DNA of 64,000 nucleotides, taken from Modestobacter roseus (GTDB lineage: Bacteria > Actinomycetota > Actinomycetes > Mycobacteriales > Geodermatophilaceae). Each line of letters starts with the position of its first letter. The first letter of the stretch is position 1. Below the pieces are notes generated by a model. That model saw only the letters and a program-made list of their open reading frames with translations. It was not told where the DNA came from and did not search any database. Positions 1 through 64,000 of the stretch are shown piece by piece. The stretch lies in assembly GCF_007994135.1 (NCBI RefSeq), contig NZ_VLKF01000001.1:620001-684000 (forward strand), in the 5' to 3' direction. Made by a program: the position numbers and the translations under genes.

Positions 1-1098
1 GCCGAGGTCACCTCGCTGGGCCTGGTGCAGATGACCCGCAAGCGGGTCGGCCAGGGCCTGCTGGAGGTCTTCTCCGAGCCGTGCGAGCACTGCCGTGGCC
101 GGGGTGTGCTGGTGCACACCGACCCGGTCGACGACAAGAAGCGCTCGGGCGGGAACGGCGGCGGCAACGGGAACGGCGGCGGGAACGGGAACGGCAACGG
201 CGGCGGGAGCGGCGGCGGCCGCAACCGCGACCAGCAGCGCGCCGACAACGCCGGCAGGAGCTCGGGCAAGGACCAGTCCAAGGACCAGTCCAAGGACCAG
301 GGCGGGGACCAGGGCAGGGACCAGGGCAGGGAGTCGGGCCGGGAGTCGCGGCCGGACCCCTCCGCCGCGGAGGCCGGTGTCGCCGCCGAGGCCACGCCGT
401 CGGACGAGACGTCCGGCGCGGTGGCCGGCGCTGCGGCCGCCGGCGAGGAGCTGGGCGGCGAGTCCGGCTCCGAGGGACGCAGCAGCCGGCGCAGCCGAGG
501 ACGACGTGGGCGCGGGCAGTCCGGTGAGGCCCGGGCGGCCGAGGACGCGGCGGTGCTCGCCGCCGCCGGCGAGTCCGGTGCCGCGGCGACGCCGGAGCCG
601 GCCGAGTCGGGCAGCGACGCGCAGCCCGAGGCGGCCACCCCCGACACGCTGCTGGCCGGTCGCATCGCCGACACCCCGCTGGCCCCCGCGGTCGGGCGGG
701 ACGAGGTGGCCACGGGCCTGCAGGAGGCTTCGCAGGACGCCTCCCAGCCCGTCCGGGGGTCCCAGCCGATGGCGGCGCCGGACGCACCGGTCCCGCCGGT
801 CGTCGTGGCGCCGCTGCCGGTGGCCGAGCCGGCGCAGTCGGCTCCTGAGGCCACGGCTCCTGAGACCACGGCTCCTGAGACCACGGCTCCTGAGACCACG
901 GCTCCTGAGACCACGGCTCCTGAGACCACGGCTCCTGAGACCACGGCTCCCGAGGCCGTGGCTCCCGAGGCCGTGGCTCCCGAGGCCGTGGCTCCCGAGG
1001 CCGCAGCTCCCGAGGTCGTGGCGCCCGAGGCTGCCGCGCCCGCACGGCCGCGTCGTCGCCGGGCGGCGTCCCGCCCGGCGGGGCCGCCGGCCTCGTAG
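1..1098 (+). CDS. rne: Ribonuclease E/G, C-terminal part (5' end outside window)
   Basis: Endoribonuclease of RNA processing and decay. The frame is open from base 1, so the start lies upstream. The first ~30 residues match the end of the RNase E/G catalytic region (LGLVQMTRKRVGQGLLEVF, then CEHCRGRG, the small cysteine motif). The rest is a disordered tail typical of actinobacterial RNase E: a Gly/Asn run (about 145-215), KDQS repeats (about 270-300), acidic/Ala stretches, and a 15-base tandem repeat encoding APETT/APEAV (841-1035) before a basic end. Such tails usually scaffold protein or RNA partners (family knowledge). The stop is TAG (1096-1098). It precedes rplU, a common order. The family call is firm; E versus G is not resolved. 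Confidence 0.9.
   Translation, partial: AEVTSLGLVQMTRKRVGQGLLEVFSEPCEHCRGRGVLVHTDPVDDKKRSGGNGGGNGNGGGNGNGNGGGSGGGRNRDQQRADNAGRSSGKDQSKDQSKDQGGDQGRDQGRESGRESRPDPSAAEAGVAAEATPSDETSGAVAGAAAAGEELGGESGSEGRSSRRSRGRRGRGQSGEARAAEDAAVLAAAGESGAAATPEPAESGSDAQPEAATPDTLLAGRIADTPLAPAVGRDEVATGLQEASQDASQPVRGSQPMAAPDAPVPPVVVAPLPVAEPAQSAPEATAPETTAPETTAPETTAPETTAPETTAPETTAPEAVAPEAVAPEAVAPEAAAPEVVAPEAAAPARPRRRRAASRPAGPPAS
841..1035 (+). repeat. 15-bp in-frame tandem repeat in the RNase E/G tail
   Basis: Thirteen consecutive 15-base units. One is gctcctgaggccacg, six are gctcctgagaccacg (856-945), then units of the form gctcccgaggccgtg that decay toward 1035. Each unit encodes APE plus two small residues. Near-identity of the middle units suggests recent slippage or unequal exchange, so copy number is likely to vary between strains. 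Confidence 0.95.
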
Positions 1099-1120
1099 CC
1101 GGGCCGGCCCACAGGCCACG

Positions 1121-1151
1121 TTCGACCCGGACGGCCGGGCTCGGGTACGCT
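1121..1151 (+). promoter_or_regulatory. Candidate promoter of rplU-rpmA
   Basis: TTCGAC (1121-1126) and TACGCT (1146-1151) are separated by 19 bases, a loose match to the housekeeping promoter. It would give a leader of about 140 nt before rplU. Ribosomal protein leaders are often autoregulatory, but I cannot identify a known L21 leader fold by eye. Confidence 0.35.
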
Positions 1152-1295
1152 GGCCGGGTTGCCGCTGCGCGGAGGCACGTCGAGTGCCCGGCGCTTCACC
1201 TCAGCAGAGGTCGGCGGCCCGTCCAGCACCTGGCCACCGTGCCGGAGTGCGTGCAGGACACAGTGCTGGATACGTAGGAACCGATCGAGGAGTCA

Positions 1296-1610
1296 GTGGT
1301 GTACGCAGTCGTCAAGGCCGGTGGAGCGCAGCACAAGGTGGGTGTCGGTGACACGTTCACCATCAACCGCCTCGCCGGGGAGGCCGGTGACACGATCACC
1401 CTTCCGGCCCTGCTGCTGGTCGACGGCGACACCGTCACCACCGACGCGCAGGCGCTGGCCGGCGTGACCGTGACCGGCGAGATCGTCGAGCACGGCAAGG
1501 GCCCGAAGATCAAGATCCACAAGTTCAAGAACAAGACCGGGTACCACAAGCGGCAGGGGCACCGTCAGCCCCTGACCAGCGTCGTGGTCCGCGACATCAC
1601 GAAGGGCTGA
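1296..1610 (+). CDS. rplU: 50S ribosomal protein L21
   Basis: Structural protein of the large ribosomal subunit that binds 23S rRNA. The 104-residue product has the L21 N-terminus ([19 protein letters not shown]), the internal [27 protein letters not shown]-binding segment and the family's normal length. The start is GTG at 1296, preceded by CGAGGAG at 1286-1292; a second GTG follows directly at 1299. rpmA follows 7 bases after the stop, the near-universal rplU-rpmA-obg order. Confidence 0.97.
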
Positions 1611-1617
1611 CGACGAC

Positions 1618-1893
1618 ATGGCACACAAGAAGGGCGCCTCGTCCTCACGCAACGGCCGCGACTCGAACGCCCAGCGCCTGGGCGTGAAGCGGTTCGGCGG
1701 TCAGGTCGTCAAGGCCGGCGAGATCATCGTCCGCCAGCGCGGCACCCACTTCCACCCGGGTCTCGGCGTCGGCCGGGGCAAGGACGACACGCTGTTCGCG
1801 CTCGTCCCCGGCTCGGTGACCTTCGGGTTCCGCCGTGGTCGTCGCGAGGTCGCGATCTCGGCCGTCCCGGCCCGCGAGACCGTCTCGGCCTGA
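1618..1893 (+). CDS. rpmA: 50S ribosomal protein L27
   Basis: Large-subunit protein near the peptidyl transferase centre. The 91-residue product begins [20 protein letters not shown], the L27 signature without the N-terminal extension that Firmicutes cleave. It includes [22 protein letters not shown]. It is co-transcribed with rplU and followed by a strong intrinsic terminator (1921-1965). Confidence 0.97.
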
Positions 1894-1920
1894 GCACCAC
1901 CCAGTTCCACCAGCTCTGAG

Positions 1921-1965
1921 GGGTGGCGGCGCCGGACTCCGGCGCCGCCACCCGTTTCCCTTTCC
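1921..1965 (+). terminator. Intrinsic terminator of rplU-rpmA
   Basis: Perfect 15-bp stem, GGGTGGCGGCGCCGG (1921-1935) with its complement (1939-1953), a 3-nt loop ACT, and a pyrimidine-rich tail gtttcccttt. It separates the ribosomal operon from obg. Confidence 0.93.
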
Positions 1966-2000
1966 GGACAGTTCGGCCGTAACGCAGAGAGGCGGCGATC

Positions 2001-3491
2001 ATGGCCGCTTTCGTCGACCGCGTGACGGTCCACGTGGCCGCGGGCAAGGGTGCCAACGGGGTCAGCTCCGTGCACCGCGAGAAGTTCAAGCCCCTCGGTG
2101 GGCCCGACGGCGGGAACGGCGGCGACGGCGGCGACGTCGTCGTCCAGGTCGACCCGAGCGTGCACACCCTGCTGGACTTCCACCACCACCCGCACCAGAA
2201 GGCCGGCAACGGCAAGCAGGCCGCCGGCAACTACCGCAACGGTGGCCGCGGTGAGGACCTGGTGCTCGGTGTGCCCTCCGGCACCGTGGTGAGCATCGGT
2301 GGCCAGCCCGTGGTCGACCTGGTCGGCGCCGGGGCCCGCTTCGTGCTCGCCCGCGGTGGCAAGGGCGGGCTGGGCAACGCCGCGCTGGCCAACGCGCGCC
2401 GCAAGGCCCCCGGCTTCGCCCTGCTCGGCGAGCCCGGCGAGGCCGTGGACGCCGTCCTGGAGCTCAAGAGCATCGCCGACGTCGGGCTGGTCGGGTACCC
2501 CTCGGCGGGCAAGTCCTCGCTGGTGGCCGCGATGTCCGCGGCCCGGCCGAAGATCGCCGACTACCCGTTCACCACGCTCGTGCCGCAGCTGGGCGTCATC
2601 CGCTCCGGCGACACCACGTACACGATGGCTGACGTGCCCGGCCTCATCCCCGGCGCCTCGGTGGGCAAGGGCCTCGGCCTGGAGTTCCTCCGGCACGTCG
2701 AGCGCTGCGCGGTGCTGGTGCACGTCGTCGACATGGCCACGATGGAGCCCGGGCGTGACCCGGAGACCGACATCGAGGCGCTCGAGCACGAGCTGCGCGA
2801 GTACGGCGGTGAGGAGCTGGACCTGGTGGGCCGGTTGCGGATCGCCGTGCTCAACAAGATCGACGTCCCGGACGGCCGGGAACTCGTCGACCTGGTCCGC
2901 GCCTCGCTCGAGGAGCGTGGCCTGACGGTCTTCCCGATCAGCGCGGCCACCGGTGAGGGCCTGGCCGAGCTGGGCTTCGCCCTCGCGGCCGCCGTCGAGG
3001 AGCACCGCGCCGCGCTGCCCGAGCTCCCGGCGGCCCCGGTCACCCTGACCCCGCGCGCGGTCGACGACGGCGGGTTCACCGTCGAGCCCGACCCGCGCAC
3101 CGACGGCTGGCTGGTGCGCGGTGTCCGCCCCGAGCGCTGGGTCCGGCAGACCGACTTCAGCAACGACGAGGCCGTGGGCTACCTCGCCGACCGGCTCAAC
3201 CGGCTGGGCGTGGAGGAGGAGCTGGCCAAGGTCGGCGCCGTCCCCGGCGACGCCGTCACCGTCGGCGACGTCACCTTCGACTGGGAGCCGACGCTGCCCG
3301 CCGGCACGCTCAGCATCGAGGAGACCGCGGGTCTCGGCGGCCGGGGCACCGACACGCGGCTGGAGACGAACACCCGGCTCTCCGCCGACGAGCGACTGGC
3401 GGCGAAGAAGGCCCGGCGGCTGCCCTACGAGCTGGCCGACGCCGACGGCTCGTTCGACCAGGACCTCCTCGAGGGCGACCGCGACCGGTGA
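2001..3491 (+). CDS. obg: GTPase Obg/CgtA
   Basis: Essential ribosome-associated GTPase acting in 50S maturation and stress control. It has 496 residues: the glycine-rich Obg fold (1-158; [17 protein letters not shown] is typical), a G domain with GYPSAGKSS near 165, DVPGL and NKID, and an OCT domain (about 345-425) of the actinobacterial/Firmicute type. ATG is preceded by GAGAGGCGG. A TAACGC (1979-1984) could be its own -10 after the rpmA terminator. It overlaps proB by 4 bases (GTGA). Confidence 0.96.
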
Positions 3492-4609
3492 GCGTGCGGG
3501 CGGAGATCGCCGGCGCGCAGCGGGTGGTCGTGAAGGTGGGGTCCTCGTCGCTGACCACGCTGCCCGGCGGGCTGGACGAGGACCGGCTGCGCGCGCTGGT
3601 CGACGTCCTGGGCGCGCTGCGCACGGCCGGCCGGGAGGTCGTGCTCGTCTCCTCCGGAGCGATCGCCGCCGGCCTGGCGCCGCTGGGGCTGGACAGCCGC
3701 CCCCGTGACCTGGCCACCGCCCAGGCGGCGGCCAGCGTCGGGCAGCTGCGCCTGGTGCAGACCTACGCCGACGCCTTCGCCGGGCACGGGGTGACCGTCG
3801 GGCAGGTGCTGCTCACCGCCGACGACCTCACCCGGCGCAGCCACTACCGGAACGCCCGGCAGACCGTCGAGCGGCTGCTCGCGCTCGGCGTGCTGCCGGT
3901 CGTCAACGAGAACGACACGGTCGCCACCGAGGAGATCCGGTTCGGCGACAACGACCGGCTCGCCGCGCTGGTGGCGCACCTCGCGGTCGCCGACGCGCTC
4001 GTGCTCCTCTCCGACGTCGACGGCGTCTACGACGGCGACCCGCGCACCGGCCCCGCCCAGCTGGTCGACACCGTGCGCAGCCGCGAGGACCTCGCCGCGG
4101 TGGCCCTCGGCTCGGCCAGCCGCAACGGCGTCGGCACCGGCGGCATGGCCACCAAGGTGGAGGCGGCCTTCATCGCCTCCGCGGCCGGGGTGCCCGTCGT
4201 GGTCACCTCGACGCCGCAGGCGGCCGCCGCGCTGGCGGGGGAGCGGGTGGGCACCCTGTTCGCGCCCAGCGGCCGGCGTCCCTCCGCCCGGCAGTTCTGG
4301 CTGCGCTACGCCAGCCGCCCCCGCGGGCGGCTGCTGCTCGACGACGGTGCCGTGCGCGCCGTCCGTGAGCGGCACGCCTCGTTGCTGGCGGCCGGCATCA
4401 CCGGGGTGGCCGGGGAGTTCCTGGCCGACGACCCGGTCGAGCTGGTGGGCCCCGACGGCGTCGTCGTCGCCCGGGGGCTGGTGGCCTACGACGCCCGCGA
4501 GCTGCCCGCCCTGCTCGGCCGCAAGACCGGCGACCTCGACCCGGAGCACCGCCGCGAAGTCGTGCACCGCGACGAGATGGTCCTCGTCGGTCGGCGGGCA
4601 CCGGCCTGA
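3488..4609 (+). CDS. proB: Glutamate 5-kinase
   Basis: First step of proline synthesis: ATP-dependent phosphorylation of L-glutamate to glutamyl 5-phosphate. It has 373 residues: amino-acid-kinase fold (1 to about 255, starting [11 protein letters not shown], with VNENDTVAT and [11 protein letters not shown]) and a C-terminal PUA domain (about 280-355). GTG overlaps the obg stop, so translation is coupled. The pathway partner proA lies 1.2 kb downstream beyond def and a GNAT gene. Confidence 0.96.
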
Positions 4610-4622
4610 GAGACTGCCCGGC

Positions 4623-5102
4623 GTGAGCGTGCGACCCATCCGCGAGATCGGTGACCCGGTGCTGCGCACCCCGGCCGACCCGATCCGCGTCTTCGACAAG
4701 GACCTGGCCGCGCTCGTCCGCGACCTGGAGGAGACCGTCGACCACCCCGGCCGGGCCGGGGTGGCGGCCACCCAGATCGGGGTGGGGCTCCGGGTGTTCT
4801 CCTACAACGTCGACGGCGTGATCGGGCACCTGGTGAACCCGGTGATCACCGAGCGGTCCGAGGAGACCCAGGACGACGACGAGGGCTGCCTGTCCATCCC
4901 CGGGCTGTACGCGCCCACCGTGCGGGCGATGCACTGCGTCGCCGAGGGCTTCGACGTGCACGGGGAGCCGCTGCGGCTGGAGGGCAGCGGGCTGATGGCG
5001 CGCTGCCTGCAGCACGAGGTCGACCACCTGGACGGGAAGCTGTTCGTCGACCGACTGACCGGGGACGCCCGCAAGCAGGCCATGCGGGCCCTGCGTGCCT
5101 GA
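4623..5102 (+). CDS. def: Peptide deformylase
   Basis: Removes the formyl group from nascent N-terminal fMet using a metal ion. Of 159 residues, all three family motifs are present: GVAATQIGVG (motif 1), EGCLS (motif 2, metal Cys) and QHEVDH (motif 3, HExxH). The same frame is open far upstream, but GTG 4623 gives the canonical N-terminus SVRPIREIGDPVLRTP. It sits 13 bases after proB. Confidence 0.96.
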   Translation: MSVRPIREIGDPVLRTPADPIRVFDKDLAALVRDLEETVDHPGRAGVAATQIGVGLRVFSYNVDGVIGHLVNPVITERSEETQDDDEGCLSIPGLYAPTVRAMHCVAEGFDVHGEPLRLEGSGLMARCLQHEVDHLDGKLFVDRLTGDARKQAMRALRA

Positions 5103-5105
5103 GAC

Positions 5106-5729
5106 GTGCACCTGATGGCCGCGTGGCAGCCGGTCACCCTGACCGGCCGGCTGGTGACCCTTTCACCGCTGTCCCTCGCCGACGCCCCCGACCTGGCGGT
5201 CGCCGCGGCCGACGGACGGCTGTGGGAGCTCTGGTACACCTCGGTGCCCACGCCCGAGGCCATGGCCGACGACGTGGCGGCCAAGCTCGCCGCGCAGGAG
5301 GCGGGCACGATGCTGCCCTTCGTCGTCCGCCGCCGCGGCACCGGTGACGCGCTCGGGGTGACGACGTACTGCAGCGTCGACCGGGAGACGCCGCGGCTGG
5401 AGATCGGCTACACCTGGACCCGGGCCTCGGCCCAGCGCACCGGGGTGAACACCGAGAGCAAGCTGCTGCTGCTGGCGCACGCCTTCGAGGTGCTCAGCTG
5501 CGTCGCCGTGGAGTTCCGCACGCACTGGCACAACCGGCAGTCCCGGACGGCGATCGCCGCGCTCGGCGCCCGGCAGGACGGCGTGCTGCGTGCCCACCGC
5601 CGGCAGCCCGACGGGTCGCTGCGGGACACCGTGGTCTTCTCCATCACCTCGACCGAGTGGCCGGCGGTGCGCAGCGACCTCCGCTCCCGCCTGGCCCGGC
5701 ACTCCGCACCCCCGTCTCCCCAGGCATAG
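5106..5729 (+). CDS. GNAT-family N-acetyltransferase (RimJ/RimL-like)
   Basis: 207 residues with the layout of RimJ/RimL-type acetyltransferases: LTGRLVTLSPLSLADAPDL at the N-terminus, a central YTWTRASAQRTGVNTESKLLLLAHAFEVL segment (acetyl-CoA loop region), then FRTHWHNRQSRTAIAALGA, typical of the family. The substrate is unknown. It starts 3 bases after def (GTG 5106; ATG 5115 is an alternative), so it is probably in that operon. It ends in TAG (5727-5729), followed at once by a terminator hairpin. Confidence 0.85.
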   Translation: MHLMAAWQPVTLTGRLVTLSPLSLADAPDLAVAAADGRLWELWYTSVPTPEAMADDVAAKLAAQEAGTMLPFVVRRRGTGDALGVTTYCSVDRETPRLEIGYTWTRASAQRTGVNTESKLLLLAHAFEVLSCVAVEFRTHWHNRQSRTAIAALGARQDGVLRAHRRQPDGSLRDTVVFSITSTEWPAVRSDLRSRLARHSAPPSPQA

Positions 5730-5731
5730 GA

Positions 5732-5775
5732 GGCTCTGCACCCGGTTCCGGGGCCGGAATCGGGTGCAGAGCCCC
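5732..5775 (+). terminator. Terminator-like hairpin before proA
   Basis: GGCTCTGCACCCG (5732-5744) pairs perfectly with CGGGTGCAGAGCC (5761-5773), with a further inner TTCCG/CGGAA stem. It begins 2 bases after the TAG stop of the acetyltransferase gene. There is no strong T tract, as is common in actinobacteria. Confidence 0.8.
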
Positions 5776-5797
5776 CTGTGCCTCGCCGGGCGCCGCG

Positions 5798-5812
5798 TAA
5801 CCTCGGCGCGTG
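5798..5812 (+). promoter_or_regulatory. -10 element placing proA on a leaderless mRNA
   Basis: TAACCT (5798-5803) lies 6 bases before the GTG start (5810). Transcription would begin at or next to the start codon, so no ribosome binding site is expected. The pattern recurs at nadD, degV, comEA, selD and others in this window. Confidence 0.65.
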
Positions 5813-7060
5813 TCCGACGCCGACTTCCCGCTGATCGGCGCCGCCGCGGCGCGTGCCCGCGAGGCCGCCCGCGTGCTGCGCACCCTTCCCACCGAGACCA
5901 AGGACGCCGCGCTGGCCGCGATGGCCGAGGCGCTGGTCGAACGGGCCGACGAGGTGCTGGCCGCCAACGCCGCCGACGTCGAGGCCGCGGCGGCCGACGG
6001 CACCCCCGACTCCGTGCTCGACCGGCTCCGGCTGGACCGGCCGCGGGTGGCGGGGGTGGCCGACGCGCTGCGTCAGCTGATCGCGCTGCCCGACCCGGTG
6101 GGCGACGTCGTCCGTGGGTCGACGCTGGCCAACGGGCTCCAGCTGCGCCAGGTCCGGGTGCCGCTCGGTGTGGTGGGCATCGTCTACGAAGCCCGCCCCA
6201 ACGTGACCGTCGACGCCGCGGGGCTGTGCCTGAAGAGCGGCAACGCGGCGCTGCTGCGCGGGTCGGCGTCGGCGCACCGCACCAACACCGCGCTGGTGGC
6301 CGTGCTCACCGAGGCCGCGGAGAAGGCCGGTCTGCCGGCCGGGTCGATCGCCCTGCTGCCCGCCGAGCGGGCGTCGGTGGGCGAGCTGCTGGCCGCCCGC
6401 GGGCTGGTCGACGTGGTCATCCCGCGCGGTGGGGCGTCGCTGATCCAGCGGGTCGTCCGCGAGGCCGTCGTGCCGGTGATCGAGACCGGGGTCGGCAACT
6501 GCCACGTCTACGTCGACGCCTCGGCCGATCCGGCGATGGCCGAGGCGATCGTGTTGAACGCCAAGACGTCCCGGGTCAGCGTGTGCAACTCCGCGGAGAC
6601 GCTGCTGGTGCACCGCGACGTCCCCTTCCTGCCGCGGCTGCTCACGGCCCTGGCCGAGGCGGGCGTGACGCTGCACGGCGACGACGCGGCCCGGGAGGCG
6701 CACGTCGGCGTCCTGCCGGCCACCGACGAGGACTGGGCGACCGAGTACTTGTCGCTGGACATGGCGGTGCGGGTGGTCGACGACCTCACCGGCGCGCTGG
6801 ACCACATCAGCCGGTGGGGGAGCGGGCACTCCGAGGCGATCGTCGCCGACTCCGCCGCGGCGATCGCCGCCTTCACCGCGGGGGTGGACGCCGCCGCGGT
6901 GCTGGTCAACGCCTCGACCCGGTTCACCGACGGGGGCGAGTTCGGCTTCGGTGCCGAGATCGGCATCTCGACCCAGAAGCTGCACGCGCGTGGACCGCTG
7001 GGCCTGCCGGAGCTGACCTCGACCACCTACGTGGTGACCGGCAGCGGCCACGTCCGCTGA
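5810..7060 (+). CDS. proA: Gamma-glutamyl phosphate reductase
   Basis: NADPH-dependent reduction of glutamyl 5-phosphate to glutamate semialdehyde, the second step of proline synthesis. It has 416 residues of the aldehyde dehydrogenase superfamily. Visible features are the [19 protein letters not shown] start of the nucleotide-binding core, the active-site Cys in [13 protein letters not shown] (about residue 260), and the family C-terminus [22 protein letters not shown]. It is separated from proB-def by a terminator and has its own -10. Confidence 0.96.
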
Positions 7061-7279
7061 CGGCGTCGCCGACGCCCGGGGGCATGCCAAGCGAGACAAC
7101 ACCGTCCACATGTGTCAGGGTGTGCGGCGGCGGGCGGCTGCCCGCGGGCGCCCGGGATCTCCCACGGGGGGACCGGCGGCACGGGGGCGCCGGTCTCCGG
7201 GCCGCGCGACGGCGGCCGTCCGCCCCGCCCTCGTCCGCCCCGCCTTCGTCCGCCCGGTCCGATCACGGCCGCCCGAGCC

Positions 7280-7308
7280 GGGATCCGGTGGTCGGCCGAC
7301 CGGATCCC
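7280..7308. repeat. Inverted repeat upstream of nadD
   Basis: GGGATCCGGT (7280-7289) and ACCGGATCCC (7299-7308) are perfect complements around a 9-base core that is itself nearly palindromic. It lies in the proA-nadD gap (7061-7332), just upstream of the nadD -10. About 7219-7257 there is also a 15-base tandem repeat (cgtccgccccgccct type, 2.6 copies). It could be a late proA terminator or an operator; I cannot decide. Confidence 0.6.
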
Positions 7309-7320
7309 GCGGCGCCGGGC

Positions 7321-7335
7321 TAGGCTCGGTCGGTG
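7321..7335 (+). promoter_or_regulatory. -10 element of nadD (leaderless)
   Basis: TAGGCT (7321-7326), then 6 bases, then GTG (7333). This spacing puts the transcription start at the start codon. Confidence 0.65.
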
Positions 7336-8043
7336 GCAGCGCGTCGACTCGGGGTGATGGGTGGCACGTTCGACCCCATCCACCACGGTCACCTGGTGGC
7401 CGCCAGCGAGGTGGCCGAGCTGTTCGGACTGGACGAGGTCGTCTTCGTCCCGACCGGCCAGCCCTGGCAGAAGTCCGAGCGCGGGGTCAGCCCCGCCGAG
7501 GACCGCTACCTCATGACGGTGATCGCCACCGCGTCCAACCCCCGTTTCTCGGTCAGCCGCGTCGACGTCGACCGCGGCGGGCCCACCTACACCATCGACA
7601 CCCTGCAGGACCTGCACCGCGAGCACCCGGACAGCGAGCTGTTCTTCATCACCGGTGCCGACGCCCTCGCCCAGATCGTCGGCTGGCGGGACACCGACAA
7701 GCTCTTCGACCTGGCGCACTTCGTCGGGGTGACCCGGCCGGGCTACCAGCTCGGGGACGCCGATCTCCCGCCGGGCGCGGTGAGCCTCGTCGAGGTGCCG
7801 GCGCTGGCGATCAGCTCCACCGACTGCCGCGACCGCGTGCAGCGGGGCCGGCCGGTCTGGTACCTGGTCCCCGACGGCGTGGTGCAGTACATCGAGAAGC
7901 GCGGTCTCTACCGCGCCGAGCGGGCCGGACGCCCCGCGGTCGGCCGCCCGGCCACGGGCCGGCGTGCACCCGAGCCGACACTGCCCGACGACCCAGCCCC
8001 CGGGGACACCCCGTCCCCCGACCTGCAGGAGATCCCCCGATGA
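7333..8043 (+). CDS. nadD: Nicotinate-nucleotide adenylyltransferase
   Basis: Adenylates nicotinate mononucleotide to deamido-NAD in NAD synthesis. The 236-residue product has the nucleotidyltransferase motif [10 protein letters not shown] at the N-terminus, [11 protein letters not shown], and a C-terminal [10 protein letters not shown] at the place of the ISSTxIR signature. A Pro-rich tail of about 35 residues follows. It is the first gene of nadD-rsfS-phosphatase, as in mycobacteria, and overlaps rsfS by 4 bases (ATGA). Confidence 0.95.
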
Positions 8044-8498
8044 CCGCCTCGGCCGAGGCCACAGAGACCGCGCTGATCGCCGCGCAGGCCGCCGCGGACA
8101 AGCTCGCCACCGACGTCTCCATCGTCGACGTCAGCGACCGGCTCGCCATCACCGACGCCTTCGTCCTGGCGTCGGCGCCCAACGAGCGCCAGGTGCAGTC
8201 CATCGTCGACGCGGTCGAGGAGAAGCTGCGCGACCACGGGGTCAAGCCCGTGCGACGTGAGGGCGTGGCCGAGTCCCGCTGGGTGCTGCTCGACTTCGTC
8301 GACGTCGTCGTGCACGTCCAGCACGCAGAGGAGCGCGCCTACTACGCCCTCGAACGGCTCTGGAAGGACTGCCCGGTCATCCCCTTCGTCGACCGGGCCG
8401 CGCCGCCCGCCGCCCCGGCGGCCGGCGCCGAGGCGGCCGGGGACGGTGCCCCGGGCGGGTCGCCGGAGGACACCGGGTCGGACGCGACCGACCGGTGA
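8040..8498 (+). CDS. rsfS: Ribosome silencing factor RsfS
   Basis: Binds ribosomal protein L14 and blocks subunit joining when nutrients are scarce. Of 152 residues, the RsfS fold covers 1 to about 115 ([16 protein letters not shown], then [21 protein letters not shown]), followed by an acidic/Ala tail. The frame is open further upstream, but ATG 8040 overlaps the nadD stop and gives the normal N-terminus. It overlaps the next gene by 4 bases. Confidence 0.94.
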
Positions 8499-9259
8499 GC
8501 GGGGCCGCGCCCAGCACCCCGCCGGTCCGCCGGCTGCTGGTCTGGCGCCACGGCCGCACCGAGTGGAACGCCAGCGGGCGCTTCCAGGGCCAGCTCGACC
8601 CGCCGCTGGACGCCGAGGGCCGGGCGCAGGCTGCCCGCACCGCACCGGTGCTGGCGGCCGCGCTCGACCCGGCCAGCACCGTGCTGGTCTCCAGCGACCT
8701 GCAGCGCGCCCGGGACACCGCCGGAGCCCTGGCGCCGCTGCTCGGACTGCCCGTGCAGGTGGATGCCCGGCTCCGCGAGCACGGTCTGGGCAGCTGGGAG
8801 GGGCTGACCCGCGCGGAGGTCGCCGACCAGCTGCCCGATCAGTACGCGGAGTGGGTCGCCGGGCGTCCGGTGCCCGGCCGCGGCGGGGAGCTGCAGGCCG
8901 ACGTCGCCGCCCGCGCGCTGGCGGCGGTGGCCGAGCTGCCACCGGCCGAGACGGCCGTGCTGGTGACCCACGGGGGCACGGCCGGCCGGCTGCTGGAGGC
9001 GCTGCTGGACCTCGGTCCCGAGCACCGGCGGGTCTTCGGCCCGCTGGGCAACTGCCACTGGAGCGAGCTGTCCTTCCAGGCGTCCGGCTGGCGGTTGATG
9101 CGGCACAACACCGCGGTGCCCACCCCGGGACCCGTCGAGGGTGGCGCAACCGCCCACCGGGACCGCGGACGGTCCGGTTCGGACGTGCCCGACGCGCCGG
9201 TGCCGGCCGCCGGCGCCAGCCCCGAGGAGGCCGCGCCGACGCAGGACGCCGACGCCTGA
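8495..9259 (+). CDS. Histidine phosphatase family protein, probable glucosyl-3-phosphoglycerate phosphatase
   Basis: 254 residues. RHGRTEWN near residue 17 holds the phosphorylated His, LVSSDLQRARDTAGAL and VLVTHGGTAGRL carry the other catalytic Arg and His. In mycobacteria the gene directly after nadD-rsfS encodes GpgP, which dephosphorylates glucosyl-3-phosphoglycerate in methylglucose lipopolysaccharide synthesis. Identity of position supports the same role here, but that is inference; sequence alone only shows a phosphoglycerate-mutase-like phosphatase. The C-terminal 45 residues look disordered. Confidence 0.82.
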   Translation: MSGAAPSTPPVRRLLVWRHGRTEWNASGRFQGQLDPPLDAEGRAQAARTAPVLAAALDPASTVLVSSDLQRARDTAGALAPLLGLPVQVDARLREHGLGSWEGLTRAEVADQLPDQYAEWVAGRPVPGRGGELQADVAARALAAVAELPPAETAVLVTHGGTAGRLLEALLDLGPEHRRVFGPLGNCHWSELSFQASGWRLMRHNTAVPTPGPVEGGATAHRDRGRSGSDVPDAPVPAAGASPEEAAPTQDADA

Positions 9260-9311
9260 GCTCGTGGCGCCCGCGTGACCCGTGGGTGGCGACGCCCGGT
9301 GCGGCGCCGGT

Positions 9312-9326
9312 TAGCCTCCGCCCATG
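9312..9326 (+). promoter_or_regulatory. -10 element of degV (leaderless)
   Basis: TAGCCT (9312-9317), 6 bases, then ATG (9324). Same leaderless geometry as nadD. Confidence 0.65.
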
Positions 9327-10184
9327 TCCGTCGCCGTGGTCACCGACTCCACGGCCTACCTGCCGGCCGAGGTCGTCGCCGAGCTGGGCATCGAGGTCGT
9401 GCCGCTGTACGTGGTGCTCGCCGGCCGGTCCGGCCGGGAGGGCAGCGACGTCACCTCGGCCGAGGTGGCCCGCGCGCTCTCCGTCCGCGGCGGGCACGTC
9501 ACCACCTCCCGGCCGACGCCCGGTGACTTCGTCACCACCTACCGCCGGCTGCTGACCGGCGGAGCCGACCGGGTCGTCTCGGTGCACCTCTCCGGTGAGC
9601 TCTCCGGGACCTGGGACGCCGCCCGGGTCGCCGCCGGGCAGGTGGGGGAGCACCTGGTCACCGTGCTGGACTCCCGGTCCGCGGCCATGGGCAACGGGTT
9701 CGCGGTGCTGGCCGCCGCGCGCGCGGCGGCGGCCGGTGGCAGCGCCGAGCAGGTCGCGCAGGCGGCCCGGGAGACCGCCGCAGCGAGCCGCACGTTCTTC
9801 GTCGTCGACACCCTCGAGCACCTGCGCCGCGGCGGCCGGATCGGCTCGGCGGCCGCGTGGCTGGGCACGGCGCTGGCGGTGAAGCCGGTGCTGCACGTGA
9901 CCGACGGGCGGGTCGTGCCGCTGGAGAAGGTGCGCACCTCTGCCCGCGCGATCAGCCGCCTGGTGCAGCGCGCCGTCGAGGTGGCCGGCGACCGGCCGGT
10001 GGCTGCCGCCGTGCACCACCTCGCCGCCCCCGAGCGGGCAGAACGCCTCGCCGAGCAGCTGCGGGACCGGCTGCCGCAGCTGCGTGAGCTGCACGTCAGC
10101 GAGCTCGGCGCTGCCGTCGGTGCCCACGTGGGCCCGGGTGCGGTCGGGGTGGTCGTCGACCCGACGGCGCGCGCCGAGGACTGA
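9324..10184 (+). CDS. DegV family fatty-acid-binding protein
   Basis: 286 residues with the DegV start VAVVTDSTAYLPAEV, the ligand-site segment TSRPTPGDF, and FVVDTLEHLRRGGRIG in the middle. DegV (FakB-like) proteins bind a fatty acid; in Firmicutes they present it to the kinase FakA. No fakA-like gene is nearby, so the partner is unknown. Same position as the mycobacterial degV gene next to comEA. Confidence 0.9.
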   Translation: MSVAVVTDSTAYLPAEVVAELGIEVVPLYVVLAGRSGREGSDVTSAEVARALSVRGGHVTTSRPTPGDFVTTYRRLLTGGADRVVSVHLSGELSGTWDAARVAAGQVGEHLVTVLDSRSAAMGNGFAVLAAARAAAAGGSAEQVAQAARETAAASRTFFVVDTLEHLRRGGRIGSAAAWLGTALAVKPVLHVTDGRVVPLEKVRTSARAISRLVQRAVEVAGDRPVAAAVHHLAAPERAERLAEQLRDRLPQLRELHVSELGAAVGAHVGPGAVGVVVDPTARAED

Positions 10185-10321
10185 CCGGGACCGGGGTCGG
10201 GGGAGAGGCAGCACCGGGCCACCGTCTCCGCTCACCGGGGCGGGTCGCCCGCCGTCGTCCACAGACGAGTGCTCCGTCCACAACCTGGCCGGACGCGGTG
10301 CGGACGTCAGCCCGACGTCCC

Positions 10322-10337
10322 TACCGTCCCCGGCGTG
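10322..10337 (+). promoter_or_regulatory. -10 element of comEA (leaderless)
   Basis: TACCGT (10322-10327), 7 bases, then GTG (10335). It decides the comEA start over the longer open frame. Confidence 0.6.
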
Positions 10338-11216
10338 CGCTCCTCCCCCCGTCCTGGCGATGACGACGTCATCCGTGCCCGGCTGCGGGCGCTGCTGGCG
10401 GAGGGGCAGCAGCGTCCGGGCGGGTGGGTTCCCGAGCCGGTCGACGAGGACGAGGAACCGCCGGACGGCGAGCAGCTCCCCGGGCCCCGGCGGCTGTGGG
10501 CGGCCGACGACCAGCGCACCACCCCGCTCGACGAGGCGGCCGACGAGCCGTCGCTGCCGGCCGGGCTGGGGCGCCACCGGGCACCGGGTCCGGCCGCGCG
10601 GGTGAGTCCTGGCCGGTCGGGCGCGTGGACGCTGTGGGCGGCGGCCGTCCTCGCCGCCGCGGCCGTGGTCGGCTGGACGTGGGCCGACCGGCCGACGGTG
10701 GACCAGGTACCCGCCGGGGCCAGTGTGGCGGTGCCGTCGGCCCCGTCGTCGGGCCCGGCGCCGGGGGTGCCGGAGAGCAGTGCGCCGGCGGCCGGCGCCG
10801 AGGTCGTGGTGTCGGTGATCGGCCAGGTCGCCTCGCCCGGGCTGGTCACCCTGCCCGCCGGGTCGCGGGTCGCGGACGCCCTCGCCGCCGTGGGGGGACT
10901 GCTGCCGGAGGCCGATCCGGCGTCGGTCAACGCAGCGGCCGTCCTCGTCGACGGCGAGCAGCTCGCGGTGGGCCTGCCGGGGGCGGTCGCCGGTCCCGCG
11001 GCGGCAGCCGGTGGACCGGCCGGTGGGCTGGTGGACCTCAACCGGGCCACCGTGGCCGAGCTGGACGCGCTGCCGGGCATCGGACCCGTGCTCGCCCAGC
11101 GGATCGTCGACCACCGGGACACCTCCGGGCCCTTCACCAGCGTCGAGCAGCTGGACGACGTGAGCGGCATCGGGCCGGCGGTCTACGCCGACCTGGTCGA
11201 CCGGGTCACGGTCTGA
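10335..11216 (+). CDS. comEA: ComEA-type DNA-binding protein
   Basis: DNA receptor of the natural transformation apparatus, anchored in the membrane. The 293-residue product has a cytoplasmic, charged N-terminus, one membrane segment (about 97-114, TLWAAAVLAAAAVVGW), a Pro/Ala linker, an SLBB domain (about 155-215, VSVIGQVASPGLVTLPAGSRV) and a C-terminal helix-hairpin-helix pair (VDLNRATVAELDALPGIGP) that binds duplex DNA. GTG 10335 is chosen for the -10 in front of it. It is coupled with comEC. Confidence 0.92.
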   Translation: MRSSPRPGDDDVIRARLRALLAEGQQRPGGWVPEPVDEDEEPPDGEQLPGPRRLWAADDQRTTPLDEAADEPSLPAGLGRHRAPGPAARVSPGRSGAWTLWAAAVLAAAAVVGWTWADRPTVDQVPAGASVAVPSAPSSGPAPGVPESSAPAAGAEVVVSVIGQVASPGLVTLPAGSRVADALAAVGGLLPEADPASVNAAAVLVDGEQLAVGLPGAVAGPAAAAGGPAGGLVDLNRATVAELDALPGIGPVLAQRIVDHRDTSGPFTSVEQLDDVSGIGPAVYADLVDRVTV

Positions 11217-11268
11217 GGTGCCGGCCGGACGACGGTCTCCCGGCCGGCCCGATGTGGAGGTGCACCGC

Positions 11269-14200
11269 GTGCGGGCCGAGGGCCGGTGGCGCTGGGTCGA
11301 CCTGCGGCTGGTCCCGGCGGCGGCCACGGTCTGGGTGCTGACGCTCCTCGCGCCGCACGCCGGGCCGCGGCTGCTCCTCACCGGTGCGGCCGGTGCCGCG
11401 GTGGCCGGGGCCGTGCTGCTCGCCGGGCACCGGGGGCACCGGTCCCCGGCGGCGCTGGTCCTGGTCGGGTGCCTGGCCGCGGCCACCGTCACCGCCGCGT
11501 TCGCCGGTGTGCGGGCGCAGGCCCGTGCCGATTCGCCACTGGCGGGGCTGGCCGAGCGAGGGGCGGTGGTCCCGCTGGTCGTCCGGCTCGGCTCGGATCC
11601 CCGGCCGCTGGCCGGCAGCCCCGAGCGGGTGCTGGTGACCGGCCGGGTCAGCGAGGTCGACGGCGTCCCGGCCGACGCGGGCCGGGTCCTGGTGTTCGGC
11701 CCGGCCGAGGAGTGGCGCGGACTGCTGCCCGGCCAACCGGTGGCGCTGCGGGCGTCCCTGCGCCCGGCCGGCCCGACCGACGAGGTGGTCGCGGTGCTGT
11801 CGGCGCGCTCCCCGCCCCGGCCGGTGGAGAGCGCGGGCCCGGTGCAGGGTGCGGCGGGCACGCTGCGCGCCGGGCTGTCCGCGTCGGCGGACCGCACCGT
11901 GCCCGATCCGGCGGGCGGGCTGCTGCCGGGCCTGGTCGTCGGCGACACCTCCGGGCTCGACCCGGTCCTCGTCGGGGAGTTCCGCCGGTCGGGGCTGTCC
12001 CACCTGCTCGCGGTCTCGGGCGCGAACGTGGCGATCGCGGTGGGGCTGGTGCTCGCCCCGCTCCGGGCGCGCGGGAGCGATCGGCGGGTGCAGGCGCTCG
12101 TGGGGGCGCTGGCGATCGCCGGGTTCGTGGTGCTGGCCCGCCCGGAGCCGAGCGTGCTGCGGGCGGCGGCCATGGGTGCGGTGGCGCTGCTGGCGCTGGC
12201 GTCGGGGCGCAGCCGGGTGGCCGTCCCGGCGCTGGCCGCGAGCGTGGTCGTGCTGCTGGTCGTCGACCCGGCGCTGGCGCGGGACCCGGGCTTCGCCCTG
12301 TCGGTCACCGCGACGGCCGCGATCGTGCTGCTCGCGCCCGGCTGGTCACGCCGGCTGCGGGCGCGCGGGGTGCCGCGGCCGGTCGCCGACGCGCTGGCGG
12401 TGAGCGCGGCGGCGGGGCTGGCCACCGCACCGCTGGTCGCGGCCCTCTCCGGTGCGGTCAGCCTGGTGTCGCTGCCGGCCAACCTCCTCGCGGCTCCGGT
12501 GGTCGCGCCGGCGACCGTGCTGGGGCTGCTGGCCGCGTTGGTCTCCCCGCTGACCGGGACGGGCGCGGATGCGCTCACCTGGCTGGCGGGGTGGCCGGTG
12601 CGCTGGCTGGTCCTCGTCGCCCGGACGGCGGCCGCCGTGCCCGACGGCGTCACCCCCTGGCCGACCGGCCGGACCGGCGCCATCGCCCTGGCGCTGGTGC
12701 TGGGGGCGGTCTGCTGGGCACTGGTCCGCTGGCCACGGCTGCGGGTGCTCGCCCTGGCCGCCGTGCTGGGCGCGGTCGTCGTGGGCTGGCCGCTGCGGCA
12801 GGCCGGGCGGGGCTGGCCGCTGCGGGAGACGGTGGTGGTCGCCTGTGACGTCGGGCAGGGGGACGCCCTGGTGTTCCCGACCGGGCCCGGGGAAGCGGTC
12901 CTGGTCGACGCCGGACCCGACCCCGCGCTGGCCGACGGGTGCCTGGACCGGCTCGGCATCGACCGGCTGCCGCTGGTGCTGCTCTCGCACCTGGACGCCG
13001 ACCACGTCGGGGGCCTGTCCGGCGCACTCGGCGGCCGGGAGGTGGGCGAGGTCGCCACCGGCACGCTCGCGCCGGACGAGGACCGGCTGCCGGAGCTGCT
13101 GGCGGTGCTGGACCAGCTGGGTGGCCGGCACACCGTGCTGCCGCCGGGGGAGCGGCGCGCCGTCGGTGGCGCGGTGTTCGACGCCCTGGCGCCGGATCCG
13201 GACGAGGCCGTCCGGGGCGGCGACGCCAACCAGCTCTCGCTCGTCGTCCGGGCGGAGGTCCGGGGGCTGCGGGTGCTGCTCACCGGCGACGTCGGGGAGG
13301 AGACCGAGGCCCGGCTGCGGAGGTCCGGGATCGACCTCACCGCCGACGTGCTCAAGGTGCCCCACCACGGCAGCGGCGACGTCGACCCGGAGTTCGTCGC
13401 CGCCACCGGTGCGCAGGTGGCGCTGACCTCCGTGGGTGCCGACAACACCTACGGCCACCCGGCCGCGACACTGCTGACGGCGCTGGCGGACGCCGGGATG
13501 CGCCACTACCGCACCGACCGGGACGGCGACGTGGCAGTGGTGGGCCGGGCGGGGGAGTGGGGCGTGGCGGTGCGGGGCCCGGACACCGTGCTGCGGGCGG
13601 CCGCCGGCCGGCCGACCCCGCTGCCGGCGGCGACCGTCCCGGTCCGGCGGGCGGCAGCACGGTCGTGTCGGTGGCGCGTGGCAGCATGGCGCCGTGGCCG
13701 CCGCACCCCCAGCCCCGACGTCCCGGTTGCGGCTGGTCGTGGGCGAGGAGGAGCTGCTGCGGGCCCGCGCCGTCTCCGCCGTCCGCGCCGCGGTCCGCGA
13801 CCGCCACCCCGACGTCGAGGAGCACGAGCTGGTCGCCGCCGGCCTGGAGCTCGGGCACCTGACCGAGGTGCTCTCACCCTCGCTGTTCGGGGGCCACCGG
13901 CTGGTCGTCGTCGCCGGCGCGCACGAGGCCGCGGCCGCGCTCGCCGACTCCCTCACCGGCTACCTGAAAGACCCGGACCCCGAGCTCACCCTGGTGCTGG
14001 TGCACAGCGGGGGGAAGCGGAACGAGGCGCTCCTCAAGTCCTTCAAGGCCGCCGGGGCCGCGGTCGACGAGTGCCCGAAGATCAGCTCGGCGGGGGAGCG
14101 GGTGGCCTTCGTCCGCAACGAGGTGCGTCACGCCGGCGGGCGGATCACCCCCGACGCCGTCACCGCCCTGCTCGACGCGGTCGGCAACGACCTGCGCGGG

Positions 14201-14331
14201 CTCTCCGCGGCGGCGAGCCAGCTGGTGTCGGACTTCGGCGGGAACATCGACGCCGACGACGTCGCCCGCTTCCACCGGGGGCAGGCGGAGGTCACCGGGT
14301 TCACCGTCGCCGAGCGGGTGCTGGTCGGTGA
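11269..14331 (+). CDS. comEC: ComEC/Rec2 DNA-uptake channel, reading frame runs into holA
   Basis: Polytopic membrane protein that passes single-stranded DNA into the cytoplasm. From GTG 11269 (GGAGG at 11256-11260; GTG 11218 also possible) come several N-terminal membrane segments, an outer domain, the Competence domain (LLAVSGANVAIAVGLVLAP) and a C-terminal metallo-beta-lactamase-like domain (DVGQGDALVFPTG, SHLDADHVGGL, LKVPHHGSGD). Recognisable homology ends near 13615 (about 780 residues). No stop follows: the frame continues 638 bases over holA as an Arg/Gly/Pro-rich tail typical of out-of-frame high-GC DNA. Either the gene really overlaps holA, or a small indel hides the true stop. Confidence 0.85.
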   Translation: MRAEGRWRWVDLRLVPAAATVWVLTLLAPHAGPRLLLTGAAGAAVAGAVLLAGHRGHRSPAALVLVGCLAAATVTAAFAGVRAQARADSPLAGLAERGAVVPLVVRLGSDPRPLAGSPERVLVTGRVSEVDGVPADAGRVLVFGPAEEWRGLLPGQPVALRASLRPAGPTDEVVAVLSARSPPRPVESAGPVQGAAGTLRAGLSASADRTVPDPAGGLLPGLVVGDTSGLDPVLVGEFRRSGLSHLLAVSGANVAIAVGLVLAPLRARGSDRRVQALVGALAIAGFVVLARPEPSVLRAAAMGAVALLALASGRSRVAVPALAASVVVLLVVDPALARDPGFALSVTATAAIVLLAPGWSRRLRARGVPRPVADALAVSAAAGLATAPLVAALSGAVSLVSLPANLLAAPVVAPATVLGLLAALVSPLTGTGADALTWLAGWPVRWLVLVARTAAAVPDGVTPWPTGRTGAIALALVLGAVCWALVRWPRLRVLALAAVLGAVVVGWPLRQAGRGWPLRETVVVACDVGQGDALVFPTGPGEAVLVDAGPDPALADGCLDRLGIDRLPLVLLSHLDADHVGGLSGALGGREVGEVATGTLAPDEDRLPELLAVLDQLGGRHTVLPPGERRAVGGAVFDALAPDPDEAVRGGDANQLSLVVRAEVRGLRVLLTGDVGEETEARLRRSGIDLTADVLKVPHHGSGDVDPEFVAATGAQVALTSVGADNTYGHPAATLLTALADAGMRHYRTDRDGDVAVVGRAGEWGVAVRGPDTVLRAAAGRPTPLPAATVPVRRAAARSCRWRVAAWRRGRRTPSPDVPVAAGRGRGGAAAGPRRLRRPRRGPRPPPRRRGARAGRRRPGARAPDRGALTLAVRGPPAGRRRRRARGRGRARRLPHRLPERPGPRAHPGAGAQRGEAERGAPQVLQGRRGRGRRVPEDQLGGGAGGLRPQRGASRRRADHPRRRHRPARRGRQRPARALRGGEPAGVGLRREHRRRRRRPLPPGAGGGHRVHRRRAGAGR

Positions 14332-14692
14332 CACCGCCGGGTCGGTGGAGATGCTGCGGTGGGCGCTGGACCGCGGCGTGGCGCACGTGCTGATCGCCGA
14401 CGCCCTCGCCGACGGCGTGCGCACCGCGGCCCGGGTCGCGTCGCTGAACACCTCGAACATCGGTGAGCTCGCCCGGCAGCTGAAACTGCCGCCGTGGAAG
14501 GTCAAGAAGGCGCAGAGCCAGGCCCGCGGCTGGAGCATCGACGCGCTGCAGCAGGCGATCGGCGTGGCCGCCGAGCTGAACGCCGACGTCAAGGGTGCGG
14601 CGGCCAGCGCCGACTACGCCCTCGAGCGGGCGGTGCGCCGGATGGTGGCCATCCGGGCCGCCGGCGGCGGACGGTCCGGCGCCGGCCGCTGA
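13694..14692 (+). CDS. holA: DNA polymerase III subunit delta
   Basis: Clamp-loader subunit that opens the beta sliding clamp. 332 residues, normal length, with RLRLVVGEEELLRARAVSAV at the start, the actinobacterial LVLVHSGGKRNEALLKSFKAAGA segment and the helical C-terminal collar (LKLPPWKVKKAQSQARGWS). GTG 13694 is the first plausible start; CAGCAT six bases upstream may serve as -10. The comEA-comEC-holA-rpsT order is typical of actinobacteria. Its first two thirds are overlapped by the comEC frame. Confidence 0.94.
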   Translation: MAAAPPAPTSRLRLVVGEEELLRARAVSAVRAAVRDRHPDVEEHELVAAGLELGHLTEVLSPSLFGGHRLVVVAGAHEAAAALADSLTGYLKDPDPELTLVLVHSGGKRNEALLKSFKAAGAAVDECPKISSAGERVAFVRNEVRHAGGRITPDAVTALLDAVGNDLRGLSAAASQLVSDFGGNIDADDVARFHRGQAEVTGFTVAERVLVGDTAGSVEMLRWALDRGVAHVLIADALADGVRTAARVASLNTSNIGELARQLKLPPWKVKKAQSQARGWSIDALQQAIGVAAELNADVKGAAASADYALERAVRRMVAIRAAGGGRSGAGR

Positions 14693-14756
14693 GCCCACGC
14701 GCCGACGTCCTCGACCCACGGCCAGGCCGGCCGGTCCCGGTCCGTCAGACCGGCGA

Positions 14757-14821
14757 GGCCCGACGGACCGGGCCACCACATGCGTCGGGCCCCCGCTCCC
14801 GGAGGTGGAGTGAGGGCCCGA
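14757..14821. terminator. Bidirectional terminator region between holA and rpsT
   Basis: Two hairpins in the convergent gap: GGCCCG/CGGGCC (14757-14774) and TCGGGCCC (14785-14792) with GGGCCCGA (14814-14821), the latter extended by an imperfect inner stem. They can serve holA on the top strand and rpsT on the bottom strand. Confidence 0.75.
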
Positions 14822-14854
14822 GGTGCCAGCGGTGCGGGGCACCGCTGCGGTCGC

Positions 14855-15115
14855 TCAGAGAGAGGCGACCTTCTTGGCCAGCGCCGACTTGCGGTTGGCG
14901 GCCTGGTTCTTGTGGATGATGCCCTTGCTGGCGGCCTTGTCCAGCGCCTTGCTGGCGGTCTGGAGCGCGGTGGTCGCCGCTTCCTTGTCCCCGGCGTCGG
15001 CGGCCGCGCGGAAGCGACGCACCTGCGTCTTCAGGGCGGACTTGACCGCGACGTTGCGCTGACGCGCGATCTCGTTGGTCTTGATCCGCTTGATCTGGGA
15101 CTTGATGTTCGCCAC
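14855..15115 (-). CDS. rpsT: 30S ribosomal protein S20
   Basis: Primary 16S rRNA-binding protein of the small subunit. 86 residues with the S20 signature [20 protein letters not shown] at the N-terminus and [20 protein letters not shown] at the C-terminus. The frame is open upstream, but GTG 15115 gives the canonical start. It is divergent from lepA, with a candidate -10 TATCTT on the reverse strand near 15200 that would give a leader of roughly 75 nt. Confidence 0.96.
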
Positions 15116-15302
15116 GCGTGAGCCTCGGATGTCTCGCAGGGAGGTGTACTTCTGACAGTGCGTCCACGGCACGACGAATCGCCTGCGGACCGGCCTCACA
15201 AGATACCAGGAAGTCGCAGGGCCCCCCAACCCGCGTCGCGGGCGGCGGCGCCCCGCCGGGCGATCGCCTTACCCGGGGCAGCCGTGGGACGATGGCGGCA
15301 CT

Positions 15303-17147
15303 GTGACGACTCCTGCCTCCACCGATCCCGCCCGGATCCGGAACTTCTGCATCATCGCCCACATCGACCACGGCAAGTCGACGTTGGCCGACCGGATGCT
15401 CGAGGTGACCGGGATCGTCGAGGGGCGCCAGATGCGCGCCCAGTACCTCGACCGCATGGACATCGAGCGTGAGCGCGGCATCACCATCAAGGCGCAGAAC
15501 GTGCGCCTGCCGTGGACCCCGCGATCCGGGCCGCTGGCCGGCGACGAGTACGTGCTGGACATGATCGACACCCCCGGCCATGTCGACTTCACCTACGAGG
15601 TGTCCCGGTCGCTGGCCGCTTGCGAGGGCGCGGTGCTGCTGGTCGACGCCGCGCAGGGGATCGAGGCCCAGACGCTGGCGAACCTGTACCTGGCGCTGGA
15701 GAACGACCTCACGATCATCCCGGTGCTGAACAAGATCGACCTGCCGGCCGCCCAGCCGGAGAAGTACGCCGCCGAGATCGCCCACATCATCGGCTGCGAA
15801 CCGGACGACGTGCTGCGGGTCAGCGGCAAGACCGGTGAGGGCGTCGCCGAGCTGCTGGACACGATCGTGGAGAAGATCCCGGCTCCGGTCGGCGACGCCG
15901 ACGCCCCGGCCCGCGCGATGATCTTCGACTCGGTCTACGACATCTACCGCGGCGTCATCACCTACGTCCGCGTCGTCGACGGCCGGATCAGCGGCCGCGA
16001 GCGGATCAAGATGATGTCCACCGGCGCGGTCCACGAGCTGCTGGAGATCGGCGTGATCTCCCCGGAGCCCAAGCCGGTCCCGGCGCTCGGCGTCGGCGAG
16101 GTCGGCTACTTCATCACCGGGGTGAAGGACGTCCGCCAGTCCCGCGTCGGTGACACCGTGACCCTGCAGCACAAGCCGGCCAGCGAGCCGATCGGCGGCT
16201 ACAGCGACCCCAAGCCGATGGTCTACTCCGGCCTCTACCCGATCGACGGCAGCGAGTACCAGCTGCTGCGGGAGTCGCTGGACAAGCTGCTGCTCAACGA
16301 CGCGGCGCTGGTCTACGAGCCGGAGACCTCTGCGGCCCTGGGCTTCGGCTTCCGGGTCGGCTTCCTCGGCCTGCTGCACCTGGAGATCGTCCGCGAGCGG
16401 CTGGAGCGCGAGGCGGGCATCAGCCTGATCTCCACCGCGCCCAACGTCGTCTACCGGGTGGTGATGGAGGACCGGTCCGAGGTCGTCGTCACCAACCCCA
16501 GCGACTGGCCCAGCGGGAAGATCGACAAGGTCTACGAGCCGATCGTGAACGCCACGATCATCGCCCCCAGCGACTACACCGGCGCGATCATGGAGCTCTG
16601 CCAGAGCCGGCGCGGGTCGCTGACCGGCATGGACTACCTCTCCGAGACCCGGGTCGAGCTGCGCTACACGCTGCCCCTGGGCGAGATCATCTTCGACTTC
16701 TTCGACGCGCTGAAGTCGCGCACCCGCGGCTACGCCTCGCTGGACTACGCCGAGGCCGGGGAGCAGGAGTCGAAGCTGGTCAAGGTCGACATCCTGCTGC
16801 AGGGCGAGGCCGTCGACGCCTTCTCCGCGATCGTGCACGCCGACAAGGCCTACAGCTACGGCGTGCTGATGGCCGGCAAGCTGCGCGAGCTCATCCCGCG
16901 CCAGCAGTTCGAGGTGCCCATCCAGGCCGCCGTCGGCTCCCGGGTGATCGCCCGCGAGACGGTGCGCGCCATCCGCAAGGACGTCCTCGCCAAGTGCTAC
17001 GGCGGTGACATCACCCGCAAGCGGAAGCTGCTGGAGAAGCAGAAGGAGGGCAAGAAGCGGATGAAGATGGTCGGCCGCGTCGAGGTCCCCCAGGAGGCGT
17101 TCGTCGCCGCGCTCTCCACCGGCGAGCCCACCAGCGCGAAGAAGTGA
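15303..17147 (+). CDS. lepA: Elongation factor 4 (LepA)
   Basis: Ribosomal GTPase that remodels or back-translocates stalled or maturing ribosomes. 614 residues: G domain ([15 protein letters not shown] near 19, [14 protein letters not shown]), EF-G-like domains II, III and V, and the LepA-specific C-terminal domain ([16 protein letters not shown]). GTG 15303. It is divergent from rpsT. In many actinobacteria lepA is followed by hemW and hrcA; here about 13 kb of extra genes lie between lepA and hemW. Confidence 0.97.
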
Positions 17148-17803
17148 TCACCGGGCGCATCGAGGCGGTCTGCGTCTCAGGCAGCGACCTGCTGCCGTTG
17201 CCGGACAAGCGCCCCAACCGGTCGGGCATCGACAAGAAGCCGGTGGCCGGCCGGGTCGCCGTCCACCCGCTGGGCCTGGACGGCGACGTCCAGGTCAACC
17301 GGAAGCACCACGGCGGCGAGGGCCAGGCGGTCTACGCGTACGCCCAGGACGACGCCGAGTGGTGGGAGGCCGAGCTGGGCCGCGAGCTGCCGCCCGGCCG
17401 GTTCGGCGAGAACCTGCGCACCACCGGGCTCGACCTGCGCAACGCCGTCATCGGCGAGCAGTGGCAGGCGGGGACCGCACGGTTCGAGGTGACCGCCTGG
17501 CGTACCCCGTGCGCCAACTTCGCCCGCTTCTGGGGCGTGCCCGACCTGGTCAGGCGGTTCACCGCGCACGGTGCCACCGGCGCCTACCTGCGGGTGCTGC
17601 AGACCGGCGACGTCGGGTCCGGCGACCTGGTCCAGGTGCACCACCGTCCCGACCACGGGATCACCGTCGAGACCGCCTTCCGGATCGTGATGACGCAGAA
17701 GGCCCGGCTCCCCGAGCTGACCCCGATCCTGCCGTTCCTCGCGGACAAGGACCGGCCGGTGCTGGCCGCCAAGATCGAGAAGCGGCTCGCCGCCCGGGCC
17801 TGA
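17144..17803 (+). CDS. MOSC domain protein (YiiM-like)
   Basis: 219 residues with the MOSC pattern: [23 protein letters not shown] (conserved HGG), [27 protein letters not shown] with the conserved Cys. MOSC proteins of this type handle molybdenum-cofactor-bound sulfur, for example reduction of N-hydroxylated compounds (YiiM). The substrate is not predictable. GTG overlaps the lepA stop by 4 bases, so the two are co-translated. Confidence 0.85.
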
Positions 17804-17807
17804 GCCG

Positions 17808-18773
17808 TCAGATCGTGAAGACGATCTTGCCGTTCGTGCGGCCCTCGAGCATCCGCGCGAAGCCCTCCCGGGCCTCGGACAGCGGCAGCTCGACGTCGAT
17901 CTGCGGGCGCACCCCGGTGACCCGGCACATCTGGATCAGGTCGTCGAGCTCCTCGCGGCTGCCCATCGTGGAGCCGACCACCGACAGCTGGGTGAAGAAC
18001 ACCCGGTTCAGCTCGGCGCCCGGGTTGAACCCGGTGGTGGCCCCGCAGACGACGACCACGCCGCCGGGCTTCAGCGACTTGATGCTGTGGCTCCAGGTCG
18101 CCTCGCCCACGGTCTCCATCACGCCGTCCACCCGCTCGGGCAGCCGCGCCCCGGACTCGAACGCCTGGTCCGCGCCCAGGGCCAGCGCCGCGGCGCGCTT
18201 CTCCTCGCTGCGCCCGGTCACCCACATCCGGTAGCCGGCGGCCGACCCGAGCCGGACCAACGCGGTGGACACCCCGCCGCTCGCGCCCTGCACCAGCACC
18301 GTCTGACCGGGCCGCAACCCGGAGCGGACGAACAGCATCCGGTAGGCGGTCAGCCACGCCGTCGGCAGGCAGGCTGCCTCGGCGAAGGAGAGCTCGGCCG
18401 GCTTCGGGACGACGTTGCGGCGCGGCACCGCCACCCGTTCGGCCAGCGTGCCCTGGTACCGCTCGGAGAGCAGCGAGCGCTTGGGGTCCATCGTCTCGTC
18501 GCCGGTCCAGTCGGGGGAGGAGATGACCGCGTGGACGACGACCTCGTTGCCGTCGGCGTCCACCCCCGCGGCGTCGCAGCCGAGCACCATCGGCATCCGC
18601 TCGGCCGGCAGCCCCACACCGCGCAGGCTGAACAGGTCGTGGTGGTTCAGCGAGGCGGCCTTCACCTCGACCGTCGTCCAGTCCTCGGGTACCTCCGGCT
18701 CGGGCCGGTCACCGACCTCCAGCACCGAGAGCGGGTCGTCCGGAGCGGGCGTGGAGACGAAGGCAGCGAGCAT
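17808..18773 (-). CDS. Zinc-type alcohol dehydrogenase / quinone oxidoreductase family protein (MDR)
   Basis: 321 residues of the medium-chain dehydrogenase/reductase fold: an N-terminal GroES-like domain (LNHHDLFSLRGVG, MVLGCDAAG) and a Rossmann domain (VLVQGASGGVSTALVRLGSAAGY). The structural and catalytic zinc cysteines are not evident, which favours a quinone-oxidoreductase-like, NADPH-using enzyme. ATG 18773 is chosen because TACGTT on the reverse strand ends 7 bases before it. It converges on the MOSC gene, 4 bases from its stop. The substrate is unknown. Confidence 0.85.
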   Translation of the reverse strand: MLAAFVSTPAPDDPLSVLEVGDRPEPEVPEDWTTVEVKAASLNHHDLFSLRGVGLPAERMPMVLGCDAAGVDADGNEVVVHAVISSPDWTGDETMDPKRSLLSERYQGTLAERVAVPRRNVVPKPAELSFAEAACLPTAWLTAYRMLFVRSGLRPGQTVLVQGASGGVSTALVRLGSAAGYRMWVTGRSEEKRAAALALGADQAFESGARLPERVDGVMETVGEATWSHSIKSLKPGGVVVVCGATTGFNPGAELNRVFFTQLSVVGSTMGSREELDDLIQMCRVTGVRPQIDVELPLSEAREGFARMLEGRTNGKIVFTI

Positions 18774-18828
18774 GCCTGGCAACGTAACCGAGGCGGCCGA
18801 CGACAGCGACGTGGGTCACGCCGCGTCC

Positions 18829-19830
18829 TCACCGCACGACGACGGCGAACTCCTGCTGCTCCACGAACTCCCCGATCACCGGTGCGCCGAGCACCTCACC
18901 GCCGAGCAGCAGCCCGCCGGAGGTCTGCGCGTCGGCCAGCAGCAGCGCCTCCTCCTCGCCGACGGCGGACAGGTCGGTGTGCGGGCGCACCCAGTCGAGG
19001 TTCCGCCGGGTGCCGCCGGAGACGTAGCCCGCGGCGAGCGCCTCGCGCGCGCCGGTCAGGTAGGGGACGGCGGCGGCGTCGACCACCGCGGTCACCCCGC
19101 TGGCCCGCGCCATCTTGTACAGGTGGCCGAGCAGGCCGAACCCGGTGACGTCGGTGCCGGCGCGGATCCCGGCGGCGACGGCGGCGCGGGAGGCCTCGGC
19201 GTTGAGCGTGGTCATCGCGGCGAGCGCCTCCGCGGACACCTCCCCGGTGGCCTTCATCCGGTTGTTCAGCACGCCGACGCCCAGCGGCTTGGTCAGCGAC
19301 AGCGGCGTGCCGGCGACCGCGCCGGCGTTGGTGATGATCCGGTCGAGGTCGACCAGCCCGCTGACGGCCATGCCGTACTTGGGCTCCGGGTCGTCGATGG
19401 AGTGCCCGCCCCCGACGTGGCAGCCGGCCTGGTGGGCGATCTCCAGGCCGCCGCGCAGCACCTCGGCGGCCAGCTCCGCGGGGAGCACGTCGCGGGGCCA
19501 GCCGAGCAGGTTGACCGCCACGACCGGGGTGCCGCCCATGGCGTAGACGTCGGAGAGGGCGTTGGCCGCGGCGATCCGGCCGAAGTCGTAGGCGTCGTCG
19601 ACCACCGGGGTGAAGAAGTCGGTGGTGAGCACCAGGCCCTGGCCTCCCGGGAGGCGGACGACGGCGGCGTCGTCGCCGTCGTCCAGCCCGACGACGAGCT
19701 GCGCGGCGGGGTCGACCGGGCCGGTGGCGGTGAGGCCGGCCACGACGGCCTCGAGCTCGCCGGGCGGGATCTTGCAGGCGCAGCCGCCTCCGTGGGCGAA
19801 CTGGGTGAGCCGGATCGCAGTGGCGGTCAT
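18829..19830 (-). CDS. selD: Selenide, water dikinase (selenophosphate synthase)
   Basis: Makes selenophosphate from selenide and ATP, the selenium donor for Sec-tRNA formation. 333 residues; the N-terminus reads IRLTQFAHGGGCACKI, giving Cys17 and Lys20 in the same positions as the E. coli catalytic pair, so this is the Cys-type enzyme rather than a selenoprotein. AIRS-like glycine-rich motifs follow (LTTDFFTPVVDD, GGHSIDDPEPKYG). Reverse-strand TAGATT (19843-19838) ends 7 bases before the ATG, making it leaderless. It is divergent from the tRNA-Sec gene. Confidence 0.96.
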   Translation of the reverse strand: MTATAIRLTQFAHGGGCACKIPPGELEAVVAGLTATGPVDPAAQLVVGLDDGDDAAVVRLPGGQGLVLTTDFFTPVVDDAYDFGRIAAANALSDVYAMGGTPVVAVNLLGWPRDVLPAELAAEVLRGGLEIAHQAGCHVGGGHSIDDPEPKYGMAVSGLVDLDRIITNAGAVAGTPLSLTKPLGVGVLNNRMKATGEVSAEALAAMTTLNAEASRAAVAAGIRAGTDVTGFGLLGHLYKMARASGVTAVVDAAAVPYLTGAREALAAGYVSGGTRRNLDWVRPHTDLSAVGEEEALLLADAQTSGGLLLGGEVLGAPVIGEFVEQQEFAVVVR

Positions 19831-19878
19831 GCCTGCGAATCTATGCCCGTCGTCACCGGCCTCGCTCGCGGCCCGGCG

Positions 19879-19884
19879 TAGGGT
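19879..19884 (+). promoter_or_regulatory. -10 element of selC
   Basis: TAGGGT ends 7 bases before the first base of the mature tRNA (19892), so transcription could begin at the tRNA 5' end. No convincing -35 is visible. Confidence 0.6.
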
Positions 19885-19891
19885 CCTCCGC

Positions 19892-19987
19892 GGAGACGTC
19901 AGGGTGCCTGGTGGCCCCCGCGGCCTCTAAAGCCGACGTGGCCGAGCAACTCGGTCAGGCGGGTTCGATTCCCGTCCGTCTCCGCCA
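19892..19987 (+). tRNA. selC: Selenocysteine tRNA with anticodon CUA (reads UAG)
   Basis: 96 nt with encoded G73-CCA (19984-19987). Acceptor GGAGACG (19892-19898) pairs with CGTCTCC (19977-19983); an eighth position is a U/C mismatch. The D-stem has 6 pairs, GGG(u)GCC/GGCCCC with a UGGU loop (19902-19918) and one bulged U, the long D-stem typical of tRNA-Sec. The anticodon stem is CGGC/GCCG and the loop CTCTAAA, giving U33, anticodon CTA (19927-19929) and A37. The variable arm is long, TGGCCGAG/CTCGGTCA (19939-19957). T-stem GCGGG/CCCGT (19959-19975) with loop TTCGATT. The shape and neighbouring selD identify tRNA-Sec; the anticodon predicts insertion at UAG instead of UGA. Confidence 0.95.
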
Positions 19988-19992
19988 GCATC

Positions 19993-20026
19993 CCGCGGGG
20001 CCCGGCCCTCCGGGCCGGCCCCGCGG
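19993..20026 (+). terminator. Hairpin terminating selC
   Basis: CCGCGGGG/CCCCGCGG outer stem with a CGGCCC/GGGCCG inner stem, starting 5 bases after the encoded CCA. Confidence 0.8.
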
Positions 20027-20153
20027 ACGCAGCCCGGCGCCACCGCGGCCCGCGGCTGCCCTTCCCGACGGTCCCGCTGTGGCAGTCTCCCGGGGGACGA
20101 CGGACGGGTGTCCGCCTCCAGGTCCGGAGGGTCGGTGACGGGAGGAGGTGCCG

Positions 20154-21152
20154 GTGGCCGCCACGCTGCACGACGTGGCCCGGCTGGCGGGGGTCTCCTT
20201 CAAGACCGTGAGCAACGTGGTCAACGACTACCCGCACGTCCGCCCGAGCACCCGGCAACGGGTCCAGGCGGCGATCGAGCAGCTCGGGTACCAGCCCAAC
20301 CTGTCCGCCCGCAGCCTGCGCTCCGGGCGCAGCGACGCGATCAGCCTGGCGGTGCCCGAGCTGCGCCTGCCCTACTTCGCCGAGCTGGCCGACGAGGTGA
20401 TCCGCGCGGCGGAGCGGCGCGGGCTGGTGGTGCTCATCGAGCAGACCAACCGCGACCGGCGCCGCGAGGTCGACCTGCTGTCCAGCAACCGGCTCCGGAT
20501 GGTCGACGGGCTGCTGTTCAGCCCGCTCGGGATGGGCGAGGAGGACGCCTCGCTGCTGGAGATCGGCGTCCCGCTGGTGCTGCTCGGGGAGCGGTTGTTC
20601 CACCCCGCGGTCGATCACGTGCTGATCCAGAACGTCGAGGCCGCCCGGGGCGCGACGCGTTACCTGATGGACCGGGGCCGCCGGCGCATCGCGGTGGTCG
20701 GCTACCACCCCGGTGAGGTCATCGGCTCGGCCGGCCTGCGTTTCCGCGGCTACCGGGAGGCGCTGGAGGAGGCGGGCATCGCCCTGGACGAGCGCCTGCT
20801 CGGCGTCGCCGAGCTCTGGCACCGGCACCAGGGGGCCGAGGCCGCGCAGCAGCTGCTGGACTCCGGGGCGGAGTTCGACGCCGTCTTCGCCTTCAACGAC
20901 ACCCTGGCCCTGGGGGCCATGCACGCCCTGCTCGCCGCCGGGCGACGGGTGCCGGAGGACGTCGCCGTCGTCGGCTTCGACAACACCGACGAGGGGCAGT
21001 ACTCGCAGCCCACGCTGACCACGATCGACCCGGGGCGCGGCGTGATCGCCGACCGTGCGGTCGACGCCCTCACCCGGCGGATCGCCGACCGCGCCCTGCC
21101 GGTGCAGCACGTCGAGGTCGGCTGGTCCCTGGTGGAGCGGGAGTCCACGTGA
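20154..21152 (+). CDS. LacI-family transcriptional regulator of the arabinoside operon
   Basis: 332 residues: an N-terminal helix-turn-helix and hinge (ATLHDVARLAGVSFKTVSNVVN, LGYQPNLSARSLRSGRS) and a periplasmic-binding-protein-like sugar domain. GTG 20154 follows GGAGGAGG (20141-20148) at good spacing; GTG 20148 is too close to it. It sits upstream of an ABC sugar transporter and a GH51 arabinofuranosidase in the same direction. Two LacI-type palindromes lie just downstream (21188-21199, 21302-21319), so it probably represses that operon and may be relieved by arabinose or an arabino-oligosaccharide (inference). Confidence 0.88.
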   Translation: MAATLHDVARLAGVSFKTVSNVVNDYPHVRPSTRQRVQAAIEQLGYQPNLSARSLRSGRSDAISLAVPELRLPYFAELADEVIRAAERRGLVVLIEQTNRDRRREVDLLSSNRLRMVDGLLFSPLGMGEEDASLLEIGVPLVLLGERLFHPAVDHVLIQNVEAARGATRYLMDRGRRRIAVVGYHPGEVIGSAGLRFRGYREALEEAGIALDERLLGVAELWHRHQGAEAAQQLLDSGAEFDAVFAFNDTLALGAMHALLAAGRRVPEDVAVVGFDNTDEGQYSQPTLTTIDPGRGVIADRAVDALTRRIADRALPVQHVEVGWSLVEREST

Positions 21153-21187
21153 CCCGGCCCGGCGGCCGCTGAGGTCCACCGGCGGTT

Positions 21188-21199
21188 GAGAGCGCTCTC
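21188..21199. promoter_or_regulatory. LacI-family operator candidate 1
   Basis: Perfect 12-bp palindrome GAGAGCGCTCTC with central CG, the form of actinobacterial sugar-regulator operators. It lies in the 328-base gap between the regulator and the ABC operon, about 75 bases upstream of the predicted -35. Confidence 0.65.
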
Positions 21200-21268
21200 C
21201 TCCGCGTGCGTCGGAGAGGGTCTCGCGCGGCCGTGGTCGCGGCTTCATCACGACTGGGTCGCGGGTGC

Positions 21269-21297
21269 TTGACAGCGTTCGGAGCAGTGAGCACCAT
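21269..21297 (+). promoter_or_regulatory. Promoter of the arabinoside operon
   Basis: TTGACA (21269-21274), 17-base spacer, CACCAT (21292-21297). This is the best consensus -35 in the window. The predicted start site near 21304 falls inside operator 2. Confidence 0.6.
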
Positions 21298-21301
21298 CTC
21301 C

Positions 21302-21319
21302 TTTCACAACGTTGTAAAA
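21302..21319. promoter_or_regulatory. LacI-family operator candidate 2, overlapping the transcription start
   Basis: TTTCACAAC (21302-21310) and GTTGTAAAA (21311-21319) form an 18-bp inverted repeat with one mismatched pair and central CG. It directly follows the predicted -10, the right place for simple repression. Confidence 0.7.
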
Positions 21320-21480
21320 GTGCTCGGCCGCACACGCCGTTCGTTCCGACCACCCCGCCGCGGCGGCCGCGAACGGCCCGCTCCGGCACCCAGGGCACCC
21401 CTCGCTCGCCCGTGCCCTCGCTCCACCGCACCACCCCACGACGACGACGTCAGTGGGCGCCACTTCCGAGAGGGAGCACC

Positions 21481-22839
21481 GTGAAGAACAGACTCCTCAC
21501 CGCCGTCATCGGCGCCGGCACCGTGATGGCCTCGCTCGCCGCCTGCGGGGGCGGGGACGGGGGCGGCGGCGACGCCGCCAGCGCGGACGCCGGCAACTGC
21601 AGCGTCCCCATCACCAAGACCGAGGCCCCGGTCGTCTCCGTGTGGGCCTGGTACCCCAACATGAAGACGGTCGTGGAGAACTTCAACGAGTCCCACGACG
21701 ACGTGCAGGTCTGCTGGACCAACGCCGGCCAGGGGGCCGACCAGTACGCCCGCTTCCAGACCGCGGTCTCCGCGGGCACCGGCGCCCCGGACGTCGTGAT
21801 GCTCGAGACCGACATGGTGCCGGTGTTCTCCCTGCAGGAGGCGCTGGTCGACCTCACCGGGTACGGCGCCTCGGAGGTCGAGGGCAACTTCGGCGCCGGC
21901 GCCTGGGAGGACGTCTCCAGCGGTGACGCCGTCTACGGCATCCCGATCGACGGCGGCCCGATGGCGATGATGTACCGCACCGACGTGTTCGAGCAGTACG
22001 GCATCACCCCACCCACCACCTGGGACGAGTACCGGGCAGCCGGCGAGGCGCTGAAGGCCGCGGGCGGCCCCCTCATGGGCGACTTCCCGGCCAACGTGCC
22101 CGCCCCGACCGTCGCGCTGATGCAGCAGAACGGTGCCGAGCCCTGGGTCTACGACTCGGCCGACCCGACCCAGCTGGAGATCGACCTCAACAGCCCGGAG
22201 AGCAAGGAGGTGCTCGACTACTGGGCCGGTCTGGTGCGTGACGGCCTGGTCGGCACCCAGGACCAGTTCACCACCGACTACATCGCCGGTGCGATCCGCG
22301 GTGACTACGCCACCTACATCTCCGCCGCCTGGGCGCCCGGCTACCTCACCGGCGCCGGCGCCGGTGAGGGCGAGGACGCGGGCAACTGGGCCGTCGCGCC
22401 GCTGCCCCAGTGGGACCCGGCCAACCCGGTGTCGGTGAACTGGGGCGGCTCGGTCCTCGCCGTCACCAGCCAGGCCCCGGAGCCCGAGCTCGCCGCCCAG
22501 GTGGCGATGGAGCTCTACGCCGACGACGCGTCGCTGACCGACGGGTGGACCAGCCAGACCATCTTCCCGCTCAACCAGTCGGTGCTCAGCTCCCAGGAGT
22601 TCATCGACAACGAGTCGGAGTTCTTCTCCGGCCAGACGGCCAACAAGGACGTCTACATCCCCGCCGCCGAGGCCTACGAGGGCTCGACCTACAGCCCCTT
22701 CGGCACGACGTTCTACGCCCAGTTCACCGAGGAGATCGCCGCGATCAACGCGGGGGAGAAGACCGGCTCCGAGGCGCTGGACGACCTGCAGGCCGAGATG
22801 GAGGAGTACGCGACCCAGCAGGGCTTCACGCTCAACTGA
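21481..22839 (+). CDS. ABC transporter substrate-binding lipoprotein (sugar, family 1)
   Basis: 452 residues. Signal peptide with lipobox LAAC (about 19-22), then an acidic Gly/Asp linker, then a type-1 sugar-binding fold (VWAWYPNMKTVVENFNESHDDVQVC, GIPIDGGPMAMMYRTDVFEQYG). GTG 21481 follows GAGAGGGAG. The open frame continues upstream but crosses the promoter. With the downstream GH51 gene, arabino-oligosaccharide or arabinose-containing glycan is the likely ligand. Stop TGA, followed by a strong hairpin. Confidence 0.9.
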   Translation: MKNRLLTAVIGAGTVMASLAACGGGDGGGGDAASADAGNCSVPITKTEAPVVSVWAWYPNMKTVVENFNESHDDVQVCWTNAGQGADQYARFQTAVSAGTGAPDVVMLETDMVPVFSLQEALVDLTGYGASEVEGNFGAGAWEDVSSGDAVYGIPIDGGPMAMMYRTDVFEQYGITPPTTWDEYRAAGEALKAAGGPLMGDFPANVPAPTVALMQQNGAEPWVYDSADPTQLEIDLNSPESKEVLDYWAGLVRDGLVGTQDQFTTDYIAGAIRGDYATYISAAWAPGYLTGAGAGEGEDAGNWAVAPLPQWDPANPVSVNWGGSVLAVTSQAPEPELAAQVAMELYADDASLTDGWTSQTIFPLNQSVLSSQEFIDNESEFFSGQTANKDVYIPAAEAYEGSTYSPFGTTFYAQFTEEIAAINAGEKTGSEALDDLQAEMEEYATQQGFTLN

Positions 22840-22860
22840 GCTGACCCCGCCCGGCCGTCC

Positions 22861-22893
22861 GGGTCCCGGGAGCGCACCCCGCTCCCGGGACCC
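22861..22893 (+). terminator. Intercistronic hairpin after the binding-protein gene
   Basis: Perfect 14-bp stem GGGTCCCGGGAGCG (22861-22874) with 22880-22893, loop CACCC. Inside an operon such a hairpin usually protects or attenuates the mRNA, so the binding protein is made in excess over the permeases (family knowledge, inference here). Confidence 0.8.
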
Positions 22894-22927
22894 CCTCCAC
22901 CTCCCTGCGCACGAGAGCGAGACCGCA

Positions 22928-23875
22928 ATGGCAACGCTGGACACGGCGCCGCGGCCGCAGGCCCCGGCCGCGCACCCGGCCCCCGCACGCAGCCGACGGC
23001 GCCGCCGCGGCCGCACCCAGGGCCTCATCGGGTGGGCCTTCCTGGCCCCCTTCGCAGTGGTGTTCCTGGTCTTCCTGGTCGCCCCGCTGCTGTACGCCTT
23101 CTACCTCAGCCTCTTCAGCAAGGGGCTGGCCACCGGTGAGCGCTTCGCCGGGCTGGACAACTACACCCGCGCGTTCACCGATCCCGCGTTCCTCAACGGC
23201 GTGTGGTTCGTCGTCCGCTTCTCGCTGGTCGTCATCCCGGTGCAGATCCTCGTCGCGCTGGCCGCCGCGCTGGTGCTGGACTCGGTCACCAGCCGCTTCG
23301 CCCGGTTCTCCCGGCTGATGATCTTCGTGCCGTACGCCATCCCGGCGGTGATCGGCGCGGTGATCTGGGGCTTCCTGTACAGCCCGAACTTCGGGCCGCT
23401 GGAGCAGCTGTTCGGCGACGGCGCACCGTTCCTGCTCAGCCCGGACAACCTGTTCTACGGCTTCACCAACGTGGTCACCTGGCAGTGGGCCGGCTACTAC
23501 ATGATCATCATCTACGCGGCCCTGCAGGGCATCGACCCCGCGGTCTACGAGGCCGCGCGGATCGACGGCGCGGGCTCCTGGCAGATCGCGACCCGGATCA
23601 AGATCCCGATGATCAGCTCCGCGCTGATCCTCATCCTGGTGTTCTCGCTGATCGGCACGCTGCAGTTCTTCACCGAGCCGCAGGTGCTCACCCCGATCTC
23701 CAACGGGGCGATCTCCACCGACATCACGCCGAACGTCTACGCGTTCAACCTGGCGTTCCGGTTCGCGCAGTTCAACTACGCCTCCGCCATCTCCTTCGCG
23801 TTGGGCTTCGTCGTCTTCATCGGCGTCTACGTCTTCCTCTTCCTGACCCGCAAGCGTGGAGGGTTCCTCAAGTGA
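22928..23875 (+). CDS. ABC sugar transporter permease 1 (MalF-like)
   Basis: 315 residues, six membrane segments after an Arg/Pro-rich N-terminus, with the cytoplasmic EAA loop YEAARIDGAGSWQIATRIKIP that contacts the ATPase. ATG 22928. It overlaps the next permease by 4 bases (GTGA). No ATPase gene is present in the operon; actinobacteria often use a shared MsiK-type ATPase encoded elsewhere. Confidence 0.92.
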   Translation: MATLDTAPRPQAPAAHPAPARSRRRRRGRTQGLIGWAFLAPFAVVFLVFLVAPLLYAFYLSLFSKGLATGERFAGLDNYTRAFTDPAFLNGVWFVVRFSLVVIPVQILVALAAALVLDSVTSRFARFSRLMIFVPYAIPAVIGAVIWGFLYSPNFGPLEQLFGDGAPFLLSPDNLFYGFTNVVTWQWAGYYMIIIYAALQGIDPAVYEAARIDGAGSWQIATRIKIPMISSALILILVFSLIGTLQFFTEPQVLTPISNGAISTDITPNVYAFNLAFRFAQFNYASAISFALGFVVFIGVYVFLFLTRKRGGFLK

Positions 23876-24792
23876 GCGTGCTGACCCGCACCGCCGACGT
23901 CGACGCCCCGCCCACCGGCGCCGCCGGCGCACCCCGCCGCCGGAACCGGCGCTCCTGGGGCTCGCACGTGTTCCTCGCCTTCCTGGTCCTCTACTTCGTG
24001 CTGCCGCTGTGGTTCCTGGTGGTGGCCAGCACCAAGAGCGGCGGCGGGCTGTTCAACTCGCCCAACGGCGCGCTCTGGTTCGGCGACGGGTTCGCCCTGT
24101 TCGACAACCTCCGCACGCTGTTCACCTACAACGACGGCATCTACCTGCGCTGGCTGGGCAACTCGCTGCTCTACGCCGTCGGCGGGGGAGTGGGGGCCAC
24201 CGTCCTCGCCGTCCTGGCCGGCTACGCCTTCGCCAAGTTCGACTTCCCCGGCCGCCGGCTGACCTTCGCGCTGCTGCTGGGCGCGGTGATGGTGCCGATG
24301 ACGGCGCTGGTGATCCCCACCTTCGTGATGCTCTCGGAGGTCCAGATGACCAACACCGTCTGGGCGGTGGTCCTGCCCTCGATGCTCAGCCCGTTCGGCG
24401 TCTACCTGATGCGGGTGTACTGCGCCGACGCGGTGCCCGACGAGCTGCTGGACGCCGCCCGGATGGACGGCGCCGGGGAGTTCCGGGTGTTCCGCCAGGT
24501 CGCCCTGCCGCTCATGCGCCCCGCGGTGGTCACCGTGCTGCTGCTGTCGGTGGTGGGCACCTGGAACAACTACTTCCTGCCGCTGGCCGTCCTGTCGGAC
24601 TCGCAGCTGTTCCCGGTGACCGTCGGCATCAACCTCTGGCAGGGCCTGGCCGGTGCCAACAACGGCGGCGGGGTGTCGCTCTACACCCTGATCATCGTCG
24701 GCTCGCTGGTCTCGATCCTGCCGCTGATCGCGGCCTTCCTCGGCCTGCAGAAGTACTGGCAGGGCGGTCTGTCCATCGGCAGCCTCAAGTAG
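23872..24792 (+). CDS. ABC sugar transporter permease 2 (MalG-like)
   Basis: 306 residues, six predicted membrane segments, EAA loop LDAARMDGAGEFRVFRQVALP. The frame is open far upstream, but GTG 23872 overlaps the stop of permease 1 and gives a normal-length protein. It ends in TAG (24790-24792), then two hairpins separate it from abfA. Confidence 0.92.
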   Translation: MSVLTRTADVDAPPTGAAGAPRRRNRRSWGSHVFLAFLVLYFVLPLWFLVVASTKSGGGLFNSPNGALWFGDGFALFDNLRTLFTYNDGIYLRWLGNSLLYAVGGGVGATVLAVLAGYAFAKFDFPGRRLTFALLLGAVMVPMTALVIPTFVMLSEVQMTNTVWAVVLPSMLSPFGVYLMRVYCADAVPDELLDAARMDGAGEFRVFRQVALPLMRPAVVTVLLLSVVGTWNNYFLPLAVLSDSQLFPVTVGINLWQGLAGANNGGGVSLYTLIIVGSLVSILPLIAAFLGLQKYWQGGLSIGSLK

Positions 24793-24800
24793 CGCCCGGC

Positions 24801-24845
24801 GCCGCCCGCCACCACGGCGGGCGGCCCCGGCCGGCTTGCCGGCCG
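24801..24845 (+). terminator. Twin hairpins between permease 2 and abfA
   Basis: Perfect stems GCCGCCCGCC/GGCGGGCGGC (24801-24825) and CGGCCGGC-TT-GCCGGCCG (24828-24845). They may be a partial terminator, so that abfA is expressed below the transporter, or may stabilise mRNA ends. Confidence 0.7.
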
Positions 24846-24905
24846 CAGCCGTCCCCACCCCCGTTCATGCGATCGCGGCACCGCCGCGCCTCGAGGAGCA
24901 CCCCC

Positions 24906-26417
24906 ATGCCCGCAGCACGTCTCACGCTCGACCCGCGCTTCACCGTCGGCGCCGTCCACCGCCGGGTCTTCGGCTCCTTCGTCGAACACCTCGGCCGCTG
25001 CGTCTACGACGGCATCTACGAGCCGGGCCACCCGGCCGCCGACTCCGACGGCTTCCGCACCGACGTCCTGGACCTGGTCCGCGAGCTGGGGGTGTCGACG
25101 ATCCGGTACCCGGGCGGCAACTTCGTCTCCGGCTACCGCTGGGAGGACGGCGTCGGCCCGCGGGAGTCCCGGCCCCGCCGGCTCGACCTCGCCTGGCACT
25201 CCGTGGAGACCAACCAGGTCGGCCTGCACGAGTTCGCCCGCTGGAACGACCAGGTCGGCAGCGAGCTGATGCTGGCGGTCAACCTCGGCACCCGCGGTGT
25301 CCAGGAGGCGCTGGACCTGCTCGAGTACAGCAACGTCCGGTCCGGCTCGGCGCTGTCGGACCAGCGCATCGCCGACGGCACCCGGGACCCCTTCGGCGTC
25401 CGCATGTGGTGCCTGGGCAACGAGATGGACGGCCCCTGGCAGCTCGGGCACCGCAGCGCCGAGGACTACGGCAAGCTCGCCAGCCAGACGGCGAAGGCGA
25501 TGCGCCAGCTGGACCCCTCGGTGCAGCTGGTGGTGTGCGGCAGCTCCAACTCCGCGATGCCGACGTTCGGCGCGTGGGAGCGCACCGTCCTGGAGCACAC
25601 CTACGCCGACGTCGACTACATCTCCTGCCACGCCTACTACGCCGAGAAGGACGGCGACCTGGCCGGCTTCCTCGCCTCGGCCGTCGACATGGACCACTTC
25701 ATCGAGTCCGTCGTCGCCACCGCCGACCACGTCAAGGCGGTGCTGCGCAGCGAGAAGACGATCGACATCTCCTTCGACGAGTGGAACGTCTGGAACCAGG
25801 ACCGCTTCCACGACGAGGACCAGATCACCGACATCGAGCAGTGGCCCTACGCCCCGCGGCTGCTCGAGGACGTCTACTCCGTCGCCGACGCGGTCGTGGT
25901 GGGCAGCCTGCTGATCTCGCTGCTCAAGCACGCCGACCGGGTGACCTCGGCGAGCCTCGCGCAGCTGGTCAACGTGATCGCGCCGATCATGACCGAGCCC
26001 GGCGGCCCGGCCTGGCGGCAGACGACGTTCTTCCCGTTCGCGCTCACCTCCCGGCTGGCCCGGGGCAACGCGCTGCGGGTCGAGCTGGAGTCCGAGACCT
26101 ACCCCACCGGGAAGTTCGGCGACGTCCCGGTCGTGGACGCCGTGGCCACGCACGACCCGGAGACCGGCCGCACCGCGCTGTTCCTGGTCAACCGGGCCAT
26201 CGAGGGGCCGGTGACGGTGACCGTCGACGCCGCAGCCCTGGGCGGTGCCCGGGTCCTGGAGACCCACACGCTGACCGACGGCGACCCGTACGCGGCCAAC
26301 ACCCTGGCCGAGCCGAACCGGGTGGTCCCGGGCGAGAACAAGAGCGCCCTGCTGGAGGACGGCGTCCTCACCGTCGAGCTGCCCCCGGTCTCCTGGACGG
26401 CGATCAGCCTCGGCTGA
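24906..26417 (+). CDS. abfA: Alpha-L-arabinofuranosidase, GH51
   Basis: Releases terminal arabinofuranose from arabinan or arabinoxylan fragments by a retaining mechanism. 503 residues, normal for GH51, with no signal peptide, so it acts inside on imported oligosaccharides. The N-terminus VHRRVFGSFVEHLGRCVYDG is family-typical. Acid/base is Glu173 in CLGNEMDG; nucleophile Glu292 in FDEWNVW. A C-terminal beta-sandwich follows the barrel. ATG 24906; the upstream open frame is a shadow of the permease. The operon ends in a terminator at 26437. Confidence 0.94.
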   Translation: MPAARLTLDPRFTVGAVHRRVFGSFVEHLGRCVYDGIYEPGHPAADSDGFRTDVLDLVRELGVSTIRYPGGNFVSGYRWEDGVGPRESRPRRLDLAWHSVETNQVGLHEFARWNDQVGSELMLAVNLGTRGVQEALDLLEYSNVRSGSALSDQRIADGTRDPFGVRMWCLGNEMDGPWQLGHRSAEDYGKLASQTAKAMRQLDPSVQLVVCGSSNSAMPTFGAWERTVLEHTYADVDYISCHAYYAEKDGDLAGFLASAVDMDHFIESVVATADHVKAVLRSEKTIDISFDEWNVWNQDRFHDEDQITDIEQWPYAPRLLEDVYSVADAVVVGSLLISLLKHADRVTSASLAQLVNVIAPIMTEPGGPAWRQTTFFPFALTSRLARGNALRVELESETYPTGKFGDVPVVDAVATHDPETGRTALFLVNRAIEGPVTVTVDAAALGGARVLETHTLTDGDPYAANTLAEPNRVVPGENKSALLEDGVLTVELPPVSWTAISLG

Positions 26418-26436
26418 GCCGTCGCTCCCGCTCGTC

Positions 26437-26465
26437 GGGGGCCGCCGCGCAGCGCGGCGGCCCCC
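26437..26465 (+). terminator. Terminator of the arabinoside operon
   Basis: Fully self-complementary 14-base arms GGGGGCCGCCGCGC (26437-26450) and 26452-26465 around a single A; in practice the loop would be the central GCAGC. Confidence 0.8.
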
Positions 26466-26528
26466 GGCCCCACCCGTGGCCGGCCCGTTCCCGTGGTCCG
26501 GCAGTGACCGCGGGCGGGGCCCGGACCG

Positions 26529-26559
26529 GCGCCGCGGCGCCGCGGCGCCGCCCTAGGCT
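26529..26559 (+). promoter_or_regulatory. GC-rich 8-mer repeats and -10 of selA
   Basis: Three tandem copies of GCGCCGCG (third ends CC, 26529-26552), then TAGGCT (26554-26559), 9 bases before the selA ATG. The repeats sit where the -35 and spacer would be; their function is unknown. Confidence 0.45.
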
Positions 26560-26568
26560 GGTGCCGCC

Positions 26569-27879
26569 ATGACGACCGACCCCCGCCGCGCAGTGCCGCG
26601 CACCGACACCGTCCTCGCCGAGCCGCAGGTCGCCGCCGCCGTCGCCCGGCTGGGGCGGGACCTGGTCAAGACCGCGGTGCAGGCCGCGCAGCAGCAGGTG
26701 CGCGAGGGGGCACTGGCCCCGGACGACGTCGTCCCCGCGGTGCTGGACGGGCTGCCGGGCAGCACCAGCAGCCTGCGTCCGGTGCTCAACGCCACCGGGG
26801 TGCTGGTGCACACCAACCTCGGCCGGGCGCCGCTGTCGCCGGCGGCCGTGGACGCCGTCGTGGCCGCCAGCGGGACCACCGACGTGGAGATCGACCTGGC
26901 CACCGGCCGCCGCGGGCCGCGCGGGGAGGGGGCGCTCGGCGCGCTGCTGGACGCCGTCCCCGCCGCGGGGGCCGCGCTGGTGGTGAACAACTGCGCCGCC
27001 GCGCTGGCCCTGGTCGCCACCGCGCTCGGTGGTGAGCTGGTCATCGCCCGCGGCGAGCTGGTCGAGATCGGCGACGGCTTCCGCATCCCCGAGCTGATCA
27101 CCAGCACCGGCGCGCGGCTGCGTGAGGTCGGCACGACCAACCGGGTCGCCGTCGCCGACTACACCGGCGCGCTGGGACCGGACACCGGCGCCGTGCTCAA
27201 GGTGCACCCGTCGAACTTCGTCGTCCGCGGGTTCACCCGGTCCGCCGACGTCGCCGAGCTGTCCACCGCGCTGGCCGGCACCGGCGTGCCGCTGGTCGCC
27301 GACGTGGGCAGCGGGCTGCTGCGCCCGCACCCGCTGCTGCCCGACGAGCCGGACCTGCAGACCACCCTCGCCGGCGGCGCCGACCTGGCGCTGTGCAGCG
27401 GGGACAAGCTGCTCGGCGGGCCGCAGGCCGGGATCGTGCTCGGCCGCGCGGAGCTGGTCCAGCGGCTGCGCCGGCACCCCCTGTACCGCGCGCTGCGGGT
27501 GGACAAGACGACGCTCGCCGCCCTGGAGGCCACGCTGCGCGGGCCGGTGCCGCCGGTGCGCCGGATGCTGGACGCCGACCTCGCCGGGCTGCGTGCCCGC
27601 GCCGCCGCCGTCGCGGCGGCCCTCCGCGCGCGGGGCGTGGAGGCCGACGCCGTCGAGGCCACCGCCCGGGTCGGCGGCGGGGGAGCGCCGGAGTTCGAGC
27701 TCCCCAGCGCCGCGGTGGCCGTGCCGCTGGCCTTCGCCGGCCCGCTGCGGGCCGCGAGCACCCCGGTGGTCGGGTACGCCGCCGGTGACCGCACGCACCT
27801 GGACCTGCGCAGCCTGGCCCCCGCCGACGACGAGCGGCTGACCGCGATGGTGCTGGAGGTGGCGGCCACGTGGACGTGA
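26569..27879 (+). CDS. selA: L-seryl-tRNA(Sec) selenium transferase
   Basis: PLP enzyme converting Ser-tRNA-Sec to Sec-tRNA-Sec with selenophosphate. 436 residues, slightly short of the E. coli enzyme (463). Helical N-terminal tRNA-binding part, then RPVLNATGVLVHTNLGRAPL, and the PLP lysine Lys280 in LCSGDKLLGGPQAG. ATG 26569. It overlaps selB by 10 bases. Its tRNA (anticodon CUA) is encoded 6.6 kb upstream; SelA recognises the tRNA body rather than the anticodon, so an anticodon change is tolerable (family knowledge). Confidence 0.96.
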   Translation: MTTDPRRAVPRTDTVLAEPQVAAAVARLGRDLVKTAVQAAQQQVREGALAPDDVVPAVLDGLPGSTSSLRPVLNATGVLVHTNLGRAPLSPAAVDAVVAASGTTDVEIDLATGRRGPRGEGALGALLDAVPAAGAALVVNNCAAALALVATALGGELVIARGELVEIGDGFRIPELITSTGARLREVGTTNRVAVADYTGALGPDTGAVLKVHPSNFVVRGFTRSADVAELSTALAGTGVPLVADVGSGLLRPHPLLPDEPDLQTTLAGGADLALCSGDKLLGGPQAGIVLGRAELVQRLRRHPLYRALRVDKTTLAALEATLRGPVPPVRRMLDADLAGLRARAAAVAAALRARGVEADAVEATARVGGGGAPEFELPSAAVAVPLAFAGPLRAASTPVVGYAAGDRTHLDLRSLAPADDERLTAMVLEVAATWT

Positions 27880-29615
27880 TCGCGACCGCCGGCCACGTCG
27901 ACCACGGCAAGTCGACCCTGGTGCGGGCGCTGACCGGGATGGAGCCCGACCGGTGGGAGGAGGAGCGCCGGCGCGGCCTCACCATCGACCTCGGCTTCGC
28001 CTGGACGACGCTGCCCGGCGGCCGCCGGCTCGCCGTGGTGGACGTGCCCGGCCACGAGCGGTTCGTCGGCAACATGCTCGCCGGCGTCGGCTCCGTGCCG
28101 GCCGCGCTGGTCGTGGTGGCCGCCGACGACGGCTGGTCGGCGCAGACCGCCGAGCACGTGGCCGTGCTGGACGCGCTCGGGGTGCGGCACGGGCTGCTCG
28201 CCGTCACCAAGGCCGACCTCGCCGACCCCGGCCCGGCGCTCGCCGACGCCACCGAACGGCTGGCCGGCACCTCGCTGGGGCGGCTGCCGGCGGTGGCCGT
28301 CAGCGCCCGCAGCGGGGCGGGGGTGCCGGAGCTCACCGCCGCCCTGGAGGGCGTGCTGGCGGCGCTGCCGGCGCCGGACCCGGCCGCGGCGGTGCGGCTG
28401 TGGGTCGACCGGGCCTTCACCATCCGCGGCGCCGGCACCGTGGTCACCGGCACGCTCGCCGCCGGCACCGTGCGCGCCGGGGACCGCTTCGCCCTCGGCG
28501 ACCGCGAGGTGACCGTGCGCGGGCTGCAGTCGCTCGGGGCGCCGGTCGAGTCGGCGACGGCCACCGCCCGGGTGGCGCTGAACCTGCGCGGGGTGGCGGT
28601 CGAGGAGATCGCCCGCGGAGACGCGCTGCTCACCCCGGGCGCGTTCCGCCGCACCGCGGAGCTGGACGTCTCCCTCGCCACCCCGACCGAGGACCGGCTG
28701 CCGGCAGAGCTGGTGGTGCACATCGGCTCGGCCACCGTCTCGGCGCGGGTGCGCCCGCTGGACGGGTCGGCGCTGCGGCTGCGGCTGAGCGCGGAGCTGC
28801 CGCTGCGGGTCGGCGACCGGCTGCTGCTGCGCGACCCCGGCGCCCGCCGGGTGCTCGGGGCCGACGTGCGCGACGTCGACCCGCCGGAGCTGCGCCGCCG
28901 CGGGGCGGCCCGGTCACGGGGCGCGGAGCTGGCCGGGCAGCCGGCGGGGGAGGCCGGTGCGCTGGCCGACCTGACGCGGCGCCGGTTCGTGCGGCGGGCG
29001 GACTTCGTCGCGATGGGCTGGCCGGTGCCCGCCGACGCGACCGAGGTGGGGCCGTGGCTGATCGCGCCGGGGCTGGCCGACGAGCTCGCCGCGCGGGTCC
29101 CGCAGGTGGTGGCCCGCTACCGGCAGCTGCGTCCGCTGGAGACCGGTCCGCCGATCGCGGTGCTGCGCTCGGCGCTCGAGCTGCCCGACGCCGACCTGGT
29201 GCCGGCGGTGGTGCGGCCGCCGCTGGCGCTGCGCGACGGCCGGGTCGTCGCCGGGAGCGCCGGGCTGCCGCCGCACGTGCAGCGGGCGGTCGACGAGGTG
29301 CGCGCGCGGCTGGCCGGGGCCCCGTTCGCGGCGCCCGAGGCACCGGACCTCGTCGCCGCCGGGCTCGGCCCGCGGGAGCTGGCGGCCGCGGTGCGCGACG
29401 AGCAGCTGGTCCGGATCGCCGAGGGGATCTACCTCGCGCCCGGCGTGGCCGAGGAGGCGCGGCGCCGGCTGGCCGGCCTGCCGCAGCCGTTCACCCTCAG
29501 CGACGCGCGCAAGGCCTGGGACACCACGCGCCGGGTCGCCGTCCCGCTGGCCGAGTGGCTGGACGCGCGCGGGGTCACCGTGCGGCAGCCGGACAACACC
29601 CGCCGGCTGCGCTGA
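27870..29615 (+). CDS. selB: Selenocysteine-specific elongation factor
   Basis: GTPase delivering Sec-tRNA to the ribosome at a Sec codon marked by a SECIS hairpin. 581 residues: EF-Tu-like G domain (ATAGHVDHGKSTLVRAL, DVPGHERFVGNMLAG, TKAD), two beta-barrel domains, and C-terminal winged-helix repeats (about 360-581) that bind SECIS RNA. GTG 27870 inside the selA end, so translation is coupled. Together with tRNA-Sec(CUA) it should act at UAG. Confidence 0.95.
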   Translation: MDVIATAGHVDHGKSTLVRALTGMEPDRWEEERRRGLTIDLGFAWTTLPGGRRLAVVDVPGHERFVGNMLAGVGSVPAALVVVAADDGWSAQTAEHVAVLDALGVRHGLLAVTKADLADPGPALADATERLAGTSLGRLPAVAVSARSGAGVPELTAALEGVLAALPAPDPAAAVRLWVDRAFTIRGAGTVVTGTLAAGTVRAGDRFALGDREVTVRGLQSLGAPVESATATARVALNLRGVAVEEIARGDALLTPGAFRRTAELDVSLATPTEDRLPAELVVHIGSATVSARVRPLDGSALRLRLSAELPLRVGDRLLLRDPGARRVLGADVRDVDPPELRRRGAARSRGAELAGQPAGEAGALADLTRRRFVRRADFVAMGWPVPADATEVGPWLIAPGLADELAARVPQVVARYRQLRPLETGPPIAVLRSALELPDADLVPAVVRPPLALRDGRVVAGSAGLPPHVQRAVDEVRARLAGAPFAAPEAPDLVAAGLGPRELAAAVRDEQLVRIAEGIYLAPGVAEEARRRLAGLPQPFTLSDARKAWDTTRRVAVPLAEWLDARGVTVRQPDNTRRLR

Positions 29616-29639
29616 ACCGCCCCGGGGGGAGGTGTTCCG

Positions 29640-29689
29640 TCGGACGTGGTGCTCTGCCCACCCCGGGTGGGCAGAGCACGACTGTCCGA
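29640..29689. terminator. Long bidirectional terminator between selB and the enoyl-CoA hydratase gene
   Basis: Perfect 15-bp arms GTGCTCTGCCCACCC (29649-29663) and 29665-29679, extended by TCGGAC (29640-29645) with GTCCGA (29684-29689). It is symmetrical, so it can serve both convergent genes. Confidence 0.85.
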
Positions 29690-29697
29690 GGAGGCGC

Positions 29698-30483
29698 TCA
29701 GTCGCCGGCCGGCACCCAGCGGGCCGGGCGCTTCTCCCGGAACGCGGCGATGCCCTCCTGACCCTCTGCGGAGGCGAACGCCCGGGCGGACAGCTCGGCC
29801 AGCTCCGGGAACCGGCCGGCGAGGTCGTCACCGCCACGGAGCAGCCGCTTGGTCGCCGCCAGCGCTGCCGGCGCACCGGCCGCCAGCGCGCTGACCTGGG
29901 CGGCCACGGTGGCGTCCACCTCGTCGTCGGGCACCGCGAGGTCGACCAGCCCCGCGGACGCCGCGGTGGCGGCATCGAAGACCTCGCCGGTGAGCATCAG
30001 CCGGTGGGCGGCGTGCGGCTGCATCCGCGGGCGGCAGACCGCGGAGATCACCGCCGGCACCAGCCCGAGCCGCACCTCGCTGAAGGCGAAGGACGCCGAC
30101 GCCCCGGCGACGACGACGTCGCAGGCCGCCGCCAGCCCCACCCCGCCGGCCCGGGCCGGACCCCGGACGACGGCGACCACCGGCTTGGGCGCGTGCCACA
30201 GCCGGTCCAGCAGCTCGGGGAACTCGCGCACCCCCTGGTCGCTGCTCGCCCCGCCGGTGGCCTCGCGCAGGTCCATCCCCGAGCAGAACACCCGCCCGGT
30301 GTGGTCGAGCACGACCACCCGCACCGCGTCGTCGGCCAGTGCGTCGTCCAGGGCGCCGCGGAGCTGGGCGCGCAGGGCCCGGGAGAGCGCGTTGCGGTCG
30401 GCGGGGGAGTCCAGCGTCAGCCGGGCCACCCCGGCGGAGACGTCGACGGTGAGCACGCGGTCGTCGCTGGTCGCGGAGGTCAC
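29698..30483 (-). CDS. Enoyl-CoA hydratase/isomerase family protein
   Basis: 261 residues of the crotonase fold: DSPADRNALSRALRAQL, the first oxyanion loop GRVFCSGMDLREA and the second GPARAGGVGLAAACDVVVA. GTG 30483 has AGGA at good spacing; ATG 30504 is a longer alternative without a ribosome site. Position-specific catalytic Glu residues are not both evident, so hydratase versus isomerase is open. It is divergent from hemW. Confidence 0.87.
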   Translation of the reverse strand: MTSATSDDRVLTVDVSAGVARLTLDSPADRNALSRALRAQLRGALDDALADDAVRVVVLDHTGRVFCSGMDLREATGGASSDQGVREFPELLDRLWHAPKPVVAVVRGPARAGGVGLAAACDVVVAGASASFAFSEVRLGLVPAVISAVCRPRMQPHAAHRLMLTGEVFDAATAASAGLVDLAVPDDEVDATVAAQVSALAAGAPAALAATKRLLRGGDDLAGRFPELAELSARAFASAEGQEGIAAFREKRPARWVPAGD

Positions 30484-30532
30484 CCCGGCATCCTGCCGGG
30501 ACATCGCGCGCGGCGGTCACACTGGAGGGCAC

Positions 30533-31777
30533 ATGACTGCCAGCCTGCCCCTGCTCACCGGTGCCCGCGCGAGCGACCCGGTGCTGCCGGCCGACCCGGC
30601 GATGCTCCCCGACAGCGCCCGGGCCGGCCTGGCCACCACCCCGTTCGGCCTGTACGTGCACGTGCCGTTCTGCGCGACCCGCTGCGGCTACTGCGACTTC
30701 AACACCTACACCTCCGACGAGCTCGGCCCGGGCGCCAACCGCAGCGAGTACGCGGCCACCGCGATCGCCGAGCTGCGGCTGGCCGCCGAGGTGCTGGGCC
30801 CGGACCGGCCCGCGGTGCAGACCGTCTTCGTCGGCGGCGGCACCCCCACGCTGCTGCCGGCCGGCGACCTGGTCGCGGTGATGGACGCCGTCCGGGAGCT
30901 GTTCCCCGTGGCGCCCGGCATGGAGGTGACCACCGAGGCCAACCCGGAGTCGGTCACCCCGGAGTCGCTGGCCGTGCTGCGCGAAGGCGGCTTCACCCGG
31001 ATCAGCCTGGGCATGCAGTCCGCCGCCGAGCACGTGCTCGCCGTGCTCGACCGCCGGCACACCCCCGGCCGGGCGGTGCAGGCCGCCGCCGAGGCGCGCG
31101 CCGCCGGCTTCGAGCACGTGAACCTCGACCTGATCTACGGCGCGCCGGGGGAGACCGACGCCGACTGGCAGGCCTCGCTGGACGCCGTCCTCGCCGCGCC
31201 GGTCGACCACGTCAGCGCCTACGCGCTGATCGTCGAGCAGGGCACCCGGCTGGCCCGCCGGGTCGCCCGCGGCGAGCTGCCGATGCCGGACGACGACGTG
31301 CTCGCCGACCGGTACGAGCAGGCCGACCGCGCGTTCGGCGGCGCAGGTCTGGGCTGGTACGAGGTGTCCAACTGGGCGCGCGACCGGGCCGCCCGCTGCC
31401 GGCACAACGAGCTGTACTGGGCCAACGCCAACTGGTGGGGGATCGGGCCCGGCGCGCACTCGCACGTCGGTGGGCTGCGCTGGTGGAACGTCAAGCACCC
31501 GGCCGCCTACGCCGACCGGCTCGCCTCCGGAGAGCACCCGGCGGCCAACGTCGAGTTGCTCACCCCCGCCGACCAGGCGCTGGAACGGGTGATGCTGGGG
31601 CTCCGGCTGCGCGACGGGCTGCCGCTCACCGCGCTCAGCGAGGCCGGCCGCGCCCGTGCGGCGGAGTCGGTCGTCCGCGGGCTGCTGGAACCGGCGGCGC
31701 ACACCGGCGGGCGGGCGGTGCTGACCGACCGCGGCCGGCTGCTCGCCGACGCCGTCGTCCGCGACCTGACGGATTAG
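30533..31777 (+). CDS. hemW: HemW, heme chaperone (radical SAM)
   Basis: Radical-SAM relative of coproporphyrinogen dehydrogenase that now functions as a heme-trafficking protein. 414 residues; the iron-sulfur motif is C47-ATR-C51-GY-C54 followed by DF, and the HemW C-terminal domain follows. ATG 30533 after GGAGGG. The frame is open for 680 bases upstream but that is the shadow of the divergent gene. Stop TAG (31775-31777). In related genomes hemW lies between lepA and hrcA. Confidence 0.94.
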   Translation: MTASLPLLTGARASDPVLPADPAMLPDSARAGLATTPFGLYVHVPFCATRCGYCDFNTYTSDELGPGANRSEYAATAIAELRLAAEVLGPDRPAVQTVFVGGGTPTLLPAGDLVAVMDAVRELFPVAPGMEVTTEANPESVTPESLAVLREGGFTRISLGMQSAAEHVLAVLDRRHTPGRAVQAAAEARAAGFEHVNLDLIYGAPGETDADWQASLDAVLAAPVDHVSAYALIVEQGTRLARRVARGELPMPDDDVLADRYEQADRAFGGAGLGWYEVSNWARDRAARCRHNELYWANANWWGIGPGAHSHVGGLRWWNVKHPAAYADRLASGEHPAANVELLTPADQALERVMLGLRLRDGLPLTALSEAGRARAAESVVRGLLEPAAHTGGRAVLTDRGRLLADAVVRDLTD

Positions 31778-31870
31778 ACGGGGACCCTCCGGGCCGCACC
31801 GCGACCACGTGCCGTCCCGGCCGCGGTGGAGCCGCTGCCCGCGCCCGCGGCGGGACCCTCCGGGTCCGCG

Positions 31871-31913
31871 CCGCGGCCCCGGACCGGCTTTCGCCGGGGT
31901 GTCCGGGCCGCGG
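31871..31913. terminator. Convergent terminator after hemW
   Basis: CCGCGGCCCCGGAC (31871-31884) pairs with GTCCGGGCCGCGG (31901-31913) with one bulge. It lies between convergent hemW and the chemoreceptor-like gene. Confidence 0.7.
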
Positions 31914-31914
31914 C

Positions 31915-33153
31915 TCAGCCGATCTCGTCCAGCGGCAGGCCGACGTAGAGCATGCCGATGAGCTCGCCGCTGGCGGAGTGCACGCCGGTGTAGGCGGTGA
32001 AGAACGGCTTCCCGGCGACGGTGGCCGGCCCGGTGTAGGTCTGCCCCGCGAGCACGGCGGCGAGCACCGGGTTGGCGCTGCCGTCGGCGTTCGTGCGCGA
32101 GATGTAGGTGCCGATGTTGCGCCGCCCGGCCGGGGTCAGCACCGACGTCGTGGCCCGGACCATGCTGTCGGTGGCGTCCAGCCGCTGGAACAGCGTGCAG
32201 CTCCCGCCGACCTCGGCGACGACGGCGTCGACCAGCGGCGCGGGCCGGCGGGGGTCGTCGTCGCGGTCCACCGGCACACCGCCGAGCAGCAGCTCCGGGA
32301 GGGTGGCGGCGTGCGCGGCGCCGGTCGCCTGGTCCCGCACGGTCAGGTCCACGGTGCGCTCGCCGAGCTCGACCCCACCGGCGTCGTCGAGCAGGTCCTG
32401 GGCGGTGGTGAGCGCGCGACGCACGTAGGCCAGCCGCTGGCTGTCGGCCAGCTGGGCGACGGCGTCGGTGATCCGGGCCGAGCCGCTGGCGGCCCGGTCG
32501 ACGTTGTCGACGACCCGGTCGGTGGCGGCGCGCTGCTGGTCGACCGCGGCGCTGATCGCGTCCTGCGCCTCGGCGATCGAGCCCAGCGTGCCGGTGATCC
32601 GCTGGATCGCGCTGACCGCCTGGCGGGTCTCGGACTGCACCGCCTCGATCTGCGACCCGATGTCCTCCGCGGCCTGGGCGGTGCGGCTGGCCAGCTGCTT
32701 GACCTCGTCGGCGACGACGGCGAAACCGCGCCCGACCTCCCCGGCGCGGGCGGCCTCGACGAAGGCGTTGAGCGCCAGGAACCGGCTCTGCTGGCTGATC
32801 GCGGAGATCAGCCGGACCATCTCGGTGATCGACTCGCTCGCCGTCTGCAGCGCGGCGATCCGCTCGTCGACGGACTGCGCCTCACGCACGGCCTCCTCGG
32901 CGACGGTCGAGGCGCGCGAGGTGCTGGCGGAGATGTCGGAGATCGAGGCGCGCAGCTCGGTCAGCGACTCCGCTGCCTCACGCGAGGTGTCGGAGACCTC
33001 CCGGCTGGCCGCCGAGAGGACACCGGCCTGCTTGGCCGCGGTCTCCAGCGTGCCGTCGTGCTCGGCCCGCCGGCGGGGACGGGTGGGCGGTGGCGGCGGC
33101 GGTGCGACGACCGCCGTCGCCGGCGGGGTGTTCCCGGGAGTGGACCAGCGCAC
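31915..33153 (-). CDS. Soluble methyl-accepting chemotaxis-type protein with C-terminal Cache-like domain
   Basis: 412 residues. A Pro/Ala N-terminus is followed directly by a coiled-coil signalling domain (about 35-270) whose hairpin tip reads [25 protein letters not shown]. The C-terminus (about 280-412, [17 protein letters not shown], ending [11 protein letters not shown]) resembles a single Cache sensor. No membrane segment is present, so the sensor would be cytoplasmic and the domain order is reversed from classic receptors. GTG 33153 follows AAGGAG; the longer frame to 33258 lacks a ribosome site. No che genes are nearby. Confidence 0.8.
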
Positions 33154-33461
33154 GAACAGGCTCCTTCCGGCGCGCCCGAGCGCGACCGGCCGGACGTCGC
33201 GGGCACCGGGTGCGCACCTGCTGGTCGCGCCCGGTCCTCCGACATGGACAACAGTCACGCCGGCAGGGCTCCTGTGACCGGCCGGCGGACCGCGAGGCAG
33301 ATGCTAGGGACTGGTGCGCACCAACTCACGCCGTCGTGTGACGACGCGCCGACCCTCAGTGCTCAGTTCCGTCCGGGATCGTTCCCACGTGACGGATGTC
33401 AGACCGGGTCGACGACGTCTCGCACTGCCGCGGCACCTGCCCCGGCCGCCAGGCTCGTCCC
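33154..33461. other. Divergent control region between the chemoreceptor-like gene and the ABC exporter
   Basis: 308 bases without a gene. For the reverse gene, TAGCAT (33306-33301) is a good -10 and would give a leader of about 140 nt. Just upstream of it is a perfect 12-bp palindrome TGGTGCGCACCA (33312-33323), in the promoter spacer, a likely operator. A second small palindrome GTCGT-GTG-ACGAC lies about 33332-33344. For the forward gene, CAGGCT 6 bases before GTG 33462 is a weak -10. Confidence 0.5.
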
Positions 33462-34394
33462 GTGCCCGACACCCCCGCCCTCGAGATCGAGGGCCTGACC
33501 ATCCGCTACGGCGGCACCGTCGCCGTCGACGCCCTGGACCTGCGCATCGGTGCCGGTGAGACCGTCGCCCTGCTCGGCCCGAACGGCGCCGGCAAGTCCT
33601 CGACCGTGAACGCGGCCCTGGGGCTGTTCCGCCCCGCCGCCGGCCGCGTGCGGCTGCTGGGCCGGGAGCCGGACGCCGCCGTCCGGGCCGGCGCCGTCGG
33701 CGCGATGCTGCAGCACGGCGGCCTGCCGAGCGAGACGCGGGTGCGGGAGGTGCTCCGGCTCGTCGCCGGCCGGTACCCGACGCCCTGGCCGCTGGCCGAC
33801 CTGGCCGCCACCGTGGGCATCGACGGGCTGCTCGACCGGCGCACCGACGCCCTCTCCGGCGGGCAGCGTCAGCGGGTGCTGCTGGCGGTCGCACTGGTCG
33901 GCTCCCCGCCGCTGCTGCTGCTCGACGAGCCGACCGCGGCGATGGACGTCGAGGCGCGGCGGGCGTTCTGGGCGACGATGCGCGGGCTGGCCGGGCGGGG
34001 GCACACGATCGTCTTCGCCACCCACCACCTGGAGGAGGCCGAGGCGGTGGCCGACCGCGTGGTCGTCGTCGACGGCGGGCGGGTGGTGGCCGACGGATCG
34101 GTCGCCGACGTGACCCGGGGTGCGGGGGAGCGCACGGTCCGCTTCCGCGTCCCCGAGCCGCACCCGGAGCTCGCCGGGCTGGCCGGGGTCACCGGCGTGG
34201 GCGGCTCGGCCGACGTCGTCGAGCTGGTGACCAGCGACGCGGAGGCCACCCTGCGAGCGCTGCTGTCCCGCTTCGACCGGCTGCCGGACCTGGAGGTCCG
34301 GGGCGCCAGCCTCGAGCAGGCCTTCCTCGCACTGCTCGACGGCCGCGCAGCCGACCGACCCACGACCCGACCCACGACCGGAGCCGACCGATGA
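33462..34394 (+). CDS. ABC exporter ATP-binding protein
   Basis: 310 residues of the drug/antibiotic-export (DrrA/CcmA) type. Walker A GPNGAGKSS (about 45), signature LSGGQRQR, Walker B LLLLDEPTAAMD, His switch FATHHLEEAE. A C-terminal extension follows, as in DrrA. GTG 33462 gives the N-terminus PDTPALEIEGLTIRYGG. It overlaps the permease by 4 bases. The operon continues into a two-component system, so export is probably regulated by it; the substrate is unknown. Confidence 0.9.
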   Translation: MPDTPALEIEGLTIRYGGTVAVDALDLRIGAGETVALLGPNGAGKSSTVNAALGLFRPAAGRVRLLGREPDAAVRAGAVGAMLQHGGLPSETRVREVLRLVAGRYPTPWPLADLAATVGIDGLLDRRTDALSGGQRQRVLLAVALVGSPPLLLLDEPTAAMDVEARRAFWATMRGLAGRGHTIVFATHHLEEAEAVADRVVVVDGGRVVADGSVADVTRGAGERTVRFRVPEPHPELAGLAGVTGVGGSADVVELVTSDAEATLRALLSRFDRLPDLEVRGASLEQAFLALLDGRAADRPTTRPTTGADR

Positions 34395-35131
34395 CCGACC
34401 TGCTGCTCTTCCAGCTGCGCCGGGTGGGGCGCAACAAGCAGTACCTCTTCTTCACCGTGCTCCTGCCCGCGCTGTTCACCGTCTTCTTCACGCAGGTCAT
34501 CGGGGCGCAGGCGGCGCAGGGCGACTACCAGGACGTGGCCGGCTCCGTGCTGGTGTCGATGATGTCCTACGGCGCGATCGGGGCGGCGCTGGGCGCGACG
34601 ATCCGGATGGCCTTCGACCGCTCCTCCGGCTGGCTGCGGCAGCTGCGGGTGACGCCCGTGCCCACCGGCACGGTGTTCGCCGTCGACGTGCTGGTCGGCG
34701 CGCTGCTGGTGCTGCCCAGCCTGGTCGTGGTGGCCGCGGTCGGCCGGTTCGTCAACGGCGTCGAGCTCGGGCTGGGCACCTGGCTGGCCCTGGTCGGGTC
34801 GCTGTGGGCGGGCTCGGTGGTGTTCGTCGCCCTCGGCGTGGCTGTGGGGCTGGCGCTGGACGCCCAGGCCGCGGGTGCGGCGATCGGCATCCTGGGCACG
34901 GTGCTCGCTGCGCTCGGCGGCCTCTGGTTCCCGGTCGACCTGTTCCCGGCCGGGTTGGCGTCGGTGGCCCGCACGCTGCCGTCGTACTGGTTCGCCGAGC
35001 TGGGGCGGGACGTCGCGGCGGGCACCGTCACCGGCGCGCCGGTGCTCGTGCTGGCGGGGTACGGCGTCGTGTTCGCCGCAGCGGCGATGGCCGTGGCCCG
35101 CCGCCGTCCGCTGCACGCGGTGGCGGGCTGA
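34391..35131 (+). CDS. ABC-2 type exporter permease
   Basis: 246 residues with six membrane segments of the ABC-2 type. It begins LLLFQLRRVGRNKQYLFFTVLLPALFTVFF and ends in a short cytoplasmic RRRPLHAVAG. ATG overlaps the ATPase stop. Together they form a DrrAB- or YvfRS-like exporter. Confidence 0.9.
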   Translation: MTDLLLFQLRRVGRNKQYLFFTVLLPALFTVFFTQVIGAQAAQGDYQDVAGSVLVSMMSYGAIGAALGATIRMAFDRSSGWLRQLRVTPVPTGTVFAVDVLVGALLVLPSLVVVAAVGRFVNGVELGLGTWLALVGSLWAGSVVFVALGVAVGLALDAQAAGAAIGILGTVLAALGGLWFPVDLFPAGLASVARTLPSYWFAELGRDVAAGTVTGAPVLVLAGYGVVFAAAAMAVARRRPLHAVAG

Positions 35132-35153
35132 CCGTCGTGCGGGCACCGGGCGA

Positions 35154-35169
35154 TAGCGTCGCCGACGTG
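35154..35169 (+). promoter_or_regulatory. -10 element of the histidine kinase gene
   Basis: TAGCGT (35154-35159), 7 bases, then GTG (35167). It suggests an internal leaderless promoter for the kinase-regulator pair. Confidence 0.55.
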
Positions 35170-36282
35170 GAGACGGCCGGCCGCAGCTGGTGGGGTGCCC
35201 TGTGGGCGCTGCCGTGGCTGTTCTTCCAGCTGTTCCCGATCGCCGACCTGGTGACCGAGCCGCGCCCGGCGGGGACCGTGGCACTGGCGGTGGCCGGGCT
35301 GGTCGTCTTCACCGGCACCTACCTGTACTGCGTCACCGCGGTGCCCGGCGCCGGGGGTGCCCGGTGGGACCTCGCGGTGCTGGCGGTGCTCGGGGTCTCG
35401 CTGGCCGTCTCGTTCGGCAGCGCCTGGGCCGGGCTGATGATCTACGTGTCCGCGGCGGCGGCGATGACGTTGCCGCCGCGATGCACCTGGCCGGTCTCGG
35501 GGGGCGCGGCCGTGGTGTGCGCCGCCGTGCTGGCGGTCAACGACGACTACAGCCTCGCCGTCCTCCCGGCGCTGTGCCTGCTCACCGCCTTCGCCATGCG
35601 CGGCATGCGCTACCTGATCACCGTCAACCGCGAGCTGCAGGAGGCCCGCGAGGAACTGGCCCGCGGCGCCGTCGCCGAGGAGCGGCTGCGCTTCGCCCGC
35701 GACCTGCACGACCTGCTCGGGCACTCGCTGTCGCTGATCGCGCTGAAGAGCGAGCTGGCCCGCCGGCTGGCCGAGCGCGACCCGGCCCGGGCGGCGGCGG
35801 AGATGGGAGACGTCGAGGAGGCGGCCCGCCGCGCGCTGGCCGAGGTGCGCGAGGCGGTGAGCGGCTACCGGCAGGTGACCGCCGGCCAGGCGCTGGCCGA
35901 GGCCCGTGCCGCGCTGTCCGGGGCCGGGATCGCCGTCCGGCTGCCGGAGCGCGTGCCGGTGCTGCCGGGCACCGTCGACGCCGCGCTGGGCTGGGTGGTG
36001 CGGGAGGCGGCCACCAACGTGCTGCGGCACAGCGGCGCCCGCCGGGTGGGGATCACGCTCACCGAGGACGGGGTCACGGCGGCGCTGCAATTCGAGGACG
36101 ACGGGGACGGGGCGGGGGAGCGGGTCCGGGTGGTCGGCGCGTCGGCGGGGTCGGGGCTGGCCGGGCTGCGGGAGCGGGTGGCCGCGCTGGGCGGCGACCT
36201 CACCGCGGGCCCGGTGGACGGCGGTGGCTGGCGGCTCGCGGCCCGGGTGCCACTGAGGCCCGCGGAGGTGGTGGCCGGGTGA
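35167..36282 (+). CDS. Sensor histidine kinase, DesK/NarX-like (HisKA_3)
   Basis: 371 residues. Four to five N-terminal membrane segments (about 10-155) with short loops, so it probably senses the membrane itself. A coiled linker is followed by the DHp domain with phospho-His in RFARDLHDLLGHSLSLIALK (about 180), then a HATPase domain (VVREAATNVLRHSGARRV N-box, SGLAGLRERVAALGG G-box). GTG 35167 is chosen for the -10 in front; GTG 35137 is also in frame. It overlaps the regulator by 4 bases. Confidence 0.88.
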   Translation: METAGRSWWGALWALPWLFFQLFPIADLVTEPRPAGTVALAVAGLVVFTGTYLYCVTAVPGAGGARWDLAVLAVLGVSLAVSFGSAWAGLMIYVSAAAAMTLPPRCTWPVSGGAAVVCAAVLAVNDDYSLAVLPALCLLTAFAMRGMRYLITVNRELQEAREELARGAVAEERLRFARDLHDLLGHSLSLIALKSELARRLAERDPARAAAEMGDVEEAARRALAEVREAVSGYRQVTAGQALAEARAALSGAGIAVRLPERVPVLPGTVDAALGWVVREAATNVLRHSGARRVGITLTEDGVTAALQFEDDGDGAGERVRVVGASAGSGLAGLRERVAALGGDLTAGPVDGGGWRLAARVPLRPAEVVAG

Positions 36283-36884
36283 TCCGGGTGCTGCTGGCCG
36301 AGGACCAGACGCTCGTGCGGGGCGCGCTGCGGGCGCTGCTGGACCTGGAGGAGGACATCGAGGTCGTCGCCGAGGTGGGCCGCGGCGACCTGGTGCTGGC
36401 GGCGGCCCGCGAGCACCGGCCCCACGTCGCGCTGCTGGACATCGAGATGCCCGGGCAGGACGGCATCGAAGCCGCCCGCGAGCTCGCCGACGCGCTGCCG
36501 GAGGTGCGTGCGGTGGTGCTGACCACCTTCGGCCGCCCGGGGTTCCTGCGCCGGGCGATGGAGGTGGGCGCGGCCGGCTTCCTGGTCAAGGACTCCCCGG
36601 TGGCCGAGCTGGCCCGGTCGATCCGCGCCGTGGTGGCCGGCGAGCGGGTGATCGACCGCGACCTGGCCGCGGCCGCGCTGGCGCTCGGTGCCACGCCGCT
36701 GTCGGCCCGGGAGGCCGACGTGCTGCGGGCCGCCGCCGACGGCGCCACCGTCGCCGACATCGCCGGCCGGCTGTTCCTCAGCGAGGGAACGGTGCGGAAC
36801 TACCTGTCCTCGGCCATCGGGAAGACCGGCGCCCGCACCCGGGTGGAGGCCGCCCGGGTGGCCGAGCAGAAGGGCTGGCTCTAG
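36279..36884 (+). CDS. LuxR/NarL-family response regulator
   Basis: 201 residues. Receiver domain (VLLAEDQTLVRGAL, phospho-Asp in HVALLDIEMPGQDG, VKDSPVAEL) and C-terminal LuxR-type helix-turn-helix (LSAREADVLRAAADGATVADIAGRLFLSEGTVRNYLSSAIGKTG; cited as a span of the last ~60 residues). It is paired with the kinase and probably controls the upstream exporter genes. Stop TAG (36882-36884), sharing the bases CTAG with the stop of the opposite gene. Confidence 0.93.
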   Translation: MIRVLLAEDQTLVRGALRALLDLEEDIEVVAEVGRGDLVLAAAREHRPHVALLDIEMPGQDGIEAARELADALPEVRAVVLTTFGRPGFLRRAMEVGAAGFLVKDSPVAELARSIRAVVAGERVIDRDLAAAALALGATPLSAREADVLRAAADGATVADIAGRLFLSEGTVRNYLSSAIGKTGARTRVEAARVAEQKGWL

Positions 36885-37345
36885 CCGCCGCGGTGCGCGC
36901 TCCACGCCCCGCTGCCCCACGGCGCCCCGGTGCCGTGGGCGTCGGTGCCGTGGGCGTCGGTGGAGACGGCGGGCAGCTCGGCGGTATCCGGCGCCGCGTG
37001 GCGGGCCCGGGACTCGCGTGCCAGCGCGTCGAGGTCGAGCACCCGGACGTGGATCACGTTGCGCTGCTGCAGCGCCGCGCGCAGCGCTCGGTGCAGGCCG
37101 TCCTCCAGGTACATCTCGCCCTGCCACTGGACGGCGTGCGGGAAGAGGTCGCCGTAGAAGGTGGAGTCGTCGGCGAGCAGGGCGTCCAGCGCCAGCTCGC
37201 GCTTGGTGGTGACCAGCGTGTCGAGCCGGATCTGCCGGGGCGGGATCATCGCCCAGTCGCGCGTGGAGAAGTTGTGGTCGGGATACGGCCGCCCGTCCCG
37301 CACCGCCTTGAAGATCAGAGCTGGTCCTCCCGTTCCCCCGGACAC
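36881..37345 (-). CDS. Conserved actinobacterial protein with ParB-like core, function unknown
   Basis: 154 residues. ALIFKAVRDGRPYPDHNFS and RDWAMIPPRQIRLDTLVTTK lead into EDGLHRALRAALQQRNVIHVRVLDL, which resembles the DGxHR segment of ParB/sulfiredoxin-like folds. I know of no assigned function. A start at GTG 37345 is open to doubt: GGGAGGA lies 6 bases before an in-frame CTG (37312), giving L-IFKAVRDG. A -10 TAGGGT on the reverse strand lies at 37379-37374. The C-terminal 40 residues are low complexity (GTDAHGTGAPWG). Stop is TAG, within the palindrome CTAG shared with the regulator gene. Confidence 0.7.
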   Translation of the reverse strand: MSGGTGGPALIFKAVRDGRPYPDHNFSTRDWAMIPPRQIRLDTLVTTKRELALDALLADDSTFYGDLFPHAVQWQGEMYLEDGLHRALRAALQQRNVIHVRVLDLDALARESRARHAAPDTAELPAVSTDAHGTDAHGTGAPWGSGAWSAHRGG

Positions 37346-37585
37346 CCGTGACGGTGCTCTCGACCGCCGTCCACCCTAGTGCGCCCGCAGGGGACCCCGC
37401 CGGTCCCGTCTTACTGGCATCGATCCCACGCTGGTCGCAGCGCGAAGCGCTCATCAGCCCGCCCAGCGAGACTCTCCGGTTCGTTACCTCCAACAACGCT
37501 GAGAGATCTTGTGCGCACGCTGTGTATCTGGTTGGTTCACCGCGATCGCCTCGGCCAAGGCGCTCATCCCCGTTGGATTCCCGGC

Positions 37586-40500
37586 GTGAGCTGGGCTGAC
37601 GCAGTCTTGGCGAGGTCTCGGTGGCGAGTCGTTTCGGGTTCCAGCCTGTCCGCAGGTGGCCGTTCAGCCCCCCCGTGGGGCGTAGTGATCGCCGCAGCTG
37701 TGGCCGGCGGTGTCCTGGTCCCCGGGCAGTCCGCCTGGGCGACCCCGGTGGCGCCGGCCGGCGACGAGGCCGCCGCGCCGGTCGCCGAGCGCGGTCCGGA
37801 CGGGCTCCAGGCCCCCGACACGGCGACGGCGCTCACCATCGCGCGGCTGGAGGACGAACGGGTCGAGGTCATCGGGGAGCGGACCGAGACGTCGTCCACC
37901 TGGGCCCTGCCCGACGGCACGTTGACCACCGGGCAGGCCATCGCCCCTATCTGGATACGCCAAGGCGATGGGGACGGCACGGCGTCGGCGGACTGGTTGT
38001 CGGTAGATCTGACACTGCAGCGTGACGAGGATGGCCTCGTGCGGCCCAAGGCTCACCCGGTCGACCTCGTGCTGGCCGGCGGGAGTTCGTCGGGCGACCA
38101 AGCACTGGTGACCGTTGATGGGCCGGCTGGTGAGTCCGTTGCTCTGCTCTGGGGAGGCGAGCTGCCCGAGCCGCGACTGCAGGGGCCCCGTGCGATCTAC
38201 GAAGACGTCGAGCCAGGCGTAGATATGGTCATCGACGCGACGCGGACAGGCTATGAGCAGTTCTTTGTATTGACCGACCGGCCCAGTGACGACGAGACGC
38301 TCGAACTGTCGCTCACGCTGGCCGCTGAGGGAATCACGCCGGCGACGACCGCGGACGGTGGGGTGTCATTCACTGCTCAGGACGGCGATGTAGTTGCTTC
38401 GACTGGTACGCCCCTGGTCTGGGATGCCAGCGTGGACCGGCAGCGTCAGCATCCGGTCGGCGAGAGCTGGAGCAACGAGGGACAGTCGGCCTCCTCGTTG
38501 GCGCCCGTACCCGACTGGGGGACGGGTGGGTCCGTGGGCGGGGGGCCGCCCACGGACTCGCCCTCCACAAGCCAAGCCGCCACGAGCACGGAGATGGTGC
38601 CTCCCGCTACCGAGGTGCTGCCGTTGCCTCAGCCGAGTGACCCAGGCCCCGGCGAGGAGACGGGACGCGCCGAATCCGCCCTGGTTGGAGGGGTCGGCGG
38701 CAGCCCCGCACTGCCGTTGCACGAGTCAGCGACGGTGACGCCGGACGGCGACGTCGATCTTGCGCTTACTCCGGATGTCGCCTTTCTGCAGGACCCTGAA
38801 ACCGAGTATCCGGTGGTGGTGGACCCGGACTATCGGTGGGAGTGGGGCTTCGACACCTGGGTGCAGCGGGGCTTCACCACTGACCAGTCAGCGACCGACG
38901 AACTTCGTCTCGGTACCTATGATGGCGGCTACACAGTTGCGCGGTCCTTCATCAACCTCGATCTGAGCGGCATCAAGAACCGGCTGATCCTCAACGCTGG
39001 GCTCTTCCTGTGGAACTGGCACTCGTCTACTTGTCAGCCACGAAACTGGGAGGTCTGGGCAACTGATCTGGCGACGACCGCGACCCGGATCGACGCGCAG
39101 CCCTATTGGGGTGGGCGGTGGAGCACATCGTCTCAGACGACCGGGTACGCAAACGGTGGATGTGGTGAGGGCTGGGTCTCAGCGGACGTCAAAAATCTCA
39201 TCCAGGCCTGGTCCAACGGTGGCGCTGAACTCGTCACCATGGGCCTGAAGGCGGAGAATGAGTCCGACAACCTGGCCTGGAAGAAGTTCAACTCCGCTGA
39301 TGCCGGTTGGAACGTGCCGACGATATACATCCAGTGGAATACCCCGCCTGCGCCGGCGACGAACTTGCAGACGGTACCGATGGTGAACAACCACGGCTTG
39401 TGGACCGCATCGTTGACCCCGGAACTGTCTGCGCAGGTGCACGATGCCGACGGTGTGGCCAGCATGCAGTTCCAGCTCTACCGCAGCGGCGGGTCGCTGC
39501 TGTGGACCAAGGACGCGGTCAACGTTCCAGACAACGGCATCGGCAAAGTTCAAGTTCCACCCGGGCTGCTGACCGACGGCGGTCAGTACACTTTCATCGT
39601 GCACTCCTACGATGGAGTGCAGTGGAACACCGCCGCTTCGGTCTGGTACGAGTTCAAGGTCGATGTCACCGCTCCGGGTGCGCCGGAGGTGAGTTCGGCG
39701 GACTTCCCGAACGACGGGACGTGGAACAGAGGTGCCGGCCAGACCGGCAGCTTCACGATTGGTCTCAAGACCCCCGACAAGACCAACGTCGGGTTCGAAT
39801 GGGGGCTGGACCAGGCGCCGACTGCCGGCGTGGTGTCATTGGGCACCCTGACGCTCCCCGTGACGCCGTCCACCAACGGCAGGCACATCTTGCAGGTGCG
39901 CTCCATCGACGGGGCAGGCAACCGCTCCGACATCGTCAAGTACGCCTTCAACGTCGGCCGGGCTGGATTGCTCACGCCCGACGGGGGTGCACAGGTCGTT
40001 CGTCGGGTTCGCCTGGAAGTTGGTGCCCAGCCGGAACTTGCCTACGTGCAGTACCGCTGGCGTCGTGGGCCCGACGCCAGCAACCCCCAGCCGATCGACC
40101 TGAGCACCTTGACCCGGTCCGACGGCAGTCCGGTGACCACCGTGTGGACGCCGCGACCGGAGTCCGGCGGATATCTGACCTGGGACGCCGGCGCGACGCT
40201 GGGGCAGGTCTCCGGCCCGGTCCAGGTTCAGGCGGTGCTGGCAGAGAATGCCTCCGGCAGCGGCGCGTACGAGACCGCATGGGCGACCGTGACGGTGTCC
40301 CCGGACGCACAGAACGCCGCAACCGACAGCGTCGGTCCAGGCACGGTGAACCTGCTGACCGGCGACTACACCCTGCAGGCCACCGACGTCGACGAGTTCG
40401 GTCTGGTCCTGGGCCGCACAGCAAGCTCACGAAACCCGCGGTCCGGGTTCGAGCCGCAGGGCGAGATCCTCACCGCGGCCCAGCAGAAGATGTCCGATGT

Positions 40501-43500
40501 CGGCGGCTTCCGGGGCGGAAACGCCTCGGTGTCCCGGGCCACCGGACGGGGACACAGTCCCAGCGGACCGCTTGCCACCGCCAGTCCCGATTCCCTCCGT
40601 ATCGCAGCCGCCGGCGGCTCGAGCGACTCCTTCGCGATCCCCTTCCCAGATCCGGCGTTGCCCAAGGGCAACACCTATCGAATCACCGGCTGGATCTACG
40701 TGCCATCCACCACCGGTCTGAACCCGGATCACCCCGGGTGGGGGCAGCGGCTGCTGGCCTACTACGTCGATGCGGCCGGGGTGACCCAGGTGGCGGTGTC
40801 GGACAAGCCAACCAGAACCGACAGCTGGCAACAGCTCAGCCTCGACGTCACGGTTCCTGTTGCTGCCCGATCGGGGGCCCTGCTGCGGCTGTACAACGGT
40901 TCGCAGACGGCGGGCAAGGAAGTCTTCTTCGATGATTTGTCGGTGCGCCAGATCTGGGCGCCGCTAGGCCCGCAGTGGAGTCTGGGCACGGCCGACGAGG
41001 TCGCTGGCACGGCCTACACCCGAATCAGCCAGCCCTATCCCGACGTCGCGGCCCTGCACCTGTCCGGAGGCGGAGAGATTTGGTTCACCGCCTCCGGCGA
41101 CGGCCGCTGGTGGCCCGAACCTGGTGCCGAGGCCCTCACCCTCACGGCTCCTAGTCCGGGTGCCTGGCGCGTCCAGGAAGTAGACGGCACAGTCAGTGAC
41201 TTCGTCCGTGGAAGCGGCGAAACCGACTTCAAGCTGCGCAGCACCTCGCCACCCGCGGGCACGGGACAGAGCCGCTTGGTGTATGACACCACTGCTAACG
41301 GTCGGTTGCGGCTGTCCCGGTTGATCGCCGCGGTCGAGCCGGGAGTCGACAGTTCACCAACCAATACAGCAGCGTGCACCGGCCTACCCGATGAACTGCC
41401 GCCTTCGGCCGGCTGCGAGGTCATGCAGCTCGTCTATGCCAGCGGCACCACCGCCACCACCAACGCCTTCGGTGACTATGCCGACCGGCTCGTGAAGGTG
41501 GTGCTCTGGTCGACGTTGCCCGGCGCTGTGAGCAGCTCGTCAGTGGTTGCACTTCGCTACGGCTTTGACGACAAGGGTCGACTGCGGGAGGCATGGGACC
41601 CGCGAATCTCGCCCGTGCTGAAGACGACGTACGACTACGACGCTGACGGGCGCGTCGTCGAGCTCGGCGTCCCGGGTGAGCTGCCCTGGAGATTCCGTTA
41701 TGGCGTCGGTGGAGCGAACTCGATCGTGGGCAACGGCGACCTGCTCGACCGCAGCTCTGGACGGCTGCTGAGCGTCTCTCGATCTTCCTTGCAGCCTGGA
41801 ACGCTCGACCAGGTCGGTCCGGAGACGACGAGCACCGTCGTCTACGCGGTCCCGACGGCGCGGTCGACCGGCGGCCCCTATGACCTCGACACGGCTGCGC
41901 TGGCCACCTGGGCGCAGACCCGCGGTCCGACCGACGCCACGGCGATCTTCGGGCCTGAGGACGTCCCCTCGGTGACGACCGCCTCGGTCCGCGCGCCGGG
42001 CAAGGACGGCTACCGGGCGGCCACCGTGCACTACCTGGATGCATCCGGCCGCGAAGTGAACACGGCCACGCCGTCCGGACCTGGCGCGCCCCCGGCTGGG
42101 TTCATAGACACCGCGGAATACGACCGGCACGGCAATGTCGTCCGTTCACTCGACGCGACGAACCGGCTGCTGGCGCTCGGACTCCTCCCGTCGTCGGCGA
42201 GTGACCTGGCGGCGCTGAACCTCACGTCGGCGGACAGTGCCACGCGAGCGATCGCGCTGTCGTCACTGTCCACCTACGATCCCGGGGGGTTGGACCTGGT
42301 GCGCACTCGGGGTCCGCTGCTCCGGCTGGCGATCGGGAACAACCCGAACGACGTCCGGCTCGTGCACGACCTGACCACCTATGCCTACGACGAGGGCAAG
42401 CCCGACGGTGCCGCCTACCACCTGGCGACCACAGAGACCGAGGGCCTGCTGGTCGCCGGCGCGGTGCCGGAGCAACTGGTCGATGTGGTGGTCACCAAGA
42501 ACGTGTACGACCCGATCGACGGTGCGCCGGCTCGCGAGGAAACGTCCGGCTGGGTGCACAAGCAGCCCACCCAGGTGATCGTCGATGCCGGCGCTGGCGG
42601 TGCCAATGTCACCGCGAAGGTGCGGTACGACGCCCAAGGGCGCCCAGTGGAGTCCCGCAGAGCAGGCTCCACCGGCACCGATGCCGGCACGACGCTCACC
42701 GTCTACTACTCGGCCGCTGTCAACGCACAGTTCCCGGAGTGCGGTGGCCAACCCGGCACCGCTGGGCTTGCGTGCCGCACGTATAGCGCAGGTCCGGCCA
42801 CAGGGCATGACGTCGGCCGGATGGCGGCGCAGCTGCCGGTCAAGACGGTCACGTACAACCGCTACGGGTCCATCACCTCCGTCACGGAGTCGGCCACCGG
42901 TCCGGTCGGCGGCGCGACAGTGACCCAGTCCCGGACGACGACGACCGAGTACGACGCTGCCGACCGGGTGCTGTCGGTGCAGATCACTGGCACCGGGATG
43001 AACACCCCGGCCCTGGGCAAGACCGTCAGCACCTACGACCCGGTCAGCGGCGACGTCATCAGGATGGCCACCACCAAGCCCGATGGCTCGGTCAGCAAGG
43101 TGGAGAAGACCTTCGACCAGCTGGGTCGGATGACCCGGTACGTCGATGCCTCTGGTGGAGTGACCGACAGCGTCTTCGACCGGTTCGGCAAGCCGACGAA
43201 GGTCAGCGACAGCATCGGGACCTCGACGACGTTCACCTATGACCGGTCGATCGAGCCGCGCGGGTTCGTCACCTCGGTGCAGGACTCGGTGGCCGGCACC
43301 TTGTCGGCGGTGTACGGGCCCGACGGTCAGGTGATGAGCCAGTCGCTGCCCGGCGGGGTGCGGCTGGACGTCGGCTACGACGCCAACCAGTCGCCGGTGA
43401 CCCGGACCTACACGCGGGCCAGTGACGACGCCGTCGTGGCCACGTCATCGGTGGTGGAGAACGGCGCTGGGCAGTGGATCAGCTCGACCACGTCGGCGTC

Positions 43501-45538
43501 GACGAAGAACTACGCCTACGACCGGCTGGGCCGGCTGACCGACGTGCAGGACACCACCCTGGGCGCCGGGGTCTGTACCGCCCGGAAGTACGACTACGAC
43601 GAGCGGGCCCAGCGGACGTCGCTGCGTACGGCGGTCTCGCCGACGGCGGCATGTGCGGACCCGACGTCGCCGGACGCGGCGGTGGTCAGCTACGCCTACG
43701 ACAGCGCCGACCGGCTGGTGTCGGAGTCGCTCAACGGTGGGGCGTGGGTGTACGACCCGTTGGGCCGGATCACCGGGGCGCCGGTGCGGGGCAGCCCCGG
43801 CGCGCGGGTGGCGAACACCTTCTACGCCAATGACCTGGTGGCCTCGCAGACGATCGAGGGGGTGGCCCGGCAGACGTGGGTGCTGGACCCGCTGCAGCGG
43901 TTCTCCTCCTACACCTCGGAGTCGTGGGCGGCGGGAGCCGACGGGGTGCCGGCCTGGCAGCAGGCGGTCACGAAGGTCAACCACTACGACTCGGACTCGG
44001 ACTCCCCGGCGTGGATCGCCGAGGACGCGTCGCTGCCCGATGAGATCACCCGGTTCGTCGACGGGCTGGACGGCAACCTGGCGGTGCAGACCGGCAAGTC
44101 CGGTGCGCGGGTTCTGCAGCTGGTCGACCTGCACGGCGATGTGATGACCACCGTCCCGATCCGGGACGGCGAGGCCACCGCGGACTGGGCGGGGCTGAAG
44201 CACCAGGCGGCGGATGAGTTCGGCAACACCACCGACCTGACCACCGGCGCGGCAGTCGAGTCGAATGGAGCGGCGCCGGGCAAGGACGGCCGATACGGCT
44301 GGCTGGGCGGGAAGCAGCGCTCGGCGGATGCACTGGCCGGGGTGCTGCTGATGGGGGTGCGGCTGTACGACCCGGGGACGGGCCGGTTCTGGTCGGTGGA
44401 CCCCTCACCGGGTGGCAACGCCACCGCCTATGACTACTGCACCGCGGATCCGGTCAACTGCACCGACCTGGACGGCAACTGGGGCTTCGGCTGGGCGAAG
44501 AAGGCCCTGAAGAAGGTCGCCGCAGTGGCCGAGGTGGCGTCGATGATCCCGGGGCCGATCGGGGCAGCGGCGGCGGGCATCTCCGCGGGGGCGTATGCGG
44601 CGACGGGGAACCGGGCCAAGGCGCTGATGATGGGCATCACCGTGGCTGCGGCGATGATCCCCGGCGGCGGGGCGATGGTGAAGGTCGGCATGGCCGCGGC
44701 CAAGTCCGCGGGCAAGGTGTCCGCCCGCGCTGGTCGAGCAGTGGTCAAGGCGTTCAAGGGGGGCGGGAGCTGCCGGGTTCCCAACAGCTTCACGCCGGAG
44801 ACCGGTGTGCTGATGGCCGACGGTGCCACGGTGCCGATCGGCCAGGTGCAGGTCGGTGACCTGGTCGCCGCGCGTGACCCGGAGACCGGGGAACTGACCG
44901 CCCAGCCGGTGCTGGACGTCATCGTCGGCCACGGGGATAAGCACCTGATCAAGGTCGTCACCGCCCCGGCACCGGCCAGCGCCCTGGCTGAGGGGCAGGT
45001 CGCTGACGACGACCCGCGCGCCGACACGTGGACCGCGACCGCCAACCACCCCATCTGGGTCGACGACGAGGGCTGGACCGAGGCCGACGACCTCGCCCTC
45101 GGTGACCTGCTCATGGGCGCAGCAGGCGAATACCGTGTCGTCCAGGACCTCGACGACCGGGGGTGGCTGCCCGGCCAGGTCGTCTACAACCTCAGCGTCG
45201 CCAACGTCCACACCTTCGTCATCGGTGCGATTGGCGACGGCAGCCTGGTGCACAATTGCAGTGCTCCAGGCTTTCGCAGCCAGCAAGCGAATATGCGTGC
45301 ACTCATCAATAATGATAAGGTATCTCGAACCATACGGGGAGAACTAGCCAACCTCGCGAAGCAAAAGAAGCGGCTGCGAGTCGATGGAATGCAAATGGCC
45401 CATCGCCGGACACACGAAGCGGCCAAGGGTTGCGGATATCAGTGCTCGGTGCTACAGACGCGGGGTAATCATATGCGTCAGCACAGGATCGACGACTGGG
45501 GTCGCGCTTACAAGAACAAGCCTTTCATGCGGCGCTGA
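37586..45538 (+). CDS. Secreted RHS/YD-repeat polymorphic toxin with Hint domain and Ntox8-like tip
   Basis: 2650 residues. GTG 37586 (TGGATT 6 bases upstream) starts a long signal peptide with hydrophobic core about 29-52 ending SAWA; the frame is open to 37379. Then come a variable N-terminal part, a DNRLRE-type domain (about 395-590), Ig-like modules, YD repeats (about 1330-2270) and the RHS core end GRFWSVDPS near 2266. A hydrophobic linker leads to a pretoxin Hint domain from Cys2396 to HN2557-C2558, with intein-like splicing or cleavage residues. The last 93 residues (IRGELANLAKQ, MAHRRTHEAAKGCGYQ, NHMRQH) resemble the Ntox8 predicted RNase. The probable immunity gene follows 29 bases later. 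Role: contact or secreted interbacterial toxin. Confidence 0.87.
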   Translation: MSWADAVLARSRWRVVSGSSLSAGGRSAPPWGVVIAAAVAGGVLVPGQSAWATPVAPAGDEAAAPVAERGPDGLQAPDTATALTIARLEDERVEVIGERTETSSTWALPDGTLTTGQAIAPIWIRQGDGDGTASADWLSVDLTLQRDEDGLVRPKAHPVDLVLAGGSSSGDQALVTVDGPAGESVALLWGGELPEPRLQGPRAIYEDVEPGVDMVIDATRTGYEQFFVLTDRPSDDETLELSLTLAAEGITPATTADGGVSFTAQDGDVVASTGTPLVWDASVDRQRQHPVGESWSNEGQSASSLAPVPDWGTGGSVGGGPPTDSPSTSQAATSTEMVPPATEVLPLPQPSDPGPGEETGRAESALVGGVGGSPALPLHESATVTPDGDVDLALTPDVAFLQDPETEYPVVVDPDYRWEWGFDTWVQRGFTTDQSATDELRLGTYDGGYTVARSFINLDLSGIKNRLILNAGLFLWNWHSSTCQPRNWEVWATDLATTATRIDAQPYWGGRWSTSSQTTGYANGGCGEGWVSADVKNLIQAWSNGGAELVTMGLKAENESDNLAWKKFNSADAGWNVPTIYIQWNTPPAPATNLQTVPMVNNHGLWTASLTPELSAQVHDADGVASMQFQLYRSGGSLLWTKDAVNVPDNGIGKVQVPPGLLTDGGQYTFIVHSYDGVQWNTAASVWYEFKVDVTAPGAPEVSSADFPNDGTWNRGAGQTGSFTIGLKTPDKTNVGFEWGLDQAPTAGVVSLGTLTLPVTPSTNGRHILQVRSIDGAGNRSDIVKYAFNVGRAGLLTPDGGAQVVRRVRLEVGAQPELAYVQYRWRRGPDASNPQPIDLSTLTRSDGSPVTTVWTPRPESGGYLTWDAGATLGQVSGPVQVQAVLAENASGSGAYETAWATVTVSPDAQNAATDSVGPGTVNLLTGDYTLQATDVDEFGLVLGRTASSRNPRSGFEPQGEILTAAQQKMSDVGGFRGGNASVSRATGRGHSPSGPLATASPDSLRIAAAGGSSDSFAIPFPDPALPKGNTYRITGWIYVPSTTGLNPDHPGWGQRLLAYYVDAAGVTQVAVSDKPTRTDSWQQLSLDVTVPVAARSGALLRLYNGSQTAGKEVFFDDLSVRQIWAPLGPQWSLGTADEVAGTAYTRISQPYPDVAALHLSGGGEIWFTASGDGRWWPEPGAEALTLTAPSPGAWRVQEVDGTVSDFVRGSGETDFKLRSTSPPAGTGQSRLVYDTTANGRLRLSRLIAAVEPGVDSSPTNTAACTGLPDELPPSAGCEVMQLVYASGTTATTNAFGDYADRLVKVVLWSTLPGAVSSSSVVALRYGFDDKGRLREAWDPRISPVLKTTYDYDADGRVVELGVPGELPWRFRYGVGGANSIVGNGDLLDRSSGRLLSVSRSSLQPGTLDQVGPETTSTVVYAVPTARSTGGPYDLDTAALATWAQTRGPTDATAIFGPEDVPSVTTASVRAPGKDGYRAATVHYLDASGREVNTATPSGPGAPPAGFIDTAEYDRHGNVVRSLDATNRLLALGLLPSSASDLAALNLTSADSATRAIALSSLSTYDPGGLDLVRTRGPLLRLAIGNNPNDVRLVHDLTTYAYDEGKPDGAAYHLATTETEGLLVAGAVPEQLVDVVVTKNVYDPIDGAPAREETSGWVHKQPTQVIVDAGAGGANVTAKVRYDAQGRPVESRRAGSTGTDAGTTLTVYYSAAVNAQFPECGGQPGTAGLACRTYSAGPATGHDVGRMAAQLPVKTVTYNRYGSITSVTESATGPVGGATVTQSRTTTTEYDAADRVLSVQITGTGMNTPALGKTVSTYDPVSGDVIRMATTKPDGSVSKVEKTFDQLGRMTRYVDASGGVTDSVFDRFGKPTKVSDSIGTSTTFTYDRSIEPRGFVTSVQDSVAGTLSAVYGPDGQVMSQSLPGGVRLDVGYDANQSPVTRTYTRASDDAVVATSSVVENGAGQWISSTTSASTKNYAYDRLGRLTDVQDTTLGAGVCTARKYDYDERAQRTSLRTAVSPTAACADPTSPDAAVVSYAYDSADRLVSESLNGGAWVYDPLGRITGAPVRGSPGARVANTFYANDLVASQTIEGVARQTWVLDPLQRFSSYTSESWAAGADGVPAWQQAVTKVNHYDSDSDSPAWIAEDASLPDEITRFVDGLDGNLAVQTGKSGARVLQLVDLHGDVMTTVPIRDGEATADWAGLKHQAADEFGNTTDLTTGAAVESNGAAPGKDGRYGWLGGKQRSADALAGVLLMGVRLYDPGTGRFWSVDPSPGGNATAYDYCTADPVNCTDLDGNWGFGWAKKALKKVAAVAEVASMIPGPIGAAAAGISAGAYAATGNRAKALMMGITVAAAMIPGGGAMVKVGMAAAKSAGKVSARAGRAVVKAFKGGGSCRVPNSFTPETGVLMADGATVPIGQVQVGDLVAARDPETGELTAQPVLDVIVGHGDKHLIKVVTAPAPASALAEGQVADDDPRADTWTATANHPIWVDDEGWTEADDLALGDLLMGAAGEYRVVQDLDDRGWLPGQVVYNLSVANVHTFVIGAIGDGSLVHNCSAPGFRSQQANMRALINNDKVSRTIRGELANLAKQKKRLRVDGMQMAHRRTHEAAKGCGYQCSVLQTRGNHMRQHRIDDWGRAYKNKPFMRR
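44435..45262 (+). repeat. RHS core-end plus Hint segment, copy 1 of a direct repeat
   Basis: Nearly identical to 47009-47815, from tactgcaccgcgga through the Hint end. Copy 1 has 18 extra bases at the Hint Cys (SCRVPNSF against CNSF). Divergence starts abruptly after the HN residues, exactly at the toxin tip. Confidence 0.93.
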
Positions 45539-45567
45539 CGCTATTTGACTCGGAGGAGCAACCTGAG

Positions 45568-45948
45568 ATGGCACAAGACCCACTTCCATCGCGAAGCCAA
45601 CTTTTGGCCCAGCTGCGTAAGTCAGTGGTCGAACGTAAAGAACTTTGGGCTTGGGGTACTCCTACTGGACTAATACCCTGGGAGGGGAGAGGTGGGTCTC
45701 TCATGATTGCTCTGTGGGAGTCAGAGTCTCGGGCGCGAGAGGAAAACGGGGATACCGCCACTCCAGAGGAGGAGCCAGTGCGATATTCGGTGGATGAGCT
45801 GCTCGAGCGAATTCCTGACTGGACTCGTTCGGGCGTTCGCCGCTTTGGCCTGGAGTCGAGAAACGGAAAGTTCTTATACTCTCTCACTGTCCCCGAATTC
45901 AAGCAGTTCATTATTTCGGGTCGCCCTACGGCGAGCAAGCTGCCGTAA
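45568..45948 (+). CDS. Probable immunity protein for the Ntox8-like tip
   Basis: 126 residues, acidic, no signal or membrane segment, so cytoplasmic. It lies 29 bases after the toxin, with GGAGG 10 bases before ATG, the standard place of a cognate immunity gene. ELWAWGTPTGLIPW, MIALWESESRAREE and VDELLERIPDWT recall DUF2750-type proteins, which are common immunity proteins; I hold that match loosely. Base composition is markedly lower in GC than the flanking core genes. Stop TAA, rare in this window. Confidence 0.75.
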   Translation: MAQDPLPSRSQLLAQLRKSVVERKELWAWGTPTGLIPWEGRGGSLMIALWESESRAREENGDTATPEEEPVRYSVDELLERIPDWTRSGVRRFGLESRNGKFLYSLTVPEFKQFIISGRPTASKLP

Positions 45949-46084
45949 ACTTTGAGGGCGACAATCCAAGACGTGCGCGTCTGGATCCAACTCCCGAGCA
46001 CTTCGCTCGATGTCACCGCCCTTGGCTACGCTAACCAGCCTGTAGAAATCGACGCAATTGCGCTGGTCGACCAGGACCCAGGAG

Positions 46085-46594
46085 ATGCATGACCCGACCG
46101 CCCAAGACTACAGCCGGGCTAGGGCGCATCTCTCAAGCTGGAGACGGCCGGTGCGGGATCTTGATCCGGTGGGCGTTCGTGCTGAGCTGAGTGATGGGCA
46201 GTGGGCGGTGATCGAGCCGTTGATGCCGCAGGTGATGGGCCGGTCGCGGCCATACCGGGATCATCGACAAGTGGTTGAGGGGATCGTGCACCGGTATCGT
46301 TGCGGACTGGCTTGGCGGGATCTGCCGGTGCGGTTCGGGCCGTGTCAGACGGTGTGGAAGCGGCATGCCCGGTTCTCCCGGGACGGGACGTGGGACGAGG
46401 TGCTGGCCGCGGTCATCGCGCACGCTGATGCCGCCGGCGACGTCGAGTGGGCGGTCAGCGTGGACTCCTCGGTCAACCGCGCGCATCAGTACGCCACCAA
46501 CCTGCCGCGAGCCGAGATCCCCACGGGGGGCATCGGCGAACTACATGAAACAGATACTCGGGCCTGGGACGAAGGCGCTGATCGAGCCGCCTGA
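46085..46594 (+). CDS. IS5-family transposase, first frame
   Basis: 169 residues from ATG 46085 (GTG 46151 would give the more usual RDLDPVGVRAELSDGQW start). It holds the N-terminal domain DLPVRFGPCQTVWKRHARFSRDGTW and the first catalytic Asp in WAVSVDSSVNRAHQ. The second frame continues the protein after a run of six G (46525-46530), a likely frameshift site as in other IS427 elements. Confidence 0.82.
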   Translation: MHDPTAQDYSRARAHLSSWRRPVRDLDPVGVRAELSDGQWAVIEPLMPQVMGRSRPYRDHRQVVEGIVHRYRCGLAWRDLPVRFGPCQTVWKRHARFSRDGTWDEVLAAVIAHADAAGDVEWAVSVDSSVNRAHQYATNLPRAEIPTGGIGELHETDTRAWDEGADRAA

Positions 46595-47008
46595 TCACGG
46601 GATCGGCCGCTCCCGTGGCGGCCTGTCGACCAAGGTCCACCACGCCGTGGACGGCCGCGGCCGCCCGCTGTCAATCCTGATCGGCGCCGGTCAGGCAGGC
46701 GACACACCGGCCTGCCTGCCACTGCTGGCCGGCATCCGGGTGGCCCGTCCTGGGCGGGGCCGGCCTCGGACCCGACATACCGCTGTGCTCGGAGACCGCG
46801 CGTACTCATCCAAGGCGATCCGAGCCCACCTGCGCTCCCGTGGCATCACCGCGGTCATCCCCGAACCCCGCGACCAGCAAGGACACCGCACCCGCCGCGG
46901 CAGCGCAGGTGGCCGCCCGGTCAGCTACGACCGGGAGATGTACAAGAAGCGCAACGTCGTCGAGGGCTCATTCGCCCTGCTCAAACAGTGGCGCGGCCTG
47001 GCCACCCG
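46085..47008 (+). mobile_element. IS5-family (IS427-like) insertion sequence, 3' end lost
   Basis: Two overlapping frames encode a DDE transposase, but the 3' part ends abruptly in KQWRGLATR at about 47004 and turns into the duplicated RHS segment. The last ~40 residues of the transposase and the right terminal repeat are missing. No left terminal repeat or target duplication could be recognised; the left boundary given is the coding start, and the true end may lie upstream. Confidence 0.85.
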
Positions 47009-47084
47009 TACTGCACCGCGGACCCGGTCAACTACACCGACCTGGACGGCAACTGGGGCTTCGGTTGGGCGAAGAAGGCCCTGA
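46531..47084 (+). pseudogene. IS5-family transposase, second frame, truncated
   Basis: Frame open from 46275; meaningful from about 46531. GIGRSRGGLSTKVHHAVDGRGRPL, then second Asp in VLGDRAYSSKAI and the Glu in NVVEGSFALLKQWRGLATR. Homology stops there and the remaining residues to 47084 are out-of-frame RHS sequence. All three catalytic residues survive, but the missing C-terminus and right end make transposition unlikely. Confidence 0.8.
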
Positions 47085-48106
47085 AGAACGCCGCTCAGGT
47101 CGCGGAGATCGCGTCGATGATCCCGGGGCCGATCGGGGCAGCGGCGGCGGGCATCTCCGCCGGTGCGTATGCGGCGACGGGGAACCGGGCCAAGGCGCTG
47201 ATGATGGGCGTCACCGTGGCTGCGGCGATGATCCCCGGTGGCGGGGCGATGGTGAAGGTCGGGATGGCCGCGGCCAAGTCCGCGGGCAAGGTGTCCGCCC
47301 GCGCCGGACGAGCCGTGGTGAAGGCGCGGAAGGGCTGCAACAGCTTCACGCCGGAGACCGGTGTGCTGATGGCCGATGGCGCCACGGTGCCGATCAGCCA
47401 GCTCGAAGTCGGGGATCTTGTCGCCGCACGCGACCCGCAGACCGGCGAGCTGACAGCCCAACCGGTGTTGAACGTGATAGTCGGCCAGGGCGACAAGCAC
47501 CTGATCAAGGTCGTCACCGCGCCAGCCCCAGCCAGTGCCTTGGATGAGGGGCAGGTCGCCGATGATGACCCGCGCGCCGATACCTGGATCGCGACCGCCA
47601 ACCACCCGATCTGGGTGGACGGCGGCGGCTGGACCGACGCTGACGCCCTGGCGCTCGGCGACCTGCTCGTGGGCGCAACCGGCAAATACCGTGTCGTCCA
47701 GGACCTCGACGACCAGGGCTGGCTGCCCGGGCAAACCGTCTACAACCTCAGCGTCGCCAACGTCCACACCTTCATCGTCGGCGACACCGGCGACGGGACG
47801 GCGGTTCACAACAGCAGTGATTCATGCCCGATCAACGTCGGGAAGCAGATGCGCCACGTGCCGGGAACGAGAGAGGCAAAGCAGAAGCCGGGCGGGTCAA
47901 TGTTCTTTGATAAGGCAAGCGCTATGAAGGCTGTGCAGATGGCCGTCCGACGCGGTACGCCCGTCAAGCCCCGTGGTAGCGAACTGGAACGCCGCGTGTG
48001 GGAGGCTGGGGTTTCAATCGGTCGGGGCACCAGGGGACAAGTTCGGACCACTATCACCGTCGTGCGTGGGAATCGAGGTTGGCATGGCTGGCCAGGAAGC
48101 CGATGA
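46988..48106 (+). CDS. Orphan RHS C-terminal cassette: core end, Hint, second toxin tip
   Basis: 372 residues. The start is nominal (GTG 46988, inside the IS remnant); no promoter or ribosome site is evident, so it may be a silent cassette. Residues from TADPVNYTDLDGNWGFGW repeat the RHS core end, hydrophobic linker and Hint domain of the upstream toxin (Cys in KGCNSFTPETG, end VHNSS). The tip (about 278-372) differs completely: INVGKQMRHVPGTREAKQ, then ERRVWEAGVSIGR, and GNRGWHGWPG. The KQxxHxxGT start suggests an Ntox50-like RNase, tentatively. Its own immunity gene overlaps the 3' end. Recombination through the shared segment could swap this tip onto the full-length RHS protein. Confidence 0.8.
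   Translation: MARPGHPYCTADPVNYTDLDGNWGFGWAKKALKNAAQVAEIASMIPGPIGAAAAGISAGAYAATGNRAKALMMGVTVAAAMIPGGGAMVKVGMAAAKSAGKVSARAGRAVVKARKGCNSFTPETGVLMADGATVPISQLEVGDLVAARDPQTGELTAQPVLNVIVGQGDKHLIKVVTAPAPASALDEGQVADDDPRADTWIATANHPIWVDGGGWTDADALALGDLLVGATGKYRVVQDLDDQGWLPGQTVYNLSVANVHTFIVGDTGDGTAVHNSSDSCPINVGKQMRHVPGTREAKQKPGGSMFFDKASAMKAVQMAVRRGTPVKPRGSELERRVWEAGVSIGRGTRGQVRTTITVVRGNRGWHGWPGSR
47009..47815 (+). repeat. RHS core-end plus Hint segment, copy 2 of the direct repeat
   Basis: Counterpart of 44435-45262. The left junction with the IS remnant is at about 47009 and the right junction lies at the toxin tip. About 0.8 kb of near identity 2.6 kb apart gives substrate for homologous exchange. Confidence 0.93.
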
Positions 48107-48581
48107 CAAGCTGCATTCGACCGTTGTGGCCTACGTGGTGGCTGCCTACGGCGAGAGGCCGAAGGAAATGCTGGGGCGCGCTCGGGAACTTGCTGGCGCT
48201 AATCAGCACGTGTCGATTCAAGAGTCGCTGTCAGGTCTCGGGGCTGTCGAGGTCATTACCGATGAAGACGCTGGAGATCTCGCCTGCGCGTATCGGGTGA
48301 GTGACCCAAGCGACACGGAGGTAGACGTAGAGGTCTACATATCTACCGTGTTGCCGTATGCGGCCGCATTCTTGAAGCGATTCAACCGGGTCGTGAGTGT
48401 TGTGAGTTTGGCTGATGAAGGTTTGCCGGGACTCATAGCCCGGACGCTGAGTGGTCACGGAGTAGCTTTGCTGGCTCAGGATATCTGGAGATCTCCTGTG
48501 CCGACCTCCGTTGCCGCTAGAGGGGTAAGTGTGGCCACATTATGGGAACTGCTGTTTGAGCAGGAAATGGACGTTCCTTAG
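48084..48581 (+). CDS. Probable immunity protein for the orphan tip
   Basis: 165 residues from ATG 48084, preceded by GAGGTT; it overlaps the toxin 3' end by 23 bases. The protein is acidic, cytoplasmic and without a family I recognise (DKLHSTVVAYVVAAYGERPKEML; DVEVYISTVLPYAAAFLKRFN). The position directly after a toxin tip is the basis of the call. Lower GC than the core. Stop TAG (48579-48581). Confidence 0.65.
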   Translation: MAGQEADDKLHSTVVAYVVAAYGERPKEMLGRARELAGANQHVSIQESLSGLGAVEVITDEDAGDLACAYRVSDPSDTEVDVEVYISTVLPYAAAFLKRFNRVVSVVSLADEGLPGLIARTLSGHGVALLAQDIWRSPVPTSVAARGVSVATLWELLFEQEMDVP

Positions 48582-48875
48582 CCATTCTCGTCCAAAACTG
48601 TGGCGTGCCGTGCTCGCGGCTAGGGAACATAAAGGCGGGCCGGCGCAGGCGGCGTTCATGTTCAAATTGACCGTGAAGGTGCCCGACGAGTCGAAAAGGC
48701 TCTGGCGGTAGGTGTCTGCCGTACTGTGTGGCAGCGGGCAGCGGAACGGTGCGCTGTGGTGACGACGCACTCCAAGGCGCCGTTGGCGCACCCGACCACG
48801 ATCACGCGCTAGACCAAGACTCTCGAGCGGCTGCTTGCTGCGAGTGCGCAGCCTGTCGAAGGCTCCGGTCGTATG
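48582..48875. other. Non-coding stretch between the toxin locus and hrcA
   Basis: 294 bases with no supportable gene. GC rises from left to right, suggesting the edge of the acquired segment. The short open frames here have no start signals. The hrcA promoter and CIRCE element begin at 48872. Confidence 0.6.
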
Positions 48876-48902
48876 CTGGCACTCGGCTCGCATGAGTGCC
48901 AG
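48872..48902 (+). promoter_or_regulatory. CIRCE operator and -10 of the hrcA-dnaJ operon
   Basis: CTGGCACTC (48876-48884), 9-base spacer, GAGTGCCAG (48894-48902): the HrcA operator with its exact 9-9-9 geometry. TATGCT (48872-48877) is a good -10, so transcription starts inside the operator. HrcA represses until heat stress (family knowledge). Confidence 0.93.
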
Positions 48903-48959
48903 GACGCGTCCTGGCCGACCGGACGCGGGCCCGTCGAACCGGTACGGGAGGTGTCAGCC

Positions 48960-49982
48960 GTGGCGCACGACGACCGGCGCCTGCGGGTGCTGCGGGCGAT
49001 CGTCCAGGACTACGTCTCCACCAACGACCCGGTGGGGAGCAAGGCGCTGGCGGCCCGGTACGACCTCGGGGTGTCCTCGGCCACCATCCGCAACGACATG
49101 GCGGTGCTGGAGGAGGAGGGGTACATCACCCAGCCGCACACCAGCGCCGGCCGGGTGCCCACCGACAAGGGCTATCGCCTGTTCGTCGACCGGCTCTCCA
49201 GCGTCAAGCCGCTGTCGGTGGCCGAGCGGCGGGCGATCGAGAAGTTCCTCGACGGCGCCGTCGACCTGCACGACGTGCTCGGTCGCAGCGTCCGGCTGCT
49301 GGCCCAGCTGACCCGCCAGGTCGCCGTCGTCCAGTACCCGACGCTGTCGCGCAGCGCCGTCCGGCACCTGGAGCTCGTACCGCTGACGGCCAGCCGGCTG
49401 CTGATGGTGCTCATCACCGACACCGGCCGGGTCGAGCAGCGCGTCGTCGACAGCCCCGACGACGTCGCGCCGGACACCGTCGCCGAGCTGCGCACGCTGC
49501 TCAACGCGGCGTTCACCGGCAAGAAGCTGGCCGAGGCCAGCGACACCATCGGCGACGTGGTCGAGAACGCCCCACCACCGCTGCGGGCGCTGCTCGCCGC
49601 GGTCAGCGCCACCCTGCTGGAGACCCTGGTCGAGCCCTCGGAGGACCGGCTGGTCATCGGCGGCACGGCCAACCTCGCGCAGGGCAGCGCGCTGGACTTC
49701 CCCGGCACCTTCCGCCCGCTGCTGGAGGCGCTGGAAGAACAGGTCGTGGTGCTGCGGTTGATGGCTGAGGTGGGCCCGAGCACGGTGACGGTGAGCATCG
49801 GCGAGGAGAACGAGCACGAGGCGCTCACCGCCGCGTCGTTCGTCTCCGTGGGCTACGGGGCCGGCGAGCAGGCGCTCGGTGGCCTCGGCGTCGTCGGCCC
49901 CACCCGGATGGACTACGCAGGAAACATGGCCGCGGTACGAGCCGTGGCCCGCTACGTCGGCCACCTGCTGGCCGAGAGCTGA
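48960..49982 (+). CDS. hrcA: Heat-inducible transcription repressor HrcA
   Basis: CIRCE-binding repressor of chaperone genes. 340 residues with the N-terminal winged helix ([57 protein letters not shown]) and the GAF-like dimer domain. GTG 48960 follows GGGAGG at 8-9 bases; the frame is open upstream through the operator. It is autoregulated through CIRCE and in operon with dnaJ, 18 bases away. Confidence 0.96.
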
Positions 49983-50000
49983 GGACGGGACAACGACTGC

Positions 50001-51143
50001 ATGGCGACCGACTACTACGGCGTGCTGGGCCTGGCCCCGGGAGCGACCGACTCCGAGATCAAGAAGGCCTACCGCCGGATGGCGCGGGACCTCCACCCCG
50101 ACGTCAACCCCGACCCGGGGGCGAAGGAGCGCTTCGGGGAGGTCAGCCGCGCCTACGAGGCGCTGACCGACCCGGAGAAGCGCCGCATCGTCGACCTCGG
50201 CGGTGACCCCTACGACGCCAACGGCGGCCGCGGCGGCAACCCGTTCGGCAACGCGGCCGGCTTCGGCGGGCTCGGCGACATCATGGACGCCTTCTTCGGC
50301 GGCGCCGGGGGAGCGCGCGGCCCGCGCGGTCGGGTCCGCGAGGGCGGCGACGCGCTGATCCGGGTCGAGCTCGACCTGGCCGAGACGGTCTTCGGGACGA
50401 CGACCGACATCACCGTGGACACCGCGGTGCTCTGCGACGTCTGCACCGGCGCGGGCACGGCTCCGGGCACCCACCCGGAGACCTGCTCCACCTGCAACGG
50501 CCGCGGCGAGGTGCAGAGCGTGCAGCGCTCCTTCCTCGGCCAGGTCATCGCCAGCCGCCCGTGCCCGACCTGCCAGGCCACCGGCCAGGTCATCCCCAAC
50601 CCGTGCCCGCAGTGCGCCGGCGACGGCCGGGTCCGCGCCCGCCGCACCATTCCGGTGAAGGTCCCCGCCGGCGTCGAGGACGGCATGCGCATCCGGCTGG
50701 CCGGCCACGGCGAGGTCGGCCCCGGCGGCGGTCCGGCCGGCGACCTCTACGTCGAGGTGCACGAGCGGCCGCACGACGTCTTCACCCGCGACGGCGAGGA
50801 CCTGCACTGCCGGGTCACCCTGCCGATGACCGCCGCCGCGCTGGGCACCACGCTGAAGCTGGAGACCCTCGACGGCAACGAGGACCTCGACATCCGCGCG
50901 GGCACCCAGTCCGGCAGCGTGCTCACCCTGCGCGCGCACGGCGCCCCGCGCCTGCGCGGCACCGGCCGCGGCAACCTGCAGGTGCACATCGACGTGCAGA
51001 CCCCCAGCCGGCTCGACGAGCGCCAGCAGGAGCTGCTGCGCGAGCTCGCCGCGCTGCGGAACGAGGAGCTCGCCGACGGCGCCGCGGCCAACCACGGCGG
51101 CGGTCTGTTCTCCCGGGTGCGCGACGCGTTCAACGGCCGATGA
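50001..51143 (+). CDS. dnaJ: Chaperone DnaJ
   Basis: Co-chaperone of DnaK. 380 residues: J domain with HPD ([11 protein letters not shown], about 33-35), a Gly/Phe-rich region (about 72-105), the four-repeat zinc domain ([32 protein letters not shown]) and the C-terminal substrate domains. This is the HrcA-linked second actinobacterial DnaJ; the grpE-dnaK-linked copy would be elsewhere. ATG 50001. It overlaps rsmE by 4 bases. Confidence 0.96.
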
Positions 51144-51898
51144 GCGAGGGGTCCGAGGCGATCGAGGCCGACGGCGCCCCCCTCTTCCTGCTCGACGAGG
51201 TGCCCGAGGGCGACGTCGTCACCGTGGACGGCGCCGAGGGCCGGCACGCCGTCGACGTGCTGCGGCTGGCCGCCGGTGAGCGGGTCCGGGTGAGCGACGG
51301 CCGCGGCCTGCTCGTCGAGGGCTCCGTGCTCACCGCCGGCTCCGGTGCGCTGCAGGTGCAGGTGACCGCCCGGCACGAGGTGCCCGCGCCGCAGCCGCAG
51401 TTCCTGCTGGTGCAGGCGCTGCCCAAGGGCGACCGCGGCCCGCTCGCCGTCGACCTGGCCACCGAGCTCGGCGTCGACCGGATCGTGCCGTGGACCGCGG
51501 CCCGCTGCGTCACCCGCTGGCGCGAGGACCGGGTGGAGAAGGGCCTGGCCAAGTGGCGCTCCGCCGCCCGCGCCGCCAGCAAGCAGGCCCGCCGTCCCCG
51601 GGTCCCCGAGGTCACCGAGCCGATGACCACCCGGCAGGTCATCGGGCTGCTCGCCGACGTCGACCTGACCCTGGTGCTGCACGAGCAGGCCCGGGAACCC
51701 TTCGCCCGGGTCGAGGTCCCGGCCACCGGCAGCGTCGCCGTCGTCGTCGGGCCCGAGGGCGGGCTCACCGACGGCGAGGTGGTCGCCTTCCGGGCCGCCG
51801 GTGCGCGTTCGGTCCGGCTGGGCGCCGAGGTGCTGCGCACGTCCACCGCCGGCGCCGCCGCGCTCGCCGCGCTGAGCGCCCGCACCCGCTGGGCCTGA
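51140..51898 (+). CDS. rsmE: 16S rRNA m3U1498 methyltransferase
   Basis: Methylates U1498 in 16S rRNA with SAM. 252 residues: N-terminal PUA-like domain ([22 protein letters not shown]) and a SPOUT knot domain with [15 protein letters not shown] and [23 protein letters not shown] 51140 overlaps the dnaJ stop. hrcA-dnaJ-rsmE is a standard actinobacterial operon; the usual next genes (HIT, phoH, ybeY) appear only after a 7-kb insertion. Confidence 0.95.
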
Positions 51899-51915
51899 CC
51901 CGCCTCTTTCCACGC

Positions 51916-51983
51916 TGATCATGGGCGTGTTGCCAGTGACACGCCGGCAGAGGGCGTGGTGACCGGCGATCTGCCCATGATCA
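51916..51983. repeat. Inverted repeat TGATCATGGGC after rsmE
   Basis: TGATCATGGGC (51916-51926) and GCCCATGATCA (51973-51983) are perfect 11-bp arms. Inside is a competing stem GGCGTGT/ACACGCC. It lies between convergent rsmE and phnE. The core GATCATGGGC also occurs near 63486-63496, so it may be a dispersed family. Confidence 0.75.
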
Positions 51984-52007
51984 ACTGGCGAGGGGGCGGT
52001 TCGCCGG

Positions 52008-53609
52008 CTACCTCAGGGCCTGCCGCGCCCGGTCGCTGACCAGGTCGACGGCGGCGGTCAGCAGGACGGTCGCGGCCAGCACCGTGGTCACCGCGCCCCA
52101 GTCGAAGGTGGCCAGCGCGGTCGCCAGCAGCGCCCCCAGGCCGCCGGCACCCAGCAGCCCGATCAGGATCGTGTCCCGGATGGCCACCTCCCACCGGTAC
52201 AGCGCGTAGGCCAGCACCGGCCCGACCGCCCGCGGCGCCACCCCGTACAGCCAGCCGGCCACCGGGGGTGCGCCCATCGCGGCCAGCGCGGCCCGCGGCC
52301 GTGGGTCGAGCTCCTCGGTCGCCTCCGCGGCCAGCCGGCCCAGCACCCCCAGCGTGTAGACGCCCAGCGCCAGCGCCCCGGGCAGCACGCCGGGCAGCAG
52401 CACGAACAGCAGCACCAGCGCCCAGACCGGTGGCGGCACCGCGCGGAGCAGCAGCAGCGCCAGCCGGACGACGCTGCCCACCAGCCGGCGCAGCGGGCCC
52501 GGGCGGCCGGCCGGGTGGGCGGCGACCCCTGCCAGCAGCACCGCCCCGACGGTGGCAACGGCGATCGCGATCACCGACATCTGCAGCGTCTCCACGGCCG
52601 CGGCGAGCACCGCGCGCAGGAAGCCGGCGTCGGTGTCCGGTGGCCAGGCGGCGGACAGCACGTAGCGCAGCTGCTCGCCGGTGCGGTCGGAGACCAGCGT
52701 CGCGGGGGAGACCGCCAGGTACCACCAGGACCACACCACCCCGAGCACCGTCACCGTCACGGCGGCGGTGAGGGCCGGGTCGCGTTGCAGCCGGTCACCG
52801 GCCGAGCGGGGGGCGGCGACCCGCCGGCGCACCGCCCGCCCGGCCACCACGGCCAGCACGCAGAGGGCGGTGAGCGCGTAGACGCAGGTCCACACCTGCT
52901 CCCAGCGCAGCGAGCTGAACGACAGCGACAGCTGGTAGCCCAGCCCGCCGGCGCCGATCAGCCCGAGCACCACCGCGGAGCGCACCGCGCACTCCAGCCG
53001 GTAGAAGGAGTACGACAGCAGCCCACCCGAGGCCGGCGGCAGCAGCCCGTAGAGGACGGCGGACACCCGGCCGGCGCCGGCGGCGAGCAGGGCGTCGTGC
53101 GCACCCCGGGGCACCTCGTCGAGCAGGTCGGCGAACACCTTCGCGGTCACCGCGCCGTACGGGATGCCGATGGCCAGCACGCCGACCCACGGGTCCAGGC
53201 CGAGCAGGTTGACCAGCAGCAGACCCCACACCGCCTCGTGCAGCCCGCGGGGCACGGCCAGCGCCCCGCGGGCCAGCAGCCAGCCGAGGCGGCGGCGTCC
53301 CCAGGTGGTGCGGGCGACGGCGACCGCCCCGACGGCCCCGAGCCCGACCGCCAGCGCGGTGCCCAGGGCCGCGTAGGCGATGGTCACCAGCGTCGCGGTG
53401 CCGAGCACCGAGAGGAAGGCACCGTCGAGCTCGGGGGAGAGGGCGGCGGCGGCGAACCGGCCGAACTGCGCCGTCCCCGACCGGTTGACCACCTGGTCGG
53501 CGAACAGCCCGGCGCCGGCCAGCGCCCAGCCGACGACGGCGAGCGCGCCCAGCCCCCAGGCCCAGCGGGTGCGGTCCCGCCGCAGCCGGGGTGCGGTCAG
53601 CACGGTCAC
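52008..53609 (-). CDS. phnE: Phosphonate-type ABC transporter permease, two PhnE units fused
   Basis: 533 residues, twice the normal PhnE length. Two homologous halves each carry a permease core and an EAA-type loop: RGAHDALLAAGAGRVSAVLYGLLPPASGG with YRLECAVRSAVVLGLIGAGGLGYQL in the first, PRAALAAMGAPPVAGWLYG with YRWEVAIRDTILIGLLGAGGLG in the second. About twelve membrane segments, so it may form the whole channel alone. It overlaps phnC by 4 bases. Stop TAG on the reverse strand. Substrate could be phosphonate, phosphite or phosphate ester; no C-P lyase genes are present. Confidence 0.88.
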   Translation of the reverse strand: MTVLTAPRLRRDRTRWAWGLGALAVVGWALAGAGLFADQVVNRSGTAQFGRFAAAALSPELDGAFLSVLGTATLVTIAYAALGTALAVGLGAVGAVAVARTTWGRRRLGWLLARGALAVPRGLHEAVWGLLLVNLLGLDPWVGVLAIGIPYGAVTAKVFADLLDEVPRGAHDALLAAGAGRVSAVLYGLLPPASGGLLSYSFYRLECAVRSAVVLGLIGAGGLGYQLSLSFSSLRWEQVWTCVYALTALCVLAVVAGRAVRRRVAAPRSAGDRLQRDPALTAAVTVTVLGVVWSWWYLAVSPATLVSDRTGEQLRYVLSAAWPPDTDAGFLRAVLAAAVETLQMSVIAIAVATVGAVLLAGVAAHPAGRPGPLRRLVGSVVRLALLLLRAVPPPVWALVLLFVLLPGVLPGALALGVYTLGVLGRLAAEATEELDPRPRAALAAMGAPPVAGWLYGVAPRAVGPVLAYALYRWEVAIRDTILIGLLGAGGLGALLATALATFDWGAVTTVLAATVLLTAAVDLVSDRARQALR

Positions 53610-54349
53610 CGCGGTGCCGCGTAGAAGTCCGCCAGGTCACCGGCGTCCAGGTCGGCGACGGGCGCGTCGAGCACCACCCGCCCGTCGACCAGGCCGACCA
53701 CCCGGGTGCAGTGCCGCAGCGCCAGCGCCGGGTCGTGCAGCGAGGCGACCAGCGCACCACCCTGCTCGGTCAGCCCGGCGAGCAGCCCGAGCACCGCGTC
53801 GGCGAGCACCGGGTCCAGCGCCGACGCCGGCTCGTCGGCGAGCACCAGCTCCGGGCGCTGCACCAGCAGCCGGGCCACCGCCACGCGCTGGCGCTGACCA
53901 CCGGAGAGCCGCTCGGTGCGCTCGTACGCCCGATCGGCCAGGCCCACGGCGCTCAGCGCGTCGAGCACCTCGGGCACCCCCTGCGGGCGCACCAGCGACC
54001 AGGCCGCCCGGGCCGCCGACCAGTCGGCCAGCCGCCCGGCGTTGACGTTGTGCACCACCCGCAGCTGGCCGACCAGCTCCAGGTGCTGGTGCACCGTGCC
54101 CACCCGGGCGCGGAGCCGCCGCAAGGCGGGGCCGCGCAACCGGGAAGGGTCGTCGCCGAGCACCCGCAGCGACCCGGCGGTGGGCAGCACCGAGCCGTTG
54201 ACCAGCCCGAGCAGCGTCGACTTGCCGGCACCCGACGGCCCGACCAGCGCCACCCGCTCGCCGGCGCCGACGGTCAGGTCGACGCCGGTGAGCGCGGCGG
54301 TGCCGCCGTAGCGGACCGAGACGCCGTCCAGCCGGAGGACGGCGGTCAG
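53606..54349 (-). CDS. phnC: Phosphonate-type ABC transporter ATP-binding protein, probable CTG start
   Basis: 247 residues. Walker A GPSGAGKST, signature LSGGQRQRVAVARL, Walker B LVLADEPASALD, switch ASLHDP. The first ATG/GTG/TTG in frame (GTG 54253) lies directly before Walker A and would remove the first two beta strands. The upstream frame encodes LRLDGVSVRYGGTAAL, the expected N-terminus, back to CTG 54349, which overlaps the phnD stop as CTGA. That is the usual 4-base coupling with a rare start codon. The partners are phnD and phnE. Confidence 0.87.
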   Translation of the reverse strand: MTAVLRLDGVSVRYGGTAALTGVDLTVGAGERVALVGPSGAGKSTLLGLVNGSVLPTAGSLRVLGDDPSRLRGPALRRLRARVGTVHQHLELVGQLRVVHNVNAGRLADWSAARAAWSLVRPQGVPEVLDALSAVGLADRAYERTERLSGGQRQRVAVARLLVQRPELVLADEPASALDPVLADAVLGLLAGLTEQGGALVASLHDPALALRHCTRVVGLVDGRVVLDAPVADLDAGDLADFYAAPR

Positions 54350-55329
54350 CTGATCAGCCCCAGCTCGCGGCCGATCTCCTCGATCTGGGTGTAGTTCGAG
54401 GCCTCGGTCGGGATGAACGACCCGGCACCGAACAGCTCGAGCACCTCGGCGTCCGCCGGGTCGTCGGGGGACAGCCCGGTGAACCAGTCGGTCAGCCGGC
54501 CGGGCAGGTCGTCGCCGACCCGCTCCACGGCCTGCGGCCCGAGCAGCCAGTGGTAGTCGTGGTAGGCCGGGGTGCGGGCGTACTGCACCACGGCGGGGTC
54601 GACGGCGCCCTCGGCGGTGCGGGAGTTCCAGACCTGCTCGTTGAGCACCCCGGCCTGGTAGCTGCCCGAGGCGACGAGCTCGATGGTGGCGTCGTGCGAG
54701 CCGGAGAAGCCCGGCCCACCGGGGAAGCCCTGCGGGTCGACGCCCTGCTCGGAGAGGAAGAACGCCGGCATCAGCCGCCCCGACGTCGAGGTCTCGCTGC
54801 CGTAGGTGAAGCGCAGGTCGGCCAGCGGGGTCAGGTCGTCGGCGGGGGAGAGCCCGGTGGCCGCGTTGACGACGAACACCGAGTGGAAGGACTCGTCGAT
54901 GTCGCGCTGGGCGATCGGCTCGGCGCCGGGGGTCTGCAGCCGGGCCTGGACGCCGGTGAGGCCGCCGAACCAGACGAGGTCGAGGTCGCCGGTGCGGAAG
55001 AGGGAGACGGCGGCGCCGTAGTCGGTGACCGGCTGGTAGGTCACGTCCAAGTCCAGCCCGTCGGACATGGCGTCGGCGACGGTGCCGTAGAGGCGCTGGA
55101 GGACCTCGGGGTCCTGGTCCGGGATGGCCCCGATGGTGAGGGTCTGGCGGCCGGTCGTGGCCGGGGTGTTCGCATCCCCGGAGGACGAGACGGGGGAGGA
55201 ACGGTCACCGCAGGCGGCCAGCGCCGCGGCGGTGAGGGCGGCGGCGGAGCCGGCCAGGAAGCCGCGCCTGCTCACCCCTCTGTTCGCTTGTACGAGACCA
55301 CCCGACCGGACGGCGCGACGGGTGTTCAC
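54346..55329 (-). CDS. phnD: Phosphonate-type ABC transporter substrate-binding lipoprotein
   Basis: 327 residues from GTG 55329 (GAGG 5 bases upstream); GTG 55275 is the alternative nearer the signal. The signal reads SRRGFLAGSAAALTAAALAAC, a twin-arginine type ending in lipobox LAAC. The mature part follows the PhnD fold: LTIGAIPDQDPEVLQRLYG, DLVWFGGLTGVQARLQ, SHDATIELVASGSYQAGVLNEQVWN. It is first in phnD-phnC-phnE. The ligand is a phosphorus oxyanion or phosphonate by family; not resolved. Confidence 0.87.
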   Translation of the reverse strand: MNTRRAVRSGGLVQANRGVSRRGFLAGSAAALTAAALAACGDRSSPVSSSGDANTPATTGRQTLTIGAIPDQDPEVLQRLYGTVADAMSDGLDLDVTYQPVTDYGAAVSLFRTGDLDLVWFGGLTGVQARLQTPGAEPIAQRDIDESFHSVFVVNAATGLSPADDLTPLADLRFTYGSETSTSGRLMPAFFLSEQGVDPQGFPGGPGFSGSHDATIELVASGSYQAGVLNEQVWNSRTAEGAVDPAVVQYARTPAYHDYHWLLGPQAVERVGDDLPGRLTDWFTGLSPDDPADAEVLELFGAGSFIPTEASNYTQIEEIGRELGLIS

Positions 55330-55439
55330 TACGTCCTCGGGTGGGGCTGGGGAGCGGGCACGGCAGGACCTCCAGGGGACGACGGGGCGGGACCGCGCCC
55401 ATCGTGGCCCATCGCACCCGGTCGGTCGTGACCGGGCCC

Positions 55440-56288
55440 TCAGCCCGCCGGCGTCGGTGCGCTCGCTCCCCAGCTGGCCAGCAGCGGCAGCTGCCGGGCG
55501 GTCGTCGACCCGGGCTCGACGGTGTAGACGATCAGCCGCTGGTCGAGGTCGTGCGGGGCGGCGACCAGCTCGATGTCGAACGACAGCGGCCCGGCCACCG
55601 GGTGCTGGATGCGCTTGGGCACCGACGCGTAGTCGCGCACGGTCTGGTCGTCCCACCAGCGGGCGACGTCGGGGTCGGCGGCGCGCAGGTCGTCGATCAG
55701 GGCGTGCAGCGCGGCGTCGTCGGGGTGCCGGGCGGCGTCCCGGCGGAGCGCCCCCACCGACGCGGCGGCGAACTGCGCCCAGTTGACGATGCGTTCGCGG
55801 GCGAGCGGGTCCAGGAACAGCCAGCGCAGCAGGGACGACCCCGGCTCGAAGTGGGTGCCCAGGACGGCGGTGAGCAGGGCGTTGCTCGCCAGGACCTCGC
55901 CGCGCTGGCCGAGCACGAGCGCGGGGAGGTGGTCCAGCCCGGTCATCAGCCGGAGCAGCCCGGGGTCGGCGCGCTGCGGCACCGGGGAGACGGCGCGGCG
56001 GCGCCGGGTCGGCGCGGCCAGGTCGCGCAGGTGGGCGTGCTCGACGCCGTCCAGGCGCAGCGCGCGGGCGAGCGCGTCGAGCACCTCGTCGGAGACGTTG
56101 GCCTGCCGGCCCTGCTCCAGCCGCGAGTACTAGTCCGGGCTCAACCCGGCGAGCACCGCCAGCTCCTCCTTGCGCAACCCGGGCACCCGGCGCGGGCCGG
56201 GGAAGGCGGCCATCCCGGCCCGCGCCGGGGTGAGCCGGTCGCGGCGGGAGCGCAGGAAGGCGCCCAGCGCGGCGCGGTCGGTCGGCAC
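55440..56288 (-). CDS. XRE/MmyB-type transcriptional regulator interrupted by one in-frame UAG
   Basis: 282 codons if UAG is read. From GTG 56288 (TACCGT 7 bases upstream, leaderless) comes the family helix-turn-helix: RAALGAFLRSRRDRLTP, PGLRKEELAVLAGLSPD, then TAG (56132-56130, codon 53), then YSRLEQGRQANVSDEVLDAL, and the MmyB-like ligand domain to the stop. Relatives have Tyr at the interrupted place (SPDYYSRLEQGR type), one base change away. Frame and family signature are intact on both sides. Options: nonsense mutation, sequencing error, or readthrough by the UAG-decoding tRNA-Sec present here. It is divergent from an SDR gene, the usual context. Confidence 0.8.
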
Positions 56289-56390
56289 GGATCCCACGGT
56301 AGGGCCGCTCCAGGAGGTCGTGCCTGGTCATGCCGTGCCCAGGCCGAGCCGGGCCTGGCCGGGCACCGGCCGGCGGGGCTGACTGGGGTC

Positions 56391-57179
56391 ATGACCTCTT
56401 CGACGACCACCACCACCGACGCCGGCCGCCTGGCCGGCCGCACCGCCCTCGTCACCGGTTCCACCAGCGGCATCGGCGCCGCCATCGCCCGCACCCTCGC
56501 CGCCGAGGGCGCCACCGTCGCGGTCAGCGGCCGGGACGCCACCCGCGGGGACGCCGTCGTCGGCAGCATCACGGCCGACGGTGGCCGGGCCGTGTTCGTG
56601 CCCGCCGACCTCGGCGGCTCCTACGCCGACCTCCGGGCCTTCGCCGCCGCGGCCACCGAGGCCCTCGGCGGGCGCGTCGACGTCCTGGTCAACAACGCCG
56701 GCATCTACCCGGTGACGCCCACCGCCGACCTGCCCGACGCCGACCTGGACGCGATGCTCGCGGTCAACGTCCGCGCGCCGCACGTGCTCGTCGGTGCCCT
56801 CGCCCCGGCCATGGCCGAGCGCGGAGATGGCGCCGTGGTGACCATCGGTTCCTGGATGGCCTCGGTGGGCAGCCCGTTCGGCGCCATGTACACCGCCACC
56901 AAGGCCGCCGCCGAGCAGCTCGCCCGGGCCTGGGCGGCGGAGTTCGGGCCGCGCGGCGTGCGGGTGAACACCGTGTCGCCGGGGGTCACCCGCACCCCGG
57001 GCAACGAGGCCGCCAGCGAGGTGCTGGACGCGATGACCGCCACGACCCCGGCCGGCGTCGTCGTCCGGCCCGACGACGTCGCCCGCGGGGTGCTCTACCT
57101 CGCCTCCGACGACGCGGCGATGGTGCACGGCATCACGCTCCACGTCGACGGCGGGATCACCGCGACGAAGCTGAGCTGA
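56391..57179 (+). CDS. Short-chain dehydrogenase/reductase (SDR)
   Basis: 262 residues of the classical SDR family: NAD(P)-binding TGSTSGIG, VNNAG (NNAG), catalytic Ser in TIGSWMASVG, Tyr and Lys in YTATKAAAE, and a C-terminal HVDGGITATKLS. ATG 56391; the upstream open frame is the shadow of the regulator. Probably controlled by the divergent MmyB-type regulator. The substrate is unknown. Confidence 0.92.
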   Translation: MTSSTTTTTDAGRLAGRTALVTGSTSGIGAAIARTLAAEGATVAVSGRDATRGDAVVGSITADGGRAVFVPADLGGSYADLRAFAAAATEALGGRVDVLVNNAGIYPVTPTADLPDADLDAMLAVNVRAPHVLVGALAPAMAERGDGAVVTIGSWMASVGSPFGAMYTATKAAAEQLARAWAAEFGPRGVRVNTVSPGVTRTPGNEAASEVLDAMTATTPAGVVVRPDDVARGVLYLASDDAAMVHGITLHVDGGITATKLS

Positions 57180-57221
57180 CCGGGGTGGAGCTGGGCTGAC
57201 CGGGACGTCGGCCGGGTCTGC

Positions 57222-58781
57222 TCAGCCCAGCTCGACGATGCTGCGGGTGACGCTGGCCTGCTCGGTGAGCACCTCGCCGATGTGCTGCTGGGTCTCGTTG
57301 ATCCGGCCGACGATCTCGCGGATGGAGGACAGCGCGCCGACGACGTTCTGCACGTCGCCCTGGATGGTGGTCACCCGGCTGCTGACCTCCTCGGTGGCCT
57401 GCGCGGTCTCCCGGGCCAGCTCCTTGACCTCGCCGGCGACGACGGCGAAGCCCTTGCCGGCGTCCCCGGCGCGGGCGGCCTCGATGGTGGCGTTGAGGGC
57501 GAGCAGGTTGGTCTGCTCGGCGATCCCGTTGATCACCTTGACCACCTTGTCGATCTCCGCGCTGGACCGGCCGAGCCCGGCGACGAACTCGCTGGCCTCC
57601 CCGGCGACCCGCTGCCCGTCGCCGGCCACCTGGGTCGCCTCGGCGACGTTGCGCTGCACCTCGTCGATGGAGGCGACCATCTCCCGGCCGGCGTCGGCGA
57701 TCCGCTTGGCGGCGGTGATCCGCTCCATCGTCTGCCCGATCAGGAACGCGGTGTTGCGCAGCGCGTCCTTGCGGCTGTCGGCCATGATCAGCGTGCGCTT
57801 GGCGAAGAAGTCCATCGTGCCGACGATGCGGCCCTCGACCTCGATGGGCAGGCAGACGCCGGACTTGACGCCGGCCGCCCGGGCCGAGGGCGCCCGCACG
57901 CAGTCGGTGACCGAGCCGAGGTCCTCGACGAAGACCAGGTCCTGCGCCGCCCAGGTGCGCCCGGCGACGCCGACGCCCTTGGCGAAGCTGGCGTCCCGGC
58001 TGACGGCGTGGAAGTCCGCGCCGAGGTCCCCCGACTCCAGGGACAGCACGAGGGCGCTGCGGCCCTCGTCGACGGTCCAGAAGGAGCCGTAGTGCCAGTC
58101 GAACTCGCGGCGGATGGTGTCCAGCGCGGTGGTGATCGCCTCGTCCACGGTGCCGATGCGGCTCAGCCGGCGGAGCAGCCCGCTGGTGGCCGCGACGTCG
58201 CCGGCGGCCCGCTTCTGGTCCGCGGCCTCGGCGACCCGGCCGAACGCCTGGGACACCAGCAGGCCGACGGCGCGCAGTGCGTCGAGGCGCTCCTTGGACG
58301 GGCTCAGGGTCTCGGTGGTGAAGAAGTCCATCGTCCCGATCACCTCGCCCTTGCGGATGATCGGGAAGCACACACCGCTGCGGACGCCGACCTTCTGCGC
58401 CACCGGGGCGCGGACGCAGTCGGTCATCTCGCCCAGGTCGGCGACGAAGAACAGGTCACGGTTCTTCCACGCCCGGCCGGAGAGGCCCACGCCCTCGGCG
58501 AAGGACGCGGTGAGCGTGACCGCTCGGAACTCGGGGCCGGCGGAGCCGGACTCGACGGCGAAGTGCAGCGCGTGGTCGTCGGGGGAGATCCGCCAGTAGG
58601 AGCCGTAGGCCCAGCCGAAGTTCTCCCGCACGGTGTCCAGGGCGGCGCGGGCCACCTCGTCCTCGGTCGCGGCGCCGTCCAGGGCGACCAGCACCCGGGT
58701 GACGGCGGTGACGTCCGAGCGCGCCTCCGCCAGCAGCGCGGCGCTGTCCTCGCCCGTCTGCCGGTTCGCTCCGAACCTCAT
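57222..58781 (-). CDS. GAF-GAF methyl-accepting chemotaxis-type protein
   Basis: 519 residues with no membrane segment. Two tandem GAF domains (about 20-165 and 190-335) are clearly duplicated (FAEGVGLSGRAWKNRDLFFV and FAKGVGVAGRTWAAQDLVFV; each has TDCVRAP and VGVRSGVC or AGVKSGVC). A short C-terminal signalling coiled coil follows with the tip TIEAARAGDAGKGFAVVAGEVKELA. ATG 58781 follows AGGAG; ATG 58817 is a longer alternative. The conserved Cys in each GAF might hold a ligand or redox cofactor (inference). The output partner is unknown. Confidence 0.86.
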   Translation of the reverse strand: MRFGANRQTGEDSAALLAEARSDVTAVTRVLVALDGAATEDEVARAALDTVRENFGWAYGSYWRISPDDHALHFAVESGSAGPEFRAVTLTASFAEGVGLSGRAWKNRDLFFVADLGEMTDCVRAPVAQKVGVRSGVCFPIIRKGEVIGTMDFFTTETLSPSKERLDALRAVGLLVSQAFGRVAEAADQKRAAGDVAATSGLLRRLSRIGTVDEAITTALDTIRREFDWHYGSFWTVDEGRSALVLSLESGDLGADFHAVSRDASFAKGVGVAGRTWAAQDLVFVEDLGSVTDCVRAPSARAAGVKSGVCLPIEVEGRIVGTMDFFAKRTLIMADSRKDALRNTAFLIGQTMERITAAKRIADAGREMVASIDEVQRNVAEATQVAGDGQRVAGEASEFVAGLGRSSAEIDKVVKVINGIAEQTNLLALNATIEAARAGDAGKGFAVVAGEVKELARETAQATEEVSSRVTTIQGDVQNVVGALSSIREIVGRINETQQHIGEVLTEQASVTRSIVELG

Positions 58782-58912
58782 TGCTGCTCCTGACGCCGGT
58801 GGTGGAATCCGTCCCATGGCCCTTTCGGCAGCTGTTCACCGGAACTTGAGTGCAGATGATCAGATTGCGCACGGTGCAAGCAGCGGCCGCGCTCCGGTCG
58901 CTGACCAGGCGC

Positions 58913-58928
58913 TACGGTTCTCGGCATG
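58913..58928 (+). promoter_or_regulatory. -10 element of the HIT gene (leaderless)
   Basis: TACGGT (58913-58918), 7 bases, then ATG (58926). Confidence 0.6.
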
Positions 58929-59297
58929 TCCGGGCCCAGCAGTGACTGCCTGTTCTGCCGCGTGGTCGCCGGGGAGATCGCCCCCGACGTCGTCCGGGAG
59001 ACCGACCGCACCCTGGCGTTCCGGGACATCTCGCCGCAGGCGCCGACCCACGTGCTCGTCGTCCCCCGGGACCACCACCCGACGATCGGCGCGCTGACCG
59101 CCGCCGACCCGGGGCTGGCCGCCGAGCTCCTCGCCGCCGCCCAGGCGGTCGCGGAGCAGGAGGGCCTGGCGACGGCGGGCAGCCCCGAGCCGGGCTGGCG
59201 GCTGGTGGTCAACAGCGGACCGGACGGCGGGCAGACCGTGCACCACGTGCACCTGCACGTGCTCGGCGGTCGGGGTCTCACCTGGCCCCCGGGCTGA
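58926..59297 (+). CDS. HIT-family nucleotide-binding protein
   Basis: 123 residues. CLFCRVVAGEI at the N-terminus (a zinc-site Cys pair) and the histidine triad HHVHLHVLGG near the end (about 106-115). Such proteins hydrolyse purine nucleoside phosphoramidates or dinucleotides. It resumes the core order after the accessory block: HIT-phoH-ybeY-hlyC-cdd-era. Confidence 0.93.
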   Translation: MSGPSSDCLFCRVVAGEIAPDVVRETDRTLAFRDISPQAPTHVLVVPRDHHPTIGALTAADPGLAAELLAAAQAVAEQEGLATAGSPEPGWRLVVNSGPDGGQTVHHVHLHVLGGRGLTWPPG

Positions 59298-59375
59298 ACA
59301 GCGGTTGCCCGGGCCTCGCACGGGTAGACTCGCCGACGTCCCAGCCCCGTCGCAGGAAGGCAGGGTCGAGCGTAC

Positions 59376-60506
59376 TTGCCCGACACCTCACCAGACGCCG
59401 TCCCGGACGCCCTCACAGCGTCGGCCCGTGAGCTGTCCGCGCGTGCCGCGGCAGCCGGCGTCCCGGACAGCGCGGCCGCCCCGGCCGCCGTCCGGACCTC
59501 CATCACCGTCCCCGAGACCGTCTCCATGGTCGCGCTGCTGGGCTCCGGTGACGAGCTGCTCCGGCTGGTCGAGAGCGAGCTCGTGGCCGACGTCCACGTC
59601 CGCGGCAACGAGATCGCCGTCACCGGTCAGCCGGCGGACAACGCGTTCGCCGTCCGGGTCTTCGACGAGCTGATCGCGCTGCTCGCCACCGGCCAGGTGC
59701 TCCGGCCGGACTCGGTCCGCCGGGTCGTCGCGATGCTCAAGGCCGGCGGCTCCGAGCGCCCGGCCGACGTGCTGAGCCTGGACATCATCAGCCGCCGGGG
59801 CCGCACCATCCGGCCCAAGACGCTGAACCAGAAGCGCTACGTCGACGCGATCGACACCCACAGCGTGGTGTTCGGCATCGGCCCGGCCGGTACCGGCAAG
59901 ACCTACCTGGCGATGGCCAAGGCCGTGCAGGCGCTGCAGACCAAGCAGGTCAACCGGATCATCCTGACCCGCCCCGCGGTGGAGGCCGGTGAGCGGCTGG
60001 GCTACCTGCCGGGCTCGCTGTCGGAGAAGATCGACCCGTACCTGCGCCCGCTGTACGACGCGCTGCACGACATGGTCGACCCCGAGTCGATCCCGCGGCT
60101 GATGCAGTCGGGCACCATCGAGGTCGCCCCGCTGGCCTACATGAGAGGCCGGACGCTGAACGACGCGTTCGTCATCCTCGACGAGGCGCAGAACACCACC
60201 GCCGAGCAGATGAAGATGTTCCTCACCCGGCTCGGGTTCGGCTCGAAGATGGTCGTCACCGGCGACGTCACCCAGGTCGACCTGCCCGGCGGCGCGCAGA
60301 GCGGCCTGCGGGTGGTCCGCGACATCCTGCAGGGTGTCGAGGACGTGCACTTCTCCGTGCTGAGCAGCTCCGACGTGGTGCGCCACCGCCTGGTCGGCGA
60401 CATCGTCGACGCCTACGAGCGGTGGGACTCCGCCCGCCAGACCACCGACGGAGCGGGTGCCGGCCCGTCCCGGGCGGCCCGCCCCCGCCGGCAGCAGGGG
60501 AGCTGA
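59376..60506 (+). CDS. phoH: PhoH-like ATPase
   Basis: 376 residues with an N-terminal KH-like part and the PhoH ATPase core: [18 protein letters not shown] (Walker A), [41 protein letters not shown] (Walker B), [12 protein letters not shown]. PhoH proteins are NTPases linked to RNA metabolism, and coupling with ybeY supports an RNA role. TTG 59376 is the start in frame after AGGAAGG and a TAGACT -10 at 59325. YbeY starts 5 bases after its stop. Confidence 0.94.
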
Positions 60507-60511
60507 CCGCC

Positions 60512-61024
60512 GTGCCCGTCGAGGTGGCGAACGAGTCCGAGATCGCCGTCGACCAGGAGGCGCTGGCCGGCGTCTGCCGCTACGTGCTCGACAGCCTGGA
60601 CGTCAGCCCGCTGGCCGAGCTGTCCGTGCTCTGCGTGGACGTCGACTACATGGCCACCCTGCACGAGCGGTGGATGGGCGAGAAGGGGCCGACCGACGTC
60701 CTCGCCTTCCCGATGGACGAGCTGGACACCGGCCGTCCCGACGACCCCGAGCCGGGCCCGGCCCTGCTCGGCGACGTCGTCCTCTGCCCGGCCGTCGCCG
60801 TCCGCCAGGCGCGGGCCGCGGGCCACTCCATGGCCGACGAGCTGCTGCTGCTGGCCACCCACGGCGTGCTCCACCTGCTGGGCTACGACCACATGGAGCC
60901 CGACGAGGAGAAGGAGATGTTCGGCCTGCAGTCCTCGCTGCTGGAGGGCTGGCGCTCCGTCCCGCGGGAGCCGGTCACGGGTGAACCGGTCACCGGCGAG
61001 CCCCAGGAGCCGGAGGTCCGGTGA
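60512..61024 (+). CDS. ybeY: Endoribonuclease YbeY
   Basis: Metal-dependent endoribonuclease of 16S rRNA 3'-end maturation and ribosome quality control. 170 residues with the zinc motif [11 protein letters not shown] and the core [15 protein letters not shown] 60512 after GGGGAG; the frame is open upstream inside phoH. It overlaps the next gene by 4 bases. A short [11 protein letters not shown] repeat precedes the end. Confidence 0.95.
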
Positions 61025-62394
61025 GCACGACAGCGATCGTCCTGCTGGTCATCGCCGTCCTGCTCGTCCTGCTCGCCGGCGTCTTCGGCGCGCTCGACGC
61101 CGCCCTGCAGCGGCTGTCCCCGGCCGGGGTCGACGAGCTGCGCCGCGACGGGGTGAAGCGCGCTCCCGCGCTCATCGAAGTGATGGCGGAGCGGGCCCGG
61201 CACGTGGCCCTGCTCCTGCTGCTGCGGATCGTCTGCGAGATGACGGCGGCGGTGATGGTCGCGGTCGTGCTCTACGACCTCGTCGAGGGCCTGGCGGCCG
61301 GCATCGCGAGCGCCGCCGTGGTCATGACCGTGGTGAGCTACGTGCTCGTCGGCGTCGGGCCCCGCACGCTGGGCCGCCAGCACGCCTACCCGATCGGGCT
61401 GGCCGCGGCCGGGTTGATCCGGCTGCTGGGCCGGTTGCTGGGCCCGGTCGCCACCCTGCTGATCCTGATCGGCAACGCGATCACCCCCGGCAAGGGCTAC
61501 CGCGACGGGCCGTTCTCCAGCGAGGTCGAGCTCCGCGAGCTGGTCGACATGGCCGAGGAGCGCGGCGTCGTGGAGGCCGGCGAGCGGAACATGATCCACG
61601 GGGTCTTCGAGCTCGGCGACACCATCGCCCGCGAGGTGATGGTGCCCCGGCCCGACGTCGTGTGGATCGAGCGCGGCAAGAACCTCCGCCAGGCGCTGGC
61701 GCTGTCCCTGCGCAGCGGCTTCTCCCGGATCCCGGTGATCGGGGAGAACGTCGACGACATCATCGGCGTGGTCTTCATGAAGGACCTCGTGCGGCGGTCC
61801 CAGGGGCTGGCCTCCGGCGACCAGGGCCCGCAGGTCGAGGACCTCATGCGCCCGGCCACCTTCGTGCCGGAGTCCAAGCCGGTCGACGAGCTGCTGCGGG
61901 AGATGCAGGCCTCGCGCACGCACATGGCCGTCGTCGTCGACGAGTACGGCGGCTTCGCCGGCCTGGTCACCATCGAGGACATCCTCGAGGAGATCGTCGG
62001 CGAGATCGACGACGAGCACGACGCCGTGCAGCGCCCACCCGTCGAGGAGCTCGAGGACGGGTCGGTGCGGATCACCGCCCGGCTGCCGGTCGAGGACCTC
62101 GCCGACCTGTTCAAGGTCGAGCTGCCCGACGACGACGGCGTGGAGACCGTGGGCGGGCTGCTGGCCCGGGAGATCGGCATGGTGCCGATCGAGGGGTCGG
62201 CCGCCGAGGTCGGCGGGCTGCACCTGCTGGCGGAGAGCACCGGCGGGCGGCGCAACCAGATCGACACCATCCTGGTCAACCGGGTGCCCGAGCCCGGCTC
62301 GGACGACGACCGGGAGGCCGAGGACGCCGTCGAGCCCGAGGGGCGCGGCGCCACCGCCGTCCGGCAGTCGGAGCCGGCCGCTGCCGAGTCGTGA
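61021..62394 (+). CDS. Hemolysin-family/CorC-type protein (CNNM, CBS and CorC_HlyC domains)
   Basis: 457 residues: a four-helix DUF21/CNNM membrane domain (about 1-150), two CBS domains (about 190-325, [61 protein letters not shown] region) and a C-terminal CorC_HlyC domain (about 345-430). Family members are implicated in Mg or Co transport; the old hemolysin label is not meaningful here. In operon with ybeY. Confidence 0.92.
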
Positions 62395-62416
62395 CGGCGT
62401 GGAATCCTGACGCCTC

Positions 62417-62755
62417 GTGAGCGCCGCTGAGCTGGACCCCGAGGACGGAAAGCTGATCACCCTGGCCCGCTCCGCGCGCGGCCGCACGGGGGCGCCCGAG
62501 GGGGCCGCCGTGCGGGACACCGACGGGCGCACCTACCTCGCGGCCACCGTGACGCTGCCCTCGCTGCGGCTGACCGCGCTGCAGGCCGCTGTCGCCGCGG
62601 CCGTGTCCAGCGGGGTCGAGAGGCTGGAGGCCGCGGCCGTGGTCAGCGACGCCGAGTCGGTCGAGGCCGCCGGGCTCGCCGCGGTGCACGACCTCACCGC
62701 CTCGGCGCCGGTGCTGCTGGCCGGCCCCGACGGCGTGGTCCGCGGCATCGCCTGA
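62417..62755 (+). CDS. Cytidine-deaminase-like protein lacking zinc ligands
   Basis: 112 residues, with the cytidine-deaminase layout (LITLARSARGRTGAPEGAAVRDTDGRTYLAATV, then LTALQAAVAAAVSSGVERLEAAAVVSD). The catalytic (C/H)AE and PCxxC motifs are absent, so no deaminase activity is expected. The same gene sits between the CorC-like gene and era in mycobacteria. GTG 62417. Role unknown. Confidence 0.8.
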   Translation: MSAAELDPEDGKLITLARSARGRTGAPEGAAVRDTDGRTYLAATVTLPSLRLTALQAAVAAAVSSGVERLEAAAVVSDAESVEAAGLAAVHDLTASAPVLLAGPDGVVRGIA

Positions 62756-62768
62756 CGCCCGCGGGGGT

Positions 62769-62828
62769 TTGATCAGGTTCCCTGATCAACAGGCGTCCTC
62801 CTGCACCAGCGTTGGTGCGGGAGGACGC
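62769..62828. terminator. Twin hairpins between convergent genes
   Basis: TTGATCAGG-TTC-CCTGATCAA (62769-62789), then a 16-bp stem gcgtcctcctgcacca (62793-62808) pairing with 62813-62828 with a single G-T wobble and loop GCGT. The second is a strong bidirectional terminator for the genes on either side. Confidence 0.85.
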
Positions 62829-62886
62829 ATGTTGGTGCAGGGGGATGCCGCTCCCGGCGCAGGGGCAGTCCCGGGCAGCGGCGGCG

Positions 62887-63483
62887 TCAGGGCAGCGGGC
62901 GGCCCAGGGCGTCGGCGAAGGCCTCGGGGTCGCGCACCCGCACGGTGAACGCCTCCTCGGTCAGCCCGTCCATGCCCAGGTGCCGGACGCTGACCCGGGT
63001 GCGACCCGGCCACCAGCCACCGCGGCGGCGGGCCTTCGGCCAGCCGGCCGGCGGGGCGCCGACCACCACCTCCTGGACCAGCACCCGCGGGACGACGCGG
63101 AACACCGACACCTGCCGGAGCCCGGCGATGTCGGTGGACACCCCGAAGTCGGAGACGGTCAGCCGGCCGGTGGACCCGGCGACCACCAGCGCGCCCAGCG
63201 CCAGGGCGATCGGCAGCTCGCCGGCCATCGCCGAGGCGCCGTCCCGCCAGGCGATGGCGCCGAGCCAGAGGGCGACGCCCAGCACCGTGAGCCCGAGCAC
63301 CAGCGGGCCGGCCGGGTCGTACTGCCAGTAGCGCAGCGGGGCGGGGGTGACCGTGACCGAGCGCTTCGGGCCGCGGGCGGCGACGTAGCCGTAGCTGGTG
63401 ACCTGCGTGACGTGCCGCTCGCGGTCGCGGGCGGCCGTCACCACGAGCGGCTCACCCTGTTCACGTCGGGACCGGGGGGACAT
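62887..63483 (-). CDS. Two-helix membrane protein with PH-like C-terminal domain, function unknown
   Basis: 198 residues from ATG 63483. A soluble N-terminus is followed by two adjacent membrane segments (about 60-79, VLGLTVLGVALWLGAIAW; about 88-105, LPIALALGALVVAG) and a beta-rich cytoplasmic domain (RLTVSDFGVSTDI, RVSVRHLGMDGLTEEAFTVRV) of the actinobacterial PH-like type. The frame is open to 63753 but crosses era. It is divergent from era. No function assigned. Confidence 0.72.
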   Translation of the reverse strand: MSPRSRREQGEPLVVTAARDRERHVTQVTSYGYVAARGPKRSVTVTPAPLRYWQYDPAGPLVLGLTVLGVALWLGAIAWRDGASAMAGELPIALALGALVVAGSTGRLTVSDFGVSTDIAGLRQVSVFRVVPRVLVQEVVVGAPPAGWPKARRRGGWWPGRTRVSVRHLGMDGLTEEAFTVRVRDPEAFADALGRPLP

Positions 63484-63543
63484 GTGCCCATGATCGCAGC
63501 CGCCCGCACCGGGCTGTCGGTGCGCAGTGGGACACTGACCGGC

Positions 63544-64000
63544 GTGACCGACACCGACCAGCCGCCCTACCGCAGCGGCTTCGCCTGCCTGGTGGGCCGG
63601 CCCAACGCCGGCAAGACCACGCTGACGAACGCCCTGGTGGGGGAGAAGGTCGGCATCGTCAGCAACCGGCCGCAGACCACCCGGCACGCCATCCGCGGCG
63701 TCGTGCACCGGCCCGCCGGGCAGCTCGTGCTCGTCGACACCCCCGGCCTGCACAAGCCCAAGAGCCTGCTGGGCAAGCGGCTCAACGACGTCGTCCGCGA
63801 CACGTTGTCCGAGGTCGACGTCATCGTCTTCTGCATCCCGGCCGACCAGCCCGTCGGCGCCGGTGACGCGTTCATCGCCCGGCAGCTCAAGGAGGTCACC
63901 ACCCCGATCGTGCTGGTGGTGACCAAGACCGACGCGGCCGGCAAGAAGCAGGTCACCGAGCAGCTGGTCGCGGCCAGCAAGCTGGTGGAGGCGCGCGAGA
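63544..64000 (+). CDS. era: GTPase Era, N-terminal part (3' end outside window)
   Basis: Ribosome assembly GTPase binding the 16S rRNA 3' end. The first 152 codons are present: FACLVGRPNAGKTTLTNALVG (G1), RPQTTRHAIRGVV (switch), VDTPGLHKPKSLLGKRLN (G3) and VTKTD (G4). GTG 63544, with GACACT 7 bases upstream as a weak -10. The KH domain lies beyond the window. ybeY-corC-cdd-era order is as expected. Confidence 0.95.
   Translation, partial: MTDTDQPPYRSGFACLVGRPNAGKTTLTNALVGEKVGIVSNRPQTTRHAIRGVVHRPAGQLVLVDTPGLHKPKSLLGKRLNDVVRDTLSEVDVIVFCIPADQPVGAGDAFIARQLKEVTTPIVLVVTKTDAAGKKQVTEQLVAASKLVEARE

What the first reader, a model, noticed from the sequence alone, without database searches (positions are those of the whole stretch)
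19892..19987. tRNA-Sec with anticodon CUA: selenocysteine at UAG instead of UGA
The tRNA has the hallmarks of tRNA-Sec (6-bp D-stem with 4-nt loop, long 8-bp variable arm, encoded GCCA, next to selD) and its seven-base anticodon loop CTCTAAA gives U33-CUA-A37. It should therefore read UAG. UAG-directed selenocysteine has been reported in Geodermatophilus and Blastococcus, so the recoding itself is known, but this locus is a complete example with selD, selA and selB within 10 kb. Unusual details are a bulged U in the D-stem and a U/C mismatch at the eighth acceptor pair.
Basis: partly seen in the sequence, partly recalled or inferred. Interest (0 to 1): 0.95.

Follow-up and report, generated by a model that had tools for sequence, protein, structure and literature searches.

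The report
UAG-coded selenocysteine, switched at least twice
This actinobacterium carries a selenocysteine tRNA that matches the stop codon UAG instead of the usual UGA, and its formate dehydrogenase gene has UAG exactly at the selenocysteine position, so it is predicted to insert selenium at UAG; the code was already known from its family, but the follow-up found what is likely a second, independent switch in a distant Coriobacteriia genome.

Summary
Window 19892-19987(+) is a tRNA-Sec (Rfam 65.6 bits, cut-off 47) with anticodon CUA, beside selD and 6.6-9.6 kb from selA-selB. No other tRNA-Sec was found in the genome. Three of its genes carry in-frame TAG at the Sec site: formate dehydrogenase alpha, followed by a hairpin with loop GGUCU, and two UGSC proteins. 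This is the UAG-selenocysteine code already published for Geodermatophilaceae; the window (probably Modestobacter) is a new member of a known kind.

What goes further: (1) In 112 family genomes, all FdhA matches spanning the Sec site have one TAG, none TGA; listed matches in the rest of the order have TGA or no stop. (2) fdhA changed codon at least four times in separate gene lineages. (3) The codon before UAG is the rare ATA (86 of 86); before UGA it is mostly ATT. (4) A Coriobacteriia metagenome-assembled genome has selA-selB-tRNA-Sec(CUA) with TAG in grdA and grdB, while all 20 GrdB matches in 11 relatives have TGA: a likely independent second switch, of which my searches found no report. 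No selenium incorporation was measured.

The parts
19892..19987 (+). tRNA-Sec gene (selC) with encoded GCCA
   Evidence: Rfam RF01852 65.6 bits, gathering score 47; only tRNA-Sec found in the genome
19927..19929 (+). anticodon CTA (CUA), within loop CTCTAAA
   Evidence: sequence; ARAGORN anticodon cta
18829..19830 (-). selD, selenide-water dikinase (Cys form, HGGGCACK)
   Evidence: TIGR00476 383.7 bits, cut-off 125
26569..27879 (+). selA, L-seryl-tRNA(Sec) selenium transferase
   Evidence: TIGR00474 402.3 bits, cut-off 267.9
27870..29615 (+). selB, Sec-specific elongation factor; overlaps the selA end
   Evidence: TIGR00475 277.9 bits, cut-off 242.25; Pfam EF-Tu GTPase, SelB beta-barrel and SelB-wing_3 domains

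Best explanation
The window encodes a selenocysteine tRNA with anticodon CUA together with SelD, SelA and SelB, and the same genome has UAG at the selenocysteine site of formate dehydrogenase and of two UGSC proteins, so the organism is predicted to read these UAG codons as selenocysteine. Inferred steps, from the established bacterial pathway: SerRS charges the tRNA with serine, SelA turns it into Sec with selenophosphate from SelD, and SelB carries it to a UAG that is followed by a SECIS hairpin, in competition with release factor 1. UAG is still found as the last codon of an ordinary gene, so the hairpin rather than the codon alone would mark Sec. Shown by sequence: the tRNA, the three genes, the in-frame TAGs, the fdhA hairpin, and that TAG at this site marks the family while the related families examined use TGA or Cys. 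Inferred: charging, incorporation, and the competition with RF1. The coupling of UAG to a preceding ATA codon is shown as a pattern; its function (a P-site or 5' context that favours SelB over RF1) is a hypothesis.
For: tRNA-Sec fold and CUA. One tRNA-Sec found in the genome. fdhA at G000:C1:4027021-4030344 reads through with one TAG, residue 187, in QARI-U-HSATVPGLG, and matches NF041513 at 1945.9 bits. Stem GGTCCCC/GGGGACC with loop GGTCT begins 11 bases after the TAG; folded, z -2.19; across 17 distinct family sequences, from 30 loci, 119 of 119 cells pair, with a C-G to G-C/G-U exchange at one pair. Two UGSC genes with TAG, NF041046 141.2 and 158.3 bits, cut-off 125. Family: 100 of 112 genomes match FdhA; 98 have a row spanning residue 187, and all those rows show exactly one TAG, none TGA (counted by eye); that the TAG is at the Sec residue was read in 42 fetched genes and, by pattern, in 86 places of 74 of 75 family genomes. 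Order (397 genomes): in the rows listed, TAG only inside the family. 90 of 115 stretches found by a tRNA(CTA) pattern in genome contigs carry this family's anticodon arm. A hemN-like gene, 29849-31777, ends in TAG.
Against: No protein or 75-Se data for this organism. The hairpins after the two UGSC TAGs are not more stable than shuffles (z -0.20 and -0.36). Two of the 100 matching family genomes (G034, G080) have no row over the Sec site, one G080 row has a TAG elsewhere, and 12 of 112 have no FdhA match. Release factor genes and SerRS were not examined. The ATA rule: on supported branches there are only 4 independent pairs, 3 going the same way and 1 without difference, sign test p 0.25; 3 of 24 fetched TGA genes also have ATA.
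Confidence: 0.94

Rival explanations
1. The tRNA is a pyrrolysine tRNA, as ARAGORN labels it, and UAG means pyrrolysine.
For: ARAGORN calls tRNA-Pyl, but it gave that name to every CUA tRNA it found as well.
Against: The covariance model picks tRNA-Sec; 8-bp variable arm; the genes around it are selD, selA, selB; the TAGs sit where homologues have TGA or, in four fetched, TGC for Cys. Pyl genes were not searched for.
Confidence: 0.01
2. It is an ordinary serine-inserting amber suppressor derived from tRNA-Sec, and FdhA is made with serine or not at all.
For: tRNA-Sec is charged with serine first (established pathway), and no selenium was measured.
Against: selA and selB are intact and above cut-off; one TAG in every FdhA row over the site in 98 family genomes; the SECIS stem is kept by paired changes. 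Published 75-Se labelling in Geodermatophilus and Blastococcus is recalled from the abstract of Mukai 2016, not read here.
Confidence: 0.03
3. The TAGs are pseudogene mutations and the system is decaying.
For: None found.
Against: One TAG over the site in 98 family genomes; same residue and following hairpin in the 42 TAG genes read in detail; in this genome the rest of the frame is open to its end.
Confidence: 0.01
4. For the Coriobacteriia case: the TAGs and CUA tRNA come from misassembly or from UGA having been reassigned in that genome, not from an independent UAG-Sec code.
For: It is a single metagenome-assembled genome, and only 1 of 138 genomes of its family has the CUA pattern. The region after its grdA and grdB TAGs does not fold better than shuffles (z -0.06, 0.50, 0.83).
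Against: Three features agree on one contig: CUA anticodon, TAG in grdB and TAG in grdA. All 20 other GrdB rows, in 11 relatives, show one TGA, read at the Sec motif in 18 of the 19 fetched, and the 10 tRNA-Sec found in 8 of 10 relatives tested have TCA. UGA is still a stop there: 18 of 151 ORFs of at least 150 aa in 218 kb, against 10 of 120 in a UGA-Sec relative.
Confidence: 0.1

Closest known systems
UAG-selenocysteine system of Geodermatophilus and Blastococcus (Mukai et al. 2016, Angew Chem; recalled, not held; cited in PMC5330540 section 17)
   Same: Same family, tRNA-Sec with CUA, TAG-containing formate dehydrogenase and UGSC proteins.
   Different: Another genus (probably Modestobacter: nearest named locus L053, 91.8% over 5010 bases). 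Seen here across the family rather than in a few genomes.
Canonical bacterial UGA-Sec system (selABCD)
   Same: Same tRNA family, SelA, SelB, SelD, FdhA; SECIS hairpin 3' of the codon, loop GGUCU or AGUCU in most fdhA of both kinds.
   Different: Anticodon CUA not UCA; Sec codon UAG not UGA; the codon before it in fdhA ATA, not mostly ATT.
Glycine reductase selenoproteins GrdA/GrdB of Coriobacteriia (UGA)
   Same: The Coriobacteriia genome G112 has the same GrdB Sec motif as its relatives and both proteins match their families.
   Different: In G112 both Sec codons are TAG and the tRNA is CUA; in the relatives tested GrdB has TGA and the tRNA UCA.

Membership tests
Bacterial tRNA-Sec (RF01852) | Covariance-model score above gathering threshold | tested here: met
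   65.6 vs 47 bits
Bacterial tRNA-Sec (RF01852) | 6-bp D-stem with 4-nt loop, long variable arm, G73 and CCA | tested here: met
   sequence; the D-stem has one unpaired U
Bacterial tRNA-Sec (RF01852) | 8-bp acceptor stem | tested here: inconclusive
   7 pairs plus a U8-C66 mismatch in 90 of 90 family tRNAs
Bacterial tRNA-Sec (RF01852) | Charged by SerRS and converted by SelA | not testable with these tools
   needs biochemistry
UAG-Sec code of Geodermatophilaceae | Anticodon CUA and no UCA tRNA-Sec in the genome | tested here: met
   genome 99.83% complete
UAG-Sec code of Geodermatophilaceae | Selenoprotein genes with in-frame TAG at the Sec site | tested here: met
   fdhA and two UGSC genes
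UAG-Sec code of Geodermatophilaceae | SECIS hairpin after the TAG | tested here: met
   fdhA: 7-bp stem, paired changes; UGSC genes: not better than shuffles
UAG-Sec code of Geodermatophilaceae | Selenium incorporated at UAG | not testable with these tools
   needs 75-Se labelling or mass spectrometry
tRNA-Pyl | pylS and pyl biosynthesis genes | not tested

The most novel reading that the evidence does not exclude
UAG-selenocysteine has arisen at least twice among actinobacteria: once at the base of Geodermatophilaceae (formate dehydrogenase) and once recently in a Coriobacteriia lineage (glycine reductase A and B). In the first, Sec is specified by more than the stop codon: the codon before it must suit the stop that is read, ATA before UAG and ATT before UGA, and this pairing was set anew each time an fdhA lineage changed codon.
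Probability: 0.5. Interest if true: 0.8.

Novelty: new member of a known kind. Interest (0 to 1): 0.6.

Why it matters
A change of a codon's meaning needs the tRNA and every gene that uses the codon to change together. Here the change can be studied from both sides: a family where at least four fdhA lineages each differ in codon from TGA relatives, next to families that kept TGA, and what looks like a second, more recent switch in one Coriobacteriia genome whose relatives use UGA. It makes the order of events and the role of the preceding codon directly testable, and it warns that gene finders using the standard code will truncate these selenoproteins and that ARAGORN names the tRNA tRNA-Pyl.

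Tried and rejected
UGA reassignment as the reason for the Coriobacteriia switch: rejected, UGA ends 18 of 151 sampled ORFs. Rarity of the stop codon as a common cause: not supported. Of 14 window genes plus fdhA (some labels mine), 14 of 15 end in TGA and 1 in TAG, whereas in G112 TAG (33) is commoner than TGA (18). More fdhA-like SECIS in this genome: pattern for TAG plus loop CGGTCTG, 31 matches against 38 for the reversed control; 30 were examined with flanks (one had no locus): fdhA has a 7-bp stem with long open frames on both sides, the next best stems are 6 and 5 bp with short frames. The UGSC pattern gave 11 matches against 56 for its control; two are UGSC genes. 24 of the 115 tRNA pattern matches in genome contigs hold no tRNA-Sec by Rfam. 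One origin of all TAG fdhA genes: rejected by AU test, p 4e-37, quick tree; the tree cannot tell later gene transfer from old paralogues recoded together. One search stopped with an error and was rerun; one search was in the wrong frame (grdA was then read); one search's GrdB pattern found nothing and was corrected; one search chose wrong frames and was redone; the tRNA regular expression matched nothing and was replaced, where the one for the Coriobacteriia relatives also matched nothing (their sequences are printed). Paper searches: Geodermatophilus + selenocysteine + UAG 1 paper, Facile Recoding citations, 'selenocysteine' + 'Coriobacteri' + 'UAG' 0, 'Modestobacter' + 'selenocysteine' 0; the listing (glycine reductase, selenocysteine, amber; 12 papers) shows no title on such a case, but I did not open those papers for it. 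sought work on the codon before the Sec codon: 0 and 2 papers; passages of one bear on RF2 competition, not on UAG. Of PMC8124441, PMC7609411 and PMC10778597 I saw passages, of PMC5330540 passages and section 17.

Full report
What was claimed and what is there. The 96 bases at 19892-19987(+) are a tRNA-Sec gene: Rfam RF01852 at 65.6 bits against a gathering score of 47. ARAGORN agrees on the ends and on anticodon cta but prints tRNA-Pyl, as it does for other CUA tRNAs. The loop is CTCTAAA, the D-stem has six pairs with one unpaired U and loop UGGU, the variable arm has eight pairs, and GCCA is encoded. selD lies 61 bases away on the other strand; selA and selB overlap each other 6.6 kb downstream; all pass their NCBIfam cut-offs, and SelB has a SelB winged-helix domain at its end.

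The genome. The window is G000:C1:620001-684000 of a 4.5-Mb genome, 99.83% complete. One tRNA-Sec was found; the other hit over the Rfam cut-off, 49.7 bits, is a tRNA-Ser with anticodon TGA. A search for molybdopterin oxidoreductases matched three genes, one of them with an in-frame TAG. Read with TAG as Sec it is one frame of 1108 residues with Sec at 187 in QARI-U-HSATVPGLG, a full match to the actinobacterial formate dehydrogenase model NF041513. Right after the TAG comes CACTCCGCGAC and then GGTCCCC-GGTCT-GGGGACC, z -2.19 when folded. A pattern for TAG followed by codons for Gly-Ser-Cys gave 11 matches, fewer than its reversed control (56); two of them are genuine UGSC-family genes, NF041046 at 141.2 and 158.3 bits over a cut-off of 125, with TAG at the U. 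Three UAG selenoprotein genes are therefore predicted here. UAG also ends at least one ordinary gene of the window, a hemN-like gene at 29849-31777.

The family. FdhA was sought in 112 genomes of the family: 100 match, and every row that spans residue 187 has exactly one TAG and no TGA; G034 and G080 have no such row (one G080 row, outside the site, has a TAG), so 98 of 98 testable genomes have TAG (counted by eye). That this TAG is the Sec codon was read in 42 fetched genes and, by pattern, in 74 of 75 family genomes of the order-wide scan. In 397 genomes of the order, the listed rows outside the family have TGA, or no stop at all (four of these fetched: TGC for Cys); none has TAG; one has a TAA and one a second TGA besides; the list was cut by the tool. 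In a scan of genome contigs for a CUA tRNA-Sec pattern, 90 of 115 stretches carry the family's anticodon arm, one of them (L116) cut by a contig end. By title all but three of these (L034, L047, L080) are named as this family or its genera; Rfam was run on those three and confirms tRNA-Sec, and on L116, where nothing reached the threshold, but not on the others. The remaining 25 are one Coriobacteriia tRNA-Sec and 24 stretches in which Rfam finds no tRNA-Sec. The U8-C66 mismatch is in 90 of 90 complete family tRNAs (window included) and the unpaired D-stem base in all 90 (U 74, C 16); the D-stem itself shows U-G, U-A and C-G at one pair.

How often the codon changed in fdhA. 70 FdhA proteins (42 TAG, 24 TGA, 4 TGC; 30's loci and 40 that I chose from the rows) were put in a tree. 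TAG needs five changes, of which well supported branches force at least four; one clade of all TAG genes is rejected (AU p 4e-37). This is a quick tree with SH-aLRT support only. It shows separate changes in separate gene lineages; it cannot tell whether later-arriving genes were converted or several old copies were converted together.

The codon before. Among 237 nucleotide columns around the Sec codon, the one most tied to TAG against TGA is the base just before it: A in 42 of 42 TAG genes, T in 21 and A in 3 of 24 TGA genes, G or C in 4 of 4 Cys genes. The codon is ATA before TAG in 86 of 86 family matches from 74 of 75 family genomes of the order-wide pattern scan; the listed matches with TGA outside the family are 52 ATT and 1 ATC of 53 (11 further listed non-family rows have TGG in place of the stop and were not counted; more rows were not listed). 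Elsewhere in the same TAG genes Ile is ATC 1553, ATA 24, ATT 4, and GC at third positions just upstream is 98%. So a rare codon is held in place when a Sec codon follows, and it differs by which stop is used. Against a strong claim: only four independent pairs exist on supported branches, three agreeing and one uninformative, p 0.25; both UGSC genes have GAT before TAG, and in the Coriobacteriia case the codons are ACT and GTT, so the rule, if it is one, is for fdhA. I take it as a hypothesis about competition between SelB and the release factor. In E. coli, RF2 and Sec-tRNA compete at UGA (start of abstract and passages of PMC4513850).

A second switch. L121 (JAUNNF010000009.1, a Coriobacteriia metagenome-assembled genome, handle G112) has selA, selB and a tRNA-Sec with CUA in a row (64.2 bits), followed by a YedF-like gene (my label) and selD, and preceded by glycine reductase genes (grdA and grdB tested by family, the other grd and trx labels are mine). 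In L170 grdB has TAG at 5945-5947 in TST-U-GTCTRCG and grdA at 10448-10450 in STECFV-U-TSAGAM; both match their families, as do SelA, SelB and SelD. In the 138 genomes of its family 12 have GrdB: G112 with TAG, and 20 rows in 11 others all with one TGA, read at the Sec motif in 18 of 19 fetched. Ten tRNA-Sec genes in 8 of 10 of these relatives have TCA; two gave none. Only G112 has the CUA pattern. By eye its tRNA differs from the Geodermatophilaceae one in most stems, so a transfer of the tRNA from there is unlikely. UGA and UAG both remain stops in G112: TAA 100, TAG 33, TGA 18 of 151 sampled ORFs; four of the 15 genes listed at this locus end in TAG. Weak point: the region after the two TAGs does not fold better than shuffles, though the segment GTTGC-GGK-GCAAC after grdB is the same in all 12 sequences aligned, of 20 fetched, UGA ones included.

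Comparison with what is known. UAG for Sec in this family, with FDH and UGSC proteins, is in print: PMC5330540 section 17 (read), citing Mukai et al. 2016 (not held; its 75-Se labelling in Geodermatophilus and Blastococcus is recalled from its abstract). A review passage also names UAG, UAA and sense codons for Sec (PMC10778597). The window is a further member. I found no paper on UAG-Sec in Coriobacteriia or on the preceding codon with the searches, but the 2016 metagenome survey could not be read and may contain such a tRNA.

Verdict. The observation and the reading are right; the locus is a new member of a published code variant. The follow-up facts, TAG throughout the family's testable fdhA genes, repeated change in fdhA lineages, the ATA/ATT pairing and a likely second origin, are what a specialist would want to test.

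Noticed in passing
L121 / L170 (G112, JAUNNF010000009.1): grdB 4895-6208, grdA 10319-10795, selA 12293-13690, selB 13681-15612, tRNA-Sec(CTA) 15597-15693, selD 16310-17338 of L170: Likely independent UAG-selenocysteine system in a Coriobacteriia genome, with TAG at the Sec site of both grdA and grdB; the tRNA gene overlaps the end of selB.
   Followed up: yes
fdhA loci L134-L163 and L227-L266, codon before the Sec codon: ATA before TAG in 42 of 42 genes, ATT (21) or ATA (3) before TGA in 24, GTG/GTC before TGC in 4.
   Followed up: partly
L271 1210-1752 (+) and L273 1264-1908 (-), window's own genome: Two UGSC-family selenoprotein genes with TAG at the U; standard-code annotation would truncate them.
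   Followed up: partly
L115 and L133 (Blastococcus endophyticus, NZ_JABGCI010000003.1): Two family-type tRNA-Sec(CTA) genes about 59 kb apart on one contig.
   Followed up: no
L066, L117, L124, L131, L098, L046: Ordinary-type tRNAs (Rfam RF00005) with a CTA anticodon by ARAGORN in Planctomycetota, Thermoguttaceae, Microbacteriaceae, Aenigmatarchaeota, Erysipelotrichaceae and a Deltaproteobacteria record: possible amber suppressor tRNAs.
   Followed up: no
L197, L213, L221 at 1501: Near-identical TAGGAGGCTTTGCACCCGGTCTG-like stretches at three places in the window's genome, with GGGTGCAAAG downstream in two and a near form in the third: perhaps a repeat element at gene ends.
   Followed up: no
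L034 (UNVERIFIED Bacillus sp. AZ43), L047 (Jatrophihabitans MAG), L080 (Frankiales MAG): Carry the Geodermatophilaceae-type tRNA-Sec(CTA), so these records are probably misnamed or hold sequence of that family.
   Followed up: partly
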